The notes beneath the pieces were generated by a model. That model was not told where the DNA came from. It made no database searches and worked only from the letters and a program-made list of their open reading frames with translations. From Stigmatella aurantiaca DW4/3-1 (GTDB taxonomy: Bacteria; Myxococcota; Myxococcia; Myxococcales; Myxococcaceae): a DNA stretch of 64,000 nucleotides. The translations under genes and the position numbers were made by a program. Numbering within the stretch: the first letter of the stretch is position 1; each line of letters opens with the position of its first letter. Below, piece by piece: positions 1 through 64,000 of the stretch. The stretch lies in NCBI RefSeq assembly GCF_000165485.1, contig NC_014623.1, forward strand, positions 8,698,893-8,762,892, written 5' to 3'.

Positions 1-1
1 G

Positions 2-1129
2 GACGAGCGCACCGTGTACGCCGGGGCCCCGGCCATTGCCCGGTACCTGGAGGACAACGCCGGGCGCTTCATCCAGTCGGTGAAGTCCTTTCTGCACAGC
101 CGCTCGTTCCGGGCCACGCAGGTCCACGGCCGCACCTGGACCATCGAGGACCTGGTGGCGATCCTCTTGCGGCGCGTGCGGGAGGCCATGGCGGCCCACC
201 TGGGCAGCGCCCCGGAGGCCGTCGTGCTCGGCCGCCCCGCCGTCTTCACCGAGGACGCCGAGGCCGACGCGCTGGCCGAGCAGCGGCTGCGCAAGGCCGC
301 GGAGCTTGCGGGCTTCACCCGCATCCAGTTCCTCATCGAGCCCATCGCCGCGGCACTCGCCTATGAGGCGCAGCTGTCACGCGACGAGTTGGTGCTGGTG
401 GCGGACTTCGGCGCCGGCACCACGGACCTGACGTTGATGCGGCTGGGGCCCTCGCGGCGAGGGCAACCGGACCGGCGCCCGGACGTGGTGGGCTCCACGG
501 GCGTCCGCATCGGCGGCGATCGCTTCGACGCGGAGATCATGCGCCACAAGCTGCTGCCCCGCTTCGGGGCGGGCACCACCTACCGGGTCCGGGGCCTGTC
601 GGACAAACGGCTGAAGGTGCCCCAACACGTCATGGCCAAGCTGCTGTCCTGGCACGAGATGTCCTTCATCCGGGAGAAGTCCACCCAGGAACTGATGGAG
701 ATGATGCTGGAGTCCAGCGATCAGCCCGAGACGGCCGAAGCGCTGTATGACCTGGTGATGGAGAACCTGGGGTACCGGCTGTTCCGGGCCATCGAAGCGG
801 TGAAGGTCCGCCTGTCCCAGGAACCCGAGGCGACGCTGGACTTCGAAGAAGCCCGCATCACCTTGCATGAGCGCATCACCCGCGCCGAGTTTGAATCCTT
901 CAGCCAGCCGCTGCTCACCGAGCTGGACCAGTGCACCCAAGGGCTGCTCGACCGGTGCGCGGGGGTGGGAGAGATCGACGCGGTGTTCCTCACGGGAGGC
1001 TCCTCGCAGATTCCCGCCGTGCGCCAGCTCTACGTTCAGCGATTTGGCGAGGACCGGGTGCGCACCGCGGATGCCTTCACCTCGGTGGCCGAGGGACTCG
1101 GCCGGGCCTCCGCCGCCCTCTCGGGTTGA
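2..1129 (+). CDS. Hsp70-family (YegD-like) chaperone, 5' truncated by window edge
   Basis: This is an actin-fold ATPase of the Hsp70 family, missing its first phosphate loop because the gene begins before the window. The frame is open from base 2 with residues DERT before the first GTG at 14, so that GTG is probably internal. Visible Hsp70 signatures are EPIAAALAYE, the second phosphate loop as DFGAGTTD (canonical DLGGGTFD), a GGDRFD block and the adenosine-loop segment FLTGGSSQIPAVRQL near the C-terminus. The protein stops right after the nucleotide-binding domain, with no substrate-binding domain or EEVD-like tail. That layout matches short YegD-type relatives rather than DnaK. It converges on the large sensor kinase downstream. 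Its client is unknown. Confidence 0.85.
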   Translation, partial: DERTVYAGAPAIARYLEDNAGRFIQSVKSFLHSRSFRATQVHGRTWTIEDLVAILLRRVREAMAAHLGSAPEAVVLGRPAVFTEDAEADALAEQRLRKAAELAGFTRIQFLIEPIAAALAYEAQLSRDELVLVADFGAGTTDLTLMRLGPSRRGQPDRRPDVVGSTGVRIGGDRFDAEIMRHKLLPRFGAGTTYRVRGLSDKRLKVPQHVMAKLLSWHEMSFIREKSTQELMEMMLESSDQPETAEALYDLVMENLGYRLFRAIEAVKVRLSQEPEATLDFEEARITLHERITRAEFESFSQPLLTELDQCTQGLLDRCAGVGEIDAVFLTGGSSQIPAVRQLYVQRFGEDRVRTADAFTSVAEGLGRASAALSG

Positions 1130-1241
1130 AGGGGCGGAGACCCAGGACGCCGCGGTCTCTCGTGCTCGACCGGGATGGTGGCAGAGAACCGGGTGCCGGT
1201 GGAGTCAGGTAGGAACAACGTTTGGCCATGTCCCGCGGTGT

Positions 1242-4200
1242 TCAAGGGCCTCTCACGGACCCGGCCTTCAGCGAAGCCGCACCTACCCAGGTCTCCTCCA
1301 CGGCATCCATGAGGCGATCAATGTCGATGGGCTTGGCCAGGTGCCGCTGGAATCCAGCGCTGAGCACTGCGCGACGGTCTGCGTCGCCAACGAGCGCCGT
1401 GAGGGCGATCGCCGGGATGTTTCCCCCACGCTCGGGGCTGAGGGCCCTCACCGCGCGGATGAGCGTATAGCCGTCCTGTCCAGGCATCGCGACGTCACTC
1501 AGGAGCACCTCGGGCATGAAGTCCTGGAGGAGCGCCAGCGCCGTCACCACGGACTCCGCCGTCCGGACTTCCGCGCCCGCCTGCCCCAGCAGTTCGGCCG
1601 CGGACTCGCGCGTTCCGGGCTCGTCATCCACCACGAGGATTCGCAACCCTTTGAGCCGCGAGGAGACTCCAGCGTTCTGGGGTCCGGGGCTGCCCCTGGT
1701 GTGCTCCGGCTCATCAGGACGCGCCGCGCCGGTCTGTCCCAGGCGGACAGGCATGAGCGGCAGGATGACGGTGAAAATCGCCCCCTGGCCCTTGCCTGGA
1801 CTCTCCGCTTGCACGGTCCCACCGTGGAGTTCCACCAGGTGACGGACGATCGCCAGCCCCAGACCCAATCCACCGAATACCCGGGTGCTCGAACTGTCCT
1901 CCTGCATGAACCGATCGAAAATGCGCTGCAAGGCCTCGGCTTCGATCCCTGCGCCCCTGTCACTCACCTGGAGACGGGCGGACCCCTCCATGCGCTCGAG
2001 CACCACGGACACCCGCTGGCCCTCGGCGGAGAACTTGATGGCATTGGCGAGCAGGTTCCACACAATCTGCTGCAGCCGCGTCGGATCCCCGGAGACCGGC
2101 CCGAGCGACTCATCCAGGGTGGTCTCGAACAGGATGGACTTCCTTTCGGCCTGAGCGCTCACGCTCTCGAGCGCGGCCTGGACCACCCCGGGAAGGTGGA
2201 CCGTCTGGAACTCCATCCGGAGCTTGCCGGTGACGATGCGCGAGACGTCGAGCAGATCATCGATGAGCTGCACCTGCATCTTCGTGCTCCGCTCGATGGC
2301 CTCGCTCGCGCGCTTGATCTTGGCGTCGTCCATCGTGCCACGGCGCAAGAGCTGCGCCTGCATCAGCATGGTGGACAGCGGGGTGCGGAGCTCATGGGAC
2401 AAGGTGGCCAAGAACTGATCCTTCGCGCGATTGGCTCGCTCGGCCTCCTCCTTCGCCTGCTGAGCATGGGCGAGCAACTCCGCGCGCTCGAGTTCCCGCT
2501 GCTTTCGTTCGGTGATGTCCTCGATGGCGAGCAGCAGCATGGGCAGGCCGGTGCGCGAATGAACGGAGCGCGCGGAGAGCGACATCCTCCTCTTGCCCAC
2601 GTGGGCAAAGACGTGCTCGAGCTCCAGCCCTTCCAGGAACGTGTTCTTGGCGAGCATCTGCCCCAGCGCGGCCCGCAGTTCCGGCACGTCCCATGCGCCG
2701 CCACTCAGCTCGAAGAGGCTCTTCGCCACCGTCTCGGCCGCCGACGCCGGGTAGGCCTGATAGAAGGCCTTGTTCGCCGAGAGGAGGCGCATGCGTCCAT
2801 CCAGGACCACGAGCGGCACCTGCACGGCCTCCACGATGCCCGTGGCATCATCGCGGGCCCACTCCACCTGGCTCACCTGGTGCTTGAGGGCATCGATGTC
2901 GACGAGCGACAGGATGGCACCGTCGATCCTGTTCTCGGGCGTCTTGTAGGGCCGCAGGTGCATCCGGAACCAGTGGCCGGTCCAGTTCTGGACCTCGAAC
3001 TCCCGCACCCGGGCCGTCTTCATCACCTCGGCGACCTGAGCGCCCAGGTCCGGCACGCTGACGTTCAGCGTGATGTCCTCGAGCGGCCGCCCCACATCGG
3101 AAGGCAGGACGTTCATGATGCTGCGCGCCTTCGGCGTGAAGCGCCGGATCCGCCGCTCGAGGTCCAGGATGATGACCGGGATGTCGACGGTATCGAGCAG
3201 GTTGACGAGATCGCCGTTGGCCAGGTTCAGCTCCTGGTTGCGGCTGTGGAGTTCATCGTTGACCGTGGTCAGCTCCTCGTTGGTGGACTGGAGTTCCTCC
3301 TTCGCCGTTTCGAGTTCCTCATTGAGGCTCTGGAGTTCTTCATTGCCCGAGACGAGCTCCTCGTTGGTGGAGGCGAGCGCATCGTTGGTGCGGCCATGCT
3401 CCTCGAGCAGGGACTGAAGGTAGTCCCTCGTGGCGGCCAGCTCGCGCTTCATCGCGGTGACGCCGACCGCATCCCTCGCCTTCGCCGGGCTGGCGGTCTC
3501 TGAACGGAAGGGCTTTTTCACCCGCTTTCCGGACAGGTCCCCCTCTTCGAACACCACCATCTTGAGGGGCTCCTCCTGCCCTGGCAATCCCTCGATGGGA
3601 ACCACGACGATGTCACAGAGGGACGTGGTGCCATTCTGGTCCAGCCGCACCCCTTCCACCCGGGTGGGGGCATCCTGCTTTTTCGCCTGAGCGAGCGCCA
3701 GGCGCAGAGGAGAAAGAAGCCCCTCACGCGCCATCTTGAGGATGTTGAATTGAGGCTCTCCCGGCGTCTGCTCGAGATAGGGGCCGGTGTGTCCACGAAA
3801 CTGGAGAATCTCCAGCTTGTCGTTGATGACGACGCCAGGAGGCGCGTAACGGCTCAAGAGAAGCCGGTCAATCCGCCTCACCTCATCGAGAGGGGGCCTG
3901 GCATGCGCGAGGGCGGCACGGCCGACGACCGGCTTCTCGGCCAATTTCAGCCCAGCTCCTCGTGAGAACCGGAGCCTGCTGGAGCCCGTCACCCGAGCGA
4001 GGAGCTTCTGGGCTTTGTCCACTGGCGTGAAGAACGGGCTGAGCCCCGAGACGTTCTCCGTGCGTCCGAGCAGAAGGAAGCCTGGGTCATTCAAGCAGTA
4101 GTGGAAGGTGGCCAGCGCCCTCTTCTGGAGTTCGGGGATGAAGTAGATGAGGACGTTGCGGCAGCTCACCAGATCCAGCTTGGAGAAAGGCGGGTCGCGG

Positions 4201-5504
4201 GCAAGGTCATGCCGGACGAAAACACACAGCTCACGGACGGCCTTGGAGATTCGATACCCCCCCTCGGTCTGTGTGAAGAAGCGGGCCTTCCGCTCCTTGC
4301 TCAGGTCTTGCAGGGCGCTTTCCGGATAGAGCCCGGCGCGGGCCTTCTCGATGGCCTGCTCGCTGATGTCCGAACCGAAGATCTGGATCTCCCCCTGGCT
4401 CTGGGCCTCTTCCAGGAACTCCACCAGGGAGATGGCGAGCGAGTACACCTCTTCACCGGTGGAGCACCCTGCCACCCACAACCGGAAGGTCACCTTCTTG
4501 GAATTGCGCTTGAGGAGCACGGGAAAGACATGCGTCTTCAGCGCCTCGAAGGCTTCCGGATCCCGGAAGAACGCGGTGACATGGATGAGAATGTCCTCGT
4601 AGAGGGCCCTCGCCTCGCCGGGGGTCTGCTCGAGGAGCTTGACGTAGTCCGATAGGCTCTCCATGCGGCGCAGCGCCATCCGGCGGGCAAGCCGCCGCTC
4701 GAAGGTGGCCGATTTGTATTCGCTGAAGTCGATTCCGACGGCATCGCGCACCAGGGCGAAGAGCCGCGCAAGCATCCTGCTATCCGGGATGTACCGGGGC
4801 CTCCCCATCTGGGCGGCCGTGGGATAGGCATGCTGGCTCAGCCGGATGAGTTCCTGGGCGAGCTGCGGCAGCGCCAGACTCAGGTCCACGACACCGGCCT
4901 GGACGGCGCTCTGAGGCATCTCACCAAACTTCGCCGACCGCGGGTCCTGCGCGAGCGTGATCCCACTCTCCTCCTTGATGGCCCTGAGCCCTTCGGTGCC
5001 ATCCGAGGCAGTCCCCGAGAGGATCACGCCGATCGATTGGCTGCCGCGCGCCGCCGCGAGAGAGCGCAGGAAGATGTCGATCGGCAGGTGCGGCTTGTGC
5101 GCCTCGTCCACTCGCGCCCGCAGGCTGAGCGCGTCGTCCGCGATCTCCATGTCCGCACCCGGCGGGATGACATAGAGGTGGTTGGGTTCCACGCGCATCC
5201 CATCCCTGGCCTGAATCACCGGCATCTGGGTCGCCTTGGACAGGGCCTCGCGCAGGAAGCTGGTATGCGTGGCAGACAGGTGCTGGATGAAGACGAAGGA
5301 CATCCCGGTACCGGGTGGAAGCAACGCGAGGAGCTGCGTGAACGCCTCGAGGCCTCCTGCGGATGCACCGATTCCCACCACCGGGAAGGACTTCCTGAGC
5401 ACACGCTTGGGAGGCAGAACGGTGGGCTTCCTGGGCACTGCTCCGGACACTGCCTTGTGACGCCCTTTCTTGGCAGGCGGAGCCTTGCGCGTCTGCTTCC
5501 TCAC
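1242..5504 (-). CDS. CheB-CheR-PAS-histidine kinase-receiver hybrid protein
   Basis: A 1420-residue soluble signalling protein that strings a chemotaxis methylesterase and methyltransferase onto a hybrid sensor kinase. CheB spans about residues 40-225 with the catalytic-site pieces GASAGG (Ser48), FIQHLS and GTASDGTEG. CheR covers about 240-520 with the SAM-binding GCSTGEEVYSLAI and SCRNVLIYF. A glutamate-rich coiled coil follows, with heptad-like NEELQSLNEEL and ELQSTNEEL, then two PAS-like regions. A HisKA dimerisation helix has phospho-acceptor His1037 in LSHELRTP, followed by an HATPase domain. The C-terminal receiver has Asp1337 in LSDVAMPG and the conserved Lys in LAKPID. There is no transmembrane segment or N-terminal CheB receiver. 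No other chemotaxis gene lies nearby, so inputs and outputs are unknown. Confidence 0.93.
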   Translation of the reverse strand: MRKQTRKAPPAKKGRHKAVSGAVPRKPTVLPPKRVLRKSFPVVGIGASAGGLEAFTQLLALLPPGTGMSFVFIQHLSATHTSFLREALSKATQMPVIQARDGMRVEPNHLYVIPPGADMEIADDALSLRARVDEAHKPHLPIDIFLRSLAAARGSQSIGVILSGTASDGTEGLRAIKEESGITLAQDPRSAKFGEMPQSAVQAGVVDLSLALPQLAQELIRLSQHAYPTAAQMGRPRYIPDSRMLARLFALVRDAVGIDFSEYKSATFERRLARRMALRRMESLSDYVKLLEQTPGEARALYEDILIHVTAFFRDPEAFEALKTHVFPVLLKRNSKKVTFRLWVAGCSTGEEVYSLAISLVEFLEEAQSQGEIQIFGSDISEQAIEKARAGLYPESALQDLSKERKARFFTQTEGGYRISKAVRELCVFVRHDLARDPPFSKLDLVSCRNVLIYFIPELQKRALATFHYCLNDPGFLLLGRTENVSGLSPFFTPVDKAQKLLARVTGSSRLRFSRGAGLKLAEKPVVGRAALAHARPPLDEVRRIDRLLLSRYAPPGVVINDKLEILQFRGHTGPYLEQTPGEPQFNILKMAREGLLSPLRLALAQAKKQDAPTRVEGVRLDQNGTTSLCDIVVVPIEGLPGQEEPLKMVVFEEGDLSGKRVKKPFRSETASPAKARDAVGVTAMKRELAATRDYLQSLLEEHGRTNDALASTNEELVSGNEELQSLNEELETAKEELQSTNEELTTVNDELHSRNQELNLANGDLVNLLDTVDIPVIILDLERRIRRFTPKARSIMNVLPSDVGRPLEDITLNVSVPDLGAQVAEVMKTARVREFEVQNWTGHWFRMHLRPYKTPENRIDGAILSLVDIDALKHQVSQVEWARDDATGIVEAVQVPLVVLDGRMRLLSANKAFYQAYPASAAETVAKSLFELSGGAWDVPELRAALGQMLAKNTFLEGLELEHVFAHVGKRRMSLSARSVHSRTGLPMLLLAIEDITERKQRELERAELLAHAQQAKEEAERANRAKDQFLATLSHELRTPLSTMLMQAQLLRRGTMDDAKIKRASEAIERSTKMQVQLIDDLLDVSRIVTGKLRMEFQTVHLPGVVQAALESVSAQAERKSILFETTLDESLGPVSGDPTRLQQIVWNLLANAIKFSAEGQRVSVVLERMEGSARLQVSDRGAGIEAEALQRIFDRFMQEDSSSTRVFGGLGLGLAIVRHLVELHGGTVQAESPGKGQGAIFTVILPLMPVRLGQTGAARPDEPEHTRGSPGPQNAGVSSRLKGLRILVVDDEPGTRESAAELLGQAGAEVRTAESVVTALALLQDFMPEVLLSDVAMPGQDGYTLIRAVRALSPERGGNIPAIALTALVGDADRRAVLSAGFQRHLAKPIDIDRLMDAVEETWVGAASLKAGSVRGP

Positions 5505-6015
5505 TGAAGGCCTCGTTCCCCGCCGGTTTTCCCGCGGACGCGTTCCCTTCAGCCCCTATGGGCCGGAGGCCTCGTCGATGTTTGCCTACCTGACCTCAAT
5601 GGTATGGACTCCATGGCGCGAGGAGTCAATCCGGCTGAAAAAATGATGAAATCCGCCCTTTGATGACTACAGGCGGCCGGCGGACGATTCTTCCCAGCGG
5701 CCGGGAATGAAGCGGAGCCTTGTGTCGCCCGTGTGACGCTCGCCGCACAAGAAGACGTCCCAGCGGCCGCGTGATGTGCGTTATCTGTGTATCTTCTTGA
5801 CTCCTGGCTCTCGCCAAGCGGAGCCTGTGCATGATCACCCATTGCAAGCCTAATCCCTTGCTGCTTTCCCCCGCTCGAGCAGTTGGGCGCCTGGGGAAGG
5901 AGGAGCAGCCCCTACTCCGGTCTGAGGGACCCTCGCCGGTCTGTTCTATCTCCGGACGTTTCGCGAATTGTTCCGACGACGGAAGTTCTCTCCTCCTCCT
6001 CCCGTTAGAGGCCTC
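5505..6015. other. Divergent intergenic region between two sensor kinases
   Basis: About 510 bases separate the starts of the CheB/CheR hybrid kinase (minus) and the MEDS kinase (plus). It must hold both promoters, but I see no convincing -35/-10 or sigma-54 element. A 97-codon minus-strand frame at 5549-5842 has no family resemblance and no good ribosome site, so I do not call it a gene. Confidence 0.4.
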
Positions 6016-7443
6016 ATGCTCCAGCATTCCCCGCCGAGTCTCCCCAAAAACACGCATCTTCACGAGCACATGCGCGGGATGACACATGGCGATCACTACT
6101 GTCTCGTGTACGAGACGCCAGAGCAGCAGTGGGCGGCGATCATCCCGTTCGTGACCGCAGGCCTCGAGCACAACGAGGTGTGCGCGTACATCACCGACGA
6201 CCGGAGCATCCAGGAGGTGCGCCACGCACTGCTGACGCACGGCGTGGACGTGGACGGACACGTGCGCCGCAAGGCGCTCACGTTCATGACGAAGCGCGAG
6301 GCCTACCTGAGCGGAGGCAGCTTCAGCCCTCCAGGGATGATCTCCTTCCTCGGAGACACGGTGAGACAGGCGGCGGAGAACGGCTTCTCGGGCTTTCGCG
6401 TCACGGGGGAGATGACATGGGCGCTGGGGCGTGAATGCGGCTGCGAGGATCTGGTGGAGTACGAGGCGCTGCTCAATGATTTCTTCCCAGGCAGCCGCTC
6501 GCTGGCCCTCTGCCAGTACAACCGCCAGCGCTTCGGCGCGGAGATGATCCGCGACGTGCTGCGCACCCACCCCATTGCCATCCTGGGCGACCAACTCTGC
6601 TCGAACCTCTTTTACGAGACACCCGCGATGGTGCTGGGGCGCGAGTCCGCGGAGCGGCGCGTGGACTGGATGATGAACCAGTTGATGCGCTTCCGAGCCT
6701 CCGAGGGGAAGCTGGAAAGGGCGGTGCAGGGGCGCGACGACTTTCTCGGGGTGGCAAGCCACGAGTTGAACACGCCCCTCACCTCACTCAAGCTACAGAT
6801 CCAGGGGCTGCAACGCCTGCTCGCCCAGCGCGCCACGAGCCCTGGGACGCCCGAGGACTCGAAGCTCACACGCCCCCTGGAGCGCATCGACCGCCAGGTG
6901 CGCCGGCTCTCCCAGCTCGTCTCGGACTTACTGGACGTGTCGCGCATCAACGCCCGTCAGCTCGCGCTGCGCTACGAACCGGTGGACCTGCAGGAGTTGA
7001 TGGAGGAAGCGGTGGAGCGCGCGTCAGAAGCGTTTACGCCCGTGTCCATGCCGTTCTCGCTGCAGCCCGGCGCGCCGCTCATCGGGCTGTGGGATCGCTG
7101 CCGGCTGGAGCAGGCGGTCACGAACCTGCTGAACAACGCGCTCAAGTATGGGAAGGGCCGGTCCGTGAGAGTGCGGGTCTTCGCGCAAGAGAACCAGGCC
7201 TTCCTGGAGGTAGAGGACCAAGGCATCGGGCTGCACCCGGAGGACCTGCCGCGCATCTTCGAGCGCTTCGAGCGAGCCATCAACCCCAACGAGGTGAGCG
7301 GCCTGGGGCTCGGGCTGTTCATCACCCGCGAGATCGCCCGGGCCCACGGCGGCACGGTGGAGGTACGCAGCACGTTCGGAGAGGGCTCCACCTTCACGCT
7401 GAAGCTCCCCTTCATGCACATGAACCCACTGACTCTGCGGTGA
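6016..7443 (+). CDS. MEDS-domain sensor histidine kinase
   Basis: A 475-residue cytoplasmic histidine kinase. About residues 20-190 match the MEDS sensory domain first noted in the DcmR regulator, starting with GDHYCLVYETPEQQWAAI and containing a phenylalanine-rich RVTGEMTWAL segment. MEDS proteins are thought to sense small or hydrocarbon-type ligands, but the ligand here is unknown. The HisKA helix has His249 in VASHELNTPL. The ATPase domain shows an N-box NLLNNALKYG, a G1 box DQGIGL and a G2 box SGLGLGLFI. I prefer the ATG at 6016, preceded by an AGAGG-type ribosome site, over the upstream TTG at 5968. No receiver domain or partner regulator gene is adjacent, so it is an orphan kinase. Confidence 0.88.
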   Translation: MLQHSPPSLPKNTHLHEHMRGMTHGDHYCLVYETPEQQWAAIIPFVTAGLEHNEVCAYITDDRSIQEVRHALLTHGVDVDGHVRRKALTFMTKREAYLSGGSFSPPGMISFLGDTVRQAAENGFSGFRVTGEMTWALGRECGCEDLVEYEALLNDFFPGSRSLALCQYNRQRFGAEMIRDVLRTHPIAILGDQLCSNLFYETPAMVLGRESAERRVDWMMNQLMRFRASEGKLERAVQGRDDFLGVASHELNTPLTSLKLQIQGLQRLLAQRATSPGTPEDSKLTRPLERIDRQVRRLSQLVSDLLDVSRINARQLALRYEPVDLQELMEEAVERASEAFTPVSMPFSLQPGAPLIGLWDRCRLEQAVTNLLNNALKYGKGRSVRVRVFAQENQAFLEVEDQGIGLHPEDLPRIFERFERAINPNEVSGLGLGLFITREIARAHGGTVEVRSTFGEGSTFTLKLPFMHMNPLTLR

Positions 7444-7477
7444 GGGCTCACGCCGTCCTCACGACCGCCCGCTGACC

Positions 7478-8239
7478 TCAACCGCCTGAAGGAACCGCCC
7501 ACTTCGCGCTGTGTGGCGTTGGCGCCTCGGGCGACTCCTCCGCCGTGTAGAAGTACGCGGCGACCGCCGCTCTTCCTCGTCCCTCGGGGCACGAGAGGGG
7601 CTTGGGATGGCCGTGCCAGTGCGTCTCTCCGTGCGCCATCACCAGCAGACGATCCAGTTGCGGAAGGACGCGTGCTTCACAGGCCGTGACGTCCGCATTC
7701 CAGAGTTCGAGTTCACCGCCCCAGGACGGATCCCAGCCAGGGTTGAGGTAGTAGAGGACCGAGAGCCTCCGTGTCAGCGCCCGGAAGCGATCCCGGTTGA
7801 AATCGGTGTGCAACGCCAAATGCCCGCCACGCAGCGTCAGGTGCAGCCCCGCGCCGCGGAAATGCGCATCTGGGATCAGCCCCTGGATGCCGGTCAGCTT
7901 CTCGAGGAAATCGAGAAACAGCATGCCGCTGAACTCTGCCAGGAGATGCCGCAGACTGCCGTGAACGCCTTCGAACGCCTGCCGCTGGAGCTGCCCCAGA
8001 CGCGCGGCCTGCTCCGGGTGATCGCGTCGCTTCCAACCTTCGTGCATCGCGTCCGGAAAGACGGCCGCGAGAGCACTGGCCAGCGGATTGCCGAGAAAGC
8101 CGTCCACCACCACGTGTGGAAACGGCCGTGCGGCGGCGTACGCCGAGCGATGGGCGAGGGCCACCTCCCGGAGCGGCACACGCTGGAGGAAAAAGCTGGG
8201 CCCTGCCAGGACATCGCCCTCCAACTTTGCCACGCTCAT
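7478..8239 (-). CDS. 2OG-Fe(II) oxygenase (prolyl-hydroxylase-like)
   Basis: A 253-residue non-haem iron oxygenase. The iron-binding facial triad is visible as His144 and Asp146 in ALHTDFNRD, with the distal histidine in the THWHGHP segment (about 207-211). The 2-oxoglutarate-binding arginine lies in GRGRAAVAAYFYT (about 221-223). The segment YYLNPGWDPSWGGELELW is typical of the SM-20/prolyl 4-hydroxylase-like group. The substrate, protein or small molecule, cannot be told. It converges on the MEDS kinase and diverges from the helical-repeat gene. The ATG at 8239 fits the family N-terminus. A second, unrelated 2OG oxygenase (PhyH type) lies at 14.7 kb. Confidence 0.85.
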   Translation of the reverse strand: MSVAKLEGDVLAGPSFFLQRVPLREVALAHRSAYAAARPFPHVVVDGFLGNPLASALAAVFPDAMHEGWKRRDHPEQAARLGQLQRQAFEGVHGSLRHLLAEFSGMLFLDFLEKLTGIQGLIPDAHFRGAGLHLTLRGGHLALHTDFNRDRFRALTRRLSVLYYLNPGWDPSWGGELELWNADVTACEARVLPQLDRLLVMAHGETHWHGHPKPLSCPEGRGRAAVAAYFYTAEESPEAPTPHSAKWAVPSGG

Positions 8240-8362
8240 CTCTTGCCCTTCCCGAAGTCACGCGCTGAACGAGGAATGATGCCACGTCCGGCGAGAACGC
8301 GGACTCCCTCTTCCCATGCGGGCTGGAGCCAGGGCGGGAATGCCCATGCTAGAAAGTCTGGC

Positions 8363-11066
8363 GTGACGACGATCCCCAAATGGCTGGAAGCGCTGAAGAA
8401 GGATCCCAAGTCCCTCGAGGCTGGAATTCACTGGTTCACCCCCGAGGAAGCCGAAGCAAAAGCGCGCCGAGCTCGCGGGCGGGTATGACACCGGCGACGC
8501 GCGCGTGCGCCATCACCTGCCGGACGCGGCCTTCGCCGCCGCGAAAACCCTGGCGGCCCCCTTCCTCCCCGTGGGCGAAGGTCCCGCCACCGCCCACCGA
8601 GAGGGACACAAGACCCGCTCCTGGCTGATGCTGAACAAGCAATCCCCGAACGAGCTGAAGAAGCTCGGCGAGGGCGACTTCTCGGAAAAGGCCACCGCGC
8701 TGGGCACGCTGGCCAAGGAGTTCCCAGCCACCAGCAAGCACGTGCTCGACAAGCTGGGCATCCAAGACAACAAGCTCGCCCAGCTCGCCCCCAACAAGGA
8801 CGCGCTCGCCGCGCTGGGCAAGCTCACCAGCAAGGAGTCCTCAGTGGCCGACAAGGCCTCCGCCGCGCTCGAGCTGGCCAACAGCGCCGGGGAGATCTTC
8901 AAGCCGGAGGAGCTCAAGGGCGTCCTCGGAAAGGTGCTCAACGGCCTGCCCGCCGGAGCCAAACTGGCCGACGCGGTGGGCGCCTTCACCGACCCGTCGA
9001 AGACGGGCATCGACAAGGCCAAGGCCACGATGGAGCTGGCCTCCGCCCTCAAGGAGTTCGCCGGCAAGGAATTCCCCGCGCTGGCCAATGATCTGCGCAA
9101 GCTGGACGGCACCTTCCGCGCCGCGGGCGCCGCCATCCCCCTGGTCGATCCGAAAGCCTCCCCGCAGGAAAAGGCGTTGGCCGCCGCGCAACTGGCCGCG
9201 GAGATCCCCGACCTCAAGAAGGACCTCACCGCCTTCAAGAACGTGCTCCAGCGGTCTGGGGTCGACAACGCCGGCGCGACCGTGGACCAGGCCGCGCGAC
9301 TCTCCACGGTAAAGGGGCTGGATCCCTCTCTGGCCCAGAAGCTCACGCCCGATCAGCTCAAGGGGTTGGAGGAGATCGCCACCAAGGTCGGCCCGGACAA
9401 CCTCCAGGGCGTGCTCGAGGGCATCCAGGACCCCAAGGCGCTCGAGGGCCTGGTGGGCAAGCTGGGCAAGCTGGATGACGCCGCCGGTCAGCGGCTGCTC
9501 AAGTCCCTCAAGCTCGATGACGCGGGCGCCGACCTCATCGGCAAGCTCGCCAAGGACATGGATCCGGACGGGCTGAAGATGCTGTTGAAGTTCACCGACG
9601 GCGTCGACGGGACCCTGCTGAAGACGGGGCTCGCGGGCCTCAAGCCCCTGCTGGAGCAGGGCGGCGGCAAGCTGGTGGGCAAGGGGCTCAAGCTGCTGGA
9701 CAGCACGCTCGGCAAGATGGGCGTCGAGGTCACCGCCGAGGTGGCCGGCGGCGAAGATGGAGGCGGATCCGAAGAACTACCAGGCCCCTGACTGGATGAA
9801 GGCGGTCAACCTGGCCGCGGCCGCCGCCACGGCGCCCGCGGGCATGGCCCAGCTGGCCGCCTACTATGGGCCCGAGGGCGCCGCCGAGCTGACCCAGTGG
9901 GGCATCGAGAAGGGCGCCAAGGGCGCGGTGCAGCTGGCCAAGTTCGCCGGCGTCAGCGCCGCCGAAGCCACGGGGGACTCGCTCAAGACGACGGCCGGCT
10001 TCATCCGGGGCCTGGCGGACGTCATTCGCAACCCCTCCAAGTACGGCGAGGCCATCGCCACCCAGGCGCGCGACACGTTCAACGCCGCGCTCGAGAAGGG
10101 CGGGGAGATCGCCGCGGAGGCCAAGAAGGTTCTTGGCAACGTCATCGACGAGGCCAAGAAGCTCGGGACCAAGGGCCTGGAGACGCTCAAGTTCATCGCC
10201 GAGAACCCAGGCGAAGTCGCCAAGATGGCGGTGGACGGCATCAAGAGCATGATCGAGTCCGGCGGCGAGCTGCTCAAGAAGGGCGGCGAGGCAGTCCTCA
10301 AGAAGGCCGTGGAGACGCTCGAGGGGCTCCAGCAGGGCTGGGAGAACCTGAAGGGCGCGGCGAAGGAGAAGGCCGCCGAACTCATCGCGGGGGCCAAGGG
10401 CGCGCTCAAGTCGGCCGTCAACAAAGCCGTGGAGCTGGGCGAGAAGGGCCTGGAAACGCTCACCTGGGCGGCCACGCACCCCGGCGACGTGGGCCAGATG
10501 GCCAAGAAGGCACTCACGGACGTGCTCGCCAAGGGCGGCGAGCTGGCCAAGAAAGCCTGGGACGGCATCAAAGGCCTGGGCGCCAAGGGCCTGGCGCTGG
10601 CCGAGAGCACCCTCCAGACGCTCCAGGACGCGGGCGGCAAGGCGGTGGACACGCTCAAGTACATCGCCGAGAACCCAGGCGAGGCCGCCGCGAAGGTGCG
10701 CGACTGGGCGGGCCAGACGCTGTCCAACATCGCCCGCAAGGGAGGAGAGCTCGCCAAGGAGGCCTCCACCGCCATCATGGGCTTTGGGAAGTCCTCTCCG
10801 CGCTCAAGGACCTGGGAGGCGCGGGCGTGGATGCGCTCAAGGATCTGGCCAACGCGGGCGGCCAGCTCGCGGAGGCGGCGGTCGGTCACCTGGGAGACCT
10901 GGCCAGGATGGGCGTCGACGCCGCCAAGGGCGCGCTCGACGGCCTGGCCCAACTCGGGGGAGAGGTGGGCCAGTTGGCCAGCGGCGCCTTCGACGCGGTG
11001 AAAAACGTCACCAACGGCGAGACCACCGTCTTCGGCCACAAAGTCGACCTGAATCCGCTCTGGTAG
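8363..11066 (+). pseudogene. Helical-repeat hypothetical protein gene split by three single-base frameshifts
   Basis: One protein of about 900 residues can be followed through three frames. It starts at GTG 8363 (MTTIPKWLEALKK). The frame changes at an AAAA run at 8458-8461 (one base too many), again near the GG doublets at 9759-9763 (one too many), and near the GGG at 10786-10788 (one too few). It ends with VFGHKVDLNPLW at 11066. After the three corrections the length is an exact multiple of three, and protein-like sequence continues across each joint. The product is rich in Ala, Lys, Leu and Gly, with no signal peptide, and looks like amphipathic helices. A repeat with FIAENPGE-type cores recurs in the second half. 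I do not recognise a family. Either the gene is decaying or the sequence has three indel errors. Confidence 0.6.
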
Positions 11067-11084
11067 CGGATTTAGCAGCTTTTC

Positions 11085-11114
11085 TTGACAACCTAGATTT
11101 TCCGGGACCATGAT
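11085..11114 (+). promoter_or_regulatory. Sigma-70-like promoter for the GH31 gene
   Basis: A perfect -35 hexamer TTGACA (11085-11090) is followed after 18 bases by CATGAT (11109-11114), four of six matches to TATAAT. It sits in a locally AT-rich patch just after the preceding gene and would leave a leader of about 105 bases before the ATG at 11228. It is one of very few clear hexamers in the window. Confidence 0.45.
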
Positions 11115-11227
11115 TTGGCAGCCCTCGACTCAGAGGGTCCTGCTTCCCGCTCCAATACCGGGCTCCGCGGATCGGCCATTGCGCGCTGACGTTGCGCGCA
11201 TCCCCATCCCCTCCGGGAGGTTGTCCC

Positions 11228-13687
11228 ATGTCCGCATCCCACCGCCGTCGAGCGACGTTGCTCGCGACAACGCTCCTCTCCACCGTGGCCGGGGTCTGCC
11301 TGCCGGCCATTCCCGCCCACGCCGCCCTCGGGCCTCTGACCAGCGCCACCCTCACGGGTGACACCCTCCAACTCACCGTGGGCGCCGACACGCTCCTGGT
11401 CCAGGTGCTGCGGCCAGACGTCGTCAAGGTGGACTACCGCCCCGGCGGCGTTGCCGATCCCGCCACCGCCGTCATCGACCCCGCCAAGACCTGGGGGCCG
11501 GGCCACATCGCCTCCGCCGACACGGCGTCCAATCCCATCGTGGTCACCACGGCGCAGCTCACCCTCAAAATCAGCCGGAACCCCACCCGCCTCTCCTTCT
11601 TCGATTCCACGGGGACGCAGGTGCTGAGCGAACAGGCGACCGAAGGCGTGCACGCGGACGGCGTGAAGTTCAACCACGCGCCTGGGCAGGCGTTCTATGG
11701 CATCACCGGCAACCCATTGCCCTGGGCCGAGCGAGATCCCAAACAGAACCTCGCCGAGGGCATGCAACGCAACGACGGGGGCCGGGTCAATGCCAACATG
11801 CAAGGCGATGGGGGGGCCCCGCTGGCCTTCACCGCCCGTTACGGGCTGCTGGTGGACTCCATCGATGGGGACTTCGCCATCACCGACACCACCCTGGAGT
11901 TCAGCGGCGTGTCGCCTCGCAACGTCGCGTACTACGTCCTGGTCGGCCCCCCCAAGCAGGTGATGGCGGGCGTCGCCGAGCTCTCCGGCAAACCCGCCAT
12001 GTCTCCCAAGTGGGCCCTGGGGTTCAACAACAGCGAGTGGGGCACCACGCAGACGGAGGTCCTTTCGCACGTCCAGGGCTACCGGGACCGGAAGATCCCC
12101 CTGGATGCCTTCACCCTGGACTTCGACTTCAAGGCATGGGGCGAGGACGACTACGGCGAGTTCCGATGGAACTCGACCTCCGCCAGCGGCAACGTGCACC
12201 CGAACAAGTTCCCCAGCGGTTCGGCCGGGACGTTCGCCCGGGACATGGCGGCCAAGGGCGTCATGTTGATGGGCATCATGAAGCCCCGGGTGGTCGTCGG
12301 AAAGGCGGGCGGCGGCACCACGCTGCAAGGTCAGTGGGCGCGCTCCAACGGCTGCTTCTACCCGGGCCGCGCCGACTACAACGAGTACTTCTCCGGCCGC
12401 CCGGCCAACGACGTCGACTTCTCCAAGCAGACGTGCCGTGACTGGTTCTGGCAGCACTCCCGGCAGATGTTCGACACGGGCATCGCGGGCTGGTGGAACG
12501 ACGAGGCCGACGAGGCGAACGGGACGCTGTTCGACAGCCTCCAGCACTTCAACATGCAGCGGGCGCTGTACGAGGGGCAGCGTGCGGTCTCGGACCGGCG
12601 GGTGTTCTCGCTCAACCGCAACTTCTACCTGGGCGCCCAGCGCTACGGCTACGGCATGTGGTCCGGCGACATCGACTCCGGGTTCGGCTCGATGGCGGAG
12701 CAGCGCACCCGGATGCTCACCAGCCTCAACCTCGGCGAGACCAAGTGGGGCATGGACATCGGCGGCTTCAACGGGGATCCGTCCCCGGAGAACTACGCCC
12801 GCTGGATGCAATTCGGCGCGTTCGTGCCGATCTACCGCGTCCACGGAACGCAGAACAAGCAGCGCCAGCCGTGGGGTTATGGGGCCACGGCGGAGAGCGC
12901 GGCCAAGCGCGCCATCGAACTGCGCAGCCGGTTGATGCCCTACCTGTATGCCCATGAGCGGAAGAACCACGAGACGGGCATCGGCCTGGTGCGGCCCCTG
13001 TTCTACGACTACCCGTCCGATCCGAACGCCGCCAACCTCACCAGCGAGTGGATGTTCGGCGAGTGGCTGCTCGTGGCCCCCGTCGTCGAGCAGGGAGCGG
13101 TCAGCAAGCAGGTGTATCTGCCCGCGGGCACCTGGACCGACTACGCCCGTGGAACCATCTACCGGGGCCCCCTGACGCTCAACTATCCGGTCAACGCGTC
13201 CACCTGGGAGGACATCCCGCTGTTCGTCAAGGCAGGTGCGATCCTCCCGACCCAGGACGTGTTGCAGTACGTGAGCGAGAAGCCGGTCAGACAGATCGAC
13301 CTCGACGTGTTTCCCTCCACGAACCCGAGCGCGTTCACCCTCTACGACGACGACGGCTTGACCCGGGCCTACGAGAACGGGGGCTTCTTCAAGCAGCTGA
13401 TCACCACCCACAGCACGAGCACTTCGGTCACCGTGGCGACCGAGCCCAAGGCCGGTGGCTTTACCCCGGCGCTCACCCACCTCATCGTGAAGGTCAACGC
13501 CACGATGGGACTGGCCGCGCGGATCGACGGGACCACCCCAGTCCGCTACGGCGACCTCGCGGCGCTCAAGGCCGCCACCGGTGAGGGATGGACCACGGGC
13601 TCCGACCAATACGGCCCCTACACCGCGGTGCGCATCGCGGCCGGGGTGGCTCGGACCGTCGTGGTCGACGGCACACCGAGCCTCTAA
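11228..13687 (+). CDS. Secreted GH31-family alpha-glycosidase
   Basis: An 819-residue exported glycoside hydrolase of family 31 (alpha-glucosidase/alpha-xylosidase type). A basic N-region and hydrophobic stretch ending PAHAALG give a cleavable signal peptide. The catalytic nucleophile is probably Asp425 in GWWNDEADE, which corresponds to the family WxDMNE motif. The acid/base is Asp481 in MWSGDIDSGFG. Also visible are FNNSEWG, GGFNGDPSPENYARW and the C-terminal beta-sandwich with LYDDDGLTRAYENG. The start at 11228 follows GGGAGG at a good distance and gives the best signal peptide. It lies away from the glucan locus at 33-45 kb, but could act on the same or related oligosaccharides outside the cell. 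The exact substrate is not predictable. Confidence 0.9.
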   Translation: MSASHRRRATLLATTLLSTVAGVCLPAIPAHAALGPLTSATLTGDTLQLTVGADTLLVQVLRPDVVKVDYRPGGVADPATAVIDPAKTWGPGHIASADTASNPIVVTTAQLTLKISRNPTRLSFFDSTGTQVLSEQATEGVHADGVKFNHAPGQAFYGITGNPLPWAERDPKQNLAEGMQRNDGGRVNANMQGDGGAPLAFTARYGLLVDSIDGDFAITDTTLEFSGVSPRNVAYYVLVGPPKQVMAGVAELSGKPAMSPKWALGFNNSEWGTTQTEVLSHVQGYRDRKIPLDAFTLDFDFKAWGEDDYGEFRWNSTSASGNVHPNKFPSGSAGTFARDMAAKGVMLMGIMKPRVVVGKAGGGTTLQGQWARSNGCFYPGRADYNEYFSGRPANDVDFSKQTCRDWFWQHSRQMFDTGIAGWWNDEADEANGTLFDSLQHFNMQRALYEGQRAVSDRRVFSLNRNFYLGAQRYGYGMWSGDIDSGFGSMAEQRTRMLTSLNLGETKWGMDIGGFNGDPSPENYARWMQFGAFVPIYRVHGTQNKQRQPWGYGATAESAAKRAIELRSRLMPYLYAHERKNHETGIGLVRPLFYDYPSDPNAANLTSEWMFGEWLLVAPVVEQGAVSKQVYLPAGTWTDYARGTIYRGPLTLNYPVNASTWEDIPLFVKAGAILPTQDVLQYVSEKPVRQIDLDVFPSTNPSAFTLYDDDGLTRAYENGGFFKQLITTHSTSTSVTVATEPKAGGFTPALTHLIVKVNATMGLAARIDGTTPVRYGDLAALKAATGEGWTTGSDQYGPYTAVRIAAGVARTVVVDGTPSL

Positions 13688-13712
13688 TCCACGACGGGCT
13701 CGGCTGAAGCGC

Positions 13713-14081
13713 TCAAAGGGTGACTTCCCGGGTCACCTTGGAGCTCCAGGGGCACCAGAAGCAACCCGGAAGAAAAGCGCCGCAGGCCTCATCCAAGTGA
13801 TCTTCGACGTAATCCATATTGGCATCACAGACTTCAATGGCCATCGCGAAGAAGGAGATGGTGTCTGGATCGAGATGATATGACCACTTGGGGTTGTAAG
13901 ACGCCTGACGTTTTTTGATTCTGCCCATGACGTGGATCTTGGACTGCTCCTTTCCAGAGATGATGTCGAGCGCCTCTGCGATCCGCTCCTCGTTGGTCAA
14001 TTCGAAGATGAACTCCTGTCCATCCCGCTCTGTGAAGGCAAAATATCTGGGACTGGCCACGGCCCCCCCTTGGATGTGCAA
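13713..14081 (-). CDS. BP74-N-type domain protein, short form
   Basis: About 115-122 residues match the small domain named after the N-terminus of BP74, a calcium-binding slime-mould protein. Recognisable blocks are YFAFTERDGQEFIFELT, HVMGRI, YNPKWSYHLDP, a FFAMAIEVCDA segment and GAFLPGCFWCPW. No function is established for bacterial members. Bacterial relatives I recall carry a signal peptide, but here the frame opens only at 14120 and offers just TTG (14081) or GTG (14060), with no signal sequence. The N-terminus may therefore have been lost. The gene converges with the GH31 gene and lies downstream of trxA. Confidence 0.65.
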   Translation of the reverse strand: MHIQGGAVASPRYFAFTERDGQEFIFELTNEERIAEALDIISGKEQSKIHVMGRIKKRQASYNPKWSYHLDPDTISFFAMAIEVCDANMDYVEDHLDEACGAFLPGCFWCPWSSKVTREVTL

Positions 14082-14200
14082 GCCTTTGACGGCACCGTAC
14101 TGATACGAATCCTGCTTGTTTCAGGTCAAGGTGATCCGGCCGCGCTGCGACTTCGGGGCATGTCTTCATCACACGCAAGACACTCGGCCAAGGGCCGTGC

Positions 14201-14527
14201 TTACATGTTGGCGGTCAGAAACTCGTTCAGCTGAGTCTTTGACGGCACCCCCTCTTTCACAGCGGCCACTTCCCCCTGCTTGAACAGCATCAGCGTCGGG
14301 ATACGCCGGACACCCTGCTTTCGAGCGAGGGCCCGGTTCTCATCGATGTTCAGCTTGGCAATGGTCAGTTTGCCCGCGTACTCATCGGCGATTTCGTCCA
14401 AGAGCGGAGCAATCCTCTCGCAGGGGCCGCACCACTCGGCCCAGAAATCGACCAGTACCGGACCCTGGTCCTTCAACACCACCTCATCGAAGTTGACCTC
14501 TGACACATGAATGGGTTTTGCGCTCAT
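14201..14527 (-). CDS. trxA: Thioredoxin
   Basis: A 108-residue cytoplasmic thioredoxin, the normal family length. The redox-active WCGPC lies in [14 protein letters not shown]. The cis-proline loop ([13 protein letters not shown]) and buried Asp in VLVDFWAE are present, so it should act as a general disulfide reductase with thioredoxin reductase, which is not in this window. ATG 14527 was chosen over the upstream in-frame start at 14554 because it follows a purine-rich GGGGGGACGGG and matches the usual N-terminus. It may be co-transcribed with the BP74-type gene about 120 bases downstream. Confidence 0.95.
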
Positions 14528-14731
14528 GCCCGTCCCCCCAAGAAGTGTATCCACCTCTTTGATTCAGCATCACCTTACGGTATCCCCACGGGGCCGGCGG
14601 CGCGGCAGGCCCAAGACGCCTGACAAAGTCTGATTTGAGTCACTTGTTGGACAAACCAGTGGTCACGAATGGCCGCGATCGGGGCAGCCGCGCTGAGCCT
14701 CAAGGGTTGACGGCCACACGGAGGGAGTCAC

Positions 14732-15688
14732 ATGGACGAGGCCAAGGTCCTCCGCAAGGGCTTTGCCCTGCGGGAGCTGGTGGAGCGCTTGCCGGTGGTC
14801 GAGGACATCGACCACTGGCGCCGTCTCACCCCGGGGGCGGCCATCACGGAGCACCCCTGGAAGACACTGGGAGACACGGCGTCCGGAAACCCTCCGGAGG
14901 CACCGCATGCGCTGGGCTCCCAGCTGCGCCACGAGGGGTACTTCCAGACGAAGCCCCTCGTGCCCGAGGCGCTGCTCCGCCAGATGCGGGCCTGCATCGA
15001 GTCGGTGCGGGCGGCTGGGTTTCCCCCTATGTTCGCCCTCGTCTACGACGCGTTCTACCAAGCCCTCGCTTATGCCCGGCCCACGCTGGAGGCCATGCTG
15101 GGCACGGGCTTCCAGCTCGTGCCCAACTTCTGGGTCTACTACGTCGAGACGAAGGACGACGGGAAGGGCTTCGAGCCCCATCGGGACGCGGAGTACCCCA
15201 ACACCATCGGCGCGGATGGCATGCCCACGGTCCTGACGGTCTGGGTGGCCCTGACGGATGCCACGCCCCTCAACTCCTGCATCTACGTCGTCCCCATTCA
15301 CCGGGATCCGCAATACCCCGAGGCGATCTCCCAGCTGCGCACGGGCGGCAACCGCATCGCCTTGGAGGATATCCGGGCGCTGCCCACCCAGGCGGGCACG
15401 GTGTCTTGCTGGAACCAATACATCTACCATTGGGGGAGCCGCAGCAGTCAGCGCGCCCAGACACCGCGCATCAGCTATGCGCTCTACTGCCAGCGAGGCG
15501 ATATGGCCGCCGTGGATGATGTGCGGCTGGATCCCCGGGGCCCCATCGAATTCGGCACCCGGGTGGCGCTCATCTGCCGGAGCCTGTACCGCTACTCCCA
15601 CTTGAGCCTCCAGGAGACCGAGGACGCCGCGCCCCTGCTGGCTTTCATGGCCCGGCACGGTGTGTCCCGGCCGGTGCGCCCTGGATAA
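14732..15688 (+). CDS. Phytanoyl-CoA dioxygenase (PhyH) family protein
   Basis: A 318-residue cytoplasmic Fe(II)/2-oxoglutarate oxygenase. The HxD half of the metal triad is in FEPHRDAEYPN, and the distal histidine is probably in NQYIYHWGSRSS. The 2OG-binding arginine follows within about 15 residues (PRISYALY). The segment VLTVWVALTDATPLNSCIYVVP is the conserved core strand of PhyH proteins. Substrates in this family range from fatty acyl-CoA to secondary metabolites and cannot be assigned. The ATG follows GGAGGGAG. Its last 109 bases recur, damaged, at 19116-19224. A short hairpin separates it from the convergent lipoprotein gene. Confidence 0.85.
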   Translation: MDEAKVLRKGFALRELVERLPVVEDIDHWRRLTPGAAITEHPWKTLGDTASGNPPEAPHALGSQLRHEGYFQTKPLVPEALLRQMRACIESVRAAGFPPMFALVYDAFYQALAYARPTLEAMLGTGFQLVPNFWVYYVETKDDGKGFEPHRDAEYPNTIGADGMPTVLTVWVALTDATPLNSCIYVVPIHRDPQYPEAISQLRTGGNRIALEDIRALPTQAGTVSCWNQYIYHWGSRSSQRAQTPRISYALYCQRGDMAAVDDVRLDPRGPIEFGTRVALICRSLYRYSHLSLQETEDAAPLLAFMARHGVSRPVRPG

Positions 15689-15690
15689 GG

Positions 15691-15709
15691 GGGAGGCCCA
15701 TGCCTTCCC
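15691..15709. terminator. Stem-loop between convergent genes
   Basis: GGGAGGC and GCCTTCCC pair into a 7-bp stem with a single bulged T and a four-base loop. It lies in the 34 bases between the stops of the PhyH gene and the convergent lipoprotein gene, a natural place for a two-way terminator. There is no clear T tract. Confidence 0.4.
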
Positions 15710-15722
15710 AGGACTTCAGCGT

Positions 15723-17234
15723 CTACGGGCTGAACATGCCGGTGAGCACGCTGGCGCGGCCTCGCGGCAGCGTGCGCTTGTACGGGCTCGTCACGAGGTC
15801 CGAGCCGGGCTGGTACCAGCTCTGGATCTCCGCGAAATACGTCTGGCCCGCCCGCAGCACGTCCGGGGGCAGGTACACGCTCTGGAGATCCGTGTGCACC
15901 ACCGCCACGCGCGTCGCGGTGGTGAAGCCGTTGCTCACGCCCAGCCGGTAGATGTTCACCACGTAGTTCGTGGCCGTGCCGACCAGCGGCTTCGACCAGC
16001 GCAGCGAGGCGTCGGTCCCCACGCCCGTGAGGTCCTGGAACGCGCCGCGCGTATTCACCTGGGGCGCCTGCACCGGCCCGACGAGGGGCTGCACGGGCGC
16101 GGCGGTGAACGCGCTCGCCTCCTGATCCACGCGGATGTCCACGCGCATGGTGTACGGCGTCGCGGTTCCCAGCGCGTAGCTCTTCGTGAATCCCGCGGCG
16201 GCGAGCGCCACCTTCTGCCACGTCGCCGGGAGCGGGTTGTTGTAGGTCATGCTCCCCGTGACGATATCGGTCCGCTGCGTGTCAGGATGAAGCTTCACGA
16301 GCAGTGGCGGCCCGCTGATGGACGCGAGCGCCGAGCTCAGCGCGGCCGGCCGGGCGGACATCCAGATCTCGTTGTACGTGCTGACCGCGCCCGGGTTCAC
16401 CTGGGCGCGCATGGCCTCGAAGGCCGAGCGTCTCCAGTCCACCGCGAAGGTGCCTGTCGCGACGGGCTGGGTGAAGTGGCCGCTGACGGTGACCGGCTGG
16501 CCCTCCACCTGCGTCATGCTCGTGTCGAGCACCTTGTGCATCGCGCGGTAGGGCACTCCATTCGCGCTCGTCTGCAACCGCATCTGCGCCAGCGAGAACA
16601 CATCCCCACGGCTGCTGTCGAGCAGCACCGGGTTGAGCATGTTGGCGTAATCGAAGCTCAGCCCGGAGAGCGACGTGGCGCCCGCCAAGGGGAGCCCCAT
16701 GGCGCTGCCGTCGATGTAGCCGAACGCGCCCGGGTTCAACGAATACATGTCCAGGAAGTCCTCCGGCTGCCAGGGAGACAGGCCGGTGGCGGACACCGTC
16801 ACAGGGGTAGGCAGCGAGGCGAAGGTGCCATCGCGGCCCCACTCCGTGGAGCCCAGATCGAACGCGCGGCTGGTGCTCACCAGGTAGCGCGAGCCCAGCT
16901 TCAGGTAGATGCGGCCGGAAGGGACGTTTGGCACGGAGATGGTGCCGTCCGCGGAGCCCGTGCCCGGATAGGCCGTGAACGCCCCGGTCGTTGAGTCCCG
17001 CATGTATGCCACCACCGACGTGGCGGACTGGTCGTATGGCTTCGTCTCGTTGCCCGACGTGGCGACGAAGGTGACCGCGCTGGTGCCGGTGACATGGGTG
17101 ATCAGGCCCTGGGTGACCTGGGAGGTCGCGTCCGTCGACACGGAGGAGTCCACCGCCTCGGACTCCTCGATACCCGCGCAGCCGACCCCTGTCACGCCGA
17201 CCAAAAGCCCGAGGGAAATCAGTGACTTATACAT
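15723..17234 (-). CDS. Large secreted lipoprotein, function unknown
   Basis: A 503-residue protein with a short signal peptide ending in a lipobox (VTGVGC, Cys about 19), so it should be lipid-anchored in the envelope. The rest is beta-rich, Ser/Thr/Ala-rich sequence. The last 90 residues or so (LRWSKPLVGTATNYVVNIYRL) look like a fibronectin-III-type fold. A middle segment reads as a carboxypeptidase-like beta-sandwich (SGRIYLKLGSRYLVS). I recognise no enzyme motif. It resembles the large adhesin-like or scaffold lipoproteins common in myxobacteria, but that is inference. The ATG at 17234 gives the only sensible signal peptide. Confidence 0.75.
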   Translation of the reverse strand: MYKSLISLGLLVGVTGVGCAGIEESEAVDSSVSTDATSQVTQGLITHVTGTSAVTFVATSGNETKPYDQSATSVVAYMRDSTTGAFTAYPGTGSADGTISVPNVPSGRIYLKLGSRYLVSTSRAFDLGSTEWGRDGTFASLPTPVTVSATGLSPWQPEDFLDMYSLNPGAFGYIDGSAMGLPLAGATSLSGLSFDYANMLNPVLLDSSRGDVFSLAQMRLQTSANGVPYRAMHKVLDTSMTQVEGQPVTVSGHFTQPVATGTFAVDWRRSAFEAMRAQVNPGAVSTYNEIWMSARPAALSSALASISGPPLLVKLHPDTQRTDIVTGSMTYNNPLPATWQKVALAAAGFTKSYALGTATPYTMRVDIRVDQEASAFTAAPVQPLVGPVQAPQVNTRGAFQDLTGVGTDASLRWSKPLVGTATNYVVNIYRLGVSNGFTTATRVAVVHTDLQSVYLPPDVLRAGQTYFAEIQSWYQPGSDLVTSPYKRTLPRGRASVLTGMFSP

Positions 17235-17742
17235 CGCGAAGGCAACCCTTTCGGCGACGCCCTGAATGGCGCCGCGCAGGGAGATTCATACCGGGTCGGT
17301 CTGACATTTCCGGGAGCGCTTCGATTCCAACGTTCCCTTGGGGCTGTGAAAGCAAACGCGCTTGTCGGCAGGTGAGCCTGCCAACCGCCTCGCGGATCTC
17401 CTCGCAGGTGGCTGCGGTTTTCACCTCTTCCATCAACTGGAACCCACCTGCCACGAGGTTGTGGCTCTCCCGCACTTCGCGTGGATCGCGTTCTGAGGAA
17501 CTCACAAGAGCCTCGTGCCAGTCGCAGCCTCGCGGAACCCGTCTGCTTGTCGGACAGGTTCGTGCCTGACCCCGTCAGCAGGGGCGAGGCGCAGGCTCCT
17601 GGTGGGCCGCCACACAATGGGTGATCGGCTCGAGCAACGCGAGCAGGACAAAGAGAGACCGTGCGATACCGAGGCCATTGAGAGGGAGCGAGCGGCGACG
17701 CGACCCGTGAGGTAAGGTGTCCCTCTCGTCTTGAGGCACCCC
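17235..17742. other. Intergenic region upstream of lipoprotein and kinase genes
   Basis: About 500 bases between two divergent genes. A 92-codon minus-strand frame (17227-17505, GTG start) stops inside the ATG of the lipoprotein gene, an arrangement seen in coupled genes. Its codon use is not convincing and it matches no family I know. I see no clear promoter or terminator. Confidence 0.3.
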
Positions 17743-19104
17743 ATGCAGACACCCCATGCTCCCGAGTTGAACCCCGCGCTCCTTCCTCCTGGCACCCTGG
17801 TGGGCTCCTGGCGCGTGGTGGCCTGGGCGGGCCGAGGCGTCCACGGCGCCGTCTACCAAGTGGTGCCGGTGGACTCTGCGCACGCCCATCCTCTAAGAGA
17901 CTCCGGTACCTGGCAACACCCTGGCGGCACGCTTCACCCATTTCTTGTGATGGACTGGGTGCACGGCACTCCGCTGTATGACTGGGCCCAGCAACACGCT
18001 CCTTCTTCCCAGAAGGTCCTCCGGCTGCTGGCTCAACTGGCGCGCGCCCTCCACGCCTTGCACTCCCAGGGTTGCCTCCACCGCGACGTCAAGGGCGACA
18101 ACGTCCTGGTACGCCACTCCGATGGCAGTGCCCTTCTCACCGACTTTGGCTCCGGACGCTCCTCGGACTCCGCCACCCTGACCCCCGGCACCTTGCCTCC
18201 AGGCACCCCGGCCTACCGCTCTCCGGAGGCCTGCTTGTTCGACCTCCAGTTCTTCCGTGACCCTCGGGCCCATTACGCCGCACAACCCGCCGATGATCTT
18301 TACGCGCTGGGGGTCACTGCCTACCGGCTCGTCACGGGCGCGTACCCTGAACTCGGGGAACCGGCCCGGGATGCGTCTGGCATCTGGCGCCTGGAGGGCC
18401 TTGCATCTGCCTCTCCGATTGCGCTCAATCCCCACGTGGCCCCGCAGCTCAATGACTTGATCCTTCGCATGCTCTCCATGCGTCCCGAGGAGCGCGGCAC
18501 GGCGGAGGCGTTGGCCGAAGCGCTGGAGCAGGCCGCCGTTGCTTCAGCGCCCCCCTCACTCCCAACGGGCAACGCGGTTGCTGAAACGCAGGCTCAGGCA
18601 CACGAAGTTCCTTTCCCTGCTCCGGGCTCCGCCGCGAGAGTCAGCCTTCCTGTGCGCACCCAACCTTGGCTTGGTCTCGCGGGGATGGCAGCGGTTCTGG
18701 CGTTGGGCGTCTGGCTTTGCTGGGGCACATCCCAGACGTTCCCTGGACCGCCTTCCGTCGCCACACCAAGGGCTGATGAAGCCCACTTGGAAGACGGTGG
18801 TACATCGGGGCTCGGCGATGAAGCGGTGACTGCGGCCGCAGTGGCGCCCCCAGTTCCCTCCGTGTCAGGAGAGAGCCACGAGGGCACACTCCCCGAGCCC
18901 ATGCCTGGCCAAACACGGCCCGATGCGAAAGGCCGTTGTGCTCATCCGCAACAGATTCGCCTCAACGGCGGGTGTTGGGTCAAGACATCCCTGGGGCGTG
19001 AGAAGTGCGAGGCTCTCAATGGAGCCATGCGCGATGGCACTTGTTACGTGCCTGCCGCTTCTCCTGAGCGCCAACCCACCTCACACCCCGTGCACACTCC
19101 GTGA
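17743..19104 (+). CDS. Ser/Thr kinase-like protein lacking the N-lobe lysine (probable pseudokinase)
   Basis: A 453-residue Hanks-type kinase with a striking gap. The glycine loop AGRGVHGAVY (about 30-38) runs within about 15 residues into DSGTWQHPGG (53-61), a part of the N-lobe that normally lies some 50 residues further on. The invariant VAxK lysine and the helix-C glutamate are therefore absent. The catalytic loop HRDVKGDN (113-120) and DFGSG (134-138) are intact, as are activation-segment and C-lobe motifs. A single transmembrane helix near residue 310 precedes a cysteine-bearing tail (LNGGCW and GTCYVP) typical of a myxobacterial kinase subgroup. The reading frame stays open across the gap, so this is an in-frame deletion or a natural pseudokinase. 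ATG 17743 follows TTGAGG. Confidence 0.8.
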   Translation: MQTPHAPELNPALLPPGTLVGSWRVVAWAGRGVHGAVYQVVPVDSAHAHPLRDSGTWQHPGGTLHPFLVMDWVHGTPLYDWAQQHAPSSQKVLRLLAQLARALHALHSQGCLHRDVKGDNVLVRHSDGSALLTDFGSGRSSDSATLTPGTLPPGTPAYRSPEACLFDLQFFRDPRAHYAAQPADDLYALGVTAYRLVTGAYPELGEPARDASGIWRLEGLASASPIALNPHVAPQLNDLILRMLSMRPEERGTAEALAEALEQAAVASAPPSLPTGNAVAETQAQAHEVPFPAPGSAARVSLPVRTQPWLGLAGMAAVLALGVWLCWGTSQTFPGPPSVATPRADEAHLEDGGTSGLGDEAVTAAAVAPPVPSVSGESHEGTLPEPMPGQTRPDAKGRCAHPQQIRLNGGCWVKTSLGREKCEALNGAMRDGTCYVPAASPERQPTSHPVHTP

Positions 19105-19115
19105 GGTTCCAGCCA

Positions 19116-19224
19116 CCGGAGCCTGTACCGCTCCTCCCACTTGAGCCGCCAGGAAACTTAGAACGCCACGCCCCTGCTGCCATTCATGGCCCGGCATGGC
19201 GTGTCCCGGCCTGTGCCTCCTGGC
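19116..19224 (+). pseudogene. Detached 3' fragment of the PhyH-family gene
   Basis: These 109 bases align without gaps to 15577-15685, the end of the PhyH-family gene, at 94 of 109 positions by my count. Similarity stops abruptly on both sides. In the matching frame GAG ACC GAG has become GAA ACT TAG, creating an internal stop. The fragment has no start and directly follows the kinase gene. It is a dead copy left by a duplication or recombination event. Confidence 0.75.
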
Positions 19225-19288
19225 CAAACCACGTCACCTCCAACGGCTCCTGAAGCGCTTGGCGCGTGCCAGGAGACGCCCAGCAGCC

Positions 19289-20041
19289 TCACTGAACGCG
19301 CCCGCCAATCGCCGGAAAGCGCTCATACGCGCGCATGAGCACCTCAATGTGAGAGGGGTTGTCGAGATCGAGCGGCGTATCTGTGAGCCGAATGACCCAC
19401 CCGCCCGTCGCAGTGCGCCGCGCCCGAGCGAGGAGGTCCGCATCGCGCGGGGGATCCGGGAACCCGATGGCCTGTGCGGCAGCGGCAGACCAGTAGTTCA
19501 GCCACCCGAGGCGATGCGGAATCTCGGGCGAGCGGATTTTCTCTGGGAACTTGAGCGCTGGGCGCCCCCGGGGCGGAAACCCTGGCTTATGCACTGGATC
19601 CATTGTTTGCCCCGCGATCTCCACCGCCGTTTTGGACGGCGTCGCATGCCCCCACAGCGCGCGTGCGCCCTCTGCTACGCTTTCAAGCACGCCAGGCGCT
19701 GCCGCGATCATGGCATCGTCCAGCGGTAGCTTTGCATGGACATCAAACAAGGGCTGGCCACCCGGCGCTTGGCTCCCAGGTGTTTGCAACCCATAAACCG
19801 TCACGGGGTAACTCTCGTCGCCGTTGCATACGAGGAGGAACCCCCCGTCCTTGGTTTCTTCCGCGAGCCACGCGTCACGCTGAGGCAATGCGATGGGGCG
19901 CCCGTCTTCGGAAACCTTCCACTCCAGGCGCAAGCCGGGCAGCGCCCGCTCCATCCCGTGGACGACAGCGAGCGTGCGACCGTCGCTGCTCATGAGCGCA
20001 GGCGCATAGACGATGATGCCGAGTTTTCTTCGCGTCGTCAT
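19289..20041 (-). CDS. DUF5953-like protein, putative immunity partner
   Basis: A 250-residue cytoplasmic protein that I match from memory to the myxobacterial DUF5953 family: an N-terminal LGIIVYAPAL, then VVHGMERALPGLRLEW and the C-terminal block IPHRLGWLNYWSAAAAQAIGF. There are no enzyme motifs or membrane segments. The ATG at 20041 overlaps the stop of the DUF6310-type gene (ATGA), so the two are translationally coupled. DUF6310 genes carry a nuclease-like C-terminus and are repeatedly followed by a DUF5953 gene, so an immunity role is a reasonable inference but not proven. The upstream extension to 20143 is rejected because it has no ribosome site. This copy looks intact, whereas its partner is broken. 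Confidence 0.7.
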   Translation of the reverse strand: MTTRRKLGIIVYAPALMSSDGRTLAVVHGMERALPGLRLEWKVSEDGRPIALPQRDAWLAEETKDGGFLLVCNGDESYPVTVYGLQTPGSQAPGGQPLFDVHAKLPLDDAMIAAAPGVLESVAEGARALWGHATPSKTAVEIAGQTMDPVHKPGFPPRGRPALKFPEKIRSPEIPHRLGWLNYWSAAAAQAIGFPDPPRDADLLARARRTATGGWVIRLTDTPLDLDNPSHIEVLMRAYERFPAIGGRVQ

Positions 20042-20801
20042 CGTTTGCATCCCGTGACGACGATATTGAGGGTGGGTTCTTCTTCGAGCAACGCGTCTTT
20101 GTGCGCTTCGGTGCTCACCCCAACGACGAAGCCACATCCACATGCCACCGCGATGTTTCGCTCTTCTCGCATCTTAGCCGCCTGATCTCTGACCACCTGC
20201 CCCTGAAGAAAGTCACTGTATGTGTCAAACTGGTCAGTCTTGATCTCCCACAGCACGCGCACGCCGACTTGCAGCGCATCAAAGCGCTTGCTGCAAACGA
20301 GCACGTCCTTACCGGGGTAGCGGTTCGGAGGAAACTTGTCGGCGCACTCGTTATGCGAGTCATCTCCGCCCGCGTGGGGCACCAGAACAGGCCTGCACTC
20401 AGGACGGCGCTCCGTGGGATCGGATGATACGGGTGGGAGCCAATCCCGACCCGACGGGGACACTTCCGGCCTGGGCTTGCGCTTCGCCGAGAGCTTCTGC
20501 TCATGGGATGGCCGTGTTTGAGCCTCGGGCCTCGCACGCTCACGAGATGCCCTCCGCTCGTGTGCACCCAACCCCTGTCGTGATCGAGAACGTGAAAGCA
20601 CCTCTCCGCCAGGACAGGCCATGGGTTGGAGGCTTCTCGCACCACGCAGTGTCCTTCATCCGCCCAGGGATACTGCGCCGCCCGCTGAAGGTTGGCGAAT
20701 CTCGGATTCGGAACCTCCAGCGCTCCGAGGCCCGGCTCCGTCGTCGCGCATGCCGAGAGCAGAAGTAGGAGCAGGGGTGCGCTGCAATTTCGGGAACGCA
20801 T
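20038..20801 (-). pseudogene. Broken DUF6310-type lipoprotein with nuclease-like C-terminus
   Basis: The 5' part (from ATG 20801) encodes a lipoprotein signal peptide with lipobox LLSAC, then the family-like PNPRFANLQRAAQYPW and NPWPVLAERCF, ending sensibly near 20574. The 3' part continues in another frame from about 20562, with SAKRKPRPEVSPSGRDW, HNECADKFP and a C-terminal domain with FDALQVGVRVLWEIKTDQFD. The E-x-K (WEIKTD) after a conserved Asp is the PD-(D/E)xK nuclease pattern. In relatives I recall, a hydrophobic segment of some 50 residues joins the halves. Here it is gone and the frame is shifted, so no full product can form. A coupled putative immunity gene follows. Confidence 0.65.
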
Positions 20802-20848
20802 GGCCACGTCCTTCAAGCAAGCGAGGTGCTGCGGTTCAAGGCTGCTTG

Positions 20849-20873
20849 GGCCCTCCGCTTGGAAAGGGGGGCC
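20849..20873 (-). terminator. Stem-loop downstream of the DEAD-box helicase gene
   Basis: GGCCCTCC pairs with GGGGGGCC (8 bp with one G-U pair, nine-base loop) about 40 bases past the helicase stop and ahead of the DUF6310-type start. It probably separates the housekeeping genes from the toxin/immunity-like pair. There is no T tract. Confidence 0.4.
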
Positions 20874-20912
20874 TTTGAAAGGACCCTGCTGCTATTGGCG
20901 GCGGCGTGCTCG

Positions 20913-22652
20913 CTACCGGCCTCGCCGTCCCCCGCCTCCTTGTCCTCGCGGAGAGCGGCCTGTTCCACGAGGAGGCTTCCCCCTGGGCCCTGCTCCCTTC
21001 CCGCCCGGCCGCTTTGGGCCGCGCGCAAAGCCCTTTCCCTTGCCTGTCCTCTGCCCGCCAAAACGCTTCTCTCCACGGGCGGGTTCCCGCTCACGCCCAC
21101 CTTCCCCTCGGCGCGGGGAAACGGGGCGTTCCCTGCGAGGAGCCTCCTCATTCTCCCGCCGAGGGGCTGTCCCCCGGGCAGAACTTCCTCCACGGCCCGG
21201 GGCTCCTTTGCGGCGGGCCCCCTTGCCGCGGCGTTCCTGACCCTCGCCCGGATGGCTTGCGCCACGGGCCTTGCCCCTGCCACCACTCGTGGGCCGGGAG
21301 TGCGTGCGGTCCGCCTCACGCCCCGAGTTCCCACGGCGGGTGGGGCCCTTGTCTCCAGGCTCTTCCCAGCCGGGCAGCACCTCATCGCTGGGGAACGCGT
21401 CCACCGCGCGTGCACGGCCCCCTCCGCGTCGCCCCCCCTTCGCACTCACGCCCGTGGGGCGTGGGAGGCCTCTGGGCTTCGTCAGCTCCGCGTCCTCCTG
21501 CCCCGCCTGGAACTCTTCCAGTTCCTCGACAAAGACCGGGTCCTCCCGGGGCACTTCGGCACGCGGCAGGCTCATGCGAACGATGCGCTCGATGGCTCGC
21601 ACAGTCTCCTCGTCCCGAGAGGTGACAAACGTCGAGGCACGTCCACTCGCACCGGCTCGCGCCGTGCGGCCAATCCGGTGGACGTAATCTTCCGGCGCGT
21701 GGGGCAAGTCGAAGTTGATGACGTGGCCGATGTCCTCCACATCCAGGCCGCGCGACGCGATGTCGGTGGCCACCAGGCAGCGGTACTGCCCTCGCCGGAA
21801 TCCTTCGAGCGCCTGCCGGCGCTGCCCCTGGGTGCGGTCCGCGTGAATGGCCGCGGTCTTGTGACCCGCTCGCTTGAGCACTTCCTGGACCTTCTCGGCC
21901 CGTTCCCGGGTGCGGGTGAAGACCAGCACGCTGAGCTGGTCCTTGGCGAGCAGGCTGAGCAGCAGCGGGTACTTCTCCGAGGCTTCGACCTCGTACAGCC
22001 GCTGCACGGCCCGCGCGGCGGGCGTCCCGCTCGGGGTGACCTCCACCCGGACGGGCTTGCGCAGCACCTCCTGGGCGAAACGCGTCACATTGTGGCCAAG
22101 GGTGGCGGAGAAGAGAAGCGTCTGACGCTCGCGGGGCAAGGCGGCGAGGATCTGCTGAAGCTCGGGCATGAAGCCCATCTCCAGCGTCCGGTCCGCCTCA
22201 TCCAGCACGAGCATGCGCACCGCGGAGAGATTCGCCACCCCCTCCTTCAGCAAGTCGGCCAACCGGCCCGGGGTGGCGAGCACCAGCGTGGGCCGCTGTC
22301 GGAGCGCCTCCACCTGGGCGCCCATGTCCGTGCCGCCAGTCACCACCGCCTGGGTCAGGCCACGAGGCTCCCCGAAAAAGGCGGCCTCCTGAGCGATCTG
22401 CAGCACCAGTTCGCGCGTGGGGGCGAGCACCAGCCCCACAGGGCCCCGTTCCCCGGCCAGGCGCTCGACCAGCGGCAGCAGATAGGCGGCGGTCTTGCCG
22501 GTGCCCGTGACCGCGCAACCGATGACGTCCCGCCCGGCCAACGCCGGTGGGATGGCCTGGGCCTGGATGGGGGTGGGCGAGGCGAAGCGGGCGCGCCGCA
22601 CCGCATCGAGCGATTCAGAAGAGAGGCCGAGGGACTTGAAGGAGGTGCTCAC
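20913..22652 (-). CDS. DEAD-box RNA helicase with long basic tail
   Basis: A 579-residue ATP-dependent RNA helicase. The Q motif sits before PTPIQ. Walker A is AVTGTGKT (47-54), Ia is PTRELVLQ, II is DEAD (151-154) and III is SAT. The second RecA domain has VFTRTRERAEKV, TDIASRGLDVEDI and HRIGRTARAG. The core ends near residue 370. About 200 residues of low-complexity Arg/Gly/Lys/Pro sequence follow, a likely RNA-binding disordered tail seen in RhlE/DeaD-type enzymes. I place the start at GTG 22652 (MSTSFKSLGLS), where family similarity begins, although its ribosome site is weak. Likely roles are ribosome assembly or RNA turnover. It lies 110 bases downstream of asnS across a hairpin. Confidence 0.92.
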   Translation of the reverse strand: MSTSFKSLGLSSESLDAVRRARFASPTPIQAQAIPPALAGRDVIGCAVTGTGKTAAYLLPLVERLAGERGPVGLVLAPTRELVLQIAQEAAFFGEPRGLTQAVVTGGTDMGAQVEALRQRPTLVLATPGRLADLLKEGVANLSAVRMLVLDEADRTLEMGFMPELQQILAALPRERQTLLFSATLGHNVTRFAQEVLRKPVRVEVTPSGTPAARAVQRLYEVEASEKYPLLLSLLAKDQLSVLVFTRTRERAEKVQEVLKRAGHKTAAIHADRTQGQRRQALEGFRRGQYRCLVATDIASRGLDVEDIGHVINFDLPHAPEDYVHRIGRTARAGASGRASTFVTSRDEETVRAIERIVRMSLPRAEVPREDPVFVEELEEFQAGQEDAELTKPRGLPRPTGVSAKGGRRGGGRARAVDAFPSDEVLPGWEEPGDKGPTRRGNSGREADRTHSRPTSGGRGKARGASHPGEGQERRGKGARRKGAPGRGGSSARGTAPRRENEEAPRRERPVSPRRGEGGREREPARGEKRFGGQRTGKGKGFARGPKRPGGKGAGPRGKPPRGTGRSPRGQGGGGRRGR

Positions 22653-22719
22653 GCGGGAGGGGCTAACACACCCGGACGCTCGGGGCGATCCACAACGTCC
22701 AGCCCCTCCCAGGAACCGA

Positions 22720-22742
22720 CCTCCCCGTGACAACCGGGGAGG
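22720..22742 (-). terminator. Stem-loop downstream of asnS
   Basis: CCTCCCCG and CGGGGAGG form a perfect 8-bp stem with a seven-base loop, 20 bases past the asnS stop and about 70 bases before the helicase start. It is a good candidate for a terminator or attenuator, though it has no T tract. Confidence 0.5.
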
Positions 22743-22762
22743 AGACGCTCACCGCCGACGGC

Positions 22763-24172
22763 TCAGAACTGAGCCCATCCCGGCACACGCGGGAACGGAA
22801 TCGCGTCCCGGATGTTCTGGAGGCCGCACATGTAGACCAGCAGGCGCTCGAATCCGAGACCGAAGCCCGCGTGCGGCACCGTGCCATAGCGCCGCAGGTC
22901 TCGGTACCACTGGTAGTGCTCGGGATTCAGGCCGAACTGGGCCACCCGCTGGTCAAAGACATTCAAGCGCTCCTCGCGCTGGCTGCCTCCGATGATCTCG
23001 CCAATGCCCGGCGCCAGCACGTCCATCGCCGCCACCGTCTTCCCGTCTTCGTTCAGGCGCATGTAGAAGGACTTGATCTTCTCCGGGTAGTTCATCACCA
23101 CCACGGGACGGCCCACGTGCTCCTCCGTCAGGTAGCGCTCGTGCTCCGTCTGCAAGTCATTGCCCCACTCCGGCGCGTAATCGAACTTCTTCTTGGCCTT
23201 CTTCAGGATGTCGATGGCCTCGGTGTATTCGATCCGCTCGAAGGTCGAATCGCTGAACTTCTCCATGCGCTCGATGACGCCCTTCTGCTGGCGCTCCTCG
23301 AAGAACTTCATGTCGGGCCCGCACTCGGCGAGCACCGCCTTGAAGACATACTTGAGGAACCGCTCGGCGAGCGTCGCGTTGTCGTTGAGGTCCGCGAAGG
23401 CGACCTCCGGCTCGATCATCCAGAACTCGGCGAGGTGGCGCGTGGTGTTCGAGTTCTCCGCGCGGAAGGTGGGGCCGAACGTGTACACCTTCGACAGCGC
23501 GCAGCAGTACGTCTCCACATTGAGCTGGCCAGAGACGGTGAGGTAGGACTCCTTGCCGAAGAAGTCCTTGCTCCAGTCGATCTTCCCAGCATCCGTGCGC
23601 GGAGGATTCACCGCGTCCAGTGTGGACACGCGGAACAGCTGCCCAGCGCCCTCGGTGTCGCTGGCGGTGATGATGGGCGTGTTCACCCAGAAGAAGCCCT
23701 CCTCGCTGAAAAAGCGATGGATGGCCTGGGCCGCGCTGTGCCGCACCCGGCTGATCGCCCCGAACGTGTTGGTGCGCGAACGCAGGTGCGCCACCTCGCG
23801 CAGGAACTCCAGCGTGTGCTGCTTGGGCTGGATGGGGTACGTGTCCGGGTCCTCCACGAAGCCGACCACCTGCACCTCCTCCGCCTGGATTTCGTAGGCC
23901 TGCCCTTTGCCCTGCGACCGCACGAGCGTGCCACGGCAGATGACGGAGCAGCCCGCCGTGAGGTGCAGCACCTCTTTCTCGTAGTTGGGGAGCGAGTTCG
24001 GCGCGACCACCTGGATCGGATCGAAGCAGGAGCCATCGCTGACGTTGATGAAGCTGACCCCCGCCTTCGAGTCCCGCCGGGTACGCACCCAGCCGCGAAC
24101 CTCCACCTTCGAATCCGGGGGGATCGAGTTCCCCAGCGCCTTCTTGACACTGACCACCTGCATGACGCTCAT
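22763..24172 (-). CDS. asnS: Asparaginyl-tRNA synthetase
   Basis: A 469-residue class II aminoacyl-tRNA synthetase that charges tRNA-Asn. The N-terminal OB-fold anticodon-binding domain shows [15 protein letters not shown]. Class II motif 2 is [21 protein letters not shown]-like at about residue 230, and motif 3 is [10 protein letters not shown] near the C-terminus. The motif 2 loop ENSNTTRHL is the AsnS rather than AspS form. ATG 24172 was chosen over the frame extension to 24202 because it follows AAGCGAGG and matches the family N-terminus. It sits 68 bases after the upstream lipoprotein gene, in the same direction. Confidence 0.96.
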
Positions 24173-24240
24173 CCTCGCTTTCTTTGCAAATCTACGGGGC
24201 AATTAGCCGCGCGCGGCCCCCGGGGCAAGCCTCGGAGGGC

Positions 24241-25107
24241 TCAGGGCCCCACGGCCACGGTCCGGGAGAACCAGTCCACGCCGCCCCGCCCATCCCGCGC
24301 CACCACATAGAGGGTGATGGGGCCGGGGGTCGCGGGCGTGAGGTATTTGATGGTGGGGTCTCCAGGCCGGCCGTCCACCGGCTCCAGGGAGCGAAGCTGC
24401 TTCACCTCGCCCTCCCCGGTGGCGAACCAACTGTAGAAGACCTGCTCCGTCCGAGGCCCCTCGTCTGTCTCGTAGCGCTCGAGGCTGCCATCGGCCAGCA
24501 CCGGCCGCAGCACCACCTCCGTGTCCAGGGGCAGGGGGCCCTCCAGGGGCGCCTCATCCCTCAGGATGTCCGTCAGGCGCGGGTTCTGGTTGGGCGTGTC
24601 CGTGAGCCGCAGCGTCAGCTGGCGCACCCCGCGCTCCTGGTTCTCGGGCGCTTCGCCCCCGTCCTGGGCCAGGTAGCCAACGAACAGGGGAATGCCCTTC
24701 TCCAGCACCGCGCGCAGCGACGGATCGTTGGGATCCACGGGCTCGCCCCCGGTGCCCCCGCCCGCCACGGCCTCCAGCACCGCCTGCACGTTGGGGTCCT
24801 CCAGGGACAGCTCTCCGCCCGGAAGCGGGGCACCGCCCGGTCCCGGGCACTCCACCTCGCCCCCGTACACATCGCCCGGCTGACACAGGGCGAGGTCCAC
24901 GCTCACGGGGCGCTCGCCAGGGGCCACCGCCAGCGTGGAGAACCGCACGGGCGGTGGAGGCGTGGACGCGTCCAGGCTCAGCGCCAGCTCGGCCGGCTCG
25001 GCCTTGATGGCCAGCACGCGCACGCGGCGAATCTCGCTTTGCAGTTCGAACTCCGGACCACACGCCGCCAGCGCTCCCGCCAGCGCGAGGAGAATGGGCG
25101 TCCGCAT
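24241..25107 (-). CDS. Lipoprotein encoded with a TonB-dependent receptor
   Basis: A 288-residue protein with a signal peptide and lipobox LAAC (Cys about 16). The mature part begins GPEFELQSEIRRVRVLAIKAEP, which I have seen in myxobacterial lipoproteins encoded next to TonB-dependent receptors. No enzyme motif is visible. The C-terminal section (TPGPITLYVVARDGRGG) looks like an Ig-type beta-sandwich. One base separates its ATG from the stop of the receptor gene, so the pair is almost certainly co-translated. A role as a surface or periplasmic accessory to the receptor is inferred from that coupling. Confidence 0.75.
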   Translation of the reverse strand: MRTPILLALAGALAACGPEFELQSEIRRVRVLAIKAEPAELALSLDASTPPPPVRFSTLAVAPGERPVSVDLALCQPGDVYGGEVECPGPGGAPLPGGELSLEDPNVQAVLEAVAGGGTGGEPVDPNDPSLRAVLEKGIPLFVGYLAQDGGEAPENQERGVRQLTLRLTDTPNQNPRLTDILRDEAPLEGPLPLDTEVVLRPVLADGSLERYETDEGPRTEQVFYSWFATGEGEVKQLRSLEPVDGRPGDPTIKYLTPATPGPITLYVVARDGRGGVDWFSRTVAVGP

Positions 25108-25108
25108 G

Positions 25109-27724
25109 TCAGAAGCTCCCTTTGGCGCCGAGAATGGGCAGAAGGGGCAACCCCTTCAGGAACGCGCTCTCGGTGTAGTTGTAGTTGTAGAGGATCCCTT
25201 CCTTCGCCGGGTGGTTGTAGGCGTTGGTCAGGTCCAGGTACACGTTCAGGTTCCACTGCTCGAAGACGAAGTTCTTGTCGACGCGGATGTCCAACTGGTG
25301 GAAGGTGGGCAGCCGCTCGGAGTTCACCGGGCCGAAGGTGGGGATGAAGACGTCCGTGCCATCATCCCTCACCGCGCCGGTGACGGGCGTGAGCGGGTTG
25401 CCGGAGGCAACGCGCATGCGCGCGCCCAGCTCCCACCCGGCCGGCAGCTTGTAGCTGGCGATGGCCGTCAGCACGTGGGTCTGATCGTTGTCGAACAGCC
25501 GCAGCCTCTCCCCGGGCCGGTCCCGGCGCTGGCTGCGGCTGAAGGTGTAGGACACCCACCCGAAGAAGCGCTCGGTGAGGACGCGCCGGGCCAGCACTTC
25601 GAACCCGAGGATGCGGCCCGTGCCCTGGTTGGAGAGCCGCTCGGGCACCTGCTGGCCGTCGCGCTCCACCTGCCGGTCCGAGCGGACGATGAGGCGGCTC
25701 AGGTCATTGTAGAAAAGCTCTCCGCTGAGGAAGTACTCGGGCGTGGGCTGCCACTCGGAGCCCACGCTGTACTGTTTGGAGCGCTTGGCCTTCAGCTCCG
25801 GGTTGCCGAAGGTGATGCTGGGCTCGTCCTGGCTCGGCGGGGAGTGGTAGATGCCCGCCCCGCCCTTGAGCGTCACCGTGTCCGTGAGCGCATACCGGAC
25901 GGCCAGCCGGGGGTTGAGCGAGCGCTTGCGGACCTCCTGGTTCTCGAACACGTAGCTCTCGCTGCGCAGGCCCGGGACCACCAACAAGTCCTTCACCGGC
26001 TTCCAGCGAAGCTCCGCCCACATGCCCGGGAAGTACTGAAGGAAGTTGCCATCCACGGTGAGGATCTCTTCCAGCAGCAGGGGCGCGGGAGGCTCACCTT
26101 CGCGGGGCAGGCTCTGGAGCCGGGCCCGCACGTCCGCCCGCGCGAAGTCGATGTCCAGACCGCCCGCCACGGTGAGCGGCTCCGCCACGGCATACTCGGC
26201 GGTGGAGCGCAGCCCCAGGTCCAGCGAGGAGATGCGCAGGTTGCGGTCTCCGACGATGAACTCGATGAGGGTGTTGCCCACCAGCACCTGGCTGTCCAGG
26301 TTGAAGCGGCCCGCCTTGTATTGGTGTCCCAGCCTCAACTGCTTGAAGCCGGTGGTGATCTCGAACGCGCCGTTGATGCTCGGATCGTCGTCCGCGGGCC
26401 GGTCGAACACCAGCCCCAGCACGTCGTTGGAGATGAGCCCTTGCAAGGTGAAGGTGTGCTGCTTGTGCGGCGTCCAGTGCAGCTTGAGCTGGGCATCGTA
26501 GTAGCGCGGGGCCACCTGGATGCTGGGGCCGTCCTCGTTCTCGGGAATGGCCTTGAGCACCAGGTCGATGTAGGAGCGCCGGCCCGCCACCGCGATGCCC
26601 AGGTTCTCGGTGAGCGGACCCTCGAGGACGGCGTTGCTCTCGATGAGGCTCACGCCCACGGTGCCGTGAAAGCCATCCATCTTCGGCGCGCGGCTGCGCA
26701 CGTTGATGACGCCACCGGTGACGTTGCCGTAGTAGGCGGAGAAGTTGCCCGGCAGGTAGTCCAGCGAGTCCAGCAGCTCCGAGTTGTACACGGAGGTGAG
26801 GCCGCCAAAGTGGTAGAGCAGCGGAATCCGCTGCCCATCCAGGAAGATGCCCGAGTCGTTGGGGCTGGTGCCGCGGATGACGATCTGCCCACCGTTGAAG
26901 GCGGGCCGGGCCACGCCGGGCAGGTTCTGCACCACCTTCAGCGTGTCGCCCTGGGTGCCCGGAACCTTCTGAATCTCCGCCGCCTGGAGCGTGGTGCGGG
27001 TGACCTCCTTGCGCTCGCGCTCGCTGCGCACCACCGTCTCGTACGGGCTGAAGATGCGCTTGCGCACATAATAGGTGGCTTGCGTCTGCTGCCCTTCGTT
27101 GAAGGACTCCTGGGTGCGGAACCGCTCGTAACCGCCGAGGACGACGAGCACCTCGTGTGAGCCCAGCGGCACGCCCCGGAACGAGAAGCGCCCCTCTGCG
27201 TCGGTGGTGGTGGACTGCTCCAGCCGCGGCAGGGCCACCTCTGCTCCGGCCAAGGGCTTGCGGGTGCCGCGCTCCAGCGCCCTGCCGCTGAAATTCACCG
27301 GCGCCTCGACGGGCGCCTCCGGGCTTCCCTCCACGGGCGCCGGCGCGCGCCAGACGAACTGGTAGGCGTACTGGATTCGCACCGGGGCGGGGACGCCATC
27401 CACCTCGGCGGGCTCGAACTCGAACTGCCTCACCGCCGCCACGGCCGCCTCATCGAAGCCGTGGCCCGCGGGCTCCGTCACCTGCACGTCCGTGACGGCC
27501 CCCGTCTCGGAGATGTCGATGAGCATGACCACCGTGCCCTCGAGCTGCCGCGCGAGGGCTTCCGGCGGGTACGGCGCCTCCACCTGACGCTTGAGCTCGG
27601 GGGCCCGGGTGAGCACCCCCGTGGGCCCCCCCGCATCGGTGGGCGGAGGCGAACCGGCATCTGGGGCCTGGGCCCCGGCACTGGCCGCCAAGAGGAGGGC
27701 TAGAACAGAGGCTGTCGTTCGCAT
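25109..27724 (-). CDS. TonB-domain/TonB-dependent outer-membrane receptor fusion
   Basis: An 871-residue outer-membrane transporter with an unusual front end. After a signal peptide ending AGAQA, residues of about 45-125 form a TonB C-terminal-type domain (YPPEALARQLEGTVVMLIDI, AAVAAVRQFEFEPAEVDG). A carboxypeptidase-regulatory-like domain follows (about 145-225, DAEGRFSFRGVPLGSHEV). The plug domain (about 235-370) contains GGQIVIRGTSPNDSGIFLDG. The rest is a 22-strand-type barrel ending in Phe, the usual assembly signal. The substrate is unknown. The adjacent OmpA-like gene and the coupled lipoprotein suggest an envelope uptake operon. A hairpin lies between its best Shine-Dalgarno sequence and the ATG. 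Confidence 0.88.
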   Translation of the reverse strand: MRTTASVLALLLAASAGAQAPDAGSPPPTDAGGPTGVLTRAPELKRQVEAPYPPEALARQLEGTVVMLIDISETGAVTDVQVTEPAGHGFDEAAVAAVRQFEFEPAEVDGVPAPVRIQYAYQFVWRAPAPVEGSPEAPVEAPVNFSGRALERGTRKPLAGAEVALPRLEQSTTTDAEGRFSFRGVPLGSHEVLVVLGGYERFRTQESFNEGQQTQATYYVRKRIFSPYETVVRSERERKEVTRTTLQAAEIQKVPGTQGDTLKVVQNLPGVARPAFNGGQIVIRGTSPNDSGIFLDGQRIPLLYHFGGLTSVYNSELLDSLDYLPGNFSAYYGNVTGGVINVRSRAPKMDGFHGTVGVSLIESNAVLEGPLTENLGIAVAGRRSYIDLVLKAIPENEDGPSIQVAPRYYDAQLKLHWTPHKQHTFTLQGLISNDVLGLVFDRPADDDPSINGAFEITTGFKQLRLGHQYKAGRFNLDSQVLVGNTLIEFIVGDRNLRISSLDLGLRSTAEYAVAEPLTVAGGLDIDFARADVRARLQSLPREGEPPAPLLLEEILTVDGNFLQYFPGMWAELRWKPVKDLLVVPGLRSESYVFENQEVRKRSLNPRLAVRYALTDTVTLKGGAGIYHSPPSQDEPSITFGNPELKAKRSKQYSVGSEWQPTPEYFLSGELFYNDLSRLIVRSDRQVERDGQQVPERLSNQGTGRILGFEVLARRVLTERFFGWVSYTFSRSQRRDRPGERLRLFDNDQTHVLTAIASYKLPAGWELGARMRVASGNPLTPVTGAVRDDGTDVFIPTFGPVNSERLPTFHQLDIRVDKNFVFEQWNLNVYLDLTNAYNHPAKEGILYNYNYTESAFLKGLPLLPILGAKGSF

Positions 27725-27730
27725 GAAGGA

Positions 27731-27752
27731 GGGGCGCGCAAGACCGCGCCCC
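27731..27752 (-). promoter_or_regulatory. GC-rich hairpin in the leader of the TonB-dependent receptor gene
   Basis: GGGGCGCG and CGCGCCCC form a perfect 8-bp stem with a six-base loop. On the minus strand it lies just after the OmpA-like stop and just before the receptor ATG. An AGGAGG sits immediately 5' of it and a TCCT immediately 3', so an extended fold could hide the ribosome site. It may act as a terminator between the genes, a translation brake, or both. Confidence 0.45.
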
Positions 27753-27759
27753 CCCCCTC

Positions 27760-28581
27760 CTAGCGTCCTCCCGCCTTTGCGGCGAGCACGATTTCGATGC
27801 GGCGGTTCAGGCTGCGGTTTTCCGCACTGTCATTGGCGGCAATCGGTTGGTACTGCCCATACCCCGCCGCCGAGAGCACCGTGGGATCCACCCCGGCGTC
27901 CTGGAGCGCCCGCACCACGGCCATGGCGCGCGCCAGGCTCAGCTCCCAGTTGGAGGGAAACGGGCCGTTCTTGTCCGTGGGCACGTCGTCCGTGTGGCCT
28001 TCCACGCGGATGATGCGGCCCTGCACCGACTTGAGGGCATCGGCGATCTTCGCCAGCGCCTCCTGGCCCTCCTTGCCCACGCGGGTGGAGCCCGAGGCAA
28101 AGAGGATCTTGTCCTTGAGCTGCACCGTCATCCGGCCCTGGAGCTCGGAGAGCTGGATCTTCCCGTCGGAGATCTCCTGCTTGAGGCTCTGGGCGAGGTT
28201 CTCGTACTCGGCGCTGCGCTTCTCCAGGGCCTCCTTCGCCTCGGCGAGCCGGCGGGTGTTCTTGGCCAGCTCGTCATTGAGGGCCTTCAACTCCTCGTTC
28301 TTCCGCTCCAGCGCGGAGCGCTCGGCCGCCGAGGCGGTGAGGCGGGACTCGGAGGTGGCCAGCCGCGTGGCGAGGGCCTCCTTGTCCTGCTCCAGGGCCG
28401 CCTTCTGCTCCTCCAGCTCCTTGATCTTGGCCTCCAGGGCCTCCCGGGCGAGCTTCTCCTCCTTCAACCGGTTGTCGAGGTTCTCCGCTTCCGCTGCCAG
28501 CGCGTTGTACTTGCCCTTCCCGACACAACCCGGGGCGGTGGAAAGGACGGCGAGCGCAGCCAGAGCCAACTTGAAACGCAT
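27760..28581 (-). CDS. OmpA-family peptidoglycan-binding lipoprotein with coiled coil
   Basis: A 273-residue outer-membrane lipoprotein. The signal peptide ends in a lipobox (STAPGC). Residues of about 30-145 are a long charged coiled coil (repeated KELEEQKAALEQ-type heptads). The C-terminal OmpA/MotB domain has VEGHTDDVP, the SLARAMAVV segment and a closing NRRIEIV, the usual peptidoglycan-binding core. It should tether the outer membrane to the wall across the periplasm. ATG 28581 follows a clear AGGAGG, and the longer frame to 28638 is rejected. It is the first gene of the minus-strand series with the TonB-dependent receptor. Confidence 0.9.
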   Translation of the reverse strand: MRFKLALAALAVLSTAPGCVGKGKYNALAAEAENLDNRLKEEKLAREALEAKIKELEEQKAALEQDKEALATRLATSESRLTASAAERSALERKNEELKALNDELAKNTRRLAEAKEALEKRSAEYENLAQSLKQEISDGKIQLSELQGRMTVQLKDKILFASGSTRVGKEGQEALAKIADALKSVQGRIIRVEGHTDDVPTDKNGPFPSNWELSLARAMAVVRALQDAGVDPTVLSAAGYGQYQPIAANDSAENRSLNRRIEIVLAAKAGGR

Positions 28582-28722
28582 GTGTAGGAAACCTCCTGAC
28601 AACGGGACAAAGTTTGAGCCGCAGAGATTACCCCTCATGGCGGTCCGCGTCAGGACTCTTGCGAGGGGGTGGGACTTTGAACGTCAATCGCACACTCGCC
28701 TCGGTTGCCCCAGGAGCCCCCC

Positions 28723-29619
28723 ATGCGTCTGGCCGTTTGCTCCGTTGTCATGCTGCTTCTCTGGGCCCCAGGAGGCTGGGCCCAAGCACCCGCTCCCGCG
28801 CCCACGCCCGCGCCGCCCACGGTGGTGTTCATGACGGACTTCGGCGTGCGGGACGACTCGGTGGCCATTTGCAAAGGGGTGATGCTTGGCCTGGAGCCCC
28901 GGCTGCGCATCGTGGATCTGTCGCACGATGTGACGCCCTACTCGGTGCTGGACGGGGCCCGGTTCCTCGCGGGCACGGCGCCGTACTACCCGGCGGGCAC
29001 GGTGTTCGTCGCCGTGGTGGATCCCGGCGTCGGCAGCGCGCGCCGGGCGCTGGTGGTGAAGACGCGGAGAGGACAGTTCTTCGTCCTTCCCGACAACGGC
29101 CTCATCACCCTCGTGGCGCGGCAGGAGGGCGTGGTGGAAGCGCGGGAGATCACCAACCGCCTCTGGCACTTCGCCCCGGAGCTGTCCTCCACGTTCCACG
29201 GCCGGGATGTGTTCGCCCCGGTGGCGGCGCGCCTGGCGCGGGGGGAGGATTGGACGCAGGTGGGAGCCCCCGTGGAGGGCTGGGTGCGGCTGGAGATTCC
29301 CGAGGCCCAGGTGAAGGACGAGGCGCTGCACGGCACGGTGCTCGCCATCGAGCACCCGTACGGCAACCTCGTCACCAACGTGGACGGAGCGCTGCTGGCG
29401 AAGCTGGGCTACCAGCGCGGGGACACGGTGCGCGTCACCTTTGGCAAGGGCCGCGAGCTGCGCCTGCCCCTGGTCTCCACCTTCAGCGAGGTGCCCGTGG
29501 GCAAGCCGCTGGCATACGTGGACTCCCGGGGACGCGTGGGCTTCGCGGTGAACCAGGGCAGCTTCGCCCAGGTCCACGGCGTGCGGCCCCTGACGCCGTG
29601 GATTCTGAAGCGGAAGTAA
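28723..29619 (+). CDS. Exported SAM hydroxide adenosyltransferase (DUF62 family)
   Basis: A 298-residue member of the family that includes S-adenosylmethionine hydrolases (hydroxide adenosyltransferases) and the fluorinase/chlorinase. Family blocks are FMTDFGVRDDSVA, DLSHDVTPY, VVDPGVG, LPDNGL and the FHGRDVFAPVAA segment with its conserved Asp-His residues. The C-terminal domain has YGNLVTNV. The N-terminus carries a clear signal peptide (VVMLLLWAPGGWAQA) and a proline linker, which is unexpected because SAM is cytoplasmic. ATG 28723 follows AGGAG. It is divergent from the OmpA-like gene. Hydrolysis of SAM or a related nucleoside to adenosine and methionine is the family activity. Confidence 0.85.
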   Translation: MRLAVCSVVMLLLWAPGGWAQAPAPAPTPAPPTVVFMTDFGVRDDSVAICKGVMLGLEPRLRIVDLSHDVTPYSVLDGARFLAGTAPYYPAGTVFVAVVDPGVGSARRALVVKTRRGQFFVLPDNGLITLVARQEGVVEAREITNRLWHFAPELSSTFHGRDVFAPVAARLARGEDWTQVGAPVEGWVRLEIPEAQVKDEALHGTVLAIEHPYGNLVTNVDGALLAKLGYQRGDTVRVTFGKGRELRLPLVSTFSEVPVGKPLAYVDSRGRVGFAVNQGSFAQVHGVRPLTPWILKRK

Positions 29620-29625
29620 CGCCGC

Positions 29626-30174
29626 TCAGCGCCCGAAGACAGGGTGCCGGTGGAGCCAGGCGGCGAAGAGCGCATCCGCGAAGGGCTTGCCAGGAATGAC
29701 GACCCCACCGGACGCCTCGCCCGACACCTGGAGCCCCGTCTCCGGCACGTAGGTGATGACGAGGTTATCGCCCTTGCTCACGTCCTTCAGGGACGCCAGC
29801 AGCGTCTCCAACTGCTGCTGCAAGGGGCCCGAGCGCAGATCCGCGTTGCTGGAGAGCCCCTGACGGAAGGCGTCCAGGAGCTGGTCCCGGCGCACCTTGC
29901 GCAGGAAACGGAAGTGCAGCTGCTTGAGGGAGTTGGCCGCGATGGCCTCGGACTGCGCGCGGGGAACCTGCTCCATGTAGAGCCCCCACACGTAGACGTT
30001 GAAGAAGAGCTTCTCCTTGAGGGCCATGTGCGCCAGTTCCAGCTGCCGGCCCTGAAGCTGAAGGGTGTCCGGCATCTTCACGCCGCCCACCTCCCGCGCC
30101 TCCACAAGCCCCGCCACGAGCACCGCGCTCAACACCCCCCACCGCGCCACCATCCACCACCCGTCTCGAACCAT
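29626..30174 (-). CDS. Chalcone-isomerase-like exported protein
   Basis: About 182 residues with a signal peptide (ending LVEARE). The body matches the bacterial chalcone-isomerase-like fold: VGGVKMPDTLQLQG, LFFNVYVWGLYME, a middle LHFRFLRKVRRDQLLDAFRQGL and a C-terminal GKPFADALFAAWLH. Bacterial members are not flavonoid enzymes. They are thought to bind fatty acids or similar ligands in the periplasm, and the function is unproven. I use the start at 30174, which gives a good signal peptide; 30153 is also possible. It converges on the SAM hydroxide adenosyltransferase gene with six bases between stops. Confidence 0.8.
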   Translation of the reverse strand: MVRDGWWMVARWGVLSAVLVAGLVEAREVGGVKMPDTLQLQGRQLELAHMALKEKLFFNVYVWGLYMEQVPRAQSEAIAANSLKQLHFRFLRKVRRDQLLDAFRQGLSSNADLRSGPLQQQLETLLASLKDVSKGDNLVITYVPETGLQVSGEASGGVVIPGKPFADALFAAWLHRHPVFGR

Positions 30175-30555
30175 CCGCCGCCCCCTACCATCCTGTTCCA
30201 CGGCGAGCGCCCTGCCCTGCTCCGCCAGGGAGAAGAACCGGGTGCGGCTTCGCACCCCTGGATCGCGCGCCATGAACTGCCCGAGTGGTGGGAAAGCTGG
30301 ACACACCCCTCCAGGGTGACCAGCACGTGGATCATCCCAGTGCTCGGCACCCAACACCCCGGGCCTCTCAGGAGGGCGACTCATGGTCCGAAGGATAACG
30401 GGCCGTCCCGGCGATGCACGATGCGCGTGCATGAGAGAAGGGGTCTGCCCCGCCGCCTGCCGTCGCCCCTCGAACAGTCAGGAGGTGGCACCCCACCAGA
30501 CGCCTCCCACCTTGTGGTCGAGACTCAGCGCTGGGGCGACGGGGCATCCGGAGGG
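30175..30555. other. Intergenic region with one hairpin
   Basis: About 380 bases between two minus-strand genes. The only structure I find is the stem-loop at 30240-30257. No reading frame here resembles a protein, and no promoter hexamers are obvious. Confidence 0.4.
30240..30257. terminator. Stem-loop in the gap after the NTF2-like gene
   Basis: GGGTGCG and CGCACCC form a perfect 7-bp stem with a four-base loop. It lies 300 bases past the NTF2-like stop and 65 bases before the chalcone-isomerase-like start, so its role as a terminator is uncertain. Confidence 0.3.
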
Positions 30556-31050
30556 TTACTTGCCTTCCGGCTCGGGGGCCTTCAGGTGCTTCCCGATGCG
30601 GTCCGTGACGTCCGGAAGCAGCGCGTTGGGAATGGGCACGGAGAGGTTGTACTGGGCGATCTTCCAAAGGCGTCCCTCCTTCACGAGCACACCCGAGCCC
30701 CGGCACGGGCCCATGTTCGGCGTGTCGAGCACCTCATCGAACCAAGCCACCGTCCCATCCTTGGAGAGGACGAGGTTGCGCGACACCGCCCGGAAGCTCC
30801 ACGCCTTGCCGCGCGAGAAGTACGGCTTCGCCCAGGCCCGGAACGCGTCCCGGGTCCACCGCTCGGTGGCATCCGTGCCCAGGAAGATGCCCTCGGCGGT
30901 GAAGTGGCCAAAGTAGCGCGCCTCGTCCGCCTCGGCGGCGGCCTTGTGCCAGTCATCGAGCACGGCGGCGGGCGCAGCCACCTTGGGAACAGCCGGAGCA
31001 GCCGGCGCGGCGGCCACGAGCGACAGACAGATCAAAGCGGCAACAGACAC
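30556..31050 (-). CDS. Exported NTF2-like (SnoaL/DUF4440-type) protein
   Basis: A 164-residue protein with a signal peptide and an Ala/Pro linker. An NTF2-like alpha+beta cone follows: DDWHKAAAEADEARYFGHF, GTDATERWTRDAFRAWAKPYF, then VAWFDEVLD and GRLWKIAQYNLSVPIPN. The fold usually binds small ligands or acts as a simple enzyme, and no catalytic residues can be assigned. The start is GTG 31050, preceded by GGAG. The gene is divergent from the alpha/beta hydrolase gene at 31134. Confidence 0.78.
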   Translation of the reverse strand: MSVAALICLSLVAAAPAAPAVPKVAAPAAVLDDWHKAAAEADEARYFGHFTAEGIFLGTDATERWTRDAFRAWAKPYFSRGKAWSFRAVSRNLVLSKDGTVAWFDEVLDTPNMGPCRGSGVLVKEGRLWKIAQYNLSVPIPNALLPDVTDRIGKHLKAPEPEGK

Positions 31051-31133
31051 GGATGGCTCCAGAACGGAAGGGGTTCGCGGTATGAAGCGCGACGGCGTGG
31101 GCGCGGGTCAAGGCGCGCGGTCCGGAAAAGGCG

Positions 31134-31922
31134 GTGCACGTGGTTCTTGAGAGCTTTCAGGTGGGTGAGGGCGAGGTGCCCACGGTGTTGCTGCACGGCT
31201 TCCTCGGCTCGGGGCGCAACCTGCGCTCACTGGCGGTGGCCTGGAGCGAAGCGGAGCCCCAGCGCCGCTTCCTGTTGCCGGATCTGACGGGCCACGGCGC
31301 ATCGCCGGCCTTGCCACCCGGGGCTGACCTGGACACCCTCGCCCGAGACGTGCGGGAGACCGCCCACGCCAAGGGCTTCACCGGGTCCCTGGAGTGGGTG
31401 GGCCACTCGCTGGGGGGGCGCGTGTCGCTCGCGGCGAGCCTCCTGTTCCCCGCGGAGGTGGCCCACGTGACGCTGCTGGACATCACGCCCAGCCCCGTGC
31501 CGGTGAACCTCTCCGAGAGCGGCATGGTGCTGAACATCCTGCTCCAGGCGCCGGACACCGCGCCCAGCCGCAAGGAGATGCGCGCGGACCTGATGGGCCA
31601 TGGCCTCTCGGTGGGGCTGGCGGACTGGCTGGTGATGAACCTCGTGTCCCTGCCCGACGGCGGGGTGCGCTGGCGCTTCGAGCGGCAGGGCCTCGCGGCG
31701 CTGCACGAGCGGGTGAATGGAACGGACCTCTGGGCAGCGGTGGAGCGCCCCGGGGCGAAGGTGCGCTGCATTCGCGGAGGCCGCGCGCGCTACGTGACGG
31801 ACGCGGACGTGGCGCGCATGGAAAAGGCAGGCTGTCCGGTGGCCACGCTTCCGGAGGCGGGCCACTTCGTGCACGTGGATGCGCCCCAAGCCCTGCTCCA
31901 GTGGCTGCGAACGGGGGGCTGA
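31134..31922 (+). CDS. Alpha/beta hydrolase
   Basis: A 262-residue cytoplasmic alpha/beta-hydrolase-fold enzyme. The oxyanion-hole region is VLLHGFLGSGRN, the nucleophile elbow is GHSLGG, and the catalytic histidine is in EAGHFVHVDAP near the C-terminus. A DLTGHGASP segment is typical of YbfF/MenH-like esterases. The substrate is unknown. The GTG start at 31134 follows GGAAAAGG. It converges on the FliB-like gene with 20 bases between stops. Confidence 0.88.
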   Translation: MHVVLESFQVGEGEVPTVLLHGFLGSGRNLRSLAVAWSEAEPQRRFLLPDLTGHGASPALPPGADLDTLARDVRETAHAKGFTGSLEWVGHSLGGRVSLAASLLFPAEVAHVTLLDITPSPVPVNLSESGMVLNILLQAPDTAPSRKEMRADLMGHGLSVGLADWLVMNLVSLPDGGVRWRFERQGLAALHERVNGTDLWAAVERPGAKVRCIRGGRARYVTDADVARMEKAGCPVATLPEAGHFVHVDAPQALLQWLRTGG

Positions 31923-31941
31923 GCCCCCGCGGGCGGGCCGC

Positions 31942-33231
31942 TCAAAACTTGGAGAACAGGATGAGCTTGCCCAGCGTCTCCGCCCCCCCCGCGCCCGCCA
32001 TGTTCCACACGATCGCGAGGATATCGGGCGCCTGCTCCACATGCCGGGCCACGAGGTAGAAGCACTCCACCGCCGCCCGGTCCAGCGCGGCCTGGGATTC
32101 CTCGGGGGCCAACCCCGAGGCCGAAGCGCGCAGGGCCGCCACGGCCGGGTGCCCCGCCAGCACCATCCGCAGCATCGCCACGCGCACCGCCAGCCGGAAG
32201 ACATAGGCGAGCAGGCTCGGCGCTTCCGTGAAGGGGGCGCGCAGCCACTGGTTTATGGTGTAGTGGAGGAAGTACTGCTGGATGCGCGAGCCGTGCGCTG
32301 ACTCCAGCCACTCCCAGCGCGAGAGGACCTCGCGCCACGCCGCCTCGGGGGAGCCTTCCGCCTCCTCGGAGCCCCAGAGCGAGGCCAGCACGCCATCGGC
32401 GAACGGCTTGAAGCGCTCGCCCCGCGCCACCGCCCGTCTCGCCTTCAGCATCGAGGCCAGCAGTCCGGCACAGGGCCCTCCGGGCACTTCCAGCGCGGCG
32501 AAGTCCTGGTGCATCGCCTCGAGCCTGTCCGGCGCCTCGAAGGGCGGAAGCAACGCATCCAGCACCTGCCCCGCCTGCGCCGCATCTCCCTCGAACGGCG
32601 CCTCGCCCCGGAAGATCGAGTCGAGCTGGAATGCCCACTGCCCGAGAAACCCGAGCCGGGAGGCGAGCGGAAACCCCTGCTGGTGCAGCAGCCCCAGGGC
32701 GGCGGCGCGAATGCGCCCGGCATGCGCGGCGTACGCATCCCCGGGCGCTCCGGGAAAGGGCCTCGCCACCTCTGGACGGGGCACCTGCTCCCAAGGGCCA
32801 GGCACTTGCTCCAAGGCATCCGCCTTCAGCAAGAGGCGCCGGGCCATCTCCGGACAGGCGAGGGAGCCGGCCACCTCGACCTGCTCGTCGATTTTCGAGA
32901 CGATCCGCGGGAAGGTGGCACAGCCATCGGGCAGCACGCGCTCCCCATGACGCCGGTGCAGCGAGCAGAACTTCTGGGTGTCGAGGAAGGGACAGCTTCC
33001 GTCCGACCCCATCTGGATGAAGGCCCGCTCGGCGGGAGGGCCGTCCGGCTGAGGAACCACGAGTGCCGCCACCCGCTCGGCATCGGGGGTCCCCGCCACG
33101 CCCTCACGCAGCCGGGTCAGGCGATCCTCACTGACGGGAATCCGGAGCCCGACACAGCAGGTGTCCTCGCAGCGATCGGCGAGGCACTGAAACTCCAAGA
33201 CGCTTCGGACGAAAAGGGGAAGCGCATCCAT
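31942..33231 (-). CDS. FliB-like (flagellin lysine-N-methylase family) cysteine-cluster protein
   Basis: A 429-residue protein with an N-terminal cysteine cluster (CLADRCEDTCCVGLRI, Cys16/21/25/26), a second cluster SCPFLDTQKFCSLH and a DGCATFPR segment. This pattern defines the FliB family, a radical-SAM-independent group with a probable metal centre, named for methylation of flagellin lysines. Myxobacteria of this group have no flagella, so the target must be another protein or the name is misleading. The C-terminal 250 residues are helical. ATG 33231 was chosen because homology starts there. It follows the pullulanase gene across a strong hairpin. Confidence 0.8.
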   Translation of the reverse strand: MDALPLFVRSVLEFQCLADRCEDTCCVGLRIPVSEDRLTRLREGVAGTPDAERVAALVVPQPDGPPAERAFIQMGSDGSCPFLDTQKFCSLHRRHGERVLPDGCATFPRIVSKIDEQVEVAGSLACPEMARRLLLKADALEQVPGPWEQVPRPEVARPFPGAPGDAYAAHAGRIRAAALGLLHQQGFPLASRLGFLGQWAFQLDSIFRGEAPFEGDAAQAGQVLDALLPPFEAPDRLEAMHQDFAALEVPGGPCAGLLASMLKARRAVARGERFKPFADGVLASLWGSEEAEGSPEAAWREVLSRWEWLESAHGSRIQQYFLHYTINQWLRAPFTEAPSLLAYVFRLAVRVAMLRMVLAGHPAVAALRASASGLAPEESQAALDRAAVECFYLVARHVEQAPDILAIVWNMAGAGGAETLGKLILFSKF

Positions 33232-33309
33232 GGCGGTAGGCCTCAAGCTCGCGCGGAGCATAGCGCGTCCGCGTCCGCCCTGTCCGCGTCTCCCGTCCCC
33301 CCGGAAGCA

Positions 33310-33342
33310 GGCGTCCGCCCCCCCTGCAGCGGAGCGGACGCC
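33310..33342 (-). terminator. Strong stem-loop downstream of the pullulanase gene
   Basis: GGCGTCCGC and GCGGACGCC form a perfect 9-bp stem around a 15-base loop, 27 bases past the pullulanase stop and ahead of the FliB-like start. It is the best terminator-like structure in the window, though no T tract follows. Confidence 0.55.
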
Positions 33343-33369
33343 GGGTGCTAACCCGAAGCGCCGGGGAGA

Positions 33370-36300
33370 CTACCGGGCGTGCCGGCGGCGCAGCATCGCG
33401 CTCAGGCCCAGCAACAAGCCCAAGGCACTGAACGCCGTGCCGTTGGCGCTCGCACAGTCACAGCCCCCATCGTCGGAGGACGCCGGGTTTTTGACGAACA
33501 CCACGGTGGAGCGCGCTGGCACAACGAACGTCCCCGCCGCGCTGTCGAAGGAGGCCGTGCGCACCGTGGGATCCGCCGACTCCTGCTGCACCGGGTGGAG
33601 CACCAGCGCCTGCGACTTGAACGCCTCCGCCGTGAAGCGCTGCTCCTCGCCCGTGGCGTTGAAGAACACCACCGCGTGCTCGAACTCGCCCTGAGCGGCG
33701 GGCGCGTCCCCCTGAATGCTCATGACGATGAGGCCGGGCGTCTGCTCCGAGCCCGTGTTCTCGAAGCGCACGCGCTGCTGAATCTCCGCGGCCGTCCGGA
33801 GGCGGAAGAGGCGGGAGCTCTTGCGGATGCGCACCACCTCTTCGAAGTGGGCGAGCGCCTGGGCGATGTGGGCCGGGGCCGGCTTGAGCGCGGGGTCGGC
33901 CAGCAGCGTCTTGAAGAACGGCCAGTTGTCCTTGTTGTCGTCGTACGGCGGCAGGCCCACGCCCCAGTTGTTGGACTGGTAGGTGAAGTCCAGCCGGTTG
34001 AACCAATCGCCCGAGTTGTAGCTGTTGCGGTCCAGGGACTTGGAGCGCAGCAGCTCGTCGCCCGCGTGGAAGAAGGGAATGCCCTGGGCCAGCGCCACCA
34101 GGCTGATGCCCATGTTGTGCATCCGCACCCGCGTGTCCATGGAGGCGTTCCGCGGGGCCTTGAGCTGGATGGCATCGAACAACGTCTCGTTGTCGTGGGC
34201 CGAGACGTAGGTGATGACTTCCTGCGGATCCAAGGTGTAGCCCGCCGGAGAGCCGTTGTAGCTCACCTCCGAGCCCTTCACGGCCTTGTCTTCCACGCTG
34301 GTGAAGGAATAGTCCCGGAGGTTGCCCGCGAGCCCCACACGGATGCGGTCCATGTGCTGCAAGAGCAGCGTCTTCGGATCGCTCGTGCCCTGGGCGAACC
34401 CATTGGGGTCATAGAACAGGCCACTGATGAAGCCCTGATACCGCGCGTCATCGAAGGGGCCACCGCCCCGGGCGGCATCGCGGAGCCGGTCACTGAACGT
34501 GCCGATGCCTGTGCCAGGCATGTTGAGCTGCGTGGCGTTCGTGCCCCGGGCGTTGCCCTGCACCTCGCCGAAGTCCCAACCCTCACCGTAGAGGTAGATG
34601 GCCTTGCCATCCACCCCGTCCTTCTCCAGCGTCAGCGCGTCCAGGGCCGCGCGCACATGAAGCATGTTGGCCTTCATGTGGTGGCCCATCAGGTCGAACC
34701 GGAAGCCATCCACCTTGTACTCACGGGCCCAGGTGACGAGGGAGTCCACCATCAACTTCTCCATCATCACATTCTCGGTGGCCGTGTTCTGGCAGCACGT
34801 GGAGGTCTCCACGTTTCCCACGCCGTTGAGCCGGTGGTAGTAGCCCGGGACGATGCGGTCGAGCACCGACTGGGGGTCCTGCCCAGAAGAGTTGGTGTGG
34901 TTGTAGACCACGTCCATCACCACGCGCAGGCCGCGCTGGTTGAGAGACTGCACCATCTCACGGAACTCGGTGATGCGCACCGAGCCGTCCGGCTGGGTGG
35001 AGTAGCTGCCTTCGGGGACAGTGTAGTGGTAGGGGTCGTATCCCCAGTTGAAGCCATCCGCGTCGCGCACCGCGTGGACCGCCGCCTGCTGCTCTTCCGC
35101 GTCCGGGGCAAAGGTGGACAGGTCTCCCGCCGGCTGGGACTGGCTGGCGCGGTTCTCCTGGATGGTGGCGATGTCGAACACGGGCAACAGGTGCACGTGC
35201 GTCACCCCCGCCTTGGCCAACCGAGCCAGGTGCTTCGTGCCGTTGGAGTCCCGGGTGAACGCCTTGAAGGTGCCGCGCTCGGCCTCCGGCACCGTGCTGT
35301 CGTGGATGCTGAAGTCGCGCACGTGCAGTTCGTAGAGGACGATGTCCTCGGGGGCCTCCAGCGCGGGCTTCTGCACCGTGTCCCACCCACTGGGGGCCAG
35401 GGCACGGTCCCTCAAGTCGACCATCTGGCTGCGCGTGCTGTTCACCGCCAGGCTCACCGAGTAGGGATCGGTCACCTGGTTGAGCTTCACCGCCTGCTCC
35501 TTGCGGACGTAGACCTCGACCTCATACAGGTAGAACCGGTTCTTCCACGAGGCATCTCCCGAGACGCTCCAGACCCCGTGCTCCCCCGCCTGCATGGCAA
35601 CGCGGGAAGAGGGCTGCGCCGCGGTGGAGCTGTCGAAGAGGAGCAGGTCCACCTTCCGCGCCGTGGGCGCCCACAGCCGCAGCGTGGGGCCCACCACGCC
35701 CGTCTCGAACGCGACCCCCAGCGGCCCCGTGTACGCATAGAGCGCGTCCAACACCCCGGCCGTCTGCACGCTCGTGGCGTCGGCCAGGACTCCTCCCGGA
35801 GGGGTGACCGAGACCACCAGCTGCCCCTTGAGGTACTCGGGCACGCGGGCCAGCTCCGCCTGGGGCACCTTCAAGGCCAGCGCATCCTTCACGAGGGGAA
35901 AGCGCGCCTTCAGCTCGGCGCTCAGGCCCGCCGGATCCACGGTGAGCGTGAAGGACTCACCGCCCTGGATGCCGGAGGACGTCAGCCGCATCGCCCCATC
36001 CGGCTGGTGGTGGAGCCGGAAGGTGGACCCCTCGGGGGCGTTCTCGGGGCTCCAGGCCAGCGTGTCCGGAGCCACCCACTGGGCACGGGCTTGCACGATG
36101 TCGCCCACGGGGGCTCCCACCTCCCGGACGGTGGGCTTCTTGGTGACGGAGTTCCAGGTGAAGATCATCTCGGTGCCCGCCGCAGGGACGTTGAAGGACA
36201 GGTTGGACGAGCCTCCATCCTGACCATAGCTCTCGGTCCAGCCCTCGTTGAGGGCGGCCTTCATCTCGTAGGTTCCCACCGGGAGCGCTGTCGTGGTGAA

Positions 36301-36804
36301 GGTGTAGAGGCCGTCCCCATCCGGATCCTGGAGCCATGTCCTGAGACAATCCGGTTGCCAGTCGCCGGGACAGCCCAGTTCCGACTGGAAGCTCCCAGCG
36401 GCTGTCGCAATGACCGCGTTCTTGTCACTGGTCACCCAGTGGCCCACGGGATCAAAGTAGAACTTCACCGTCGCGGCGCTCGCCAAGGTCAGCGTGATGT
36501 CCGCGCCGCCTGGCCCACCGTACGTCTCCGCCAGGGAGCCATCGATCGCCACCTTGTACTTCCAGGTGCCCGCGGGGACGGAGAAGCCCTTCTGCCAGAT
36601 GCCATCGCTGGCATCGAGCGTGAGCTGGGTGGTGGCACAGGTGGGATCCGAATCGCTCGCACAGCCCAGCTCGCTCTGAAGATCACCGATGAGCGTCACG
36701 CTCGTGGGCGCCAGCGCGGTGGCCACGCCCGGGGCGGCGGTGGCCAGCCACGCGCCGAGCACGAGTGGGCGCACGGCCAATGAAGACAGGACGGGGACTC
36801 TCAG
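33370..36804 (-). CDS. Surface-anchored pullulanase-type alpha-1,6-glucosidase (GH13)
   Basis: A debranching enzyme of about 1144 residues. Two N-terminal modules of the pullulanase X25/SusE-like kind follow the signal region ([21 protein letters not shown] and [19 protein letters not shown]). CBM48 and then the GH13 barrel come next, with [11 protein letters not shown], nucleophile Asp704 in [10 protein letters not shown], acid/base Glu741 in [11 protein letters not shown] and [12 protein letters not shown]. The C-terminus is a MYXO-CTERM-like tag: GGCDCAS, a hydrophobic helix and RRRHAR, implying surface sorting. The start is unclear. The only spot with a well-placed GGAGG is a CTG at 36804, while a longer ATG frame reaches 36888. 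It is divergent from the amylase and importer genes. Confidence 0.9.
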
Positions 36805-37466
36805 GACACACCTCCGGAAATTGAAATGCGGTGGTGCGCGTGACTCGCGACGGACAAGCCTTGGCCTTCGAGCCCGTCGCGGCATCACGGGCGCGCGCAG
36901 CCTAACAGGGGACGGTCAGCGAGCGTCCAGGGATCCCCTCTCCTCCATGCGCCTCACCGGGCCTGCCAGCATGCGTCATAAAACATGTATCTCCGTTCAA
37001 TTGAGAACAGCGCGCCTGTTTGCCCGCCGTGGCGCAGGCCCAGCCCTCGAAGCCAGCTCCTCACGGCCTCGGGGCCGTGGCGGGCTATTCCTCTCAAACG
37101 GGCTCGCCCGCGCGGATTGCCCCGAATCCCAACCTGTCAGGCAGCGAGGGAGGCTTGTGGGTGGAAGGCACCGTCGTGGCGGACACGCCAGACCAGCTCA
37201 TCATCCAAGACCACGAGGGGCTCCATTGGGGCATGCCCAGCAGCCCGAGCCGAATGCCTGGCCCGAGGAGCCGTCGCCTCATCCCGAAAACCCGTGAAGT
37301 AGGATTGTGGGTGAATCGAGAAAAGCCCTGAGAACCCTCTCGGTTTCCCTCGGGAACGACGCGGCGCATCATGGATTCGCGGAATGTGAACCCGACCGCA
37401 CAGGTCCAATGGGCCCTTGATTGGTCTGTTCACCTGATCGTCAATCTGTGAAAAAGTCTCGCGCCA
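36805..37466. other. Divergent intergenic region of the glucan locus
   Basis: About 660 bases between the pullulanase and amylase genes, presumably holding both promoters. AT-rich patches lie at 36970-37010 and 37405-37450, but I see no pair of consensus hexamers. A small TTCCC-TC-GGGAA palindrome at about 37345-37356 could be an operator. The possible gene remnant at 37020-37331 lies inside. Confidence 0.35.
37020..37331 (+). pseudogene. Possible remnant of a small exported protein gene
   Basis: The frame begins at a TTG with LPAVAQAQPSK, which reads like the end of a signal peptide and its cleavage site. It continues with GGLWVEGTVVADTPDQLIIQ, like a strand pair of a small beta-barrel. The expected hydrophobic start is missing because an in-frame stop lies at 37002, and the last 40 residues are Arg/Pro-rich nonsense. 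It may be a dead gene or chance. Confidence 0.2.
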
Positions 37467-39041
37467 ATGCAGTCCCCCTCCCCCCGCAATGCCAACCTAC
37501 CGCCCGCGTCCCGACGTGGGGCCGCGACGTGGGCGTTGCTTCCCGCGATCGTTCTCATGGGCTGCCGCCACGCGCCGCCGGCTCCGCCCGCGGCACCGGC
37601 GATCGAGGCGGCCCCCGCCCCCGCGCCCACGGCTCCCGCTCCGGCCTCCCGCCCCTGGGCCGATGAAGTCCTCTACTTCGTCGTCGTGGATCGCTTCGCG
37701 GATGGAGACCCCGCTCATAACGTTCCCGGGGATGTCTCCGCGCCAGGAACCTTTCACGGCGGCGATCTCAAGGGGCTCACGCAACAACTGGATGAGTTGA
37801 CCTCGCTGGGCATCACCGCGTTGTGGATCACCCCGGTTGTCAAAAACATCGATGGCTTCGTCACCGGCTCGGGCTTTCCGGACTGGGGCTATCACGGGTA
37901 CTGGGCGGATGACTTCCACGCGATGGATCCGCGCTTCGGCACCGAGGAAGAGCTGCGCACGCTGGTGAAAGAAGCCCACGCGCGGGGCATCCGCGTGCTG
38001 CTGGACGTCGTCTACAACCACACCGGCTACGGCTCGCGGTACCTGAAGATGCCGGAGACGAAGGACTGGCTGCGCTCGGAGGAGACGGGCACCTGCGGCC
38101 AGGACAACAACATCACCTCCTGCGTGGCCGGGTTGCCGGACTTCAAGACCGAGCGGCCCGAGGTGGCCCAGTACCTCATAGACGCGCAGATCGCCTGGGC
38201 CAAGCGCTCCGGCGTGGATGGCTTCCGGCTGGACACCCTCAAGCACCTGGAGCACGGCTTCTGGCAGGAGCACCGCCGCCGCACCCGCGAGGCGCTGGGC
38301 CCGGACTTCTTCCTGCTGGGCGAGCTGTGGGGCGGGGAGCTGGCCTCGCTCGACAAGTACTTCGTTGGGGACGAGGTGGACGCGGGCTTCGACTTCAGCT
38401 TCCAGGGCAGCACCCTGGCCTTCCTGCTGGGGCGTGGGCGCACCGTGGCCTTCGACCGCTACCTCCAATCCCGCGGGAAGATTCGCCCCGGCTACCACCT
38501 GTCCCACTTCCTGTCCTCGCACGACGTGCCCGGGGCCCTGTTCCAGCTGGGCGGGGACAAGGTCCGCTTCCAGTTGGCGGCGGTCCTCCAGCTCACCACC
38601 GCGGGCATCCCCACCATCTATTATGGTGAGGAGGTGGCGCGCCCGGGCGGCGACTGGCCCGCCAACCGCGACGACATGCCGTGGGGCGCGCGCGACGTGA
38701 AGCCCGGCGCCGGCAAGCCCCGCGACGAGGCCCTGCGCAAGACGTACCAGAAGCTCATCTCGATTCGCCGTGCGCACCCGGCGCTCTCGCGCGGCACGCA
38801 CCGAGGGCTGTCCACCGACGGCGACCTGTACGTTTTCTTGCGCCATGACGCGGCGTCCGGGGACGCGGTGATGGTGGCCGTCAACCGCGGGCAGACACCG
38901 GCCTCCGTCTCCCTGCCATGGCCGGAAGCCTGGGGAACCCCGGCGGCGGAGGACCTGCTGAACGGGGGCCGGTTGGAAGGGCCTACCTTGGAGCTCGCCG
39001 TTGAGCCACTCTCGGCGCGTATCCTGGGCAAACCGGGCTAA
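37467..39041 (+). CDS. Lipoprotein alpha-amylase / cyclomaltodextrinase-like GH13
   Basis: A 524-residue GH13 enzyme anchored as a lipoprotein (lipobox LMGC at about residue 33) with an Ala/Pro-rich tether. Conserved regions are VLLDVVYNHTG, nucleophile Asp256 in GVDGFRLDTLKH, acid/base Glu286 in LLGELWGGE and Asp353 in LSSHDVPG. The segment TAGIPTIYYGEEVARPGG is also typical. It should cut alpha-1,4 links of starch, glycogen or cyclodextrins at the cell surface. It is the first gene of a co-directional set with the maltodextrin importer (56 bases to malK). The ATG has a weak ribosome site. Confidence 0.9.
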   Translation: MQSPSPRNANLPPASRRGAATWALLPAIVLMGCRHAPPAPPAAPAIEAAPAPAPTAPAPASRPWADEVLYFVVVDRFADGDPAHNVPGDVSAPGTFHGGDLKGLTQQLDELTSLGITALWITPVVKNIDGFVTGSGFPDWGYHGYWADDFHAMDPRFGTEEELRTLVKEAHARGIRVLLDVVYNHTGYGSRYLKMPETKDWLRSEETGTCGQDNNITSCVAGLPDFKTERPEVAQYLIDAQIAWAKRSGVDGFRLDTLKHLEHGFWQEHRRRTREALGPDFFLLGELWGGELASLDKYFVGDEVDAGFDFSFQGSTLAFLLGRGRTVAFDRYLQSRGKIRPGYHLSHFLSSHDVPGALFQLGGDKVRFQLAAVLQLTTAGIPTIYYGEEVARPGGDWPANRDDMPWGARDVKPGAGKPRDEALRKTYQKLISIRRAHPALSRGTHRGLSTDGDLYVFLRHDAASGDAVMVAVNRGQTPASVSLPWPEAWGTPAAEDLLNGGRLEGPTLELAVEPLSARILGKPG

Positions 39042-39097
39042 GAGGCCCTGGAAACAACGCAAACCCACAGACACCTGAGCACAGGGAAGAGGGCCGG

Positions 39098-40192
39098 ATG
39101 GCCGAGGTAACGTTCAAGAACGTGGCGAAGCGGTACGGCGCTGTGTCCATCATCGAGGGGCTCAACCTCGACATCCAGGACCATGAGTTCCTGGTGCTCG
39201 TGGGGCCCTCTGGCTGCGGTAAATCCACCGCGCTGCGGATGATCGCCGGCCTGGAGGAGATCTCCGGCGGCACCGTCTCCATCGGCGGCCGCGTGGTGAA
39301 CGAGCTCCCGCCCAAGGAGCGCGACGTGGCGATGGTGTTCCAGAACTACGCGCTCTATCCGCACATGTCCGTGCGGGAGAACCTCGAGTTCGGCCTGAAG
39401 ATCCGCAAGACGCCGCGCCCGGAGATGGACAAGCTGGTGAACGAGGCGGCCGAGGTGCTGGCCATCACCCACCTCCTGGACCGCAAGCCCAAACAGCTGT
39501 CCGGTGGCCAGCGCCAGCGCGTGGCCCTGGGCCGCGCCATCGTGCGCAAGCCGGCCGTGTTCCTCTTCGACGAGCCGCTGTCCAACCTGGACGCCAAGCT
39601 GCGCGTGGCCATGCGCGCGGAGATCAAAAAGCTCCAGCAGCGCCTGCGCGTGACGAGCGTCTACGTGACGCACGATCAGATCGAAGCGATGACGATGGGC
39701 CACCGCATCGCGGTGATGAAGGATGGCAAGCTGCAACAGCTCGGCACGCCGCTGGAGGTGTACGAGCGCCCCGCCAACGTCTTCGTCGCCCAGTTCATCG
39801 GCACCCCGCCGATGAACTTCCTGGACGCCACCCTGGACGCCCAGGCCACCACGCTGGTCGGAGAGGGCTTCAGCCTGCCGGTGCCCCAGAGCCTGCGCCC
39901 GGTGACCGCGGGCAAGGGCAACCTCAAGGTGAAGGTGGGCATCCGCCCCGACAACCTGCTCGCCCCCGGGCTGACCACGCGCGGCGAGACGGCCCCCCTC
40001 CAGACGAAGGTGGAGATCGTCGAGCCCCTGGGCAACGAGATCATCGTCCACTCCAGCCAGGGCACCAACGCCCTCGTCTACCGGCTCCCCCCGACGCAGA
40101 CGCCCGAGCCCGGCAACACGCTGGCGGTGGGCGTGGAGCTGGACGCGCTGCACCTCTTCGACGCCCAAACCGAGCAACGCCTTACCGCCTGA
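39098..40192 (+). CDS. malK: ABC transporter ATPase, MalK/UgpC type
   Basis: A 364-residue ATPase for a carbohydrate ABC importer. Walker A is GPSGCGKST (36-44), the Q-loop QNYALYPHM, the signature LSGGQ (134-138), Walker B VFLFDEP (154-160) and the H-loop YVTHDQ. The C-terminal 120 residues form the OB-type regulatory domain (GIRPDNLL) of MalK-like proteins. The ATG follows GGGAAGAGGG. Its neighbours are the binding protein and both permeases, so it should energise that importer. Confidence 0.95.
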   Translation: MAEVTFKNVAKRYGAVSIIEGLNLDIQDHEFLVLVGPSGCGKSTALRMIAGLEEISGGTVSIGGRVVNELPPKERDVAMVFQNYALYPHMSVRENLEFGLKIRKTPRPEMDKLVNEAAEVLAITHLLDRKPKQLSGGQRQRVALGRAIVRKPAVFLFDEPLSNLDAKLRVAMRAEIKKLQQRLRVTSVYVTHDQIEAMTMGHRIAVMKDGKLQQLGTPLEVYERPANVFVAQFIGTPPMNFLDATLDAQATTLVGEGFSLPVPQSLRPVTAGKGNLKVKVGIRPDNLLAPGLTTRGETAPLQTKVEIVEPLGNEIIVHSSQGTNALVYRLPPTQTPEPGNTLAVGVELDALHLFDAQTEQRLTA

Positions 40193-40207
40193 TTCCTGGA
40201 GCCCTCC

Positions 40208-41431
40208 ATGAAGACCCTGAGATTGCTGACCGCGGCCGTCTGTCTTTGCGTGCTCGGCCTGCTGCCCCTGTCCGCCTCCGCCGCCGAGTTGGTCCTCTGG
40301 CACTCCTACCGCGCCGAGGAGAAGGCGGCGATGGACAAGCTGGTGGCCCAGTACAACGCGGCCAACGCCGCCAAGGGGGTGAAGGTGACGGCACTGGCGG
40401 TGCCGTATGACGCCTTCGCCGACAAGATCACCGCCACCGTGCCGCGCGGCAAGGGGCCGGACCTCTTCATCTTCGCGCAGGACCGGCTGGGCGGCTGGAT
40501 CGAAGCGGGCAACACCATCGAGCCCATCGACTTCTTCGTGGACGACGCGCTGAAGAAGCGCTTCATCCCCACCACCCTGGATGCGATGACGTACCGGGGC
40601 ACCGTGTACGGCCTGCCGCTGAACTACAAGGTCACCACGCTCATCTACAACAAGAAGCTGGTACCCACCCCGCCCAAGACGTCCGGCGAGATGGTGCAGA
40701 TCGCCAAGAAGATCACCGACAAGGGCGCCGGCAAGTTCGGCCTCGCGTATGCCTATGGCGACTTCTACTACCACGCGGCGGTGATGAACGGCTTCGGCGG
40801 CGGCGTGTTCGACGCCAAGTTCACCCCCACCATGAACTCGCCGCAGAACGTGAAGTCGATCGAGCTGCTGCTGAAGTGGATCGACAAGGATGGAATCCTG
40901 CCGGCCGAGCCCTCCACGGCCCTGGTCACCTCGCTCTTCAACGAGGGCAAGACGGGCATGGTCATCTCCGGCCCCTGGTTCCTGGGAGAGATCGCCAAGG
41001 GCATCAGCTACGGCCTGGCGCCGCTGCCCACGCTGGACGAGGCGGGCGGCAAGCCCATGCGCCCGTGGATGACGGTGGAAGGCGTGTATGTGACGGCGCC
41101 CTCGCAGAACAAGGAAGCCGCCTTCGACTTCGCCAAGTTCCTCACCGATGACGCGTCCGCCAAGGTGCTGGCGCTCGAGGGCCGCCAGAGCCCCGGCAAC
41201 GCCCAGGTGTACACCGACGCGGAGGTCGCCAAGGATCCGCTGCTCAAGGCGTTCCGGGATCAGGTGGACACGGCGGTGCCCATGCCCAACGCGCCGGAGA
41301 TGTCGATGGTGTGGTCGCCGGCCACCAGCGCGATGAACTCCATGCTCAAGAAGACCGCCACGCCGAAGGCCGGGCTGGACACCGCGCAGAAGGCCATCGC
41401 CAAGGACATCGCCGGGCTGCGGAAGAAGTGA
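40208..41431 (+). CDS. malE: Maltose/maltodextrin-type solute-binding protein
   Basis: A 407-residue family 1 extracellular solute-binding protein. The signal peptide ends SASAAE, so it is periplasmic and not a lipoprotein. The mature start ELVLWHSYRAEEKAAMDKL is typical. Other family blocks are GKGPDLFIFAQDRLGGW, TLIYNKKLVPTPPKT, GKTGMVISGPWFLGEI and PWMTVEGVYV. The setting next to amylase, pullulanase and MalF/MalG points to malto-oligosaccharides as ligand. Its stop overlaps the GTG of the malF-like gene (GTGA). Confidence 0.92.
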   Translation: MKTLRLLTAAVCLCVLGLLPLSASAAELVLWHSYRAEEKAAMDKLVAQYNAANAAKGVKVTALAVPYDAFADKITATVPRGKGPDLFIFAQDRLGGWIEAGNTIEPIDFFVDDALKKRFIPTTLDAMTYRGTVYGLPLNYKVTTLIYNKKLVPTPPKTSGEMVQIAKKITDKGAGKFGLAYAYGDFYYHAAVMNGFGGGVFDAKFTPTMNSPQNVKSIELLLKWIDKDGILPAEPSTALVTSLFNEGKTGMVISGPWFLGEIAKGISYGLAPLPTLDEAGGKPMRPWMTVEGVYVTAPSQNKEAAFDFAKFLTDDASAKVLALEGRQSPGNAQVYTDAEVAKDPLLKAFRDQVDTAVPMPNAPEMSMVWSPATSAMNSMLKKTATPKAGLDTAQKAIAKDIAGLRKK

Positions 41432-43473
41432 ACACCGCCGCGCCCCAGGGGGGGCCTCCCGAGAGGCTCCCCCCCTCCCCTGCTTTCCCCCATGCCGTGG
41501 GCCCTGACTTGAATCCTCCCGAGAAGACTTCCCCCGGCTTGCGCCGGCCCCGCGTGCTCGTGGGGCTTGCCCTGGCGCTGGGCCTGGGGCTGTTCGTTGC
41601 CCACGGACTGTTGGCCCGGGCCCGGGAGGATGCCTCGCTCGAACAGGTGCAGCGCCGGGCGCTCATCTCCCTGCACGCACTGGCGGAGCTGGTGCAGCGG
41701 GCGGGCGGAAGTGGGGATGGGGTGCGGGCGGTGGTCGCGTCCTGGCAGGACCAGCTGCCCCCGGGCAGCGCCGTGCGGGTGGTGGCCTTCTCTGGCATCC
41801 GCCTGGAGGCCTCCACCTTTCCGGAGGATCAGGGAGACAAGGCCGCCCCGCGCCGGCTGTCCCGCGAGGAGAAGCCTCTCTACGACCGGGGGCAGCGGCT
41901 GCGCGCCGCCGTGGAGACCAACCGGGAGGAGAGCAGCGCCCGCAAGCAGGAGATGGAGGCCGAGACCCTGCCGGGAGGCGGACGGCTGATCTCCGCGCCG
42001 GTGGAGGTGAACGGCAGCGTGGTGGGGATGGTGGAGCTGGCCACGCCGCCACTGCCCAAGGTGGAGCGTCCGGGAGCCATGCCCGCGATGCTCGCCTTCC
42101 TGCTGCCGCTCCTCGCCGTGGTGGCCATGGGCTTTGCCCCACTGCGCCGCCAGTGGCAGCTCACCGCCGTGGCGGCCGTGGCGTTCCTCGTGGGCCTGGG
42201 CGCCTACGCCGCCCACTCGCTGGCGTCGCTGGAAGGGGGGGTGCGTGGCTCCCAAGAGGCGGTGGCCGAGCAGCTCAAGGCCATGTCCGAGCGCGCCCGG
42301 ACGGTGATGGAGGCGCAGAACTTCCCGGCCGAGCCCCCTCTCGCCCCGGGCACCTGGGACGCGGATCTGTGGCGCCGGCCGCTCGGGATGCTCACCGTCC
42401 AGGGCACGGTGAATGAGGCCGTGCTTCAGGAGCGCGTGGAGCGGCAGCGCGGCGAGGCGCGAAACGCCTTTCTGGGGTTGGGGGCGGTGGGGCTGGCCCT
42501 GGTGCTGCTCATCGGGCTCGGGGGCGTGCACCAGTTCGCCAGCACCGTGAAGGAGCACCGCCAGGCGTACCTGTTCATCCTGCCGGCCATGGCGGGGATG
42601 GGGGTGCTCATCTTCTTCCCCTTCCTGTACGGCATCACGCTCTCCTTCACGGACGCCAACCTCTACAACAGCAGCCAGGCGCTGCCGGACATCTGGATTG
42701 GCCTGCGCAACTATCAGGAGATCCTCGGGGACTTCTCCGTCGCCCACCGCGCGGAGAACGGCCAGTGGGTGTTCAACTACCTGAACTTCTACTGGACGTT
42801 GATGTTCACGGTGGTGTGGACCATCACCAACGTCACCATCGGCGTGACGGTGGGCCTGACGCTGGCGCTCATCCTCAACACGCCCAAGCTGGCCCTGCGC
42901 CCCGTCTACCGGGTGCTGCTCATCCTGCCCTGGGCCATGCCCAACTACATCACCGCCCTCATCTGGAAGGGCATGTTCCACCAGCAGTTCGGCGTGGTGA
43001 ACCACGTCATCCGCCTGTTCGGCGGCCAGGGGTTGAGCTGGTTCGAGTCCCCCTTCACCAGCTTCTTCACGGCGCTGGCCACCAACGGGTGGCTGAGCTT
43101 CCCGTTCATGATGGTGGTGTCGCTGGGCGCGTTGCAGTCCATCCCCGCCGAGCTTTACGAGGCGGCGCGCGTGGATGGCGCCTCGCGCTGGGAGCAGTTC
43201 CGCGCCATCACCCTGCCCTCGCTCAAGCCCGCGCTGATGCCCGCCGTCATCCTGTCGGTGGTGTGGACCTTCAACATGTTCAACATCATCTTCCTGGTGA
43301 CGGAAGGTGAGCCGGGCAACTCCACGGAGATCCTCGTCACGCAGGCTTACAAGTACGCCTTCCAGCGCTACCGCCATGGGTACGCGGCGGCGTACTCCAC
43401 GGTCATCTTCGGCATCCTGCTGCTCTACAGCCTGGTGCAGAACCGCATCACCCGGGCCACGGAGGCCACCTGA
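41428..43473 (+). CDS. malF: MalF-like permease with N-terminal sensor-like extension
   Basis: A 681-residue permease with about 370 extra N-terminal residues. Helix 1 (43-62) leads to an extracytoplasmic segment (65-215) that ends GRLISAPVEVNGSVVGMVEL, resembling a single Cache-type domain. Helices follow at 217-236 and 246-263, then a second short extracytoplasmic region and another helix (347-367). The standard MalF part starts at about 378 (EHRQAYLFILPAMAGMGVLI), carries the EAA loop (LYEAARVDGASRWEQF) and ends near 681. The GTG start overlaps the malE stop by four bases. E. coli MalF also has a large periplasmic loop, but between its own helices rather than as an N-terminal extension. 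Confidence 0.88.
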   Translation: MNTAAPQGGPPERLPPSPAFPHAVGPDLNPPEKTSPGLRRPRVLVGLALALGLGLFVAHGLLARAREDASLEQVQRRALISLHALAELVQRAGGSGDGVRAVVASWQDQLPPGSAVRVVAFSGIRLEASTFPEDQGDKAAPRRLSREEKPLYDRGQRLRAAVETNREESSARKQEMEAETLPGGGRLISAPVEVNGSVVGMVELATPPLPKVERPGAMPAMLAFLLPLLAVVAMGFAPLRRQWQLTAVAAVAFLVGLGAYAAHSLASLEGGVRGSQEAVAEQLKAMSERARTVMEAQNFPAEPPLAPGTWDADLWRRPLGMLTVQGTVNEAVLQERVERQRGEARNAFLGLGAVGLALVLLIGLGGVHQFASTVKEHRQAYLFILPAMAGMGVLIFFPFLYGITLSFTDANLYNSSQALPDIWIGLRNYQEILGDFSVAHRAENGQWVFNYLNFYWTLMFTVVWTITNVTIGVTVGLTLALILNTPKLALRPVYRVLLILPWAMPNYITALIWKGMFHQQFGVVNHVIRLFGGQGLSWFESPFTSFFTALATNGWLSFPFMMVVSLGALQSIPAELYEAARVDGASRWEQFRAITLPSLKPALMPAVILSVVWTFNMFNIIFLVTEGEPGNSTEILVTQAYKYAFQRYRHGYAAAYSTVIFGILLLYSLVQNRITRATEAT

Positions 43474-44351
43474 TGGCAACGCGACGCGAGGGCCTTCCGC
43501 ACCTGCCACTGCACCTGGTGCTGGTGGGCTTCACGATCTTCACCCTCTACCCCATCCTCTGGGTCGTCTCGATCGCCTTCTCGGGACGCCAGAGCCTGGC
43601 CATCACCACCCTGCCCGAAAACGCCACGTGGACGGACCGGCTGCGCGCCGTCATCCCCTGGCCGGAGGTCTGGTCCTTCTCCAACTTCACCTCGGTGATG
43701 ACGGATCAGCCCTTCGCGCGGTGGATCCTCAACAGCGCCATCATCGCGCTGGGCACCACGGTGGTGGGGCTGTTCCTGGCGTGCACGGCGGCCTATGCCT
43801 TCAGCCGCTTCCAGTTCCCGGGCCGGCGCGCGGGGCTGATGTCCTTCCTCGTGTCCCAGATGTTCCCGGGCACGCTGATGCTCATCCCCCTGTTCATCAT
43901 CCTGGTGCAGTGGCTGAAGCTGGGCAACTCGCGCCTGGGATTGATCATCGTCTACGCCACCACGTCCATCCCCTTCAGCGTGTGGATGCTCAAGGGCTAC
44001 TTCGACACCATCCCGAAGGACCTGGAGGAGGCGGCCATCATGGAGGGCGCCTCGGTGGGGCGCGTCTTCTGGACCATCATCCTGCCGCTGGCCAAGCCGG
44101 CGCTGGCGGTGACGGCGCTCTTCTCGTTCATGACGTCGTGGAACGAGTTCATCCTCGCGGCCACCTTCATGGAGCAGGAGACGATGTACACGGCGCCCGT
44201 GGGGCTGCGCTTCTTCGTGGGCGGCTACTCCCAGCAATGGGGCTACTTCGCCGCCGGCTCCATCATCGTCTCCATCCCCGTGGTGTTCCTCTTCCTGTTC
44301 CTCCAGAAGTACCTCGTCTCCGGACTCACCGCCGGCGGCGTCAAGGGATGA
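43473..44351 (+). CDS. malG: MalG-like permease
   Basis: A 292-residue inner-membrane permease with six predicted helices. The EAA loop (DLEEAAIMEGASVGRVFW) contacts the MalK ATPase. Opening residues LPLHLVLVGFTIFTLYPILW and C-terminal FFVGGYSQQWGYFAAGSII match MalG. Its ATG shares one base with the stop of the malF-like gene (TGATG), so the pair is coupled. Together they should form the maltodextrin channel. Confidence 0.94.
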   Translation: MATRREGLPHLPLHLVLVGFTIFTLYPILWVVSIAFSGRQSLAITTLPENATWTDRLRAVIPWPEVWSFSNFTSVMTDQPFARWILNSAIIALGTTVVGLFLACTAAYAFSRFQFPGRRAGLMSFLVSQMFPGTLMLIPLFIILVQWLKLGNSRLGLIIVYATTSIPFSVWMLKGYFDTIPKDLEEAAIMEGASVGRVFWTIILPLAKPALAVTALFSFMTSWNEFILAATFMEQETMYTAPVGLRFFVGGYSQQWGYFAAGSIIVSIPVVFLFLFLQKYLVSGLTAGGVKG

Positions 44352-44380
44352 CGTCCTTTCCACCCGATAGGAGAAGCCGC

Positions 44381-45196
44381 ATGAAGACTCGACTCGCCTC
44401 GCTCACCCTGGCCGCCTCGCTGGCCAGCCTCCCCGCCGCCGCCGCTGGCAAGCTCACCTTCAAGGACCCCACGGGCGATGACAATGGCCCGGGCAAGTAC
44501 GTGTACCCGACGGACACCGTCTACAAGAAGGGCACCTTTGATCTCACGGAGGTCACCGTGGAGAAGAAGGGTGACAAAGTGGAGTTCACCGCGAGCCTGG
44601 GGGCCGACCTGGAGGACCCGTGGAAGCTGGGCAGCGGGTTCTCCCTCCAGATGGTGTTCATCTTCATCGACAAGGACGGCAAGGCGGGCAGCGGCCACAC
44701 CGAGGGCCTGCCGGGCCTCAACATCCAGTTCGCCCCCGAGGCCGCCTGGGAGAAGGTCGTCCTGCTCTCGCCGCAGGCCGCCCCCCGCCTGAAGACCGAG
44801 GCCGCCAACAAGGCCAGCGCCCTGAAGGACGACATCGTGGTGCCCTCGCGCACCAAGGGATCTGGCCGCAAGCTCACCGCGACCGTGAAGGCCTCGGAGC
44901 TGGGCGAGGGCGACCCCAGCCAATGGGGCTACCAGGTGGTGGTGCAATCCAACGAGGGTTTCCCGGCCGGCAATGACCTGATGACGCGCAAGGTCAACGA
45001 GTACGAGGGGCAGCACCGCTTCGGGGGGGGACACGACGGAGAGTGTGATCCGCACGTGATTGACATACTGGCAGGCAGTGCGAAGGGCGACGCCTCCGAG
45101 GCGAAGGCCCAGCACGACATGCTGAAGTACGAGTGCGCCGACGACGGCAGCACCAAATCGCCCGCGACGCTGACAATGATTCGTCAGGGCAAGTAA
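44381..45196 (+). CDS. Secreted glucodextranase-C-type carbohydrate-binding module
   Basis: A 271-residue exported protein with a signal peptide ending PAAAAGK. Almost all the rest is one domain of the kind found at the C-terminus of glucodextranase and amylopullulanases: FKDPTGDDNGPGKYVYPTD, FDLTEVTVEKKGDKVEF, DPWKLGSGFSLQMVFIFID and DILAGSA. That domain normally forms part of a large enzyme and binds glucan or the cell surface. Here it stands alone at the end of the importer operon. The ATG follows AGGAGA. A starch-binding role outside the cell is inferred. Confidence 0.85.
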   Translation: MKTRLASLTLAASLASLPAAAAGKLTFKDPTGDDNGPGKYVYPTDTVYKKGTFDLTEVTVEKKGDKVEFTASLGADLEDPWKLGSGFSLQMVFIFIDKDGKAGSGHTEGLPGLNIQFAPEAAWEKVVLLSPQAAPRLKTEAANKASALKDDIVVPSRTKGSGRKLTATVKASELGEGDPSQWGYQVVVQSNEGFPAGNDLMTRKVNEYEGQHRFGGGHDGECDPHVIDILAGSAKGDASEAKAQHDMLKYECADDGSTKSPATLTMIRQGK

Positions 45197-45234
45197 CACC
45201 CTGTTTCACGCGGTACCCTGTTTCATGTAACACC
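45193..45234 (+). repeat. Short nested direct repeat after the last mal-operon gene
   Basis: ACCCTGTTTCA occurs at 45198-45208 and 45215-45225, and GTAACACC flanks them at 45193-45200 and 45227-45234. The repeat begins in the stop codon of the glucan-binding gene. It could be an operator-like site or replication slippage. Confidence 0.5.
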
Positions 45235-45256
45235 TGAGTCGAGGACACGGCCGGAC

Positions 45257-45281
45257 CGCCGCGGGCTCCCACCCCGCGGCG
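45257..45281 (+). terminator. Stem-loop after the maltodextrin operon
   Basis: CGCCGCGGG and CCCGCGGCG pair into a 9-bp stem with a seven-base loop, about 60 bases past the last stop of the operon. It is a probable terminator, but no T tract follows. Confidence 0.45.
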
Positions 45282-45336
45282 CTCTGTCTGGCTTTGGAGG
45301 AGGGTTTCACAGCTGGCGCCAACGGCTTCGGCCAGT

Positions 45337-46157
45337 TCAAAGCTCCTCACAAAAATAAGGTTGGAGGGGTGGAATCAGGAATGGACGGACGGGAGGGCCA
45401 TGAGCACCTGAGCCTCGCGGCCCGCGACCTCGTACCAGACAGGTTGTGGGAGCCAGTGGACCCTCTGCTGCCAGTGGCCAAGAAGAAGGAGTTTGGGCGA
45501 GGCCTGCCTCGGGCAAGCCCAGCGGGGTGCGTGGGTCAGCCGAGAGCGCCTCGGGTGGGGAGCCGCCCGTGGGCGTCCGTTGGCTCAAACCTGTAGGACA
45601 AGCAGACAGGTTGGGGCCCTTCTCCTGCGACAGCCTCGCCGAGGCGTCCTCATCCTCCGGGGTGGGGTGAGCGGGGGCTGTGTCTGTGCAGAGAGGGAGA
45701 CGTGACGACCCCCTTGGCGCCTGCGAAGGTGGGAGGTGGGCGAGCAGGTGCGCATCGCTGGCCTGGAGCAGGGCTGGCCGTTCCCGGCGCAACCCCTGCG
45801 CGTCCTTGGCGGCCAGGGCGTGCAGCGCACAGAGTGCCCACTGATGCGTGGCCTGCGCATTCAGGTGCGGCCTCAGCCGACGGGCCAGTCCCCGGTCCGC
45901 GCGCTCCAGGGATTGCAGCAGCAGCCCCTGGCCGGGACGGTCCACCGCGCGGGCTGCCTGCCTCAGCAACTCGAACTCCCACTGCGCCCACCTGCCGGGG
46001 GGGTCGTCCCAGCGGGCCGCCTCCTCCAACTCGAAGCAGAGGCTTGCTGGCCACTCGCCGCCAGCAGTTCCACAGTCGTCTGTCGCTGGAGGGCCAGAAA
46101 ACCCTCCAGCCGCCTGCGCCTCTCCGGGTGAGCGGCGCCCGGGCCCTCCAGCACCAC
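45337..46157 (-). pseudogene. Frameshifted hypothetical helical protein
   Basis: From GTG 46157 (after AAAAGG) the frame reads HPERRRRLEGFLALQRQTTV and ELLAASGQQA. It then turns to nonsense while another frame takes over near 46040 with CFELEEAARWDDPPGRW, a FELLRQAARAV segment and LHALAAKDAQG. A single missing base near 46040 explains this. The helical, Leu/Ala/Arg-rich sequence resembles myxobacterial hypothetical proteins, but I cannot name a family. After about 45715 the sequence becomes Pro/Ser-rich and may not be native coding sequence. The rest of this kilobase (45197-46210) holds only the repeat and hairpin above. Confidence 0.4.
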
Positions 46158-46210
46158 CGCCTTTTTGTTAGGAGCTCTAACAGTGTGGCCCGCAGGCGCC
46201 GCGGCAGCGC

Positions 46211-47047
46211 TCAGAAATCCTGGATGCGGTCCACCAGTTCCGCGTGCTCCACGAACTGGTTCACGTTGCCCTGCAACTCGGAGATGCGGCGGTTGCGCGC
46301 CACCTCGGCCGCATCGACCGAATCCAGCGTGTTCCACTGACGCAGCACGGCCTCCTCGTCGTTGGGGATGGCCTTGCTGTACTCCGCCGAGAAGTAGAAC
46401 ATCGCCCGCGCCACGTTGCCCTTGTGCTCATCGGGCGGCTCGAACACCTTGCGCCCCTTCGCATCCAGGCCGAACTTCGCGCCGTTCTGGCTCCACTGCA
46501 CCTTCTCCACTTCGCCGAACGGGAAGTTGCCCCGCTTGGAGTTGGCCTTCGCATCCGTGGGGAACAGGTGGTGCAGGTCGCTCTTCGCATCCCCCGTGGC
46601 CCCCTTCGACTGCGGCCAGGTGTGCTCCACGTTCATGTCCGAGCTGTTGGGGATCCGGCCACCGTCGATCTGCCGCCCCGTGTACACGCAGTCCACCTTG
46701 CCGTTGTGCACATCCAGGTCGGTGAAGAGGATCTTCCGGGCCTCGTTGTAGCTGTGGACATCCTTGCCCACCGACGACTGCTTGATGGCTCGCAGCAGCG
46801 CCTGGTCCCGCAGTCCCTCGAAGGGATCTTCCGCGGCCGGCGGCGTCTGCGGGGCCTCGGCGCGCTTTGCCCCCGTGCTGGAGGCCGGCCGCGACGCGGA
46901 CGGCGTGAAGGTGTCTCCCCACGCGAAGGGGGCAGCGGCCGAGCGGCCCGAAGCGCGCGTCGCAGGCGCTGGGGTGGAACGAGACGCCGCCTCCGAGACA
47001 GTGGGCGTAGGACGGAAGGAGGTTCTCTGGAGGCTGGACGTGTTCAC
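46211..47047 (-). CDS. Endonuclease I family nuclease without a signal peptide
   Basis: A 278-residue nuclease of the endonuclease I (EndA/NucM) family. The beta-beta-metal active site is seen in MNVEHTWPQSKG, then SDLHHLFPTDAKANSKRGN and FPFGEV. GNVARAMFYF and a C-terminal WNTLDSVDAAEVARNRRI follow, with QGN near the end. Family members are normally secreted, but here about 85 residues of Ser/Thr/Pro/Ala-rich sequence precede the domain and no signal peptide is visible. The GTG start is at 47047; an upstream secretion signal was not found. Export by another route or a cytoplasmic role are both possible. It is divergent from the next gene. Confidence 0.88.
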   Translation of the reverse strand: MNTSSLQRTSFRPTPTVSEAASRSTPAPATRASGRSAAAPFAWGDTFTPSASRPASSTGAKRAEAPQTPPAAEDPFEGLRDQALLRAIKQSSVGKDVHSYNEARKILFTDLDVHNGKVDCVYTGRQIDGGRIPNSSDMNVEHTWPQSKGATGDAKSDLHHLFPTDAKANSKRGNFPFGEVEKVQWSQNGAKFGLDAKGRKVFEPPDEHKGNVARAMFYFSAEYSKAIPNDEEAVLRQWNTLDSVDAAEVARNRRISELQGNVNQFVEHAELVDRIQDF

Positions 47048-47163
47048 ACCCAGATTATCGGGGTGGCTTGCCTACAGTTGCGCTCAAACACCGACTTTTT
47101 GGGCCCCTGCTCCCGGCCTCTTCCTGAAGCGAATAGAATCAAGGCCTTGAGCGAGAGGGTGCG

Positions 47164-48666
47164 GTGAAACAACGCTTGGCCGGGGTGAGCGCCGTCCTGG
47201 TGACCCTCTCCATCGTGGGCCTCTGGACCTTGGGAGAATCCTCCTCTGATCCAGCTCCCTCGCAGGTGGCCGTGGGCGCTCCCGACGCACCGGTCTTCCC
47301 GCGCCCCCCTTCTCCTCAACCGGCGACCGCAGCGGAGGACCAGGAGGGAGAGGTGTCCGGCACCACGGTGGTGAGGGGAACCGGTGAGCCCCTCGCGATG
47401 GTGGAGATCCGTCTCATCCCCCAGGTCTTTCCGACCGGCGGCCAGGTCCCTGGCGGGCTTGCCCCTCAGGAGGGTCTCTCCACCACCAGCAACGCGGCCG
47501 GCGAGTTTCTCTTCGCCGGTGTTCCCCCCGGCAAGTACCGGATGGAAGCCCGTCTGCCGGGCCACGTTCCTCAGATCCTGCCCATCCTGCGTCTTCCCTT
47601 CGAGGGTTCCCTCACCTTGGATCTGATCCGTGGCGGCGAGTTGGAGGGCGTCGTCCTCTCCGGAGACGGCCAACCTGCCCCCAGCGCGGAGGTGAGCGCC
47701 ACGGGCAGGACCCGGTTCACGGCCTTCACGGATGCCCATGGCCGCTTTGCCTTCATCCTTCCGCCAGGACGCTATGCCGTCTCCGCCGTGCGCGCCCAGG
47801 AGGCGGGGGCGTTGAATGCCCCCGTCCAGGTGAGCCAGGAGCAGCCCCTGCACGGACTGCGCATTCCGCTGGGAGCGGGGGCCTCTCTCAGCGGACAGGT
47901 GACGCGCCCGGACGGCTCGCCCGTACTGGGCGCTCGGGTGAATGTCATCCCGGAAGGCTTTCGCCCCCCCATCGCCCTGGCGGGGACCAGCGAACAGGGG
48001 GCCTTCCTCATCGCCCCACTGGCACCGGGCGCCTATCGCGTCCAAGCCCTCACGCCCGAAGGCCATCGAAGTGCCTCTCGGCAGCTTCAGGTGGCGGGCG
48101 GGGAGCGCACGTCCCTCCTTCTGATCGCTGAAACCGAGGGCCCTGCTTCCAGCAACGAGGGACACCGGCTCCTGGGCCAGGTCATCGACTCACGCGGACA
48201 TGCCGTTCAAGGATTCTATCTCGAGGTGACGGCCCTGGAAACGGGGGCCACACGCACCTTCGAGTTCATGGGAGACCGGTTCGAGGTCGAGGTGTCCCTG
48301 GGACGCCACCAGCTCTATGTGGCCCTGAGCGACGGAGAGCGCGCCGAGCAGCTCGTTCAAACGGGGCCTGGCGCTTCCACACGTCTGGACGTTCTCGTGC
48401 ATCCGGGCGTCTCCCTGTCGGGCCGGGTCATCGACCCCGACACGCGGAAGCCCGTACAGGACGGGAACGTGCTCATCCCCCGGTACGGTGTGGCCAACAT
48501 CCAAGCAGACGGCCGCTTCGTCTTCCCCGATCTGCCCCCGGGAGAACACACCCTCCAGGTCCAGCGAGGCACCCTCCAGGCATCACAGCGGGTCACGCTG
48601 GCGCCCGGCAAAGCCCACGACCTGGGAGATCTCCCCTTCGAGCCCCCTCTTCCCTCGCAGCGTTGA
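47164..48666 (+). CDS. Carboxypeptidase-regulatory-like repeat protein
   Basis: A 500-residue exported protein with an N-terminal hydrophobic signal or anchor (VSAVLVTLSIVGLWTLG) and then four to five beta-sandwich repeats of the carboxypeptidase regulatory type. Each repeat shows a GxV...G-P cue and a closing F-x-F-x-x-L/V-P-P-G motif: GEFLFAGVPPGKYRMEA, GRFAFILPPGRYAVSA, GAFLIAPLAPGAYRVQA and GRFVFPDLPPGEHTLQV. Such proteins are common in myxobacteria and probably serve adhesion or scaffolding at the envelope, though this one is unstudied as far as I can tell. The GTG start follows GAGAGGG. Confidence 0.8.
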   Translation: MKQRLAGVSAVLVTLSIVGLWTLGESSSDPAPSQVAVGAPDAPVFPRPPSPQPATAAEDQEGEVSGTTVVRGTGEPLAMVEIRLIPQVFPTGGQVPGGLAPQEGLSTTSNAAGEFLFAGVPPGKYRMEARLPGHVPQILPILRLPFEGSLTLDLIRGGELEGVVLSGDGQPAPSAEVSATGRTRFTAFTDAHGRFAFILPPGRYAVSAVRAQEAGALNAPVQVSQEQPLHGLRIPLGAGASLSGQVTRPDGSPVLGARVNVIPEGFRPPIALAGTSEQGAFLIAPLAPGAYRVQALTPEGHRSASRQLQVAGGERTSLLLIAETEGPASSNEGHRLLGQVIDSRGHAVQGFYLEVTALETGATRTFEFMGDRFEVEVSLGRHQLYVALSDGERAEQLVQTGPGASTRLDVLVHPGVSLSGRVIDPDTRKPVQDGNVLIPRYGVANIQADGRFVFPDLPPGEHTLQVQRGTLQASQRVTLAPGKAHDLGDLPFEPPLPSQR

Positions 48667-48759
48667 ACAGCAGGGGCTTTCCCCTCCCTTGCGGTCCATT
48701 GGAAACACAGGGAGGCATCCCCACATAGGCCCTCCATCCCTTCTCCCGGGCGGGCCGAC

Positions 48760-49128
48760 ATGATCCAGAAGGCACTTCTCTCCTGTTTCGCAGTGCTGGT
48801 GCTCTCGGGCGCCTTGGCCTGCTCGGATCCCGAGCCAGGCACCCTCACCTTCGACTGGTCCTTCGAGGGCAGAAGCTGCTCCCAGGAGCCCGACATCCAA
48901 GAGGTCCGGCTCGTCATCCCCGGCGTGACGCTCGACAACGGAGGCCGGTACCCGTGCGTCGTCGCAGGGGATGATGGCATCACCCTCGATGGGGTCTTCG
49001 AGGCCGGCACCTACAGCTATGTCATCGACGCGGTCGATGAGAGCGACCGCTCCATCTACTCACGCGGCGGGGACTTCACGGTGGACGGCGACACCCGCGT
49101 GGAAGTCGATCTGGCCTCGGCACGGTAG
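48760..49128 (+). CDS. Small lipoprotein, beta-sandwich type
   Basis: A 122-residue lipoprotein (lipobox SGALAC, Cys about 21). The mature part reads as a small beta-sandwich: GTLTFDWSFEGRSCSQEPDI, VRLVIPGV, GVFEAGTYSYVIDAVD and GDTRVEVDL. No function is known. It follows the regulatory-repeat gene by 93 bases in the same direction and may share its transcript. It converges on the small lipoprotein at 49144. Confidence 0.72.
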   Translation: MIQKALLSCFAVLVLSGALACSDPEPGTLTFDWSFEGRSCSQEPDIQEVRLVIPGVTLDNGGRYPCVVAGDDGITLDGVFEAGTYSYVIDAVDESDRSIYSRGGDFTVDGDTRVEVDLASAR

Positions 49129-49143
49129 CCGCCGCCGCGTGGC

Positions 49144-49512
49144 TCAGGGCACGTAGGCCGAGCCCGCCCGGGCGTCGTAGGTGCAATCGATCGTGGTGCT
49201 CGAGTAGGGCCTGCCCACGTAGAGCTGAACCGTCGCCGTGTCGGGTCCACTCACGAACGCCCGGCCCGACGAGACCCGGGAGTACCGCTTGAAGTCGCGC
49301 GCCACGTGCTCGCACTGCTGACGCGCCACTTCCAGGTTCACGTTGGAGGCAAAACCACTTCCACCGTAGCCCTGGACTTCCCGCTCCCGGTGGCCCGAGC
49401 CGTGGTGCGACACCCGTGTGGGCGATCGTTCAGGGGTCGAAGCACACGCCTGCAGGGCCATGCTTGTCAGCACCGCGAGCCCCATCACTCCTGTTTGCCA
49501 TCGAAATGCCAT
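49144..49512 (-). CDS. Small lipoprotein, tandem paralogue 1
   Basis: A 122-residue lipoprotein with lipobox ALQAC. The mature part has a His/Ser-rich segment, then NVNLEVARQQCEHVARDFK, a VSGPDTATVQLYVG block and the C-terminus DCTYDARAGSAYVP. ATG 49512 follows GGAGG; the longer frame to 49644 lacks support. It is clearly related to the next gene, with the same order of motifs, so the two arose by tandem duplication. The conserved cysteine pair could form a disulfide. The function is unknown. Confidence 0.75.
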   Translation of the reverse strand: MAFRWQTGVMGLAVLTSMALQACASTPERSPTRVSHHGSGHREREVQGYGGSGFASNVNLEVARQQCEHVARDFKRYSRVSSGRAFVSGPDTATVQLYVGRPYSSTTIDCTYDARAGSAYVP

Positions 49513-49664
49513 GACATGCCTCCGGTCCGCTTCGCCTTGGATCAAGTTGAGGACGGCCACCCCGCGAGACATCACTTCAGGCAGGCAGAGCGGCACTGTC
49601 CCGCTGGGCCCCCAGGCAGCGCGACTGGCCCTGCGCTGGAGCACCCGGTGACTCAGAGCCAGGA

Positions 49665-50018
49665 CTAGGGCACGTGCGCCACCCCCGAGCGCGCGTCATA
49701 GGTACAAGGAACGCGGTATCCCGAGGCAGGGGCGCCGATGTTCACCTGAACCCGCGCCTTCTCCGGTCCCGTCACGCTCGCCATGCCCGCCGTGGCCCCG
49801 GGATAACCTCGGACATCCCGGGCCTCCCGCTCGCACTGCTGGCGCGCCAGGAGCAGGTTCACACTGGCCTCTTCATCCCCCCCGCCCCGGCTGCCCGGCG
49901 AAGCCCGCCGCGAGGCGTGATGCTCAGACCTCTGATGGTGCGTGGCCGCACACCCCTGAAGCCCCACCCCCACCAGCGCCGCGAGCCCCACCCACCCCAT
50001 CTTCCATTGGAACGCCAT
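49665..50018 (-). CDS. Small lipoprotein, tandem paralogue 2
   Basis: A 117-residue lipoprotein (lipobox GLQGC) that mirrors its neighbour: MAFQWKMGWVGLAAL against MAFRWQTGVMGLAVL, then LLLARQQCEREARDV, VTGPEKARVQVNIGAP and CTYDARSGVAHVP. The two are about 45-50% identical by eye over the mature part, with the start and C-terminus best conserved. ATG 50018 follows GGGGGTGA. The mature N-terminus is His/Ser/Gly-rich and may be flexible. The function is unknown. Confidence 0.75.
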   Translation of the reverse strand: MAFQWKMGWVGLAALVGVGLQGCAATHHQRSEHHASRRASPGSRGGGDEEASVNLLLARQQCEREARDVRGYPGATAGMASVTGPEKARVQVNIGAPASGYRVPCTYDARSGVAHVP

Positions 50019-50167
50019 CACGTCACCCCCAGGAGCGATGTCCTGTTCCAAGCTTGAGGATGATGTGGGTCCGCGACATCGCCCCCCAGGGAAGGGCGCT
50101 CCCTCTCCGCCGAGCTTGGCGGAAAGCCGCCGAGGGGAGAAGCGCACGGATGAACCCTCGAACGCCT

Positions 50168-50767
50168 CTACCCCGGCTTCGTGAAGGGCACATCCAGCAC
50201 GGGCATCTTCTTGGTGCCCGGCAAATCGTAGTGCCACCACTCCATCTTGTTCCGCAGGAAGCCCGCGCCCTCCATGGCCTCCAGGAGCACCTGCCGGTGC
50301 TTGCGGGAAGCCTCGGTGCCTCCCTTGTAGCCGTGGTGCGCCGCGGGGGTGAAGTCGTCGAAGGCCGTCGGCATCTCCACCGCGGCCCCCTCCAGCGTCA
50401 CCAACGTCAGGTCCACCGCCGCCCCGCGGTTGTGGTTCGAGCCAAACTTCGGATTCGCCACGTACCCAGGTTTCGGAACGAGCTTCCACATCTCCCACTG
50501 CACCGCCCGGGGCCGGTAGCAGTCGTACACCTTCACGCGGTAACCCTTCGGCCGCAGCACGTCCGCCGCCTGCTTCAACCGCCGGGCCGCGTCCGGCAAG
50601 AGCAGGCACCGCGCGTCCTCTGGGTACACCTTGCGCTTCAGGAAGTTGTCCTCCGTGGCGTAGCGCATGTCCACCACCAAGTCCGGAACCGCTTCCGTGG
50701 CATCCACCAGCGGCTCACTGCCCGCCGCCAGCCACAGCGTCATCGCCAGCTTCGCCGCGGGCAGCAT
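50168..50767 (-). CDS. Exported VanX-type D-Ala-D-Ala dipeptidase
   Basis: A 199-residue zinc dipeptidase of peptidase family M15D. Zinc ligands sit in SNHNRGAAVDL (the SxHxxGxAxD motif) and EWWHY (EWWH), with the conserved arginine in VYDCYRPRAVQW. The N-terminus (AAKLAMTLWLAAGSEP) is a probable signal peptide, so it would act in the periplasm on D-Ala-D-Ala from wall turnover. That makes vancomycin resistance, which needs a cytoplasmic VanX, unlikely. ATG 50767 follows GGAAGGGG and lies one base after the queC stop. The longer frame to 50875 is rejected. Confidence 0.88.
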   Translation of the reverse strand: MLPAAKLAMTLWLAAGSEPLVDATEAVPDLVVDMRYATEDNFLKRKVYPEDARCLLLPDAARRLKQAADVLRPKGYRVKVYDCYRPRAVQWEMWKLVPKPGYVANPKFGSNHNRGAAVDLTLVTLEGAAVEMPTAFDDFTPAAHHGYKGGTEASRKHRQVLLEAMEGAGFLRNKMEWWHYDLPGTKKMPVLDVPFTKPG

Positions 50768-50768
50768 C

Positions 50769-51458
50769 TCAGGCCCCTTCCGTGTAAGGCGTTGGGTCCG
50801 GGACTCCCGCTTCCTGGAAGCCCTTCTTGCGCAGCACGCAGCTGTCACAGTGGCCGCACGCGCGGCCCTTCGCATCCGGATCGTAGCAAGAGTGCGTCAA
50901 CCCGTAGTCCACGCCCAGCCGCGTGCCCTCGCGGATGATCTGCGCCTTGGTCATCCCCGACAGCGGCGCGTGCACCTGGAAGCGCTGCCCCTCCACGCCC
51001 GCCTTCGTCGCCAGGGTGGCCACGGACGCGAAGGCCTCGATGAACTGCGGCCGGCAGTCCGGGTAGCCGCTGTAGTCCACCGCGTTCACCCCGATATAGA
51101 TGTCGTGGGCGCCCACCACCTCGGCCAGCCCGAGGGCCAGCGAGAGGAACAGCAGGTTGCGCGCCGGCACGTACGTCACCGGGATGCCGTGGGACATCTC
51201 CGTCTCCGGCCGGTCCTTCGGCACCTCGATGTCCGCCGTCAACGCCGAGCCCCCGATGCCGCGCAGGTCCAACGGGACGATCCGGAAGTCCCGCGCACCC
51301 ATCGTCTCGGCCACCTGGCGGGCACGCTCCAGCTCCACGGCGTGGCGTTGTCCATAGTGGATGGCCAGGCACACCGGCTCGAAGCCGTCCGCCTTCGCCA
51401 TCGCCAGACAGGTGGTGGAGTCCAACCCACCCGACAACAACACCACGGCCTTCTTCAT
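50769..51458 (-). CDS. queC: 7-cyano-7-deazaguanine (preQ0) synthase
   Basis: A 229-residue enzyme that converts 7-carboxy-7-deazaguanine to preQ0 in queuosine synthesis, using ATP and ammonia. The PP-loop is [10 protein letters not shown] at the N-terminus, and the C-terminal zinc site has four cysteines in [33 protein letters not shown] is the typical QueC segment. Its ATG overlaps the stop of the upstream lipoprotein gene (TGATG). No other queuosine gene (queD, queE, queF) is in the window. Confidence 0.95.
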
Positions 51459-52060
51459 CAGTTCACCCGCGTTCCTTCCACCGTATACACGGCCCGGCAG
51501 GGGCTCGTGCACGTGCAGTTCGTCTTACCCGGGATGAAGTCATCCGTCAGCGTTCCGCACGCGCGCTCCACGTCGTATCCCGTCGGGGTGGGCCCCGGCG
51601 GCTGCCCCCCTCCATCCGGCACGCCCCCATCCACCAACCCCGAGCACCGGCGGCCAATCAGCGTGTCCTGGCTGTTGCTCAACAAGAGAACATCCAGCGC
51701 CTCCTCGACCTCCGCGCCCTCGCAGCTCGGCCCACAGCTCGGCGGGCGGGTCGACGCACGGTGGACGGACACCACCCGCGCCCCCGAGTACCCCGCATCC
51801 CGCGCGAAACCCTGCACGGTGAGCCAGCCCTGGGGCTGATCCGCGTTGCGCGAGAACGTTCCATCGAACTGGAAGGTGCCCGCGTCACTGAGCGACGCGA
51901 AGTCCGGCCCCTTCAGGTCGCACGTGGTGCGCTGGCGGTCCACCGTGGCCTCGAAGCGGAAGGTTCCCAGGACTTGATCTCCTGGGAACACGGGGTCGTT
52001 GATGCAGGCGGCCACCACGGCCAGGACGGCGAGGAGCAGGGCAATGCGTTGGAGGTTCAT
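51458..52060 (-). CDS. Cysteine-containing lipoprotein
   Basis: A 200-residue lipoprotein (lipobox VAAC, Cys about 19). The mature part begins [19 protein letters not shown], a beta-sandwich-like start. It ends in a cysteine-rich stretch ([15 protein letters not shown]), with further Cys pairs at [10 protein letters not shown] Gly/Pro linker sits between. No enzyme motif is visible. It starts 12 bases after the giant TPR gene stops and overlaps queC, so it belongs to that transcript. Confidence 0.75.
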
Positions 52061-52072
52061 TCGCCTCGCAGA

Positions 52073-55000
52073 CTACACGAGCTCCAGCGCCGCGAGCGCC
52101 ACCGCGCGGAACGGCTCGCTGGTGGCCAGCACCGTTCCCACCTCCACGGTGCGGGGATCTCCTCCCCGGACCTCCGGCGCCAGCTGGGCCAGCACCCGTC
52201 CCGCCGCGAGCGACGCGGGCACCGCCCGGAAGGACGCCACCGCTGCCTCCCGAAGGCCCGGCACCTCGCCGGGGCGTGCCAGGGCCGCCCCCTTCTCACC
52301 GAAGCTCAGCGCCAGCGCGCACAGGAAGCCCAGCTCCACCGGGCCAAAGCACGTGAGCGCTCCCGCCCCTACCACCAGCTCGTCCGGCCCCAGGAGGTAC
52401 GCTTCCACGCCTCCTTCTGGATCCAGCAGCACGCGCACCCTGTCCGCCCCCAGGGCTTCCAACGTGGGCCGCAGGGCCGCGTACAGGCGCGGGAGGCTCT
52501 CGCCCGTCACCGCCAGCGCCCCAGGGGGCGCCGGGTGGCGGAACTCCGCCGGCGATGGCAGGGGCGAGATGTGGACGGCCACGGCCGGCGCCTCGCTGGA
52601 GGACAACGCCGCGGCGATTCCGTCCACACGATCCGCGGCCTCGTTGCGGCCCAGCAGCCGCAGCGCCTCCGCGAACAGCGTCCACCCATCCACATCCACC
52701 GGCCGCTCCCGCAGGAGCACCGGCCAGAGCCGGGAGGCCAGCGCCGCGCCCTCGGGGGCGGGAGAGAGCCGCTCGGCCACCAGGCGCGTGGCCTCCGCCG
52801 AGAGCGCCTGCCGCTCCAGGAGCCGCCCCGCCAACCGCGCCGCGAATGGAAGGAGCTGGGCGTTCAAGTACTCCCGGAGAATGGACTCCAGCTCCGAAGG
52901 CACCTCGGTCAACCGCTCGCGCAGCAGCAGCGCCTCGCCCGTGAGCCCCCGCTCCTCCGCCAGCCGCACGCGGCGCGCGAGCCGCTCCGGGGTCTCCGGG
53001 AGGGCCTCGAGCTGCGCCGCCGCGTCCGCGGGCCGCCACAGGGCCTCGTAGGCATCCGCCCACCGCTCCCGGTAGGGCTCCAGTGCCCCGGCCCCCGCCA
53101 GGGACTCCAGGCGCTCGGCCATCGCCACGAAGGCGGCGCTCTCGTCCTTCTCGTCGATCAGCTCGAGCAGGTGCTTCACCGCGGTCTGGCTCGTGGCGTC
53201 CTCGGCCAGAGCCTGCTCGAAGGACTGCCGCGCCCGGGCCCGCTGGGAGAGCCCCAGCAGGAGCTCGCCGCGCTCCAGCCGCAGCGCCACGCGCTCTTCG
53301 AGGTTCGTCTCCCCCTCGATGAGCTGCTCCAGGGTCTGCTCCGCATCCTCCCGGTGGCCCTCGGCGCGCTCGTGCCCCAGGCGCTCGCGCAGCAGCTCCG
53401 CGCGCCGCTCCGGCCAATGCTCCGCCGCCACCCCGAGCGATTCGATGCGCCTCGCGGCAGGCAAGGACCTCACGTGGATGAGCACCACCTCGGCGAGCGC
53501 TTCCGGCAGCTGCCCCAGCGACGTCAGCAGGCCTGGCAGGCGCTCCGAGAAGTGCTTCTGGACGCTGAGCTGCTCGAAGGCGCGCAGGCGCAGTTCTCCG
53601 GGCGCGGACGCCGCATCGAGCACCTCGTCCCGCAGCGCCGTGCTCCGCTCTGGGTCCCGCTCCGCGAGGCGCTCCGCCAGCGACAGCAACCCCGCGAAGT
53701 CCCCTTCCGCGCGCAGCCCCTTGACCAGCCGGTCCACGGACACGGTGGACACGTCCGGCTCCGCCACGAGCGCCCAAAGCGCCTCGCGCACGCGAACCTC
53801 GTCCCCCGCGCGCTCGGCCAGGGCGAGCGCGTCGGACAGGCGGCCTTCGGCCAGCGCTGGCTGGAAGCCCACCTCCACCGCCCGCGCCGGAGCCCCCAGC
53901 CGGAGGAAGCGCTCCGCCCACTCCGAAGGTGTCAGGGCCTTGGGCGCCTCGGCCACGAGCCGCTCCAGCACTTCCAACGCCTCGGCCGCGTCTCCCGCCT
54001 CTTCCCAGAGGCCCGCCGACTCCAGCAGCAACTCGGACTGCTCGTCCGCCTTCGCGGCGCGCGCCGCCAACACCAAGGTCTTCGCCGCGCGAGCCGTCTC
54101 TCCCGAGGCCTGGTGCAGGCGCGCCTGCAACCGCAGCGTGGACACGCCGGGCGACACGGACGCCGCCGCCTTGGCCGCCTTCAGCGCCTCCGGCAGCCGG
54201 TCCGCGGACTCGAAGTCCTCCGCGGCGGCGACGAGCAGCTCCACCTTCGTGGCCCCGTCGGCCAGCTCCGACCGCGCCAGACGAACCTCCGCGCGGCGGG
54301 CGGGGGCATCCGCCAGCAGGGGCTCCAGCGAATCCAGCGCGTCGGCATAGCCCACCCCCGAGGGGCCCTGTGCCACCACCCCCTCCAGCGCCTGACGCGC
54401 CAGGGGGATTTGCCCCGCCGCGCGGGCGAGCGAGGCGAACTCCAACCGCAACAGGGCCGCCTCATCGGCGTCCTCCGTCCGGTTCACCAGCCGCTCCAGC
54501 GCCTCCAGCAGGCGGACGGTGTCGCCGCGCTGGCGCAAGCCCCCCACGAGTTGGCGCAACGCCGCCTCGTGCGCGGGATCCGCCTGGGCGGCCCGCTGCC
54601 GCAACTTCCAGGCCCAGTCCTCATCGGCCAGATGGGCTTCGGCCACGGAGGCGGCCGCCAGCAGCATCTCCGCGGCGCGGGTTCCTCCCACGGCGCTGGC
54701 GCCCGACTCGTACACCTCTAGCAACTCACTGTGCCGCTCCAGGGCGCGCAGCCCCTGCACCGCCCGGTCGATGATGGCGCTGTCCGCGGGATGCAGGCGC
54801 GCCAGCGGCAACAGCGCATCGATGGCCTGACTGGGATCCTCGAAGAGATCCGCGGCGCGGCGGTAGAGCACCTCCGCCGTCGCGCCATCCGCCTTGCGCG
54901 CGAGCTGAATCGAGGTGCGGAAGAGGCCAGGGTTGTTGCCAGTACGGGCGTAGGCCTCCGACAGGAGTGACAGCGCCTCCTGGCCCCGCTCCCCGTCCGG

Positions 55001-58000
55001 GTCCAACGCCACCACCGCCTCGAAGGCGTCCGCCGCGTCCTGGTACGCGCCGATGGAGAGCGAGGCATGTCCCAAACGCAGCCACGTCCGCACCCGCACG
55101 GGGACAGGGAGTCCTTGTCCCACCGCCACCAGGCGCCGGTCATAAGGTTGTGAAGCGCTCGGACCGCCCCCTTGCGCCGCCAGCTCCGCGCGCGCGGCGA
55201 GGGCGTTCATGTCCTCGCCTGCCTCGGCGAGGTACGCGTCGAAGGCCTCGGCGGCCAGCAGGGTCTCCCCCGCTTCCAGCAGGCGCTCCGCGCGCTCACG
55301 CAGCAGCGGCAGGGCCTCCTCGTCCGTCACCGCGGCCGCGCGCTGCGCGAGCAGGTCCACCAACCGGCGCACGTCCCCCGACATCCGCTCGCGCAACAGC
55401 TCGAAGGCCTCGGTGTTCGTGGGATCCAGCTCGAAGGCCTGATCCTCGCACAGCCTGGCGCGCTCCAAGGCGCCGTCTTCCCGGAAGTAGCGCGCCGCGG
55501 ACAGGTAACTCGCGGCGGCCGCCTGGGGAGGCTGGCGCTGCGCCCGCCGCAGCATCAACGCCGCAAGCGAGTGCGTGTCGCCCGTCTCCGTCAGGAATTC
55601 CCTCTGGCGCGTGAAGACCGGCTCGCGGAACGGGTCGGCCTCCAGAAGGATGGCGTCGAACTCCGCGGCATCCTCCACACGCCCCACCTCATGGAGCAGC
55701 TCCGCGGTCTGGGCGGTGAGTTCCAAATCATCCGGGGCAGCGGCCCGGGCGGCGAGCAATGCAATGACGGCCGCCTCGGGACGCCCGGCGCGCTCCCGGT
55801 AGAGCGAGGCCGCGCGGCGCAGCAGGCTCGAGCGGCGCTCGGCTTCCGGCTCCTCCTCGGCGCACTCCTCGTACCAGGCGGCCAGCTCCGCGAACCGTCC
55901 GTCCCGCGCCAGCAGCTCCGACAGGAGCTTCTCCGCCTCTTTCAGCCCCCGGTCCCGGCGCAGCGCCTCCCGGAGACAGGCTTCCGCCTTGACCGCGTCG
56001 TCCAGCCCGCCCAGGTACAGCCGCGTCAGGCGCAGCAACACCTCGCCCTGCTCGCGGGCCCCCGCCTGCAACGGCAACGTGCGCTCCAGCCAGCGCGCCT
56101 GCGCGGCCGCGTCACTCCGGCGCACGGCCAGCCCCTCGCCCATCCGCGCCGTTTCGAGGTCCGCGGCCAGCGTGAAGGAGCGCTCCAGGGACTCTTCGGC
56201 CGCGAGGAGATCCAGCTTCACGTCCTGCAACAGCTCCGCGCGGCGGCGCTCGTAGGCGGCGGCCACGGCGGGCTTCTCCTGGGAGGCCAGCAGTTCCCGG
56301 AGGATGCCGAGCGTCTCGAGCGCCTCGTCCATCCGCCCCGAGTCCTCCGCGAGCCGGGCCTCTTCATCATAGGCGGCGAGGGCCGTGTCCACCTGTCCAG
56401 ACTGGACAGCGAGGGTGGCCACCCTGCGCAGCTCCACCAGCAGTTCCTGCGTCCTGCCACGCTCCCGGTAGAGCGCCGCGAGCGACTGGCGCAGGGGCAG
56501 GGGCTGGGACGCCATCTCCGCGGCCCGCGAGAGCAACGAGGCGGCCACGTTCACATCCGCCAGCGAGGCCAGGGCCCGCTCTGACAGCGCCACCAGGCGC
56601 CGGGCCGTCTCGTCCGAGGGAGGCAGCGCCTTCGCATGCGCGACGAGGGCCTCGAAGGCAGCGCGAGGATCCTCCCGCTCCAGAAGCACGGCGAGCCGCT
56701 GGACCGCTTCCTCATTCTGGGGACGCTGCGCCGCCAGCCGCCGCCAAGCCTCCACCGCGCGCTGGGTCTCTCCTGCCCGCTCGGCCAGCTCGCCGAGGCG
56801 CCGCAACGTGGCCTCCGCCACCTCGGGGGCCTTCGAGAAGTCGGCCCGCGCCGCCAACTGCGCCTGAAGGGGAAGGGCCTCCTTCACTTGGCCGGCCAGG
56901 AAGAGGAGCTCCGCGAGTTCCTCCAAGTGTTGGCCCTCGGCGGGCACCAGCGCGTGGGCCCTCTGGGCGAGGACCAACGCCCGCGCGGGCTCGGAGGCAC
57001 TCCGGGCATGGGCCGAGGCCTCCCACAACAGGCCGGCGGCCTCGGAGGGCGTCTGCTGGGAAACCGCCTCCTCCAGAAGCGTGGCAGCCTCCAACAGGCT
57101 GCCCTGGCCCACCACGAGGGCGACGAGCCGCCGGCGGACCCGCATGTCCTCAGGGACCAGGCGCAGAGACTCGCGCAGCGCGGCCTCGGCGGCGGCAGGA
57201 TCCTCCAGCTTGTCGAGGTACAGCCCCGCCAGCTCCGCGTACAACGCGGCGGCGGTGGCGGCGGGGGCATGGGGCGCCTCGGAGGCCAGGAGCGCGGCCA
57301 GCGCGGACCAGTCCTCCAGCCGCCGCAGCACCCGCTGAAGCGCGAGGGTGGCTCCAGCGTGACGGGGCGTGAGCGCGAGCGCCCCATCCAGGCTCCGCGC
57401 GGCCTCCTCCAGCTCGCCCTGCTGCTCGAGCAGCGCGGCGCGGGAGAGCAAGGCCTCCACCCGGCGAGGAAGGGGCCCCTGGCGCGCGGCTTCCGCGAGT
57501 GCTTCCGCTTCGGCCTCCGGCTGCCCCTCCCGGCGAGCCAGCGTGGCCAGCGAGAAGAAGGCCTCGCAGCGATCGACCGCGGAGAGTTCCAGCCCCAGCA
57601 CCGTCCGCAGCGCCTCACGCGCAGGCCCCCGGACATCCTTCTCCACGAGCGTGGCGGCCAACACGAGCAGGCGCTCCCGGGCGCGCTCTCCCAGGCTGGC
57701 ATCGGCGGCCACGGCCCGGCGCCAAGCCGACAACTCCGCCACCTCGTCCTGGGCCACATGGGCCAGCTCCGCCAGGGCGAGCCAGAGGGGCGCGGGTCGC
57801 TGCGCCAGACGCGCCGCCTCGGTGTAATCGTCCCGGGCCGCCTCGGCGCGGCCCGCGGCCCGGTGGATCGCGGCCCGGCGGGCGAGCAGCGTGGCGCGCT
57901 CCTCCCCCTCGGCGGCGGAGAGCTGGGTGCTCAACAGGACGAGGCGCTCGGCCTCCTCCTCGGGCGTCCCCGTGCCCGGCGTGGGCAGCAGCTCCAGCAG

Positions 58001-61000
58001 GGCCCGCGCGGCCCACTGGTCCGTGGGCTCCTCGGCGAGCAACGCGCGCAGGGCGGCGGCGGCCTCGGCAGGCCTTCCCAGGGAGAGCGCCAGCTCCGCC
58101 AGCTCCCGCCGGGCATTGCGCTGGGCCGCTCCGCGCAGCCGGGGCCAGAGTCCGGTCAGCAAGTCGGCCAGCGCATCGCGGGCCCCTGCCTTGCGGTGCA
58201 ACTCCACCAGCTCGAGCTGCGCCTCGAGGTCCGTGGGCGCATGGGCGCTGTACTGCGCCAGCAGGCGCCGGGCGGCATCGGGGCGGTTGGCGCGCACCGC
58301 GGCGGTGGCGGCCTTCCGGTTGAGCGAGAGCAGCTCGGTCTCGCGGGGAGCATCCGGGTCCGAGAGGGGCAGGGCCAGCACGGCCTCGAGATCCTCCAGG
58401 GCCCCCCGTGGGTCCGTGGGCAGCCGCAGCTCGGCCCGGCGCATGCGGGCGGGGGCGAAGGTGGCGTCGCGCTCCAGGGCCTCGGCGAGGTAGGTCTCCT
58501 CACGGCCGGTGCCCGCGGCCAGGAGGGAGGCGCGGAAGAGCAACCGGGCGCCCAGGCGCGTGTCGCCGATGAGGGCCGCCTTGCGCGCATAGAGCCGGGC
58601 GGCTTCCAACTTCTCTCCCCGCTCCAGCTCCAGCTCGGCGAGCAGCTCCAACACCTCGGTGGCCAGAGGCCCCTGAGGGTCCGCGTCCAGCGCGGAGGAC
58701 AAGCGCAGCAGGGCCGCGGGCTTCTCTCCCCGGGACAGCAGGTGGCGCGCGCTCTTGAGAAAGAGCGGCGAGGCCTCGGCCAGCCGGTCCGCGGAGACGA
58801 GCGCCTGGGCCCGGGTGGCCCACAGCTCGGCCAGCTCACGCGTCTCGCCCAGCTCCGTGTAGAGCGCCTCCAACCGGCCGGCGAGCACATCGTCCAACCG
58901 GCGCAGGGGAAAGGCCTGGGCGTAGGCGGCCACGGCGGCCTCGCGGTCCCCCAGCATCTCGCACGCGCGGCCCAGGCGGGCGCGAATATCAGCCAAGCGC
59001 TCGGGCGCGGCGGTGCGCGGCAAGGAGGACAGCAGGGACTCCAAGGCCCGCCGGGCATGCTCCGGCCGCTCGCAGCGCAGCGAGAGATCCGCCAGGTCCA
59101 GAAGCACGGCGGCATCCGGCGTCAGGCGCGCGGCCTTCTCCAGCGCCACCAGCGCCTCGCCCACCCGGCCCAGCCGCGCCTCCAGCACCCCCGCCAGCTC
59201 GCGCAAGGCCGCCGATGCCAGCCGCTTGTCGCCTTGCGCCTCGGCCACGCGCGCGCGCTCCTCCAGCGCGGTGGCCAGACCGCCCATGTCCGAGCGCTTG
59301 CGCTGCAACGCGCACAGCTCTCCCAGGGTGGGCAGGTCATCCGGCTCGGCCCGCAGCACCTCCTGGAGCGCATGGACGGACAGGTCCAGATCGAAGGTCA
59401 GGTCCCGGGCGGCCACCGCGAGGCGGCGGTACTTCTGGGCGCGCTCCTGGGGCTCCAGCGTCAACCGCGCGAGGGCCCCCAGGCACCGGGTCAGCTGCCG
59501 GCCATCCCGCTGGGCCTCGGCCAGGGCGAGCAAGGCCTCCAGCGCGGGCTTGTGGTCCGGGTCCGCTTCCAACGCGGAGGTGAGGAGGCGCTCGGCCTTC
59601 TCCGTCTGTTGAAGCCGGCCGCGGTACAGCTCTCCCGCCTCGGCCCAGAGGGCGGCGCGCTTGCCGGGCTCCTCGTACACCGCGGCGGCCTTCTCCAGCG
59701 CCTCGGCCAACTCCTGCGTGCGGCCGGTGGCCCGGAAGTACGGGATGAGCTCTTCCAGGGCCGCGAGGTCCCTCGGGTCCAGCGCGAGCGCGGCCTCCAG
59801 GTGCTCGCGGGCCCGTGCGGGATCTCCCAGCCGCGTGCGGCTCAGCCGGGCCAGGGCATGGTGGCTGGCGTGCGCGGCGCGGCGCACGGACTCCGTGCGC
59901 GGCGAGGGGCCGGCCAGCTCCAGCGCCTGGAGATACCCATCGAGCGCCTCCTGCACCTTGCCCAGCGACTCGGCCACACGCGCGGCGGCAAACAGGGGCT
60001 CGGCCTCACCGGGGAGCAGCGTCACCGCCTCGCGGTAGCGCAAGAGGGCGTTGTCGAGCTGCTGAAGCCCTTCCTCCCAGACACGGCCGGCCAACAGGTT
60101 CGCCTGCCCCACCCGGTCCAGCTCGTGCCGGGCCAAGGCCACCTCGCGCAACCGGTCCAGTGCCTTGAGGGCGCGTAGGTGCTCGCCGCCCCGGTGGCAC
60201 AGCTCGCCCAGGAGCAGCAGGGCATCGGGCTGATCCGGAGCCAGCCTGAGCGCCGCCTCGCAGTGCAGGCGCGCCCCGGCGATGTCATCCTCCGTCTGGG
60301 CGCACAGGCGAGCCAGGTGCACGTGGGCGTCGGCGGCCTCGACGGGATCCCTCGCCAGCGCGGCCAGCCGCCGGTAGGCACGCACCGCCCCGGCCCGGTC
60401 CTTCGCCAGATCCGAGGCGCGCGCCAGGGACTTGAGCGAGGGCAGATGGTCCGGCTTGAGGCCCAGCAGTTCGTGGAGTGCCTTCACCGCCACCTGGGGC
60501 GCGGTGTCGCGCGAGCAGCGCGCGGCGGCCTCGGCGGCGTGGAACGCGGCGGCATCCTCGGAGGTGCGGCGCGACAGGGCACTGAGCGCCAGGTAGCGCT
60601 CGGCGGCACGGGGGCCCTCGCCCCGGCGCTCGCGCACCACCGCCTCCCCCCAGAGCGCCGCGGGGCTCTTCTCGCGGCGGCGCAGCAAGGCCGCCGCCAC
60701 ATCCAGCGCCAGATCATGGGCCTGGGGATCCGCGACGAGCAGCGACAGGAGCCGCTCGGCGGCGAAGGGGTGTGCGTCCTGCGCATCCCCCGCCTGGAGG
60801 TAGGCCTCGCGCGCCTCGGCCAGCCGGCCCTCGGCGATGAGCGCCTCCTGCTCCGCGAAGGCCCGGGCGCCCTCGAGCGTCATCAGCAGCTCGTCGTCCG
60901 GAGCCGCTGGCGGCGGAAGCCCCCCGGCCGAGAAGCGCAGGCGCAGCCCCTTGCTGGACACCTCCGCGGCGGACAGGCGCGCCTGGTCCAACTCCGGCAT

Positions 61001-61606
61001 CTTGAAGCCGCGCGTCACCGATGCCTGCTGGCACAGCGCGGGGAGCACCCGCGTGGAGAACCCCGTGGCCCCCTGGACCTCCACCTCGGGCAGCAGCCCC
61101 AGCTCCGCCACGGCCGCGGCCAGCAGCCCCGGCACCTGCACGGAGGCGGTGGGCGAAAACCCGTAGAGGCGCACATCGTAGAGGTAGAGGGCCAGCTTCT
61201 CGCCGTCCCCATCGAAGGCCACCTTGAAGGTGACGGGGGTGCGCTCCGGGCCCTGGAGCCGGGCTTGCCCCTCGAGGTACCCCGGGCGGAAGTGGAGCTT
61301 GAGCTCCTCGATGCTGGTGAGCCGTCCGGCCAGCTCCGCCACCTTGCGGGCCACCAGGTCCGCCTCGACGGTCAGCTCCAGGAAGCCGAAGAGGAGCTTC
61401 TTGCGCTGGTAGCGCGAGGGGCCGGCGCTGAAGTTGAAGGGGAAGGTGACGTCCGGAATCTGCAGGGCGAAGTCGGTGATGGACAGGCCGGGCGCCAGCA
61501 CCAGCGGCGGAAAGCCCACGAAGGCACGCCGGTCCAACAACCGGAGCTCGGGAGAGACGGCGCGCGAGTCGAGCGCGGGCTTCGGGGAATCGCTGTCGGT
61601 GGCCAT
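52073..61606 (-). CDS. Giant TPR-repeat protein (3177 residues)
   Basis: One of the largest reading frames a myxobacterium is likely to carry outside polyketide clusters. The first 230 residues form a separate region (FVGFPPLVLAPGLSITDFAL, LYDVRLYGFSPTASVQVPG). From about residue 240 onwards, dozens of TPR-like helix pairs run for some 2700 residues, with the usual Ala/Gly/Tyr/Pro spacing (for example SGAALxLAPDQPDALLLLGELCH-like units). The last 250 residues are a different alpha/beta region with RVLLDPEGGVEAYLLGP. There is no signal peptide or membrane helix, so it is a cytoplasmic scaffold of unknown partners. It is divergent from the kinase-cyclase gene, with 167 bases between starts. Confidence 0.9.
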   Translation of the reverse strand: MATDSDSPKPALDSRAVSPELRLLDRRAFVGFPPLVLAPGLSITDFALQIPDVTFPFNFSAGPSRYQRKKLLFGFLELTVEADLVARKVAELAGRLTSIEELKLHFRPGYLEGQARLQGPERTPVTFKVAFDGDGEKLALYLYDVRLYGFSPTASVQVPGLLAAAVAELGLLPEVEVQGATGFSTRVLPALCQQASVTRGFKMPELDQARLSAAEVSSKGLRLRFSAGGLPPPAAPDDELLMTLEGARAFAEQEALIAEGRLAEAREAYLQAGDAQDAHPFAAERLLSLLVADPQAHDLALDVAAALLRRREKSPAALWGEAVVRERRGEGPRAAERYLALSALSRRTSEDAAAFHAAEAAARCSRDTAPQVAVKALHELLGLKPDHLPSLKSLARASDLAKDRAGAVRAYRRLAALARDPVEAADAHVHLARLCAQTEDDIAGARLHCEAALRLAPDQPDALLLLGELCHRGGEHLRALKALDRLREVALARHELDRVGQANLLAGRVWEEGLQQLDNALLRYREAVTLLPGEAEPLFAAARVAESLGKVQEALDGYLQALELAGPSPRTESVRRAAHASHHALARLSRTRLGDPARAREHLEAALALDPRDLAALEELIPYFRATGRTQELAEALEKAAAVYEEPGKRAALWAEAGELYRGRLQQTEKAERLLTSALEADPDHKPALEALLALAEAQRDGRQLTRCLGALARLTLEPQERAQKYRRLAVAARDLTFDLDLSVHALQEVLRAEPDDLPTLGELCALQRKRSDMGGLATALEERARVAEAQGDKRLASAALRELAGVLEARLGRVGEALVALEKAARLTPDAAVLLDLADLSLRCERPEHARRALESLLSSLPRTAAPERLADIRARLGRACEMLGDREAAVAAYAQAFPLRRLDDVLAGRLEALYTELGETRELAELWATRAQALVSADRLAEASPLFLKSARHLLSRGEKPAALLRLSSALDADPQGPLATEVLELLAELELERGEKLEAARLYARKAALIGDTRLGARLLFRASLLAAGTGREETYLAEALERDATFAPARMRRAELRLPTDPRGALEDLEAVLALPLSDPDAPRETELLSLNRKAATAAVRANRPDAARRLLAQYSAHAPTDLEAQLELVELHRKAGARDALADLLTGLWPRLRGAAQRNARRELAELALSLGRPAEAAAALRALLAEEPTDQWAARALLELLPTPGTGTPEEEAERLVLLSTQLSAAEGEERATLLARRAAIHRAAGRAEAARDDYTEAARLAQRPAPLWLALAELAHVAQDEVAELSAWRRAVAADASLGERARERLLVLAATLVEKDVRGPAREALRTVLGLELSAVDRCEAFFSLATLARREGQPEAEAEALAEAARQGPLPRRVEALLSRAALLEQQGELEEAARSLDGALALTPRHAGATLALQRVLRRLEDWSALAALLASEAPHAPAATAAALYAELAGLYLDKLEDPAAAEAALRESLRLVPEDMRVRRRLVALVVGQGSLLEAATLLEEAVSQQTPSEAAGLLWEASAHARSASEPARALVLAQRAHALVPAEGQHLEELAELLFLAGQVKEALPLQAQLAARADFSKAPEVAEATLRRLGELAERAGETQRAVEAWRRLAAQRPQNEEAVQRLAVLLEREDPRAAFEALVAHAKALPPSDETARRLVALSERALASLADVNVAASLLSRAAEMASQPLPLRQSLAALYRERGRTQELLVELRRVATLAVQSGQVDTALAAYDEEARLAEDSGRMDEALETLGILRELLASQEKPAVAAAYERRRAELLQDVKLDLLAAEESLERSFTLAADLETARMGEGLAVRRSDAAAQARWLERTLPLQAGAREQGEVLLRLTRLYLGGLDDAVKAEACLREALRRDRGLKEAEKLLSELLARDGRFAELAAWYEECAEEEPEAERRSSLLRRAASLYRERAGRPEAAVIALLAARAAAPDDLELTAQTAELLHEVGRVEDAAEFDAILLEADPFREPVFTRQREFLTETGDTHSLAALMLRRAQRQPPQAAAASYLSAARYFREDGALERARLCEDQAFELDPTNTEAFELLRERMSGDVRRLVDLLAQRAAAVTDEEALPLLRERAERLLEAGETLLAAEAFDAYLAEAGEDMNALAARAELAAQGGGPSASQPYDRRLVAVGQGLPVPVRVRTWLRLGHASLSIGAYQDAADAFEAVVALDPDGERGQEALSLLSEAYARTGNNPGLFRTSIQLARKADGATAEVLYRRAADLFEDPSQAIDALLPLARLHPADSAIIDRAVQGLRALERHSELLEVYESGASAVGGTRAAEMLLAAASVAEAHLADEDWAWKLRQRAAQADPAHEAALRQLVGGLRQRGDTVRLLEALERLVNRTEDADEAALLRLEFASLARAAGQIPLARQALEGVVAQGPSGVGYADALDSLEPLLADAPARRAEVRLARSELADGATKVELLVAAAEDFESADRLPEALKAAKAAASVSPGVSTLRLQARLHQASGETARAAKTLVLAARAAKADEQSELLLESAGLWEEAGDAAEALEVLERLVAEAPKALTPSEWAERFLRLGAPARAVEVGFQPALAEGRLSDALALAERAGDEVRVREALWALVAEPDVSTVSVDRLVKGLRAEGDFAGLLSLAERLAERDPERSTALRDEVLDAASAPGELRLRAFEQLSVQKHFSERLPGLLTSLGQLPEALAEVVLIHVRSLPAARRIESLGVAAEHWPERRAELLRERLGHERAEGHREDAEQTLEQLIEGETNLEERVALRLERGELLLGLSQRARARQSFEQALAEDATSQTAVKHLLELIDEKDESAAFVAMAERLESLAGAGALEPYRERWADAYEALWRPADAAAQLEALPETPERLARRVRLAEERGLTGEALLLRERLTEVPSELESILREYLNAQLLPFAARLAGRLLERQALSAEATRLVAERLSPAPEGAALASRLWPVLLRERPVDVDGWTLFAEALRLLGRNEAADRVDGIAAALSSSEAPAVAVHISPLPSPAEFRHPAPPGALAVTGESLPRLYAALRPTLEALGADRVRVLLDPEGGVEAYLLGPDELVVGAGALTCFGPVELGFLCALALSFGEKGAALARPGEVPGLREAAVASFRAVPASLAAGRVLAQLAPEVRGGDPRTVEVGTVLATSEPFRAVALAALELV

Positions 61607-61773
61607 CGGGGTTGAGTGCCCAGGAAGCTAACACGTGGGCTAAGCCCTCGGAATTTTTACCAATCCCCTGGCTGGAGGGCAGGCGGTACAGCGGGATTAC
61701 ACAGCGGGTGGAACTTCACCGGCCCGCGAGAGATGAACCATGCGCCGCGTGGCGTTCTCGGACAAGATGCCGG

Positions 61774-64000
61774 GTGGTGCTGCCCTCCGACACCCTGGTT
61801 CTCAATGGCCGCTTCCGGGTCCTCCAGCCTCTGGGCTCGGGCGGCATGGGACAGGTGTACCTGGGTGAGCAGGTGTCGCTGGGCCGCAAGGTGGCGATCA
61901 AGGTGCTCCACCAGGATCTGCACCTCCAGCCGGGAATGGTGGAGCGCTTCAAGCGCGAAGCCCAACTGCTGTCGGCGGTGGAGCACCCAGCGGTCGTGCG
62001 GATCATCGACTTTGGTGAGTCCGAGCACTCGGCCTGCCTGGTGATGGAGTTGGTGGAGGGCGAGAGCCTGAACGACGCGCTCCAGAAGGGCCCCCTCTCG
62101 CCGGAGCGGGCCCTCACGACGCTGCGCCAGCTCGCCGAAGGGCTGAGCGCCATCCACGCGCGGGGCATCATCCACCGCGACATCAAGCCGGAGAACGTCT
62201 TCCTCACGAAGGGCGCCCGGGGCGAACAGGCGCGGCTGCTGGACTTCGGCATCGCGCGGCTCGTCGAGCCCGATGCGGACAGCGCCGTGAGCCAGGTGGG
62301 CATGGTGCTGGGCACCCCGGAATACCTGTCCCCCGAGCAGGCCGTGGGCGCCAGGGCCGACGAGCGCAGTGACTTGTACTGCCTGGGGGTCCTGGCCTAC
62401 CGCGTGCTCTCCGGGCAGTTGCCCTTCGCGGGCCCCAGCCCGCGCCAGTTCATCGCGCAGCATGCCAGCGCCGCCCCCCTGCCCCTGGATCGCGCCGCGC
62501 CGGGGCTCGCCACGCACCCCACCCTGGTCCCGCTGGTGATGCGGCTCCTGGAGAAGGAGCCCTCCCGGCGTCTCCAGAGCGCCCACGAGCTGGCGGACGC
62601 GCTGGCCGCCGCCGCCGCGCTCCCGCTGCCCGCCTCCGCCGTGCCGCCTGGGATGGCGGCCCAGCTCCCCGGGCAACCTGTCTCCAGCGGAACGGCGGCC
62701 TTTGGTGCGTCCCCGGCCCCGGACGGAGAGGCCCCGCCCCCCAGCAACGGCCCCGTGATCTGGAGGCCCGGGGCACCGGTCCCAGAGGCCCCCGCGCCGG
62801 GAAGCAGCACCACGGCCGCCTTTGGCGGTCCCCTGCCCCCGGTCAGCTCGGGCACGGCGATCTTCGGGGCCGCGGCCCCCCCCTCCAGCGGCACGCTGAC
62901 CAGCAAGCCGCAGAACCTCACGGTGATGCTCACGAGCATCCAGGGGTTCTCCGAGCTCATCCTCCGGCAGACGCGCGACGAGCACGTGCGGACGCTGCAA
63001 ACCTATGAGGACCTCCTGGTGCCCTTGCTGCGCGAGCGCGATGGGAAGCTCGTGCAGAAGTGGGGGGACTCGCTGCTCGCGGTGTTCGGTTCCCCCACGG
63101 GGGCGGTGCTCTGCGGGATGGAGATGCAGGACCGGCTCTGGCGGCACAACCAGGATGTCGCCCCCGAGCACCAGCTCCGCGTGCGCATCTGCCTCCACAC
63201 GGGCGAGGTGCTGCTCGCCCGGGGCTCCGTGATTGGCGAGCCGATGGAGATCGCCAAGTCCGTGGAGCAGGTGGCGATGGCGGGCGAGGTGACCTTCACC
63301 GAGTCCGTGAACCTCGCGCGCAACCGGGCCGGCACGGAGAGCGAGCCCTGTGGCACCATCGCCCTGCCAGGCGTGGGCGGCGCCCTCCAGCTCTACCGCA
63401 GCAAGCGCGCCGCCGAAGGCCCTCCCTTCGGCGGCGTGGAGCGCACGGAAGCGTCCCTCGCCAAGAAGACAGGGCTCGGGGGCAAGCTGACCTCGGGCCT
63501 CTTGCGCCCGAGAACCTGGGGGTCCATGAGCGGGGGCTCCCGGGGACTCGCGGCGGGGGGCGTGGCCCTCGGGCTGCTGCTCCTGGGAAGCGTGGCCGCG
63601 GTGTGGAACTGGAACCAGAGCCCGAACGTCCAGGCGCGGCGGCTGCTGGAGGCCAACAAACCGAAAGAGGCGCTCCAGCGCATCGACGCGGTGCCCGCGG
63701 AAGCGCGGAAAAAGGACGCGGCGCTTCAGCTCACACGGGGCCGGGCGCTCCACGCCCTGGGCAATCACGGGGAGGAGTACACCACCCTGCTCGCGCTGGA
63801 GGAGGCCGGCAAGCAGGACGTGGGGCCCTCCGTGCTGGACGGGCTGGCGGAAGACTTCAGCGACGACGAGGGCAACAAGACGCTGCGCAAGCTGCTGGAA
63901 GCCCTGCCCAAGAAGCCCCTGCACGAGCACTTCGAGTCCCTGGCGGAGGGCGAATACTCCCCCAAGCAGTGGGGCGCCCTGCGCTACCTGGAGGCCGTGC
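61774..64000 (+). CDS. Ser/Thr kinase with degenerate cyclase domain, 3' truncated by window edge
   Basis: A Hanks-type kinase with a complete active site: glycine loop GSGGMGQVY, Lys43 in KVAIKVL, Glu62, HRDIKPEN (134-141) and DFGIARL (157-163). A Pro/Ala/Gly-rich linker (about 285-375) leads to a class III nucleotide cyclase domain (QNLTVMLTSIQGFSELI, KWGDSLLAVFG, HTGEVLLARGSVIG). The first metal-binding Asp is replaced by Ser (TSIQGF instead of ADIxGF), so cyclase activity is doubtful. A transmembrane helix follows (ALGLLLLGSVAAVWNW), then TPR-like helices to the window end. The start is GTG 61774 or 61777, with a poor ribosome site. The frame is still open at base 64000. Confidence 0.9.
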   Translation, partial: MVLPSDTLVLNGRFRVLQPLGSGGMGQVYLGEQVSLGRKVAIKVLHQDLHLQPGMVERFKREAQLLSAVEHPAVVRIIDFGESEHSACLVMELVEGESLNDALQKGPLSPERALTTLRQLAEGLSAIHARGIIHRDIKPENVFLTKGARGEQARLLDFGIARLVEPDADSAVSQVGMVLGTPEYLSPEQAVGARADERSDLYCLGVLAYRVLSGQLPFAGPSPRQFIAQHASAAPLPLDRAAPGLATHPTLVPLVMRLLEKEPSRRLQSAHELADALAAAAALPLPASAVPPGMAAQLPGQPVSSGTAAFGASPAPDGEAPPPSNGPVIWRPGAPVPEAPAPGSSTTAAFGGPLPPVSSGTAIFGAAAPPSSGTLTSKPQNLTVMLTSIQGFSELILRQTRDEHVRTLQTYEDLLVPLLRERDGKLVQKWGDSLLAVFGSPTGAVLCGMEMQDRLWRHNQDVAPEHQLRVRICLHTGEVLLARGSVIGEPMEIAKSVEQVAMAGEVTFTESVNLARNRAGTESEPCGTIALPGVGGALQLYRSKRAAEGPPFGGVERTEASLAKKTGLGGKLTSGLLRPRTWGSMSGGSRGLAAGGVALGLLLLGSVAAVWNWNQSPNVQARRLLEANKPKEALQRIDAVPAEARKKDAALQLTRGRALHALGNHGEEYTTLLALEEAGKQDVGPSVLDGLAEDFSDDEGNKTLRKLLEALPKKPLHEHFESLAEGEYSPKQWGALRYLEAV

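Follow-up and report, generated by a model that had tools for sequence, protein, structure and literature searches.

The window analysed here, a stretch of 64,000 nucleotides from the 10.26 Mb single-contig genome of Stigmatella aurantiaca DW4/3-1, encodes a 3177-residue TPR protein for which the best-supported mechanism is that of a GltI (AgmK)-type scaffold with a TULIP-like head. This scaffold would probably be cytosolic, with a lipid-binding head at the inner membrane and a dead M48-like tail that serves for docking, and we propose this reading tentatively, with a confidence somewhat short of even. The head would bind a lipid or another hydrophobic ligand, and the ligand-bound head would either hold the scaffold at the inner membrane or make it membrane-responsive. 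The TPR units right behind the head would bind one conserved partner and the distal superhelix would gather additional partners. Finally, the tail would dock the scaffold in the way that a related tail may dock GltI.

The scaffold protein is more interesting than its neighbour genes. It is very large and is kept in nearly all genomes of its own family, among them genomes of 2.1-2.7 Mb. Its anatomy is also testable, since it comprises a conserved module of ~930 residues, has a natural relative of 919 residues and possesses a tail whose distant forms match a known motility protein.

The scaffold gene, its family and its repeats

The gene and the parts of its product are located as follows:

52073..61606, minus strand: giant TPR scaffold gene, 3177 aa, identified by Pfam TPR repeats and by relatives
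60923..61549, minus strand: head domain (residues ~20-228), strand-rich and TULIP-like by prediction
58817..60886, minus strand: proximal TPR block (residues ~241-930), where conservation peaks
52589..58816, minus strand: distal TPR array (residues ~931-3006), of near-fixed length in the family and mostly unalignable outside it
52076..52588, minus strand: C-terminal alpha/beta domain (residues ~3007-3177), a putative shortened GltI-type tail as judged via distant orthologues; M48-like, no HExxH

The reading frame runs uninterrupted from the ATG at 61606 to the TAG at 52075-52073. Four Pfam models (TPR_1, TPR_8, TPR_11 and TPR_17) pass their cut-offs in the protein, and NCBIfam returned generic TPR-protein models alone, every one of them under its cut-off. 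One scan of named genomes yielded 52 loci, 41 of which presented a closed frame; with the window protein these gave a set of 42 full-length proteins. Because all 42 preserve the frame, the comparison indicates that the ORF is a genuine gene and not a chance frame. The length of the protein is near-fixed, with 3156-3188 residues in 39 of the 42. The three shorter proteins (2966-2994 residues) come from metagenome-assembled genomes (L102, L104 and L106), two of which appear to be small (2.3 Mb for L102, whose contig and match place agree with those of G090, and 2.7 Mb for L106, likewise with G007). Where the frame is unbroken and closed, distant orthologues range from about 2,700 to 4,850 residues, and another with an open end (L127) exceeds 5,000. 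Searches of the open-licence literature in PMC turned up no report of this protein, of its function or of any myxobacterial TULIP-TPR protein.

We determined the distribution of the gene from its head. When residues 1-229 were searched against the window's own genome, there was one strong match and the next reached E 0.69, which dismisses a paralogue of the head in this genome. A profile built from 18 heads (A1) matched 140 of 195 genomes of the phylum at E<=0.01, and 119 of 149 when only the better-quality genomes were considered. In the window's own family 92 of 96 genomes matched by our own count, which includes the genomes of 2.1-2.7 Mb and one genome (G023) whose match is a short fragment only. 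Among the named relatives that carry the head are Hyalangium, Archangium, Corallococcus and Myxococcus. In f3, a family of the same order, the profile matched 0 of 12 listed genomes, and one genome (G122) presented two strong matches. Across Myxococcota, genomes with the gene as a rule carry a single copy. A broader search of 145 genomes at E<=1 gave 122 matches; these were often weak, and we therefore relied on the profile search at E<=0.01. One of the loci (L060, BNCN01000012.1) is titled Comamonas sp. KCTC 72670; it is a myxobacterial locus whose place is as in G026, a genome of the window's family, and the title looks wrong.

As a measure of conservation along the protein we took the frequency of the commonest residue at each position, averaged over blocks of 100 residues in the alignment of the 42 proteins. 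The peak falls on residues 201-900 (0.80-0.90), ahead of the head (0.755 for residues 1-100 and 0.786 for 101-200) and of residues 2901-3177 (0.63-0.68), and the minimum lies at residues 2601-2800 (0.54 and 0.585). The same pattern extends outside the family: residues 241-930 matched 17 of 19 distant orthologues by BLAST, 15 of them collinearly, and residues 1251-2940 matched two of the 19. Among the exceptions for residues 241-930, L131 and L135 match elsewhere in the array and L129 and L136 are unmatched. In most distant orthologues the proximal block is thus the one stretch of repeats that can be aligned. The first-pass annotation had named the terminal domains, as opposed to the repeats, as the best handle on function; the termini do carry real domains, but the repeats are no poorer a handle, since the proximal ones are the most conserved part of the protein. 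We did not use the autocorrelation of the repeats, for which the offset of 34 is among the top values but 20 and 72 rank above it.

A natural short version is found in locus L041, upstream of queC, where a 919-residue orthologue keeps the head and the tail, together with roughly a third of the proximal block and a linker. This version is known from one genome; the corresponding region of its genus-mate G092 is interrupted by a stretch of N, has lost its frame and is uninformative.

The head domain

Structure prediction of both ends of the protein bore out the proposal that its termini are distinct from the array. Each carries a non-TPR domain, and neither resolves as ordinary TPR units. The head was modelled with AlphaFold2 from 34 sequences (A3, residues 1-300), giving a mean pLDDT of 82.7, with residues 1-16 and 231-233 under 50. 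Its conserved stretch, IPDVxFPFN...G, lies around residues 50-62 (alignment A1).

We compared the model with 992 chains from Foldseek using VIA-align 2. Four of the first five solved-structure matches are TULIP proteins: CETP (2obd; Z 6.5, 145 aligned, 4.1 A, model residues 14-228), BPI (1bp1; Z 6.4, 141 aligned, 3.6 A, model residues 37-228), LBP (4m4d; Z 5.2, 134 aligned, 3.8 A, model residues 74-228) and P47 (6ekt; Z 4.7, 144 aligned, with a high rmsd of 6.2 A, model residues 13-234). The third match is a 53-residue alignment to a glycopeptidase (Z 5.9), and the Z of P47 is tied with that of another match sitting on the TPR part. The alignment to BPI stretches over chain residues 1-454, that is, over both halves of BPI. 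After these TULIP proteins, the next match covering most of the head reaches Z 3.2 (82 aligned, 5.0 A), and a fifth TULIP protein, BPIFA1, is found further down at Z 3.0. Judged on an absolute scale these scores are middling; they nevertheless point to a single superfamily and stand apart from those of other folds that span the head. A DALI Z of 6.0 across 159 residues is given for TULIP-N against TULIP-C in a passage of one paper (PMC5507252), which indicates that such scores do occur inside the superfamily. The TULIP assignment is drawn from the predicted fold and we hold it with at most moderate confidence.

Sequence searches did not name the head. Pfam returned no TULIP family for the 18 heads; its one match (1 of 18 heads, E 0.17) was taken as chance, as was one PDB sequence at E 1.1. 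Comparison of the head profile with DUF4403 gave 0.6% (E 0.1), with a DUF4403 side that was shallow at six sequences; this family was found at 17 loci in 16 of 146 genomes, and six of these loci entered the comparison. For LmeA/DUF2993 (PF11209), 38 genomes gave one weak match under the cut-off and hence no profile, and DUF1439 (PF07273) was matched in 4 of 146 genomes at loci that were left out as their correct frames are unclear. YceB (3L6I) was absent among the 50 VIA-align 2 matches listed, which is no argument against a likeness to YceB. The viral structure library contained no match to the head at E 0.001 and none that was useful.

The head might alternatively adopt some other strand-rich fold, for which the TULIP matches would be an ordinary middling result; we consider this unlikely, though it deserves weight. 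Orphan models typically reach a best VIA-align 2 Z of 7-8, so that the 6.5 of the head lies within what such models give and not above this background. In addition, Foldseek against the PDB returned no match at E<=0.001 and no recognised TULIP protein among its best 50 matches, all with a probability of 0.25 or less, the first of these being START proteins and others. A START identity was itself rejected as weak (VIA-align 2 Z 2.8). The concentration of TULIP proteins among the first VIA-align 2 matches, set against the Z of 3.2 reached by other head-spanning folds, speaks for the TULIP-like reading.

It is also conceivable, and again rather unlikely, that the head is TULIP-like in fold and acts as a protein-protein or dimerisation module of a soluble scaffold that has no lipid ligand. 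Domains of known TULIP families can pair via their beta-meander, according to part of a survey of the superfamily (PMC6791001), and the conservation of the head is below that of the repeats behind it. On the other side, the IPDVxFPFN...G loop and its surroundings contain several of the head's most invariant residues, a placement that would be odd for a pure dimer interface, although this is a weak point. We retain lipid binding by a TULIP-like head in the preferred reading, in conditional form. If the head does bind lipid, TULIP domains would extend to the bacterial cytosol, and this would provide a hint at what GltI-type tails do.

The tail domain, cellular location and a possible link to gliding

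The last 298 residues were modelled with a pLDDT of 94.3. TPR-like helices continue to about model residue 126 (protein residue ~3005) and are followed by an alpha/beta domain. The distinct C-terminal region proposed from residue 2900 onwards is therefore partly upheld: there is an alpha/beta domain at the end, but residues ~2880-3005 are still TPR-like. Structural searches reflect this layout, with VIA-align 2 matches lying almost wholly in the TPR part and barely covering the alpha/beta part, and with Foldseek matches that are mostly TPR proteins; an M48-type peptidase (3c37_B) appears at rank 41 with a probability of 0.89.

We located GltI through gltJ, as a 4127-aa frame beside gltJ (C1:6965416-6967374), and compared tails by hhalign, setting the last 250 residues of distant orthologues against the final 270 of the four proteins found in the GltI position. 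Three sequences had been dropped from the tail set beforehand (L040 with a broken frame, L035 with a diverged end and L127 with an open end). The tails of 16 distant orthologues matched the four GltI tails at 99.1% (E 5.8e-19, 252 columns). The value fell to 0.0-0.1% with three column-shuffled GltI alignments, and to 9.5% and 0.1% against mid-array TPR blocks. The scaffold and GltI reached 93.9% when their mid-array blocks were compared with each other, and repeats by themselves can therefore yield high values. From these profile comparisons we regard the homology of the distant-orthologue tail to the GltI tail as firm.

The tail of the window's family did not match GltI directly (0.1% and 1.3% by hhalign). 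It matched the distant tails at 97.9% with the TPR-like helices included and at 56.1% (E 1.1e-4, 72 columns) without them. The shortened tail of the window protein may thus be the same domain, a link that is indirect and passes through the distant orthologues. A profile of 20 tails (A5) searched against the window's own genome matched GltI and two frames of 1723 and 1344 aa, and it did not detect the shortened tail of the window protein. The additional GltI-type C-terminal domains lie at C1:4732490-4733236 (L173) and C1:2738715-2739386, in the 1723- and 1344-aa frames. This suggests that a small family of proteins with GltI-type tails exists beside GltI in this genome.

Against M48, hhalign gave 88.9% for the distant orthologues, 74.5% for the window's family and 0.1% for the GltI tails. 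The HExxH motif was found in the last 300 residues of none of the 42 family proteins, none of 18 distant orthologues and none of the four GltI proteins. Given this absence of HExxH, we reject an active peptidase tail. The resemblance is weak, and descent of the tail from M48 is plausible.

The scaffold is likely cytosolic, because the window protein has no signal-like N-terminus and the highest 19-residue hydropathy is 1.7 within the first 79 residues of the 42 proteins and 1.73 over the whole window protein. The literature is not of one mind on the location of GltI: a passage of one review calls AgmK transmembrane (PMC9120999), part of another treats the threading of GltI through the peptidoglycan as an open question (PMC12288465), and a third source gives GltI neither a signal peptide nor a membrane segment (PMC3169522).

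The tail shared by the distant orthologues and GltI raises the question of whether the scaffold is itself an additional component of the gliding machinery, which we consider improbable. Among 23 chosen genomes, a GltJ match better than 1e-30 was found in 9 of the 12 with the scaffold gene and in 4 of the 11 without it; this is only a hint, because the threshold was chosen post hoc, with the table in view, and the counts are uncorrected for relatedness among the genomes. Two genomes possess the scaffold gene and present no GltJ match at 1e-15, namely G191 (rated 100% complete) and G090 (88% complete), and four genomes with GltJ are devoid of the scaffold gene. The case of G191 speaks against a strict link to gliding. 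Moreover, the scaffold gene lies at about C1:8.751-8.760 Mb, far from gltJ.

Neighbouring genes and comparison with known systems

The scaffold gene is surrounded by the following genes:

51458..52060, minus strand: lipoprotein gene, 200 aa, with a homologue in 39/41 closed loci
50769..51458, minus strand: queC, 7-cyano-7-deazaguanine synthase, 229 aa, identified by Pfam and NCBIfam
50168..50767, minus strand: M15 D-Ala-D-Ala dipeptidase (DdpX-type), 199 aa, identified by Pfam and NCBIfam
61774..64000, plus strand: divergent Ser/Thr kinase-like gene with a cyclase-like region, domains read from the translation

The layout given in the first-pass annotation was recovered throughout. A spacer of 12 bases separates the scaffold gene from the lipoprotein ATG (52060), the lipoprotein TGA (51460-51458) overlaps the queC ATG (51458) by one base, and a gap of one base lies between the queC TGA (50771-50769) and the dipeptidase ATG (50767). 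The queC product matches the Pfam family QueC (7.5e-74) and passes the cut-off of TIGR00364. The dipeptidase had been described as a VanX-type periplasmic enzyme. It is an M15 dipeptidase (Peptidase_M15, 6.1e-41) that passes the cut-off of PRK10178 (D-alanyl-D-alanine dipeptidase), but the VanX label is not supported, as the NCBIfam model for VanX reached 83/320 bits, far under its cut-off. The enzyme may be periplasmic, as the signal-like N-termini of several relatives suggest. The product of 51458..52060 matched no family in Pfam or NCBIfam; its signal-like start with a Cys and its conserved position suggest a lipoprotein. Promoter and terminator scans of 49900-52300 and an Rfam search of 49000-64000 found nothing. 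Two tandem small lipoprotein-like genes lie further along the minus strand (49665-50018 and 49144-49512); their starts are alike (MAFQWKMG... and MAFRWQTG...), perhaps through duplication. A second QueC-family gene, a 210-aa frame, is present in the same genome at C1:8370697-8371260 (L002).

Coupling of the four genes had also been proposed. Their order is indeed kept: the lipoprotein gene and queC each lie downstream of the scaffold gene in 39 of the 41 closed loci, and the dipeptidase is present in at least 4 of the 41, the remaining loci ending before its position. L099 and L100, the two loci in which the lipoprotein had no match, retain ~0.7 kb between the scaffold gene and queC. In eight more distant loci from the same order (L035, L038 and L040-L045) queC is again downstream, several of them with a lipoprotein-sized gene between, and the lipobox pattern is positive in L035, L043 and L045. 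Functional coupling is the weak part of the claim. In a Hyalangium locus (L055) the dipeptidase gene comes next after the lipoprotein gene, without an intervening queC, and in L054 queC lies ~1.3 kb beyond the lipoprotein gene; the sequence of its relative L082 stops ~0.5 kb past the lipoprotein gene. Nine loci from other classes (L128-L136) gave no queC over the 1.5-5.5 kb of downstream sequence that each provides, and L127 offers zero downstream bases to inspect. In L133, from another class, the gene after the scaffold looks in translation like an FHA-domain protein and not like a lipoprotein.

Since queC has been lost or moved in some loci, a role of queC and the dipeptidase in the work of the scaffold is not our main reading, and both look like passengers. 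That the four genes form one pathway linking queuosine, the cell wall and the scaffold is very improbable: the tight spacing and conserved order speak for it, and the absence or displacement of queC in L055, L054 and the other classes speaks against it. The kinase-like gene continues past the window edge and its start codon is uncertain. A divergent kinase gene is found upstream in 23 of 40 loci having >3.5 kb of upstream sequence, a count that leaves out a 24th match (L078) that is distant and in the opposite orientation. We regard this gene as a neighbour and claim no functional link to the scaffold.

The preferred reading, a GltI-type scaffold with a TULIP-like head, can be set beside three known systems. 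The scaffold resembles GltI/AgmK (MXAN_4863), the gliding TPR protein of Myxococcus xanthus, in being a giant TPR protein, and the C-terminal domain of GltI is homologous to that of the distant orthologues. It differs in its locus, in the shortened tail of the window's family and in its head; by our own reading GltI starts straight with TPR-like sequence, and the single strong hit that the head gives in the window's own genome is the scaffold gene. M48 peptidases such as 3c37 of Geobacter resemble the tail by Foldseek and are unlike it in respect of HExxH.

The third system is the TULIP superfamily (BPI, CETP, LBP, YceB/DUF1439, DUF4403, DUF2140, DUF2993 and P47/OrfX2), to which the head is similar in its predicted fold, near CETP, BPI, LBP and P47, and from which it differs in giving no sequence match to DUF4403 or to Pfam, in being fused to a TPR array and in belonging to a protein that shows no signal or membrane segment. 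The bacterial families covered in part of one survey are P47/OrfX2, YceB, DUF4403, DUF2140 and DUF2993 (PMC6791001). Passages there and in a second paper describe DUF4403, YceB, DUF2140 and DUF2993 as exported or anchored (PMC5507252, PMC6791001), and another version of TULIP sits in membrane-anchored Lipocone proteins, as a section of a further study has it (PMC12419801). It is possible, if rather doubtful, that a cytosolic bacterial TULIP domain conserved across the phylum heads giant GltI-type scaffolds and makes them lipid-responsive, as a counterpart of the eukaryotic TULIP lipid-transfer tethers equipped with a protein-interaction arm.
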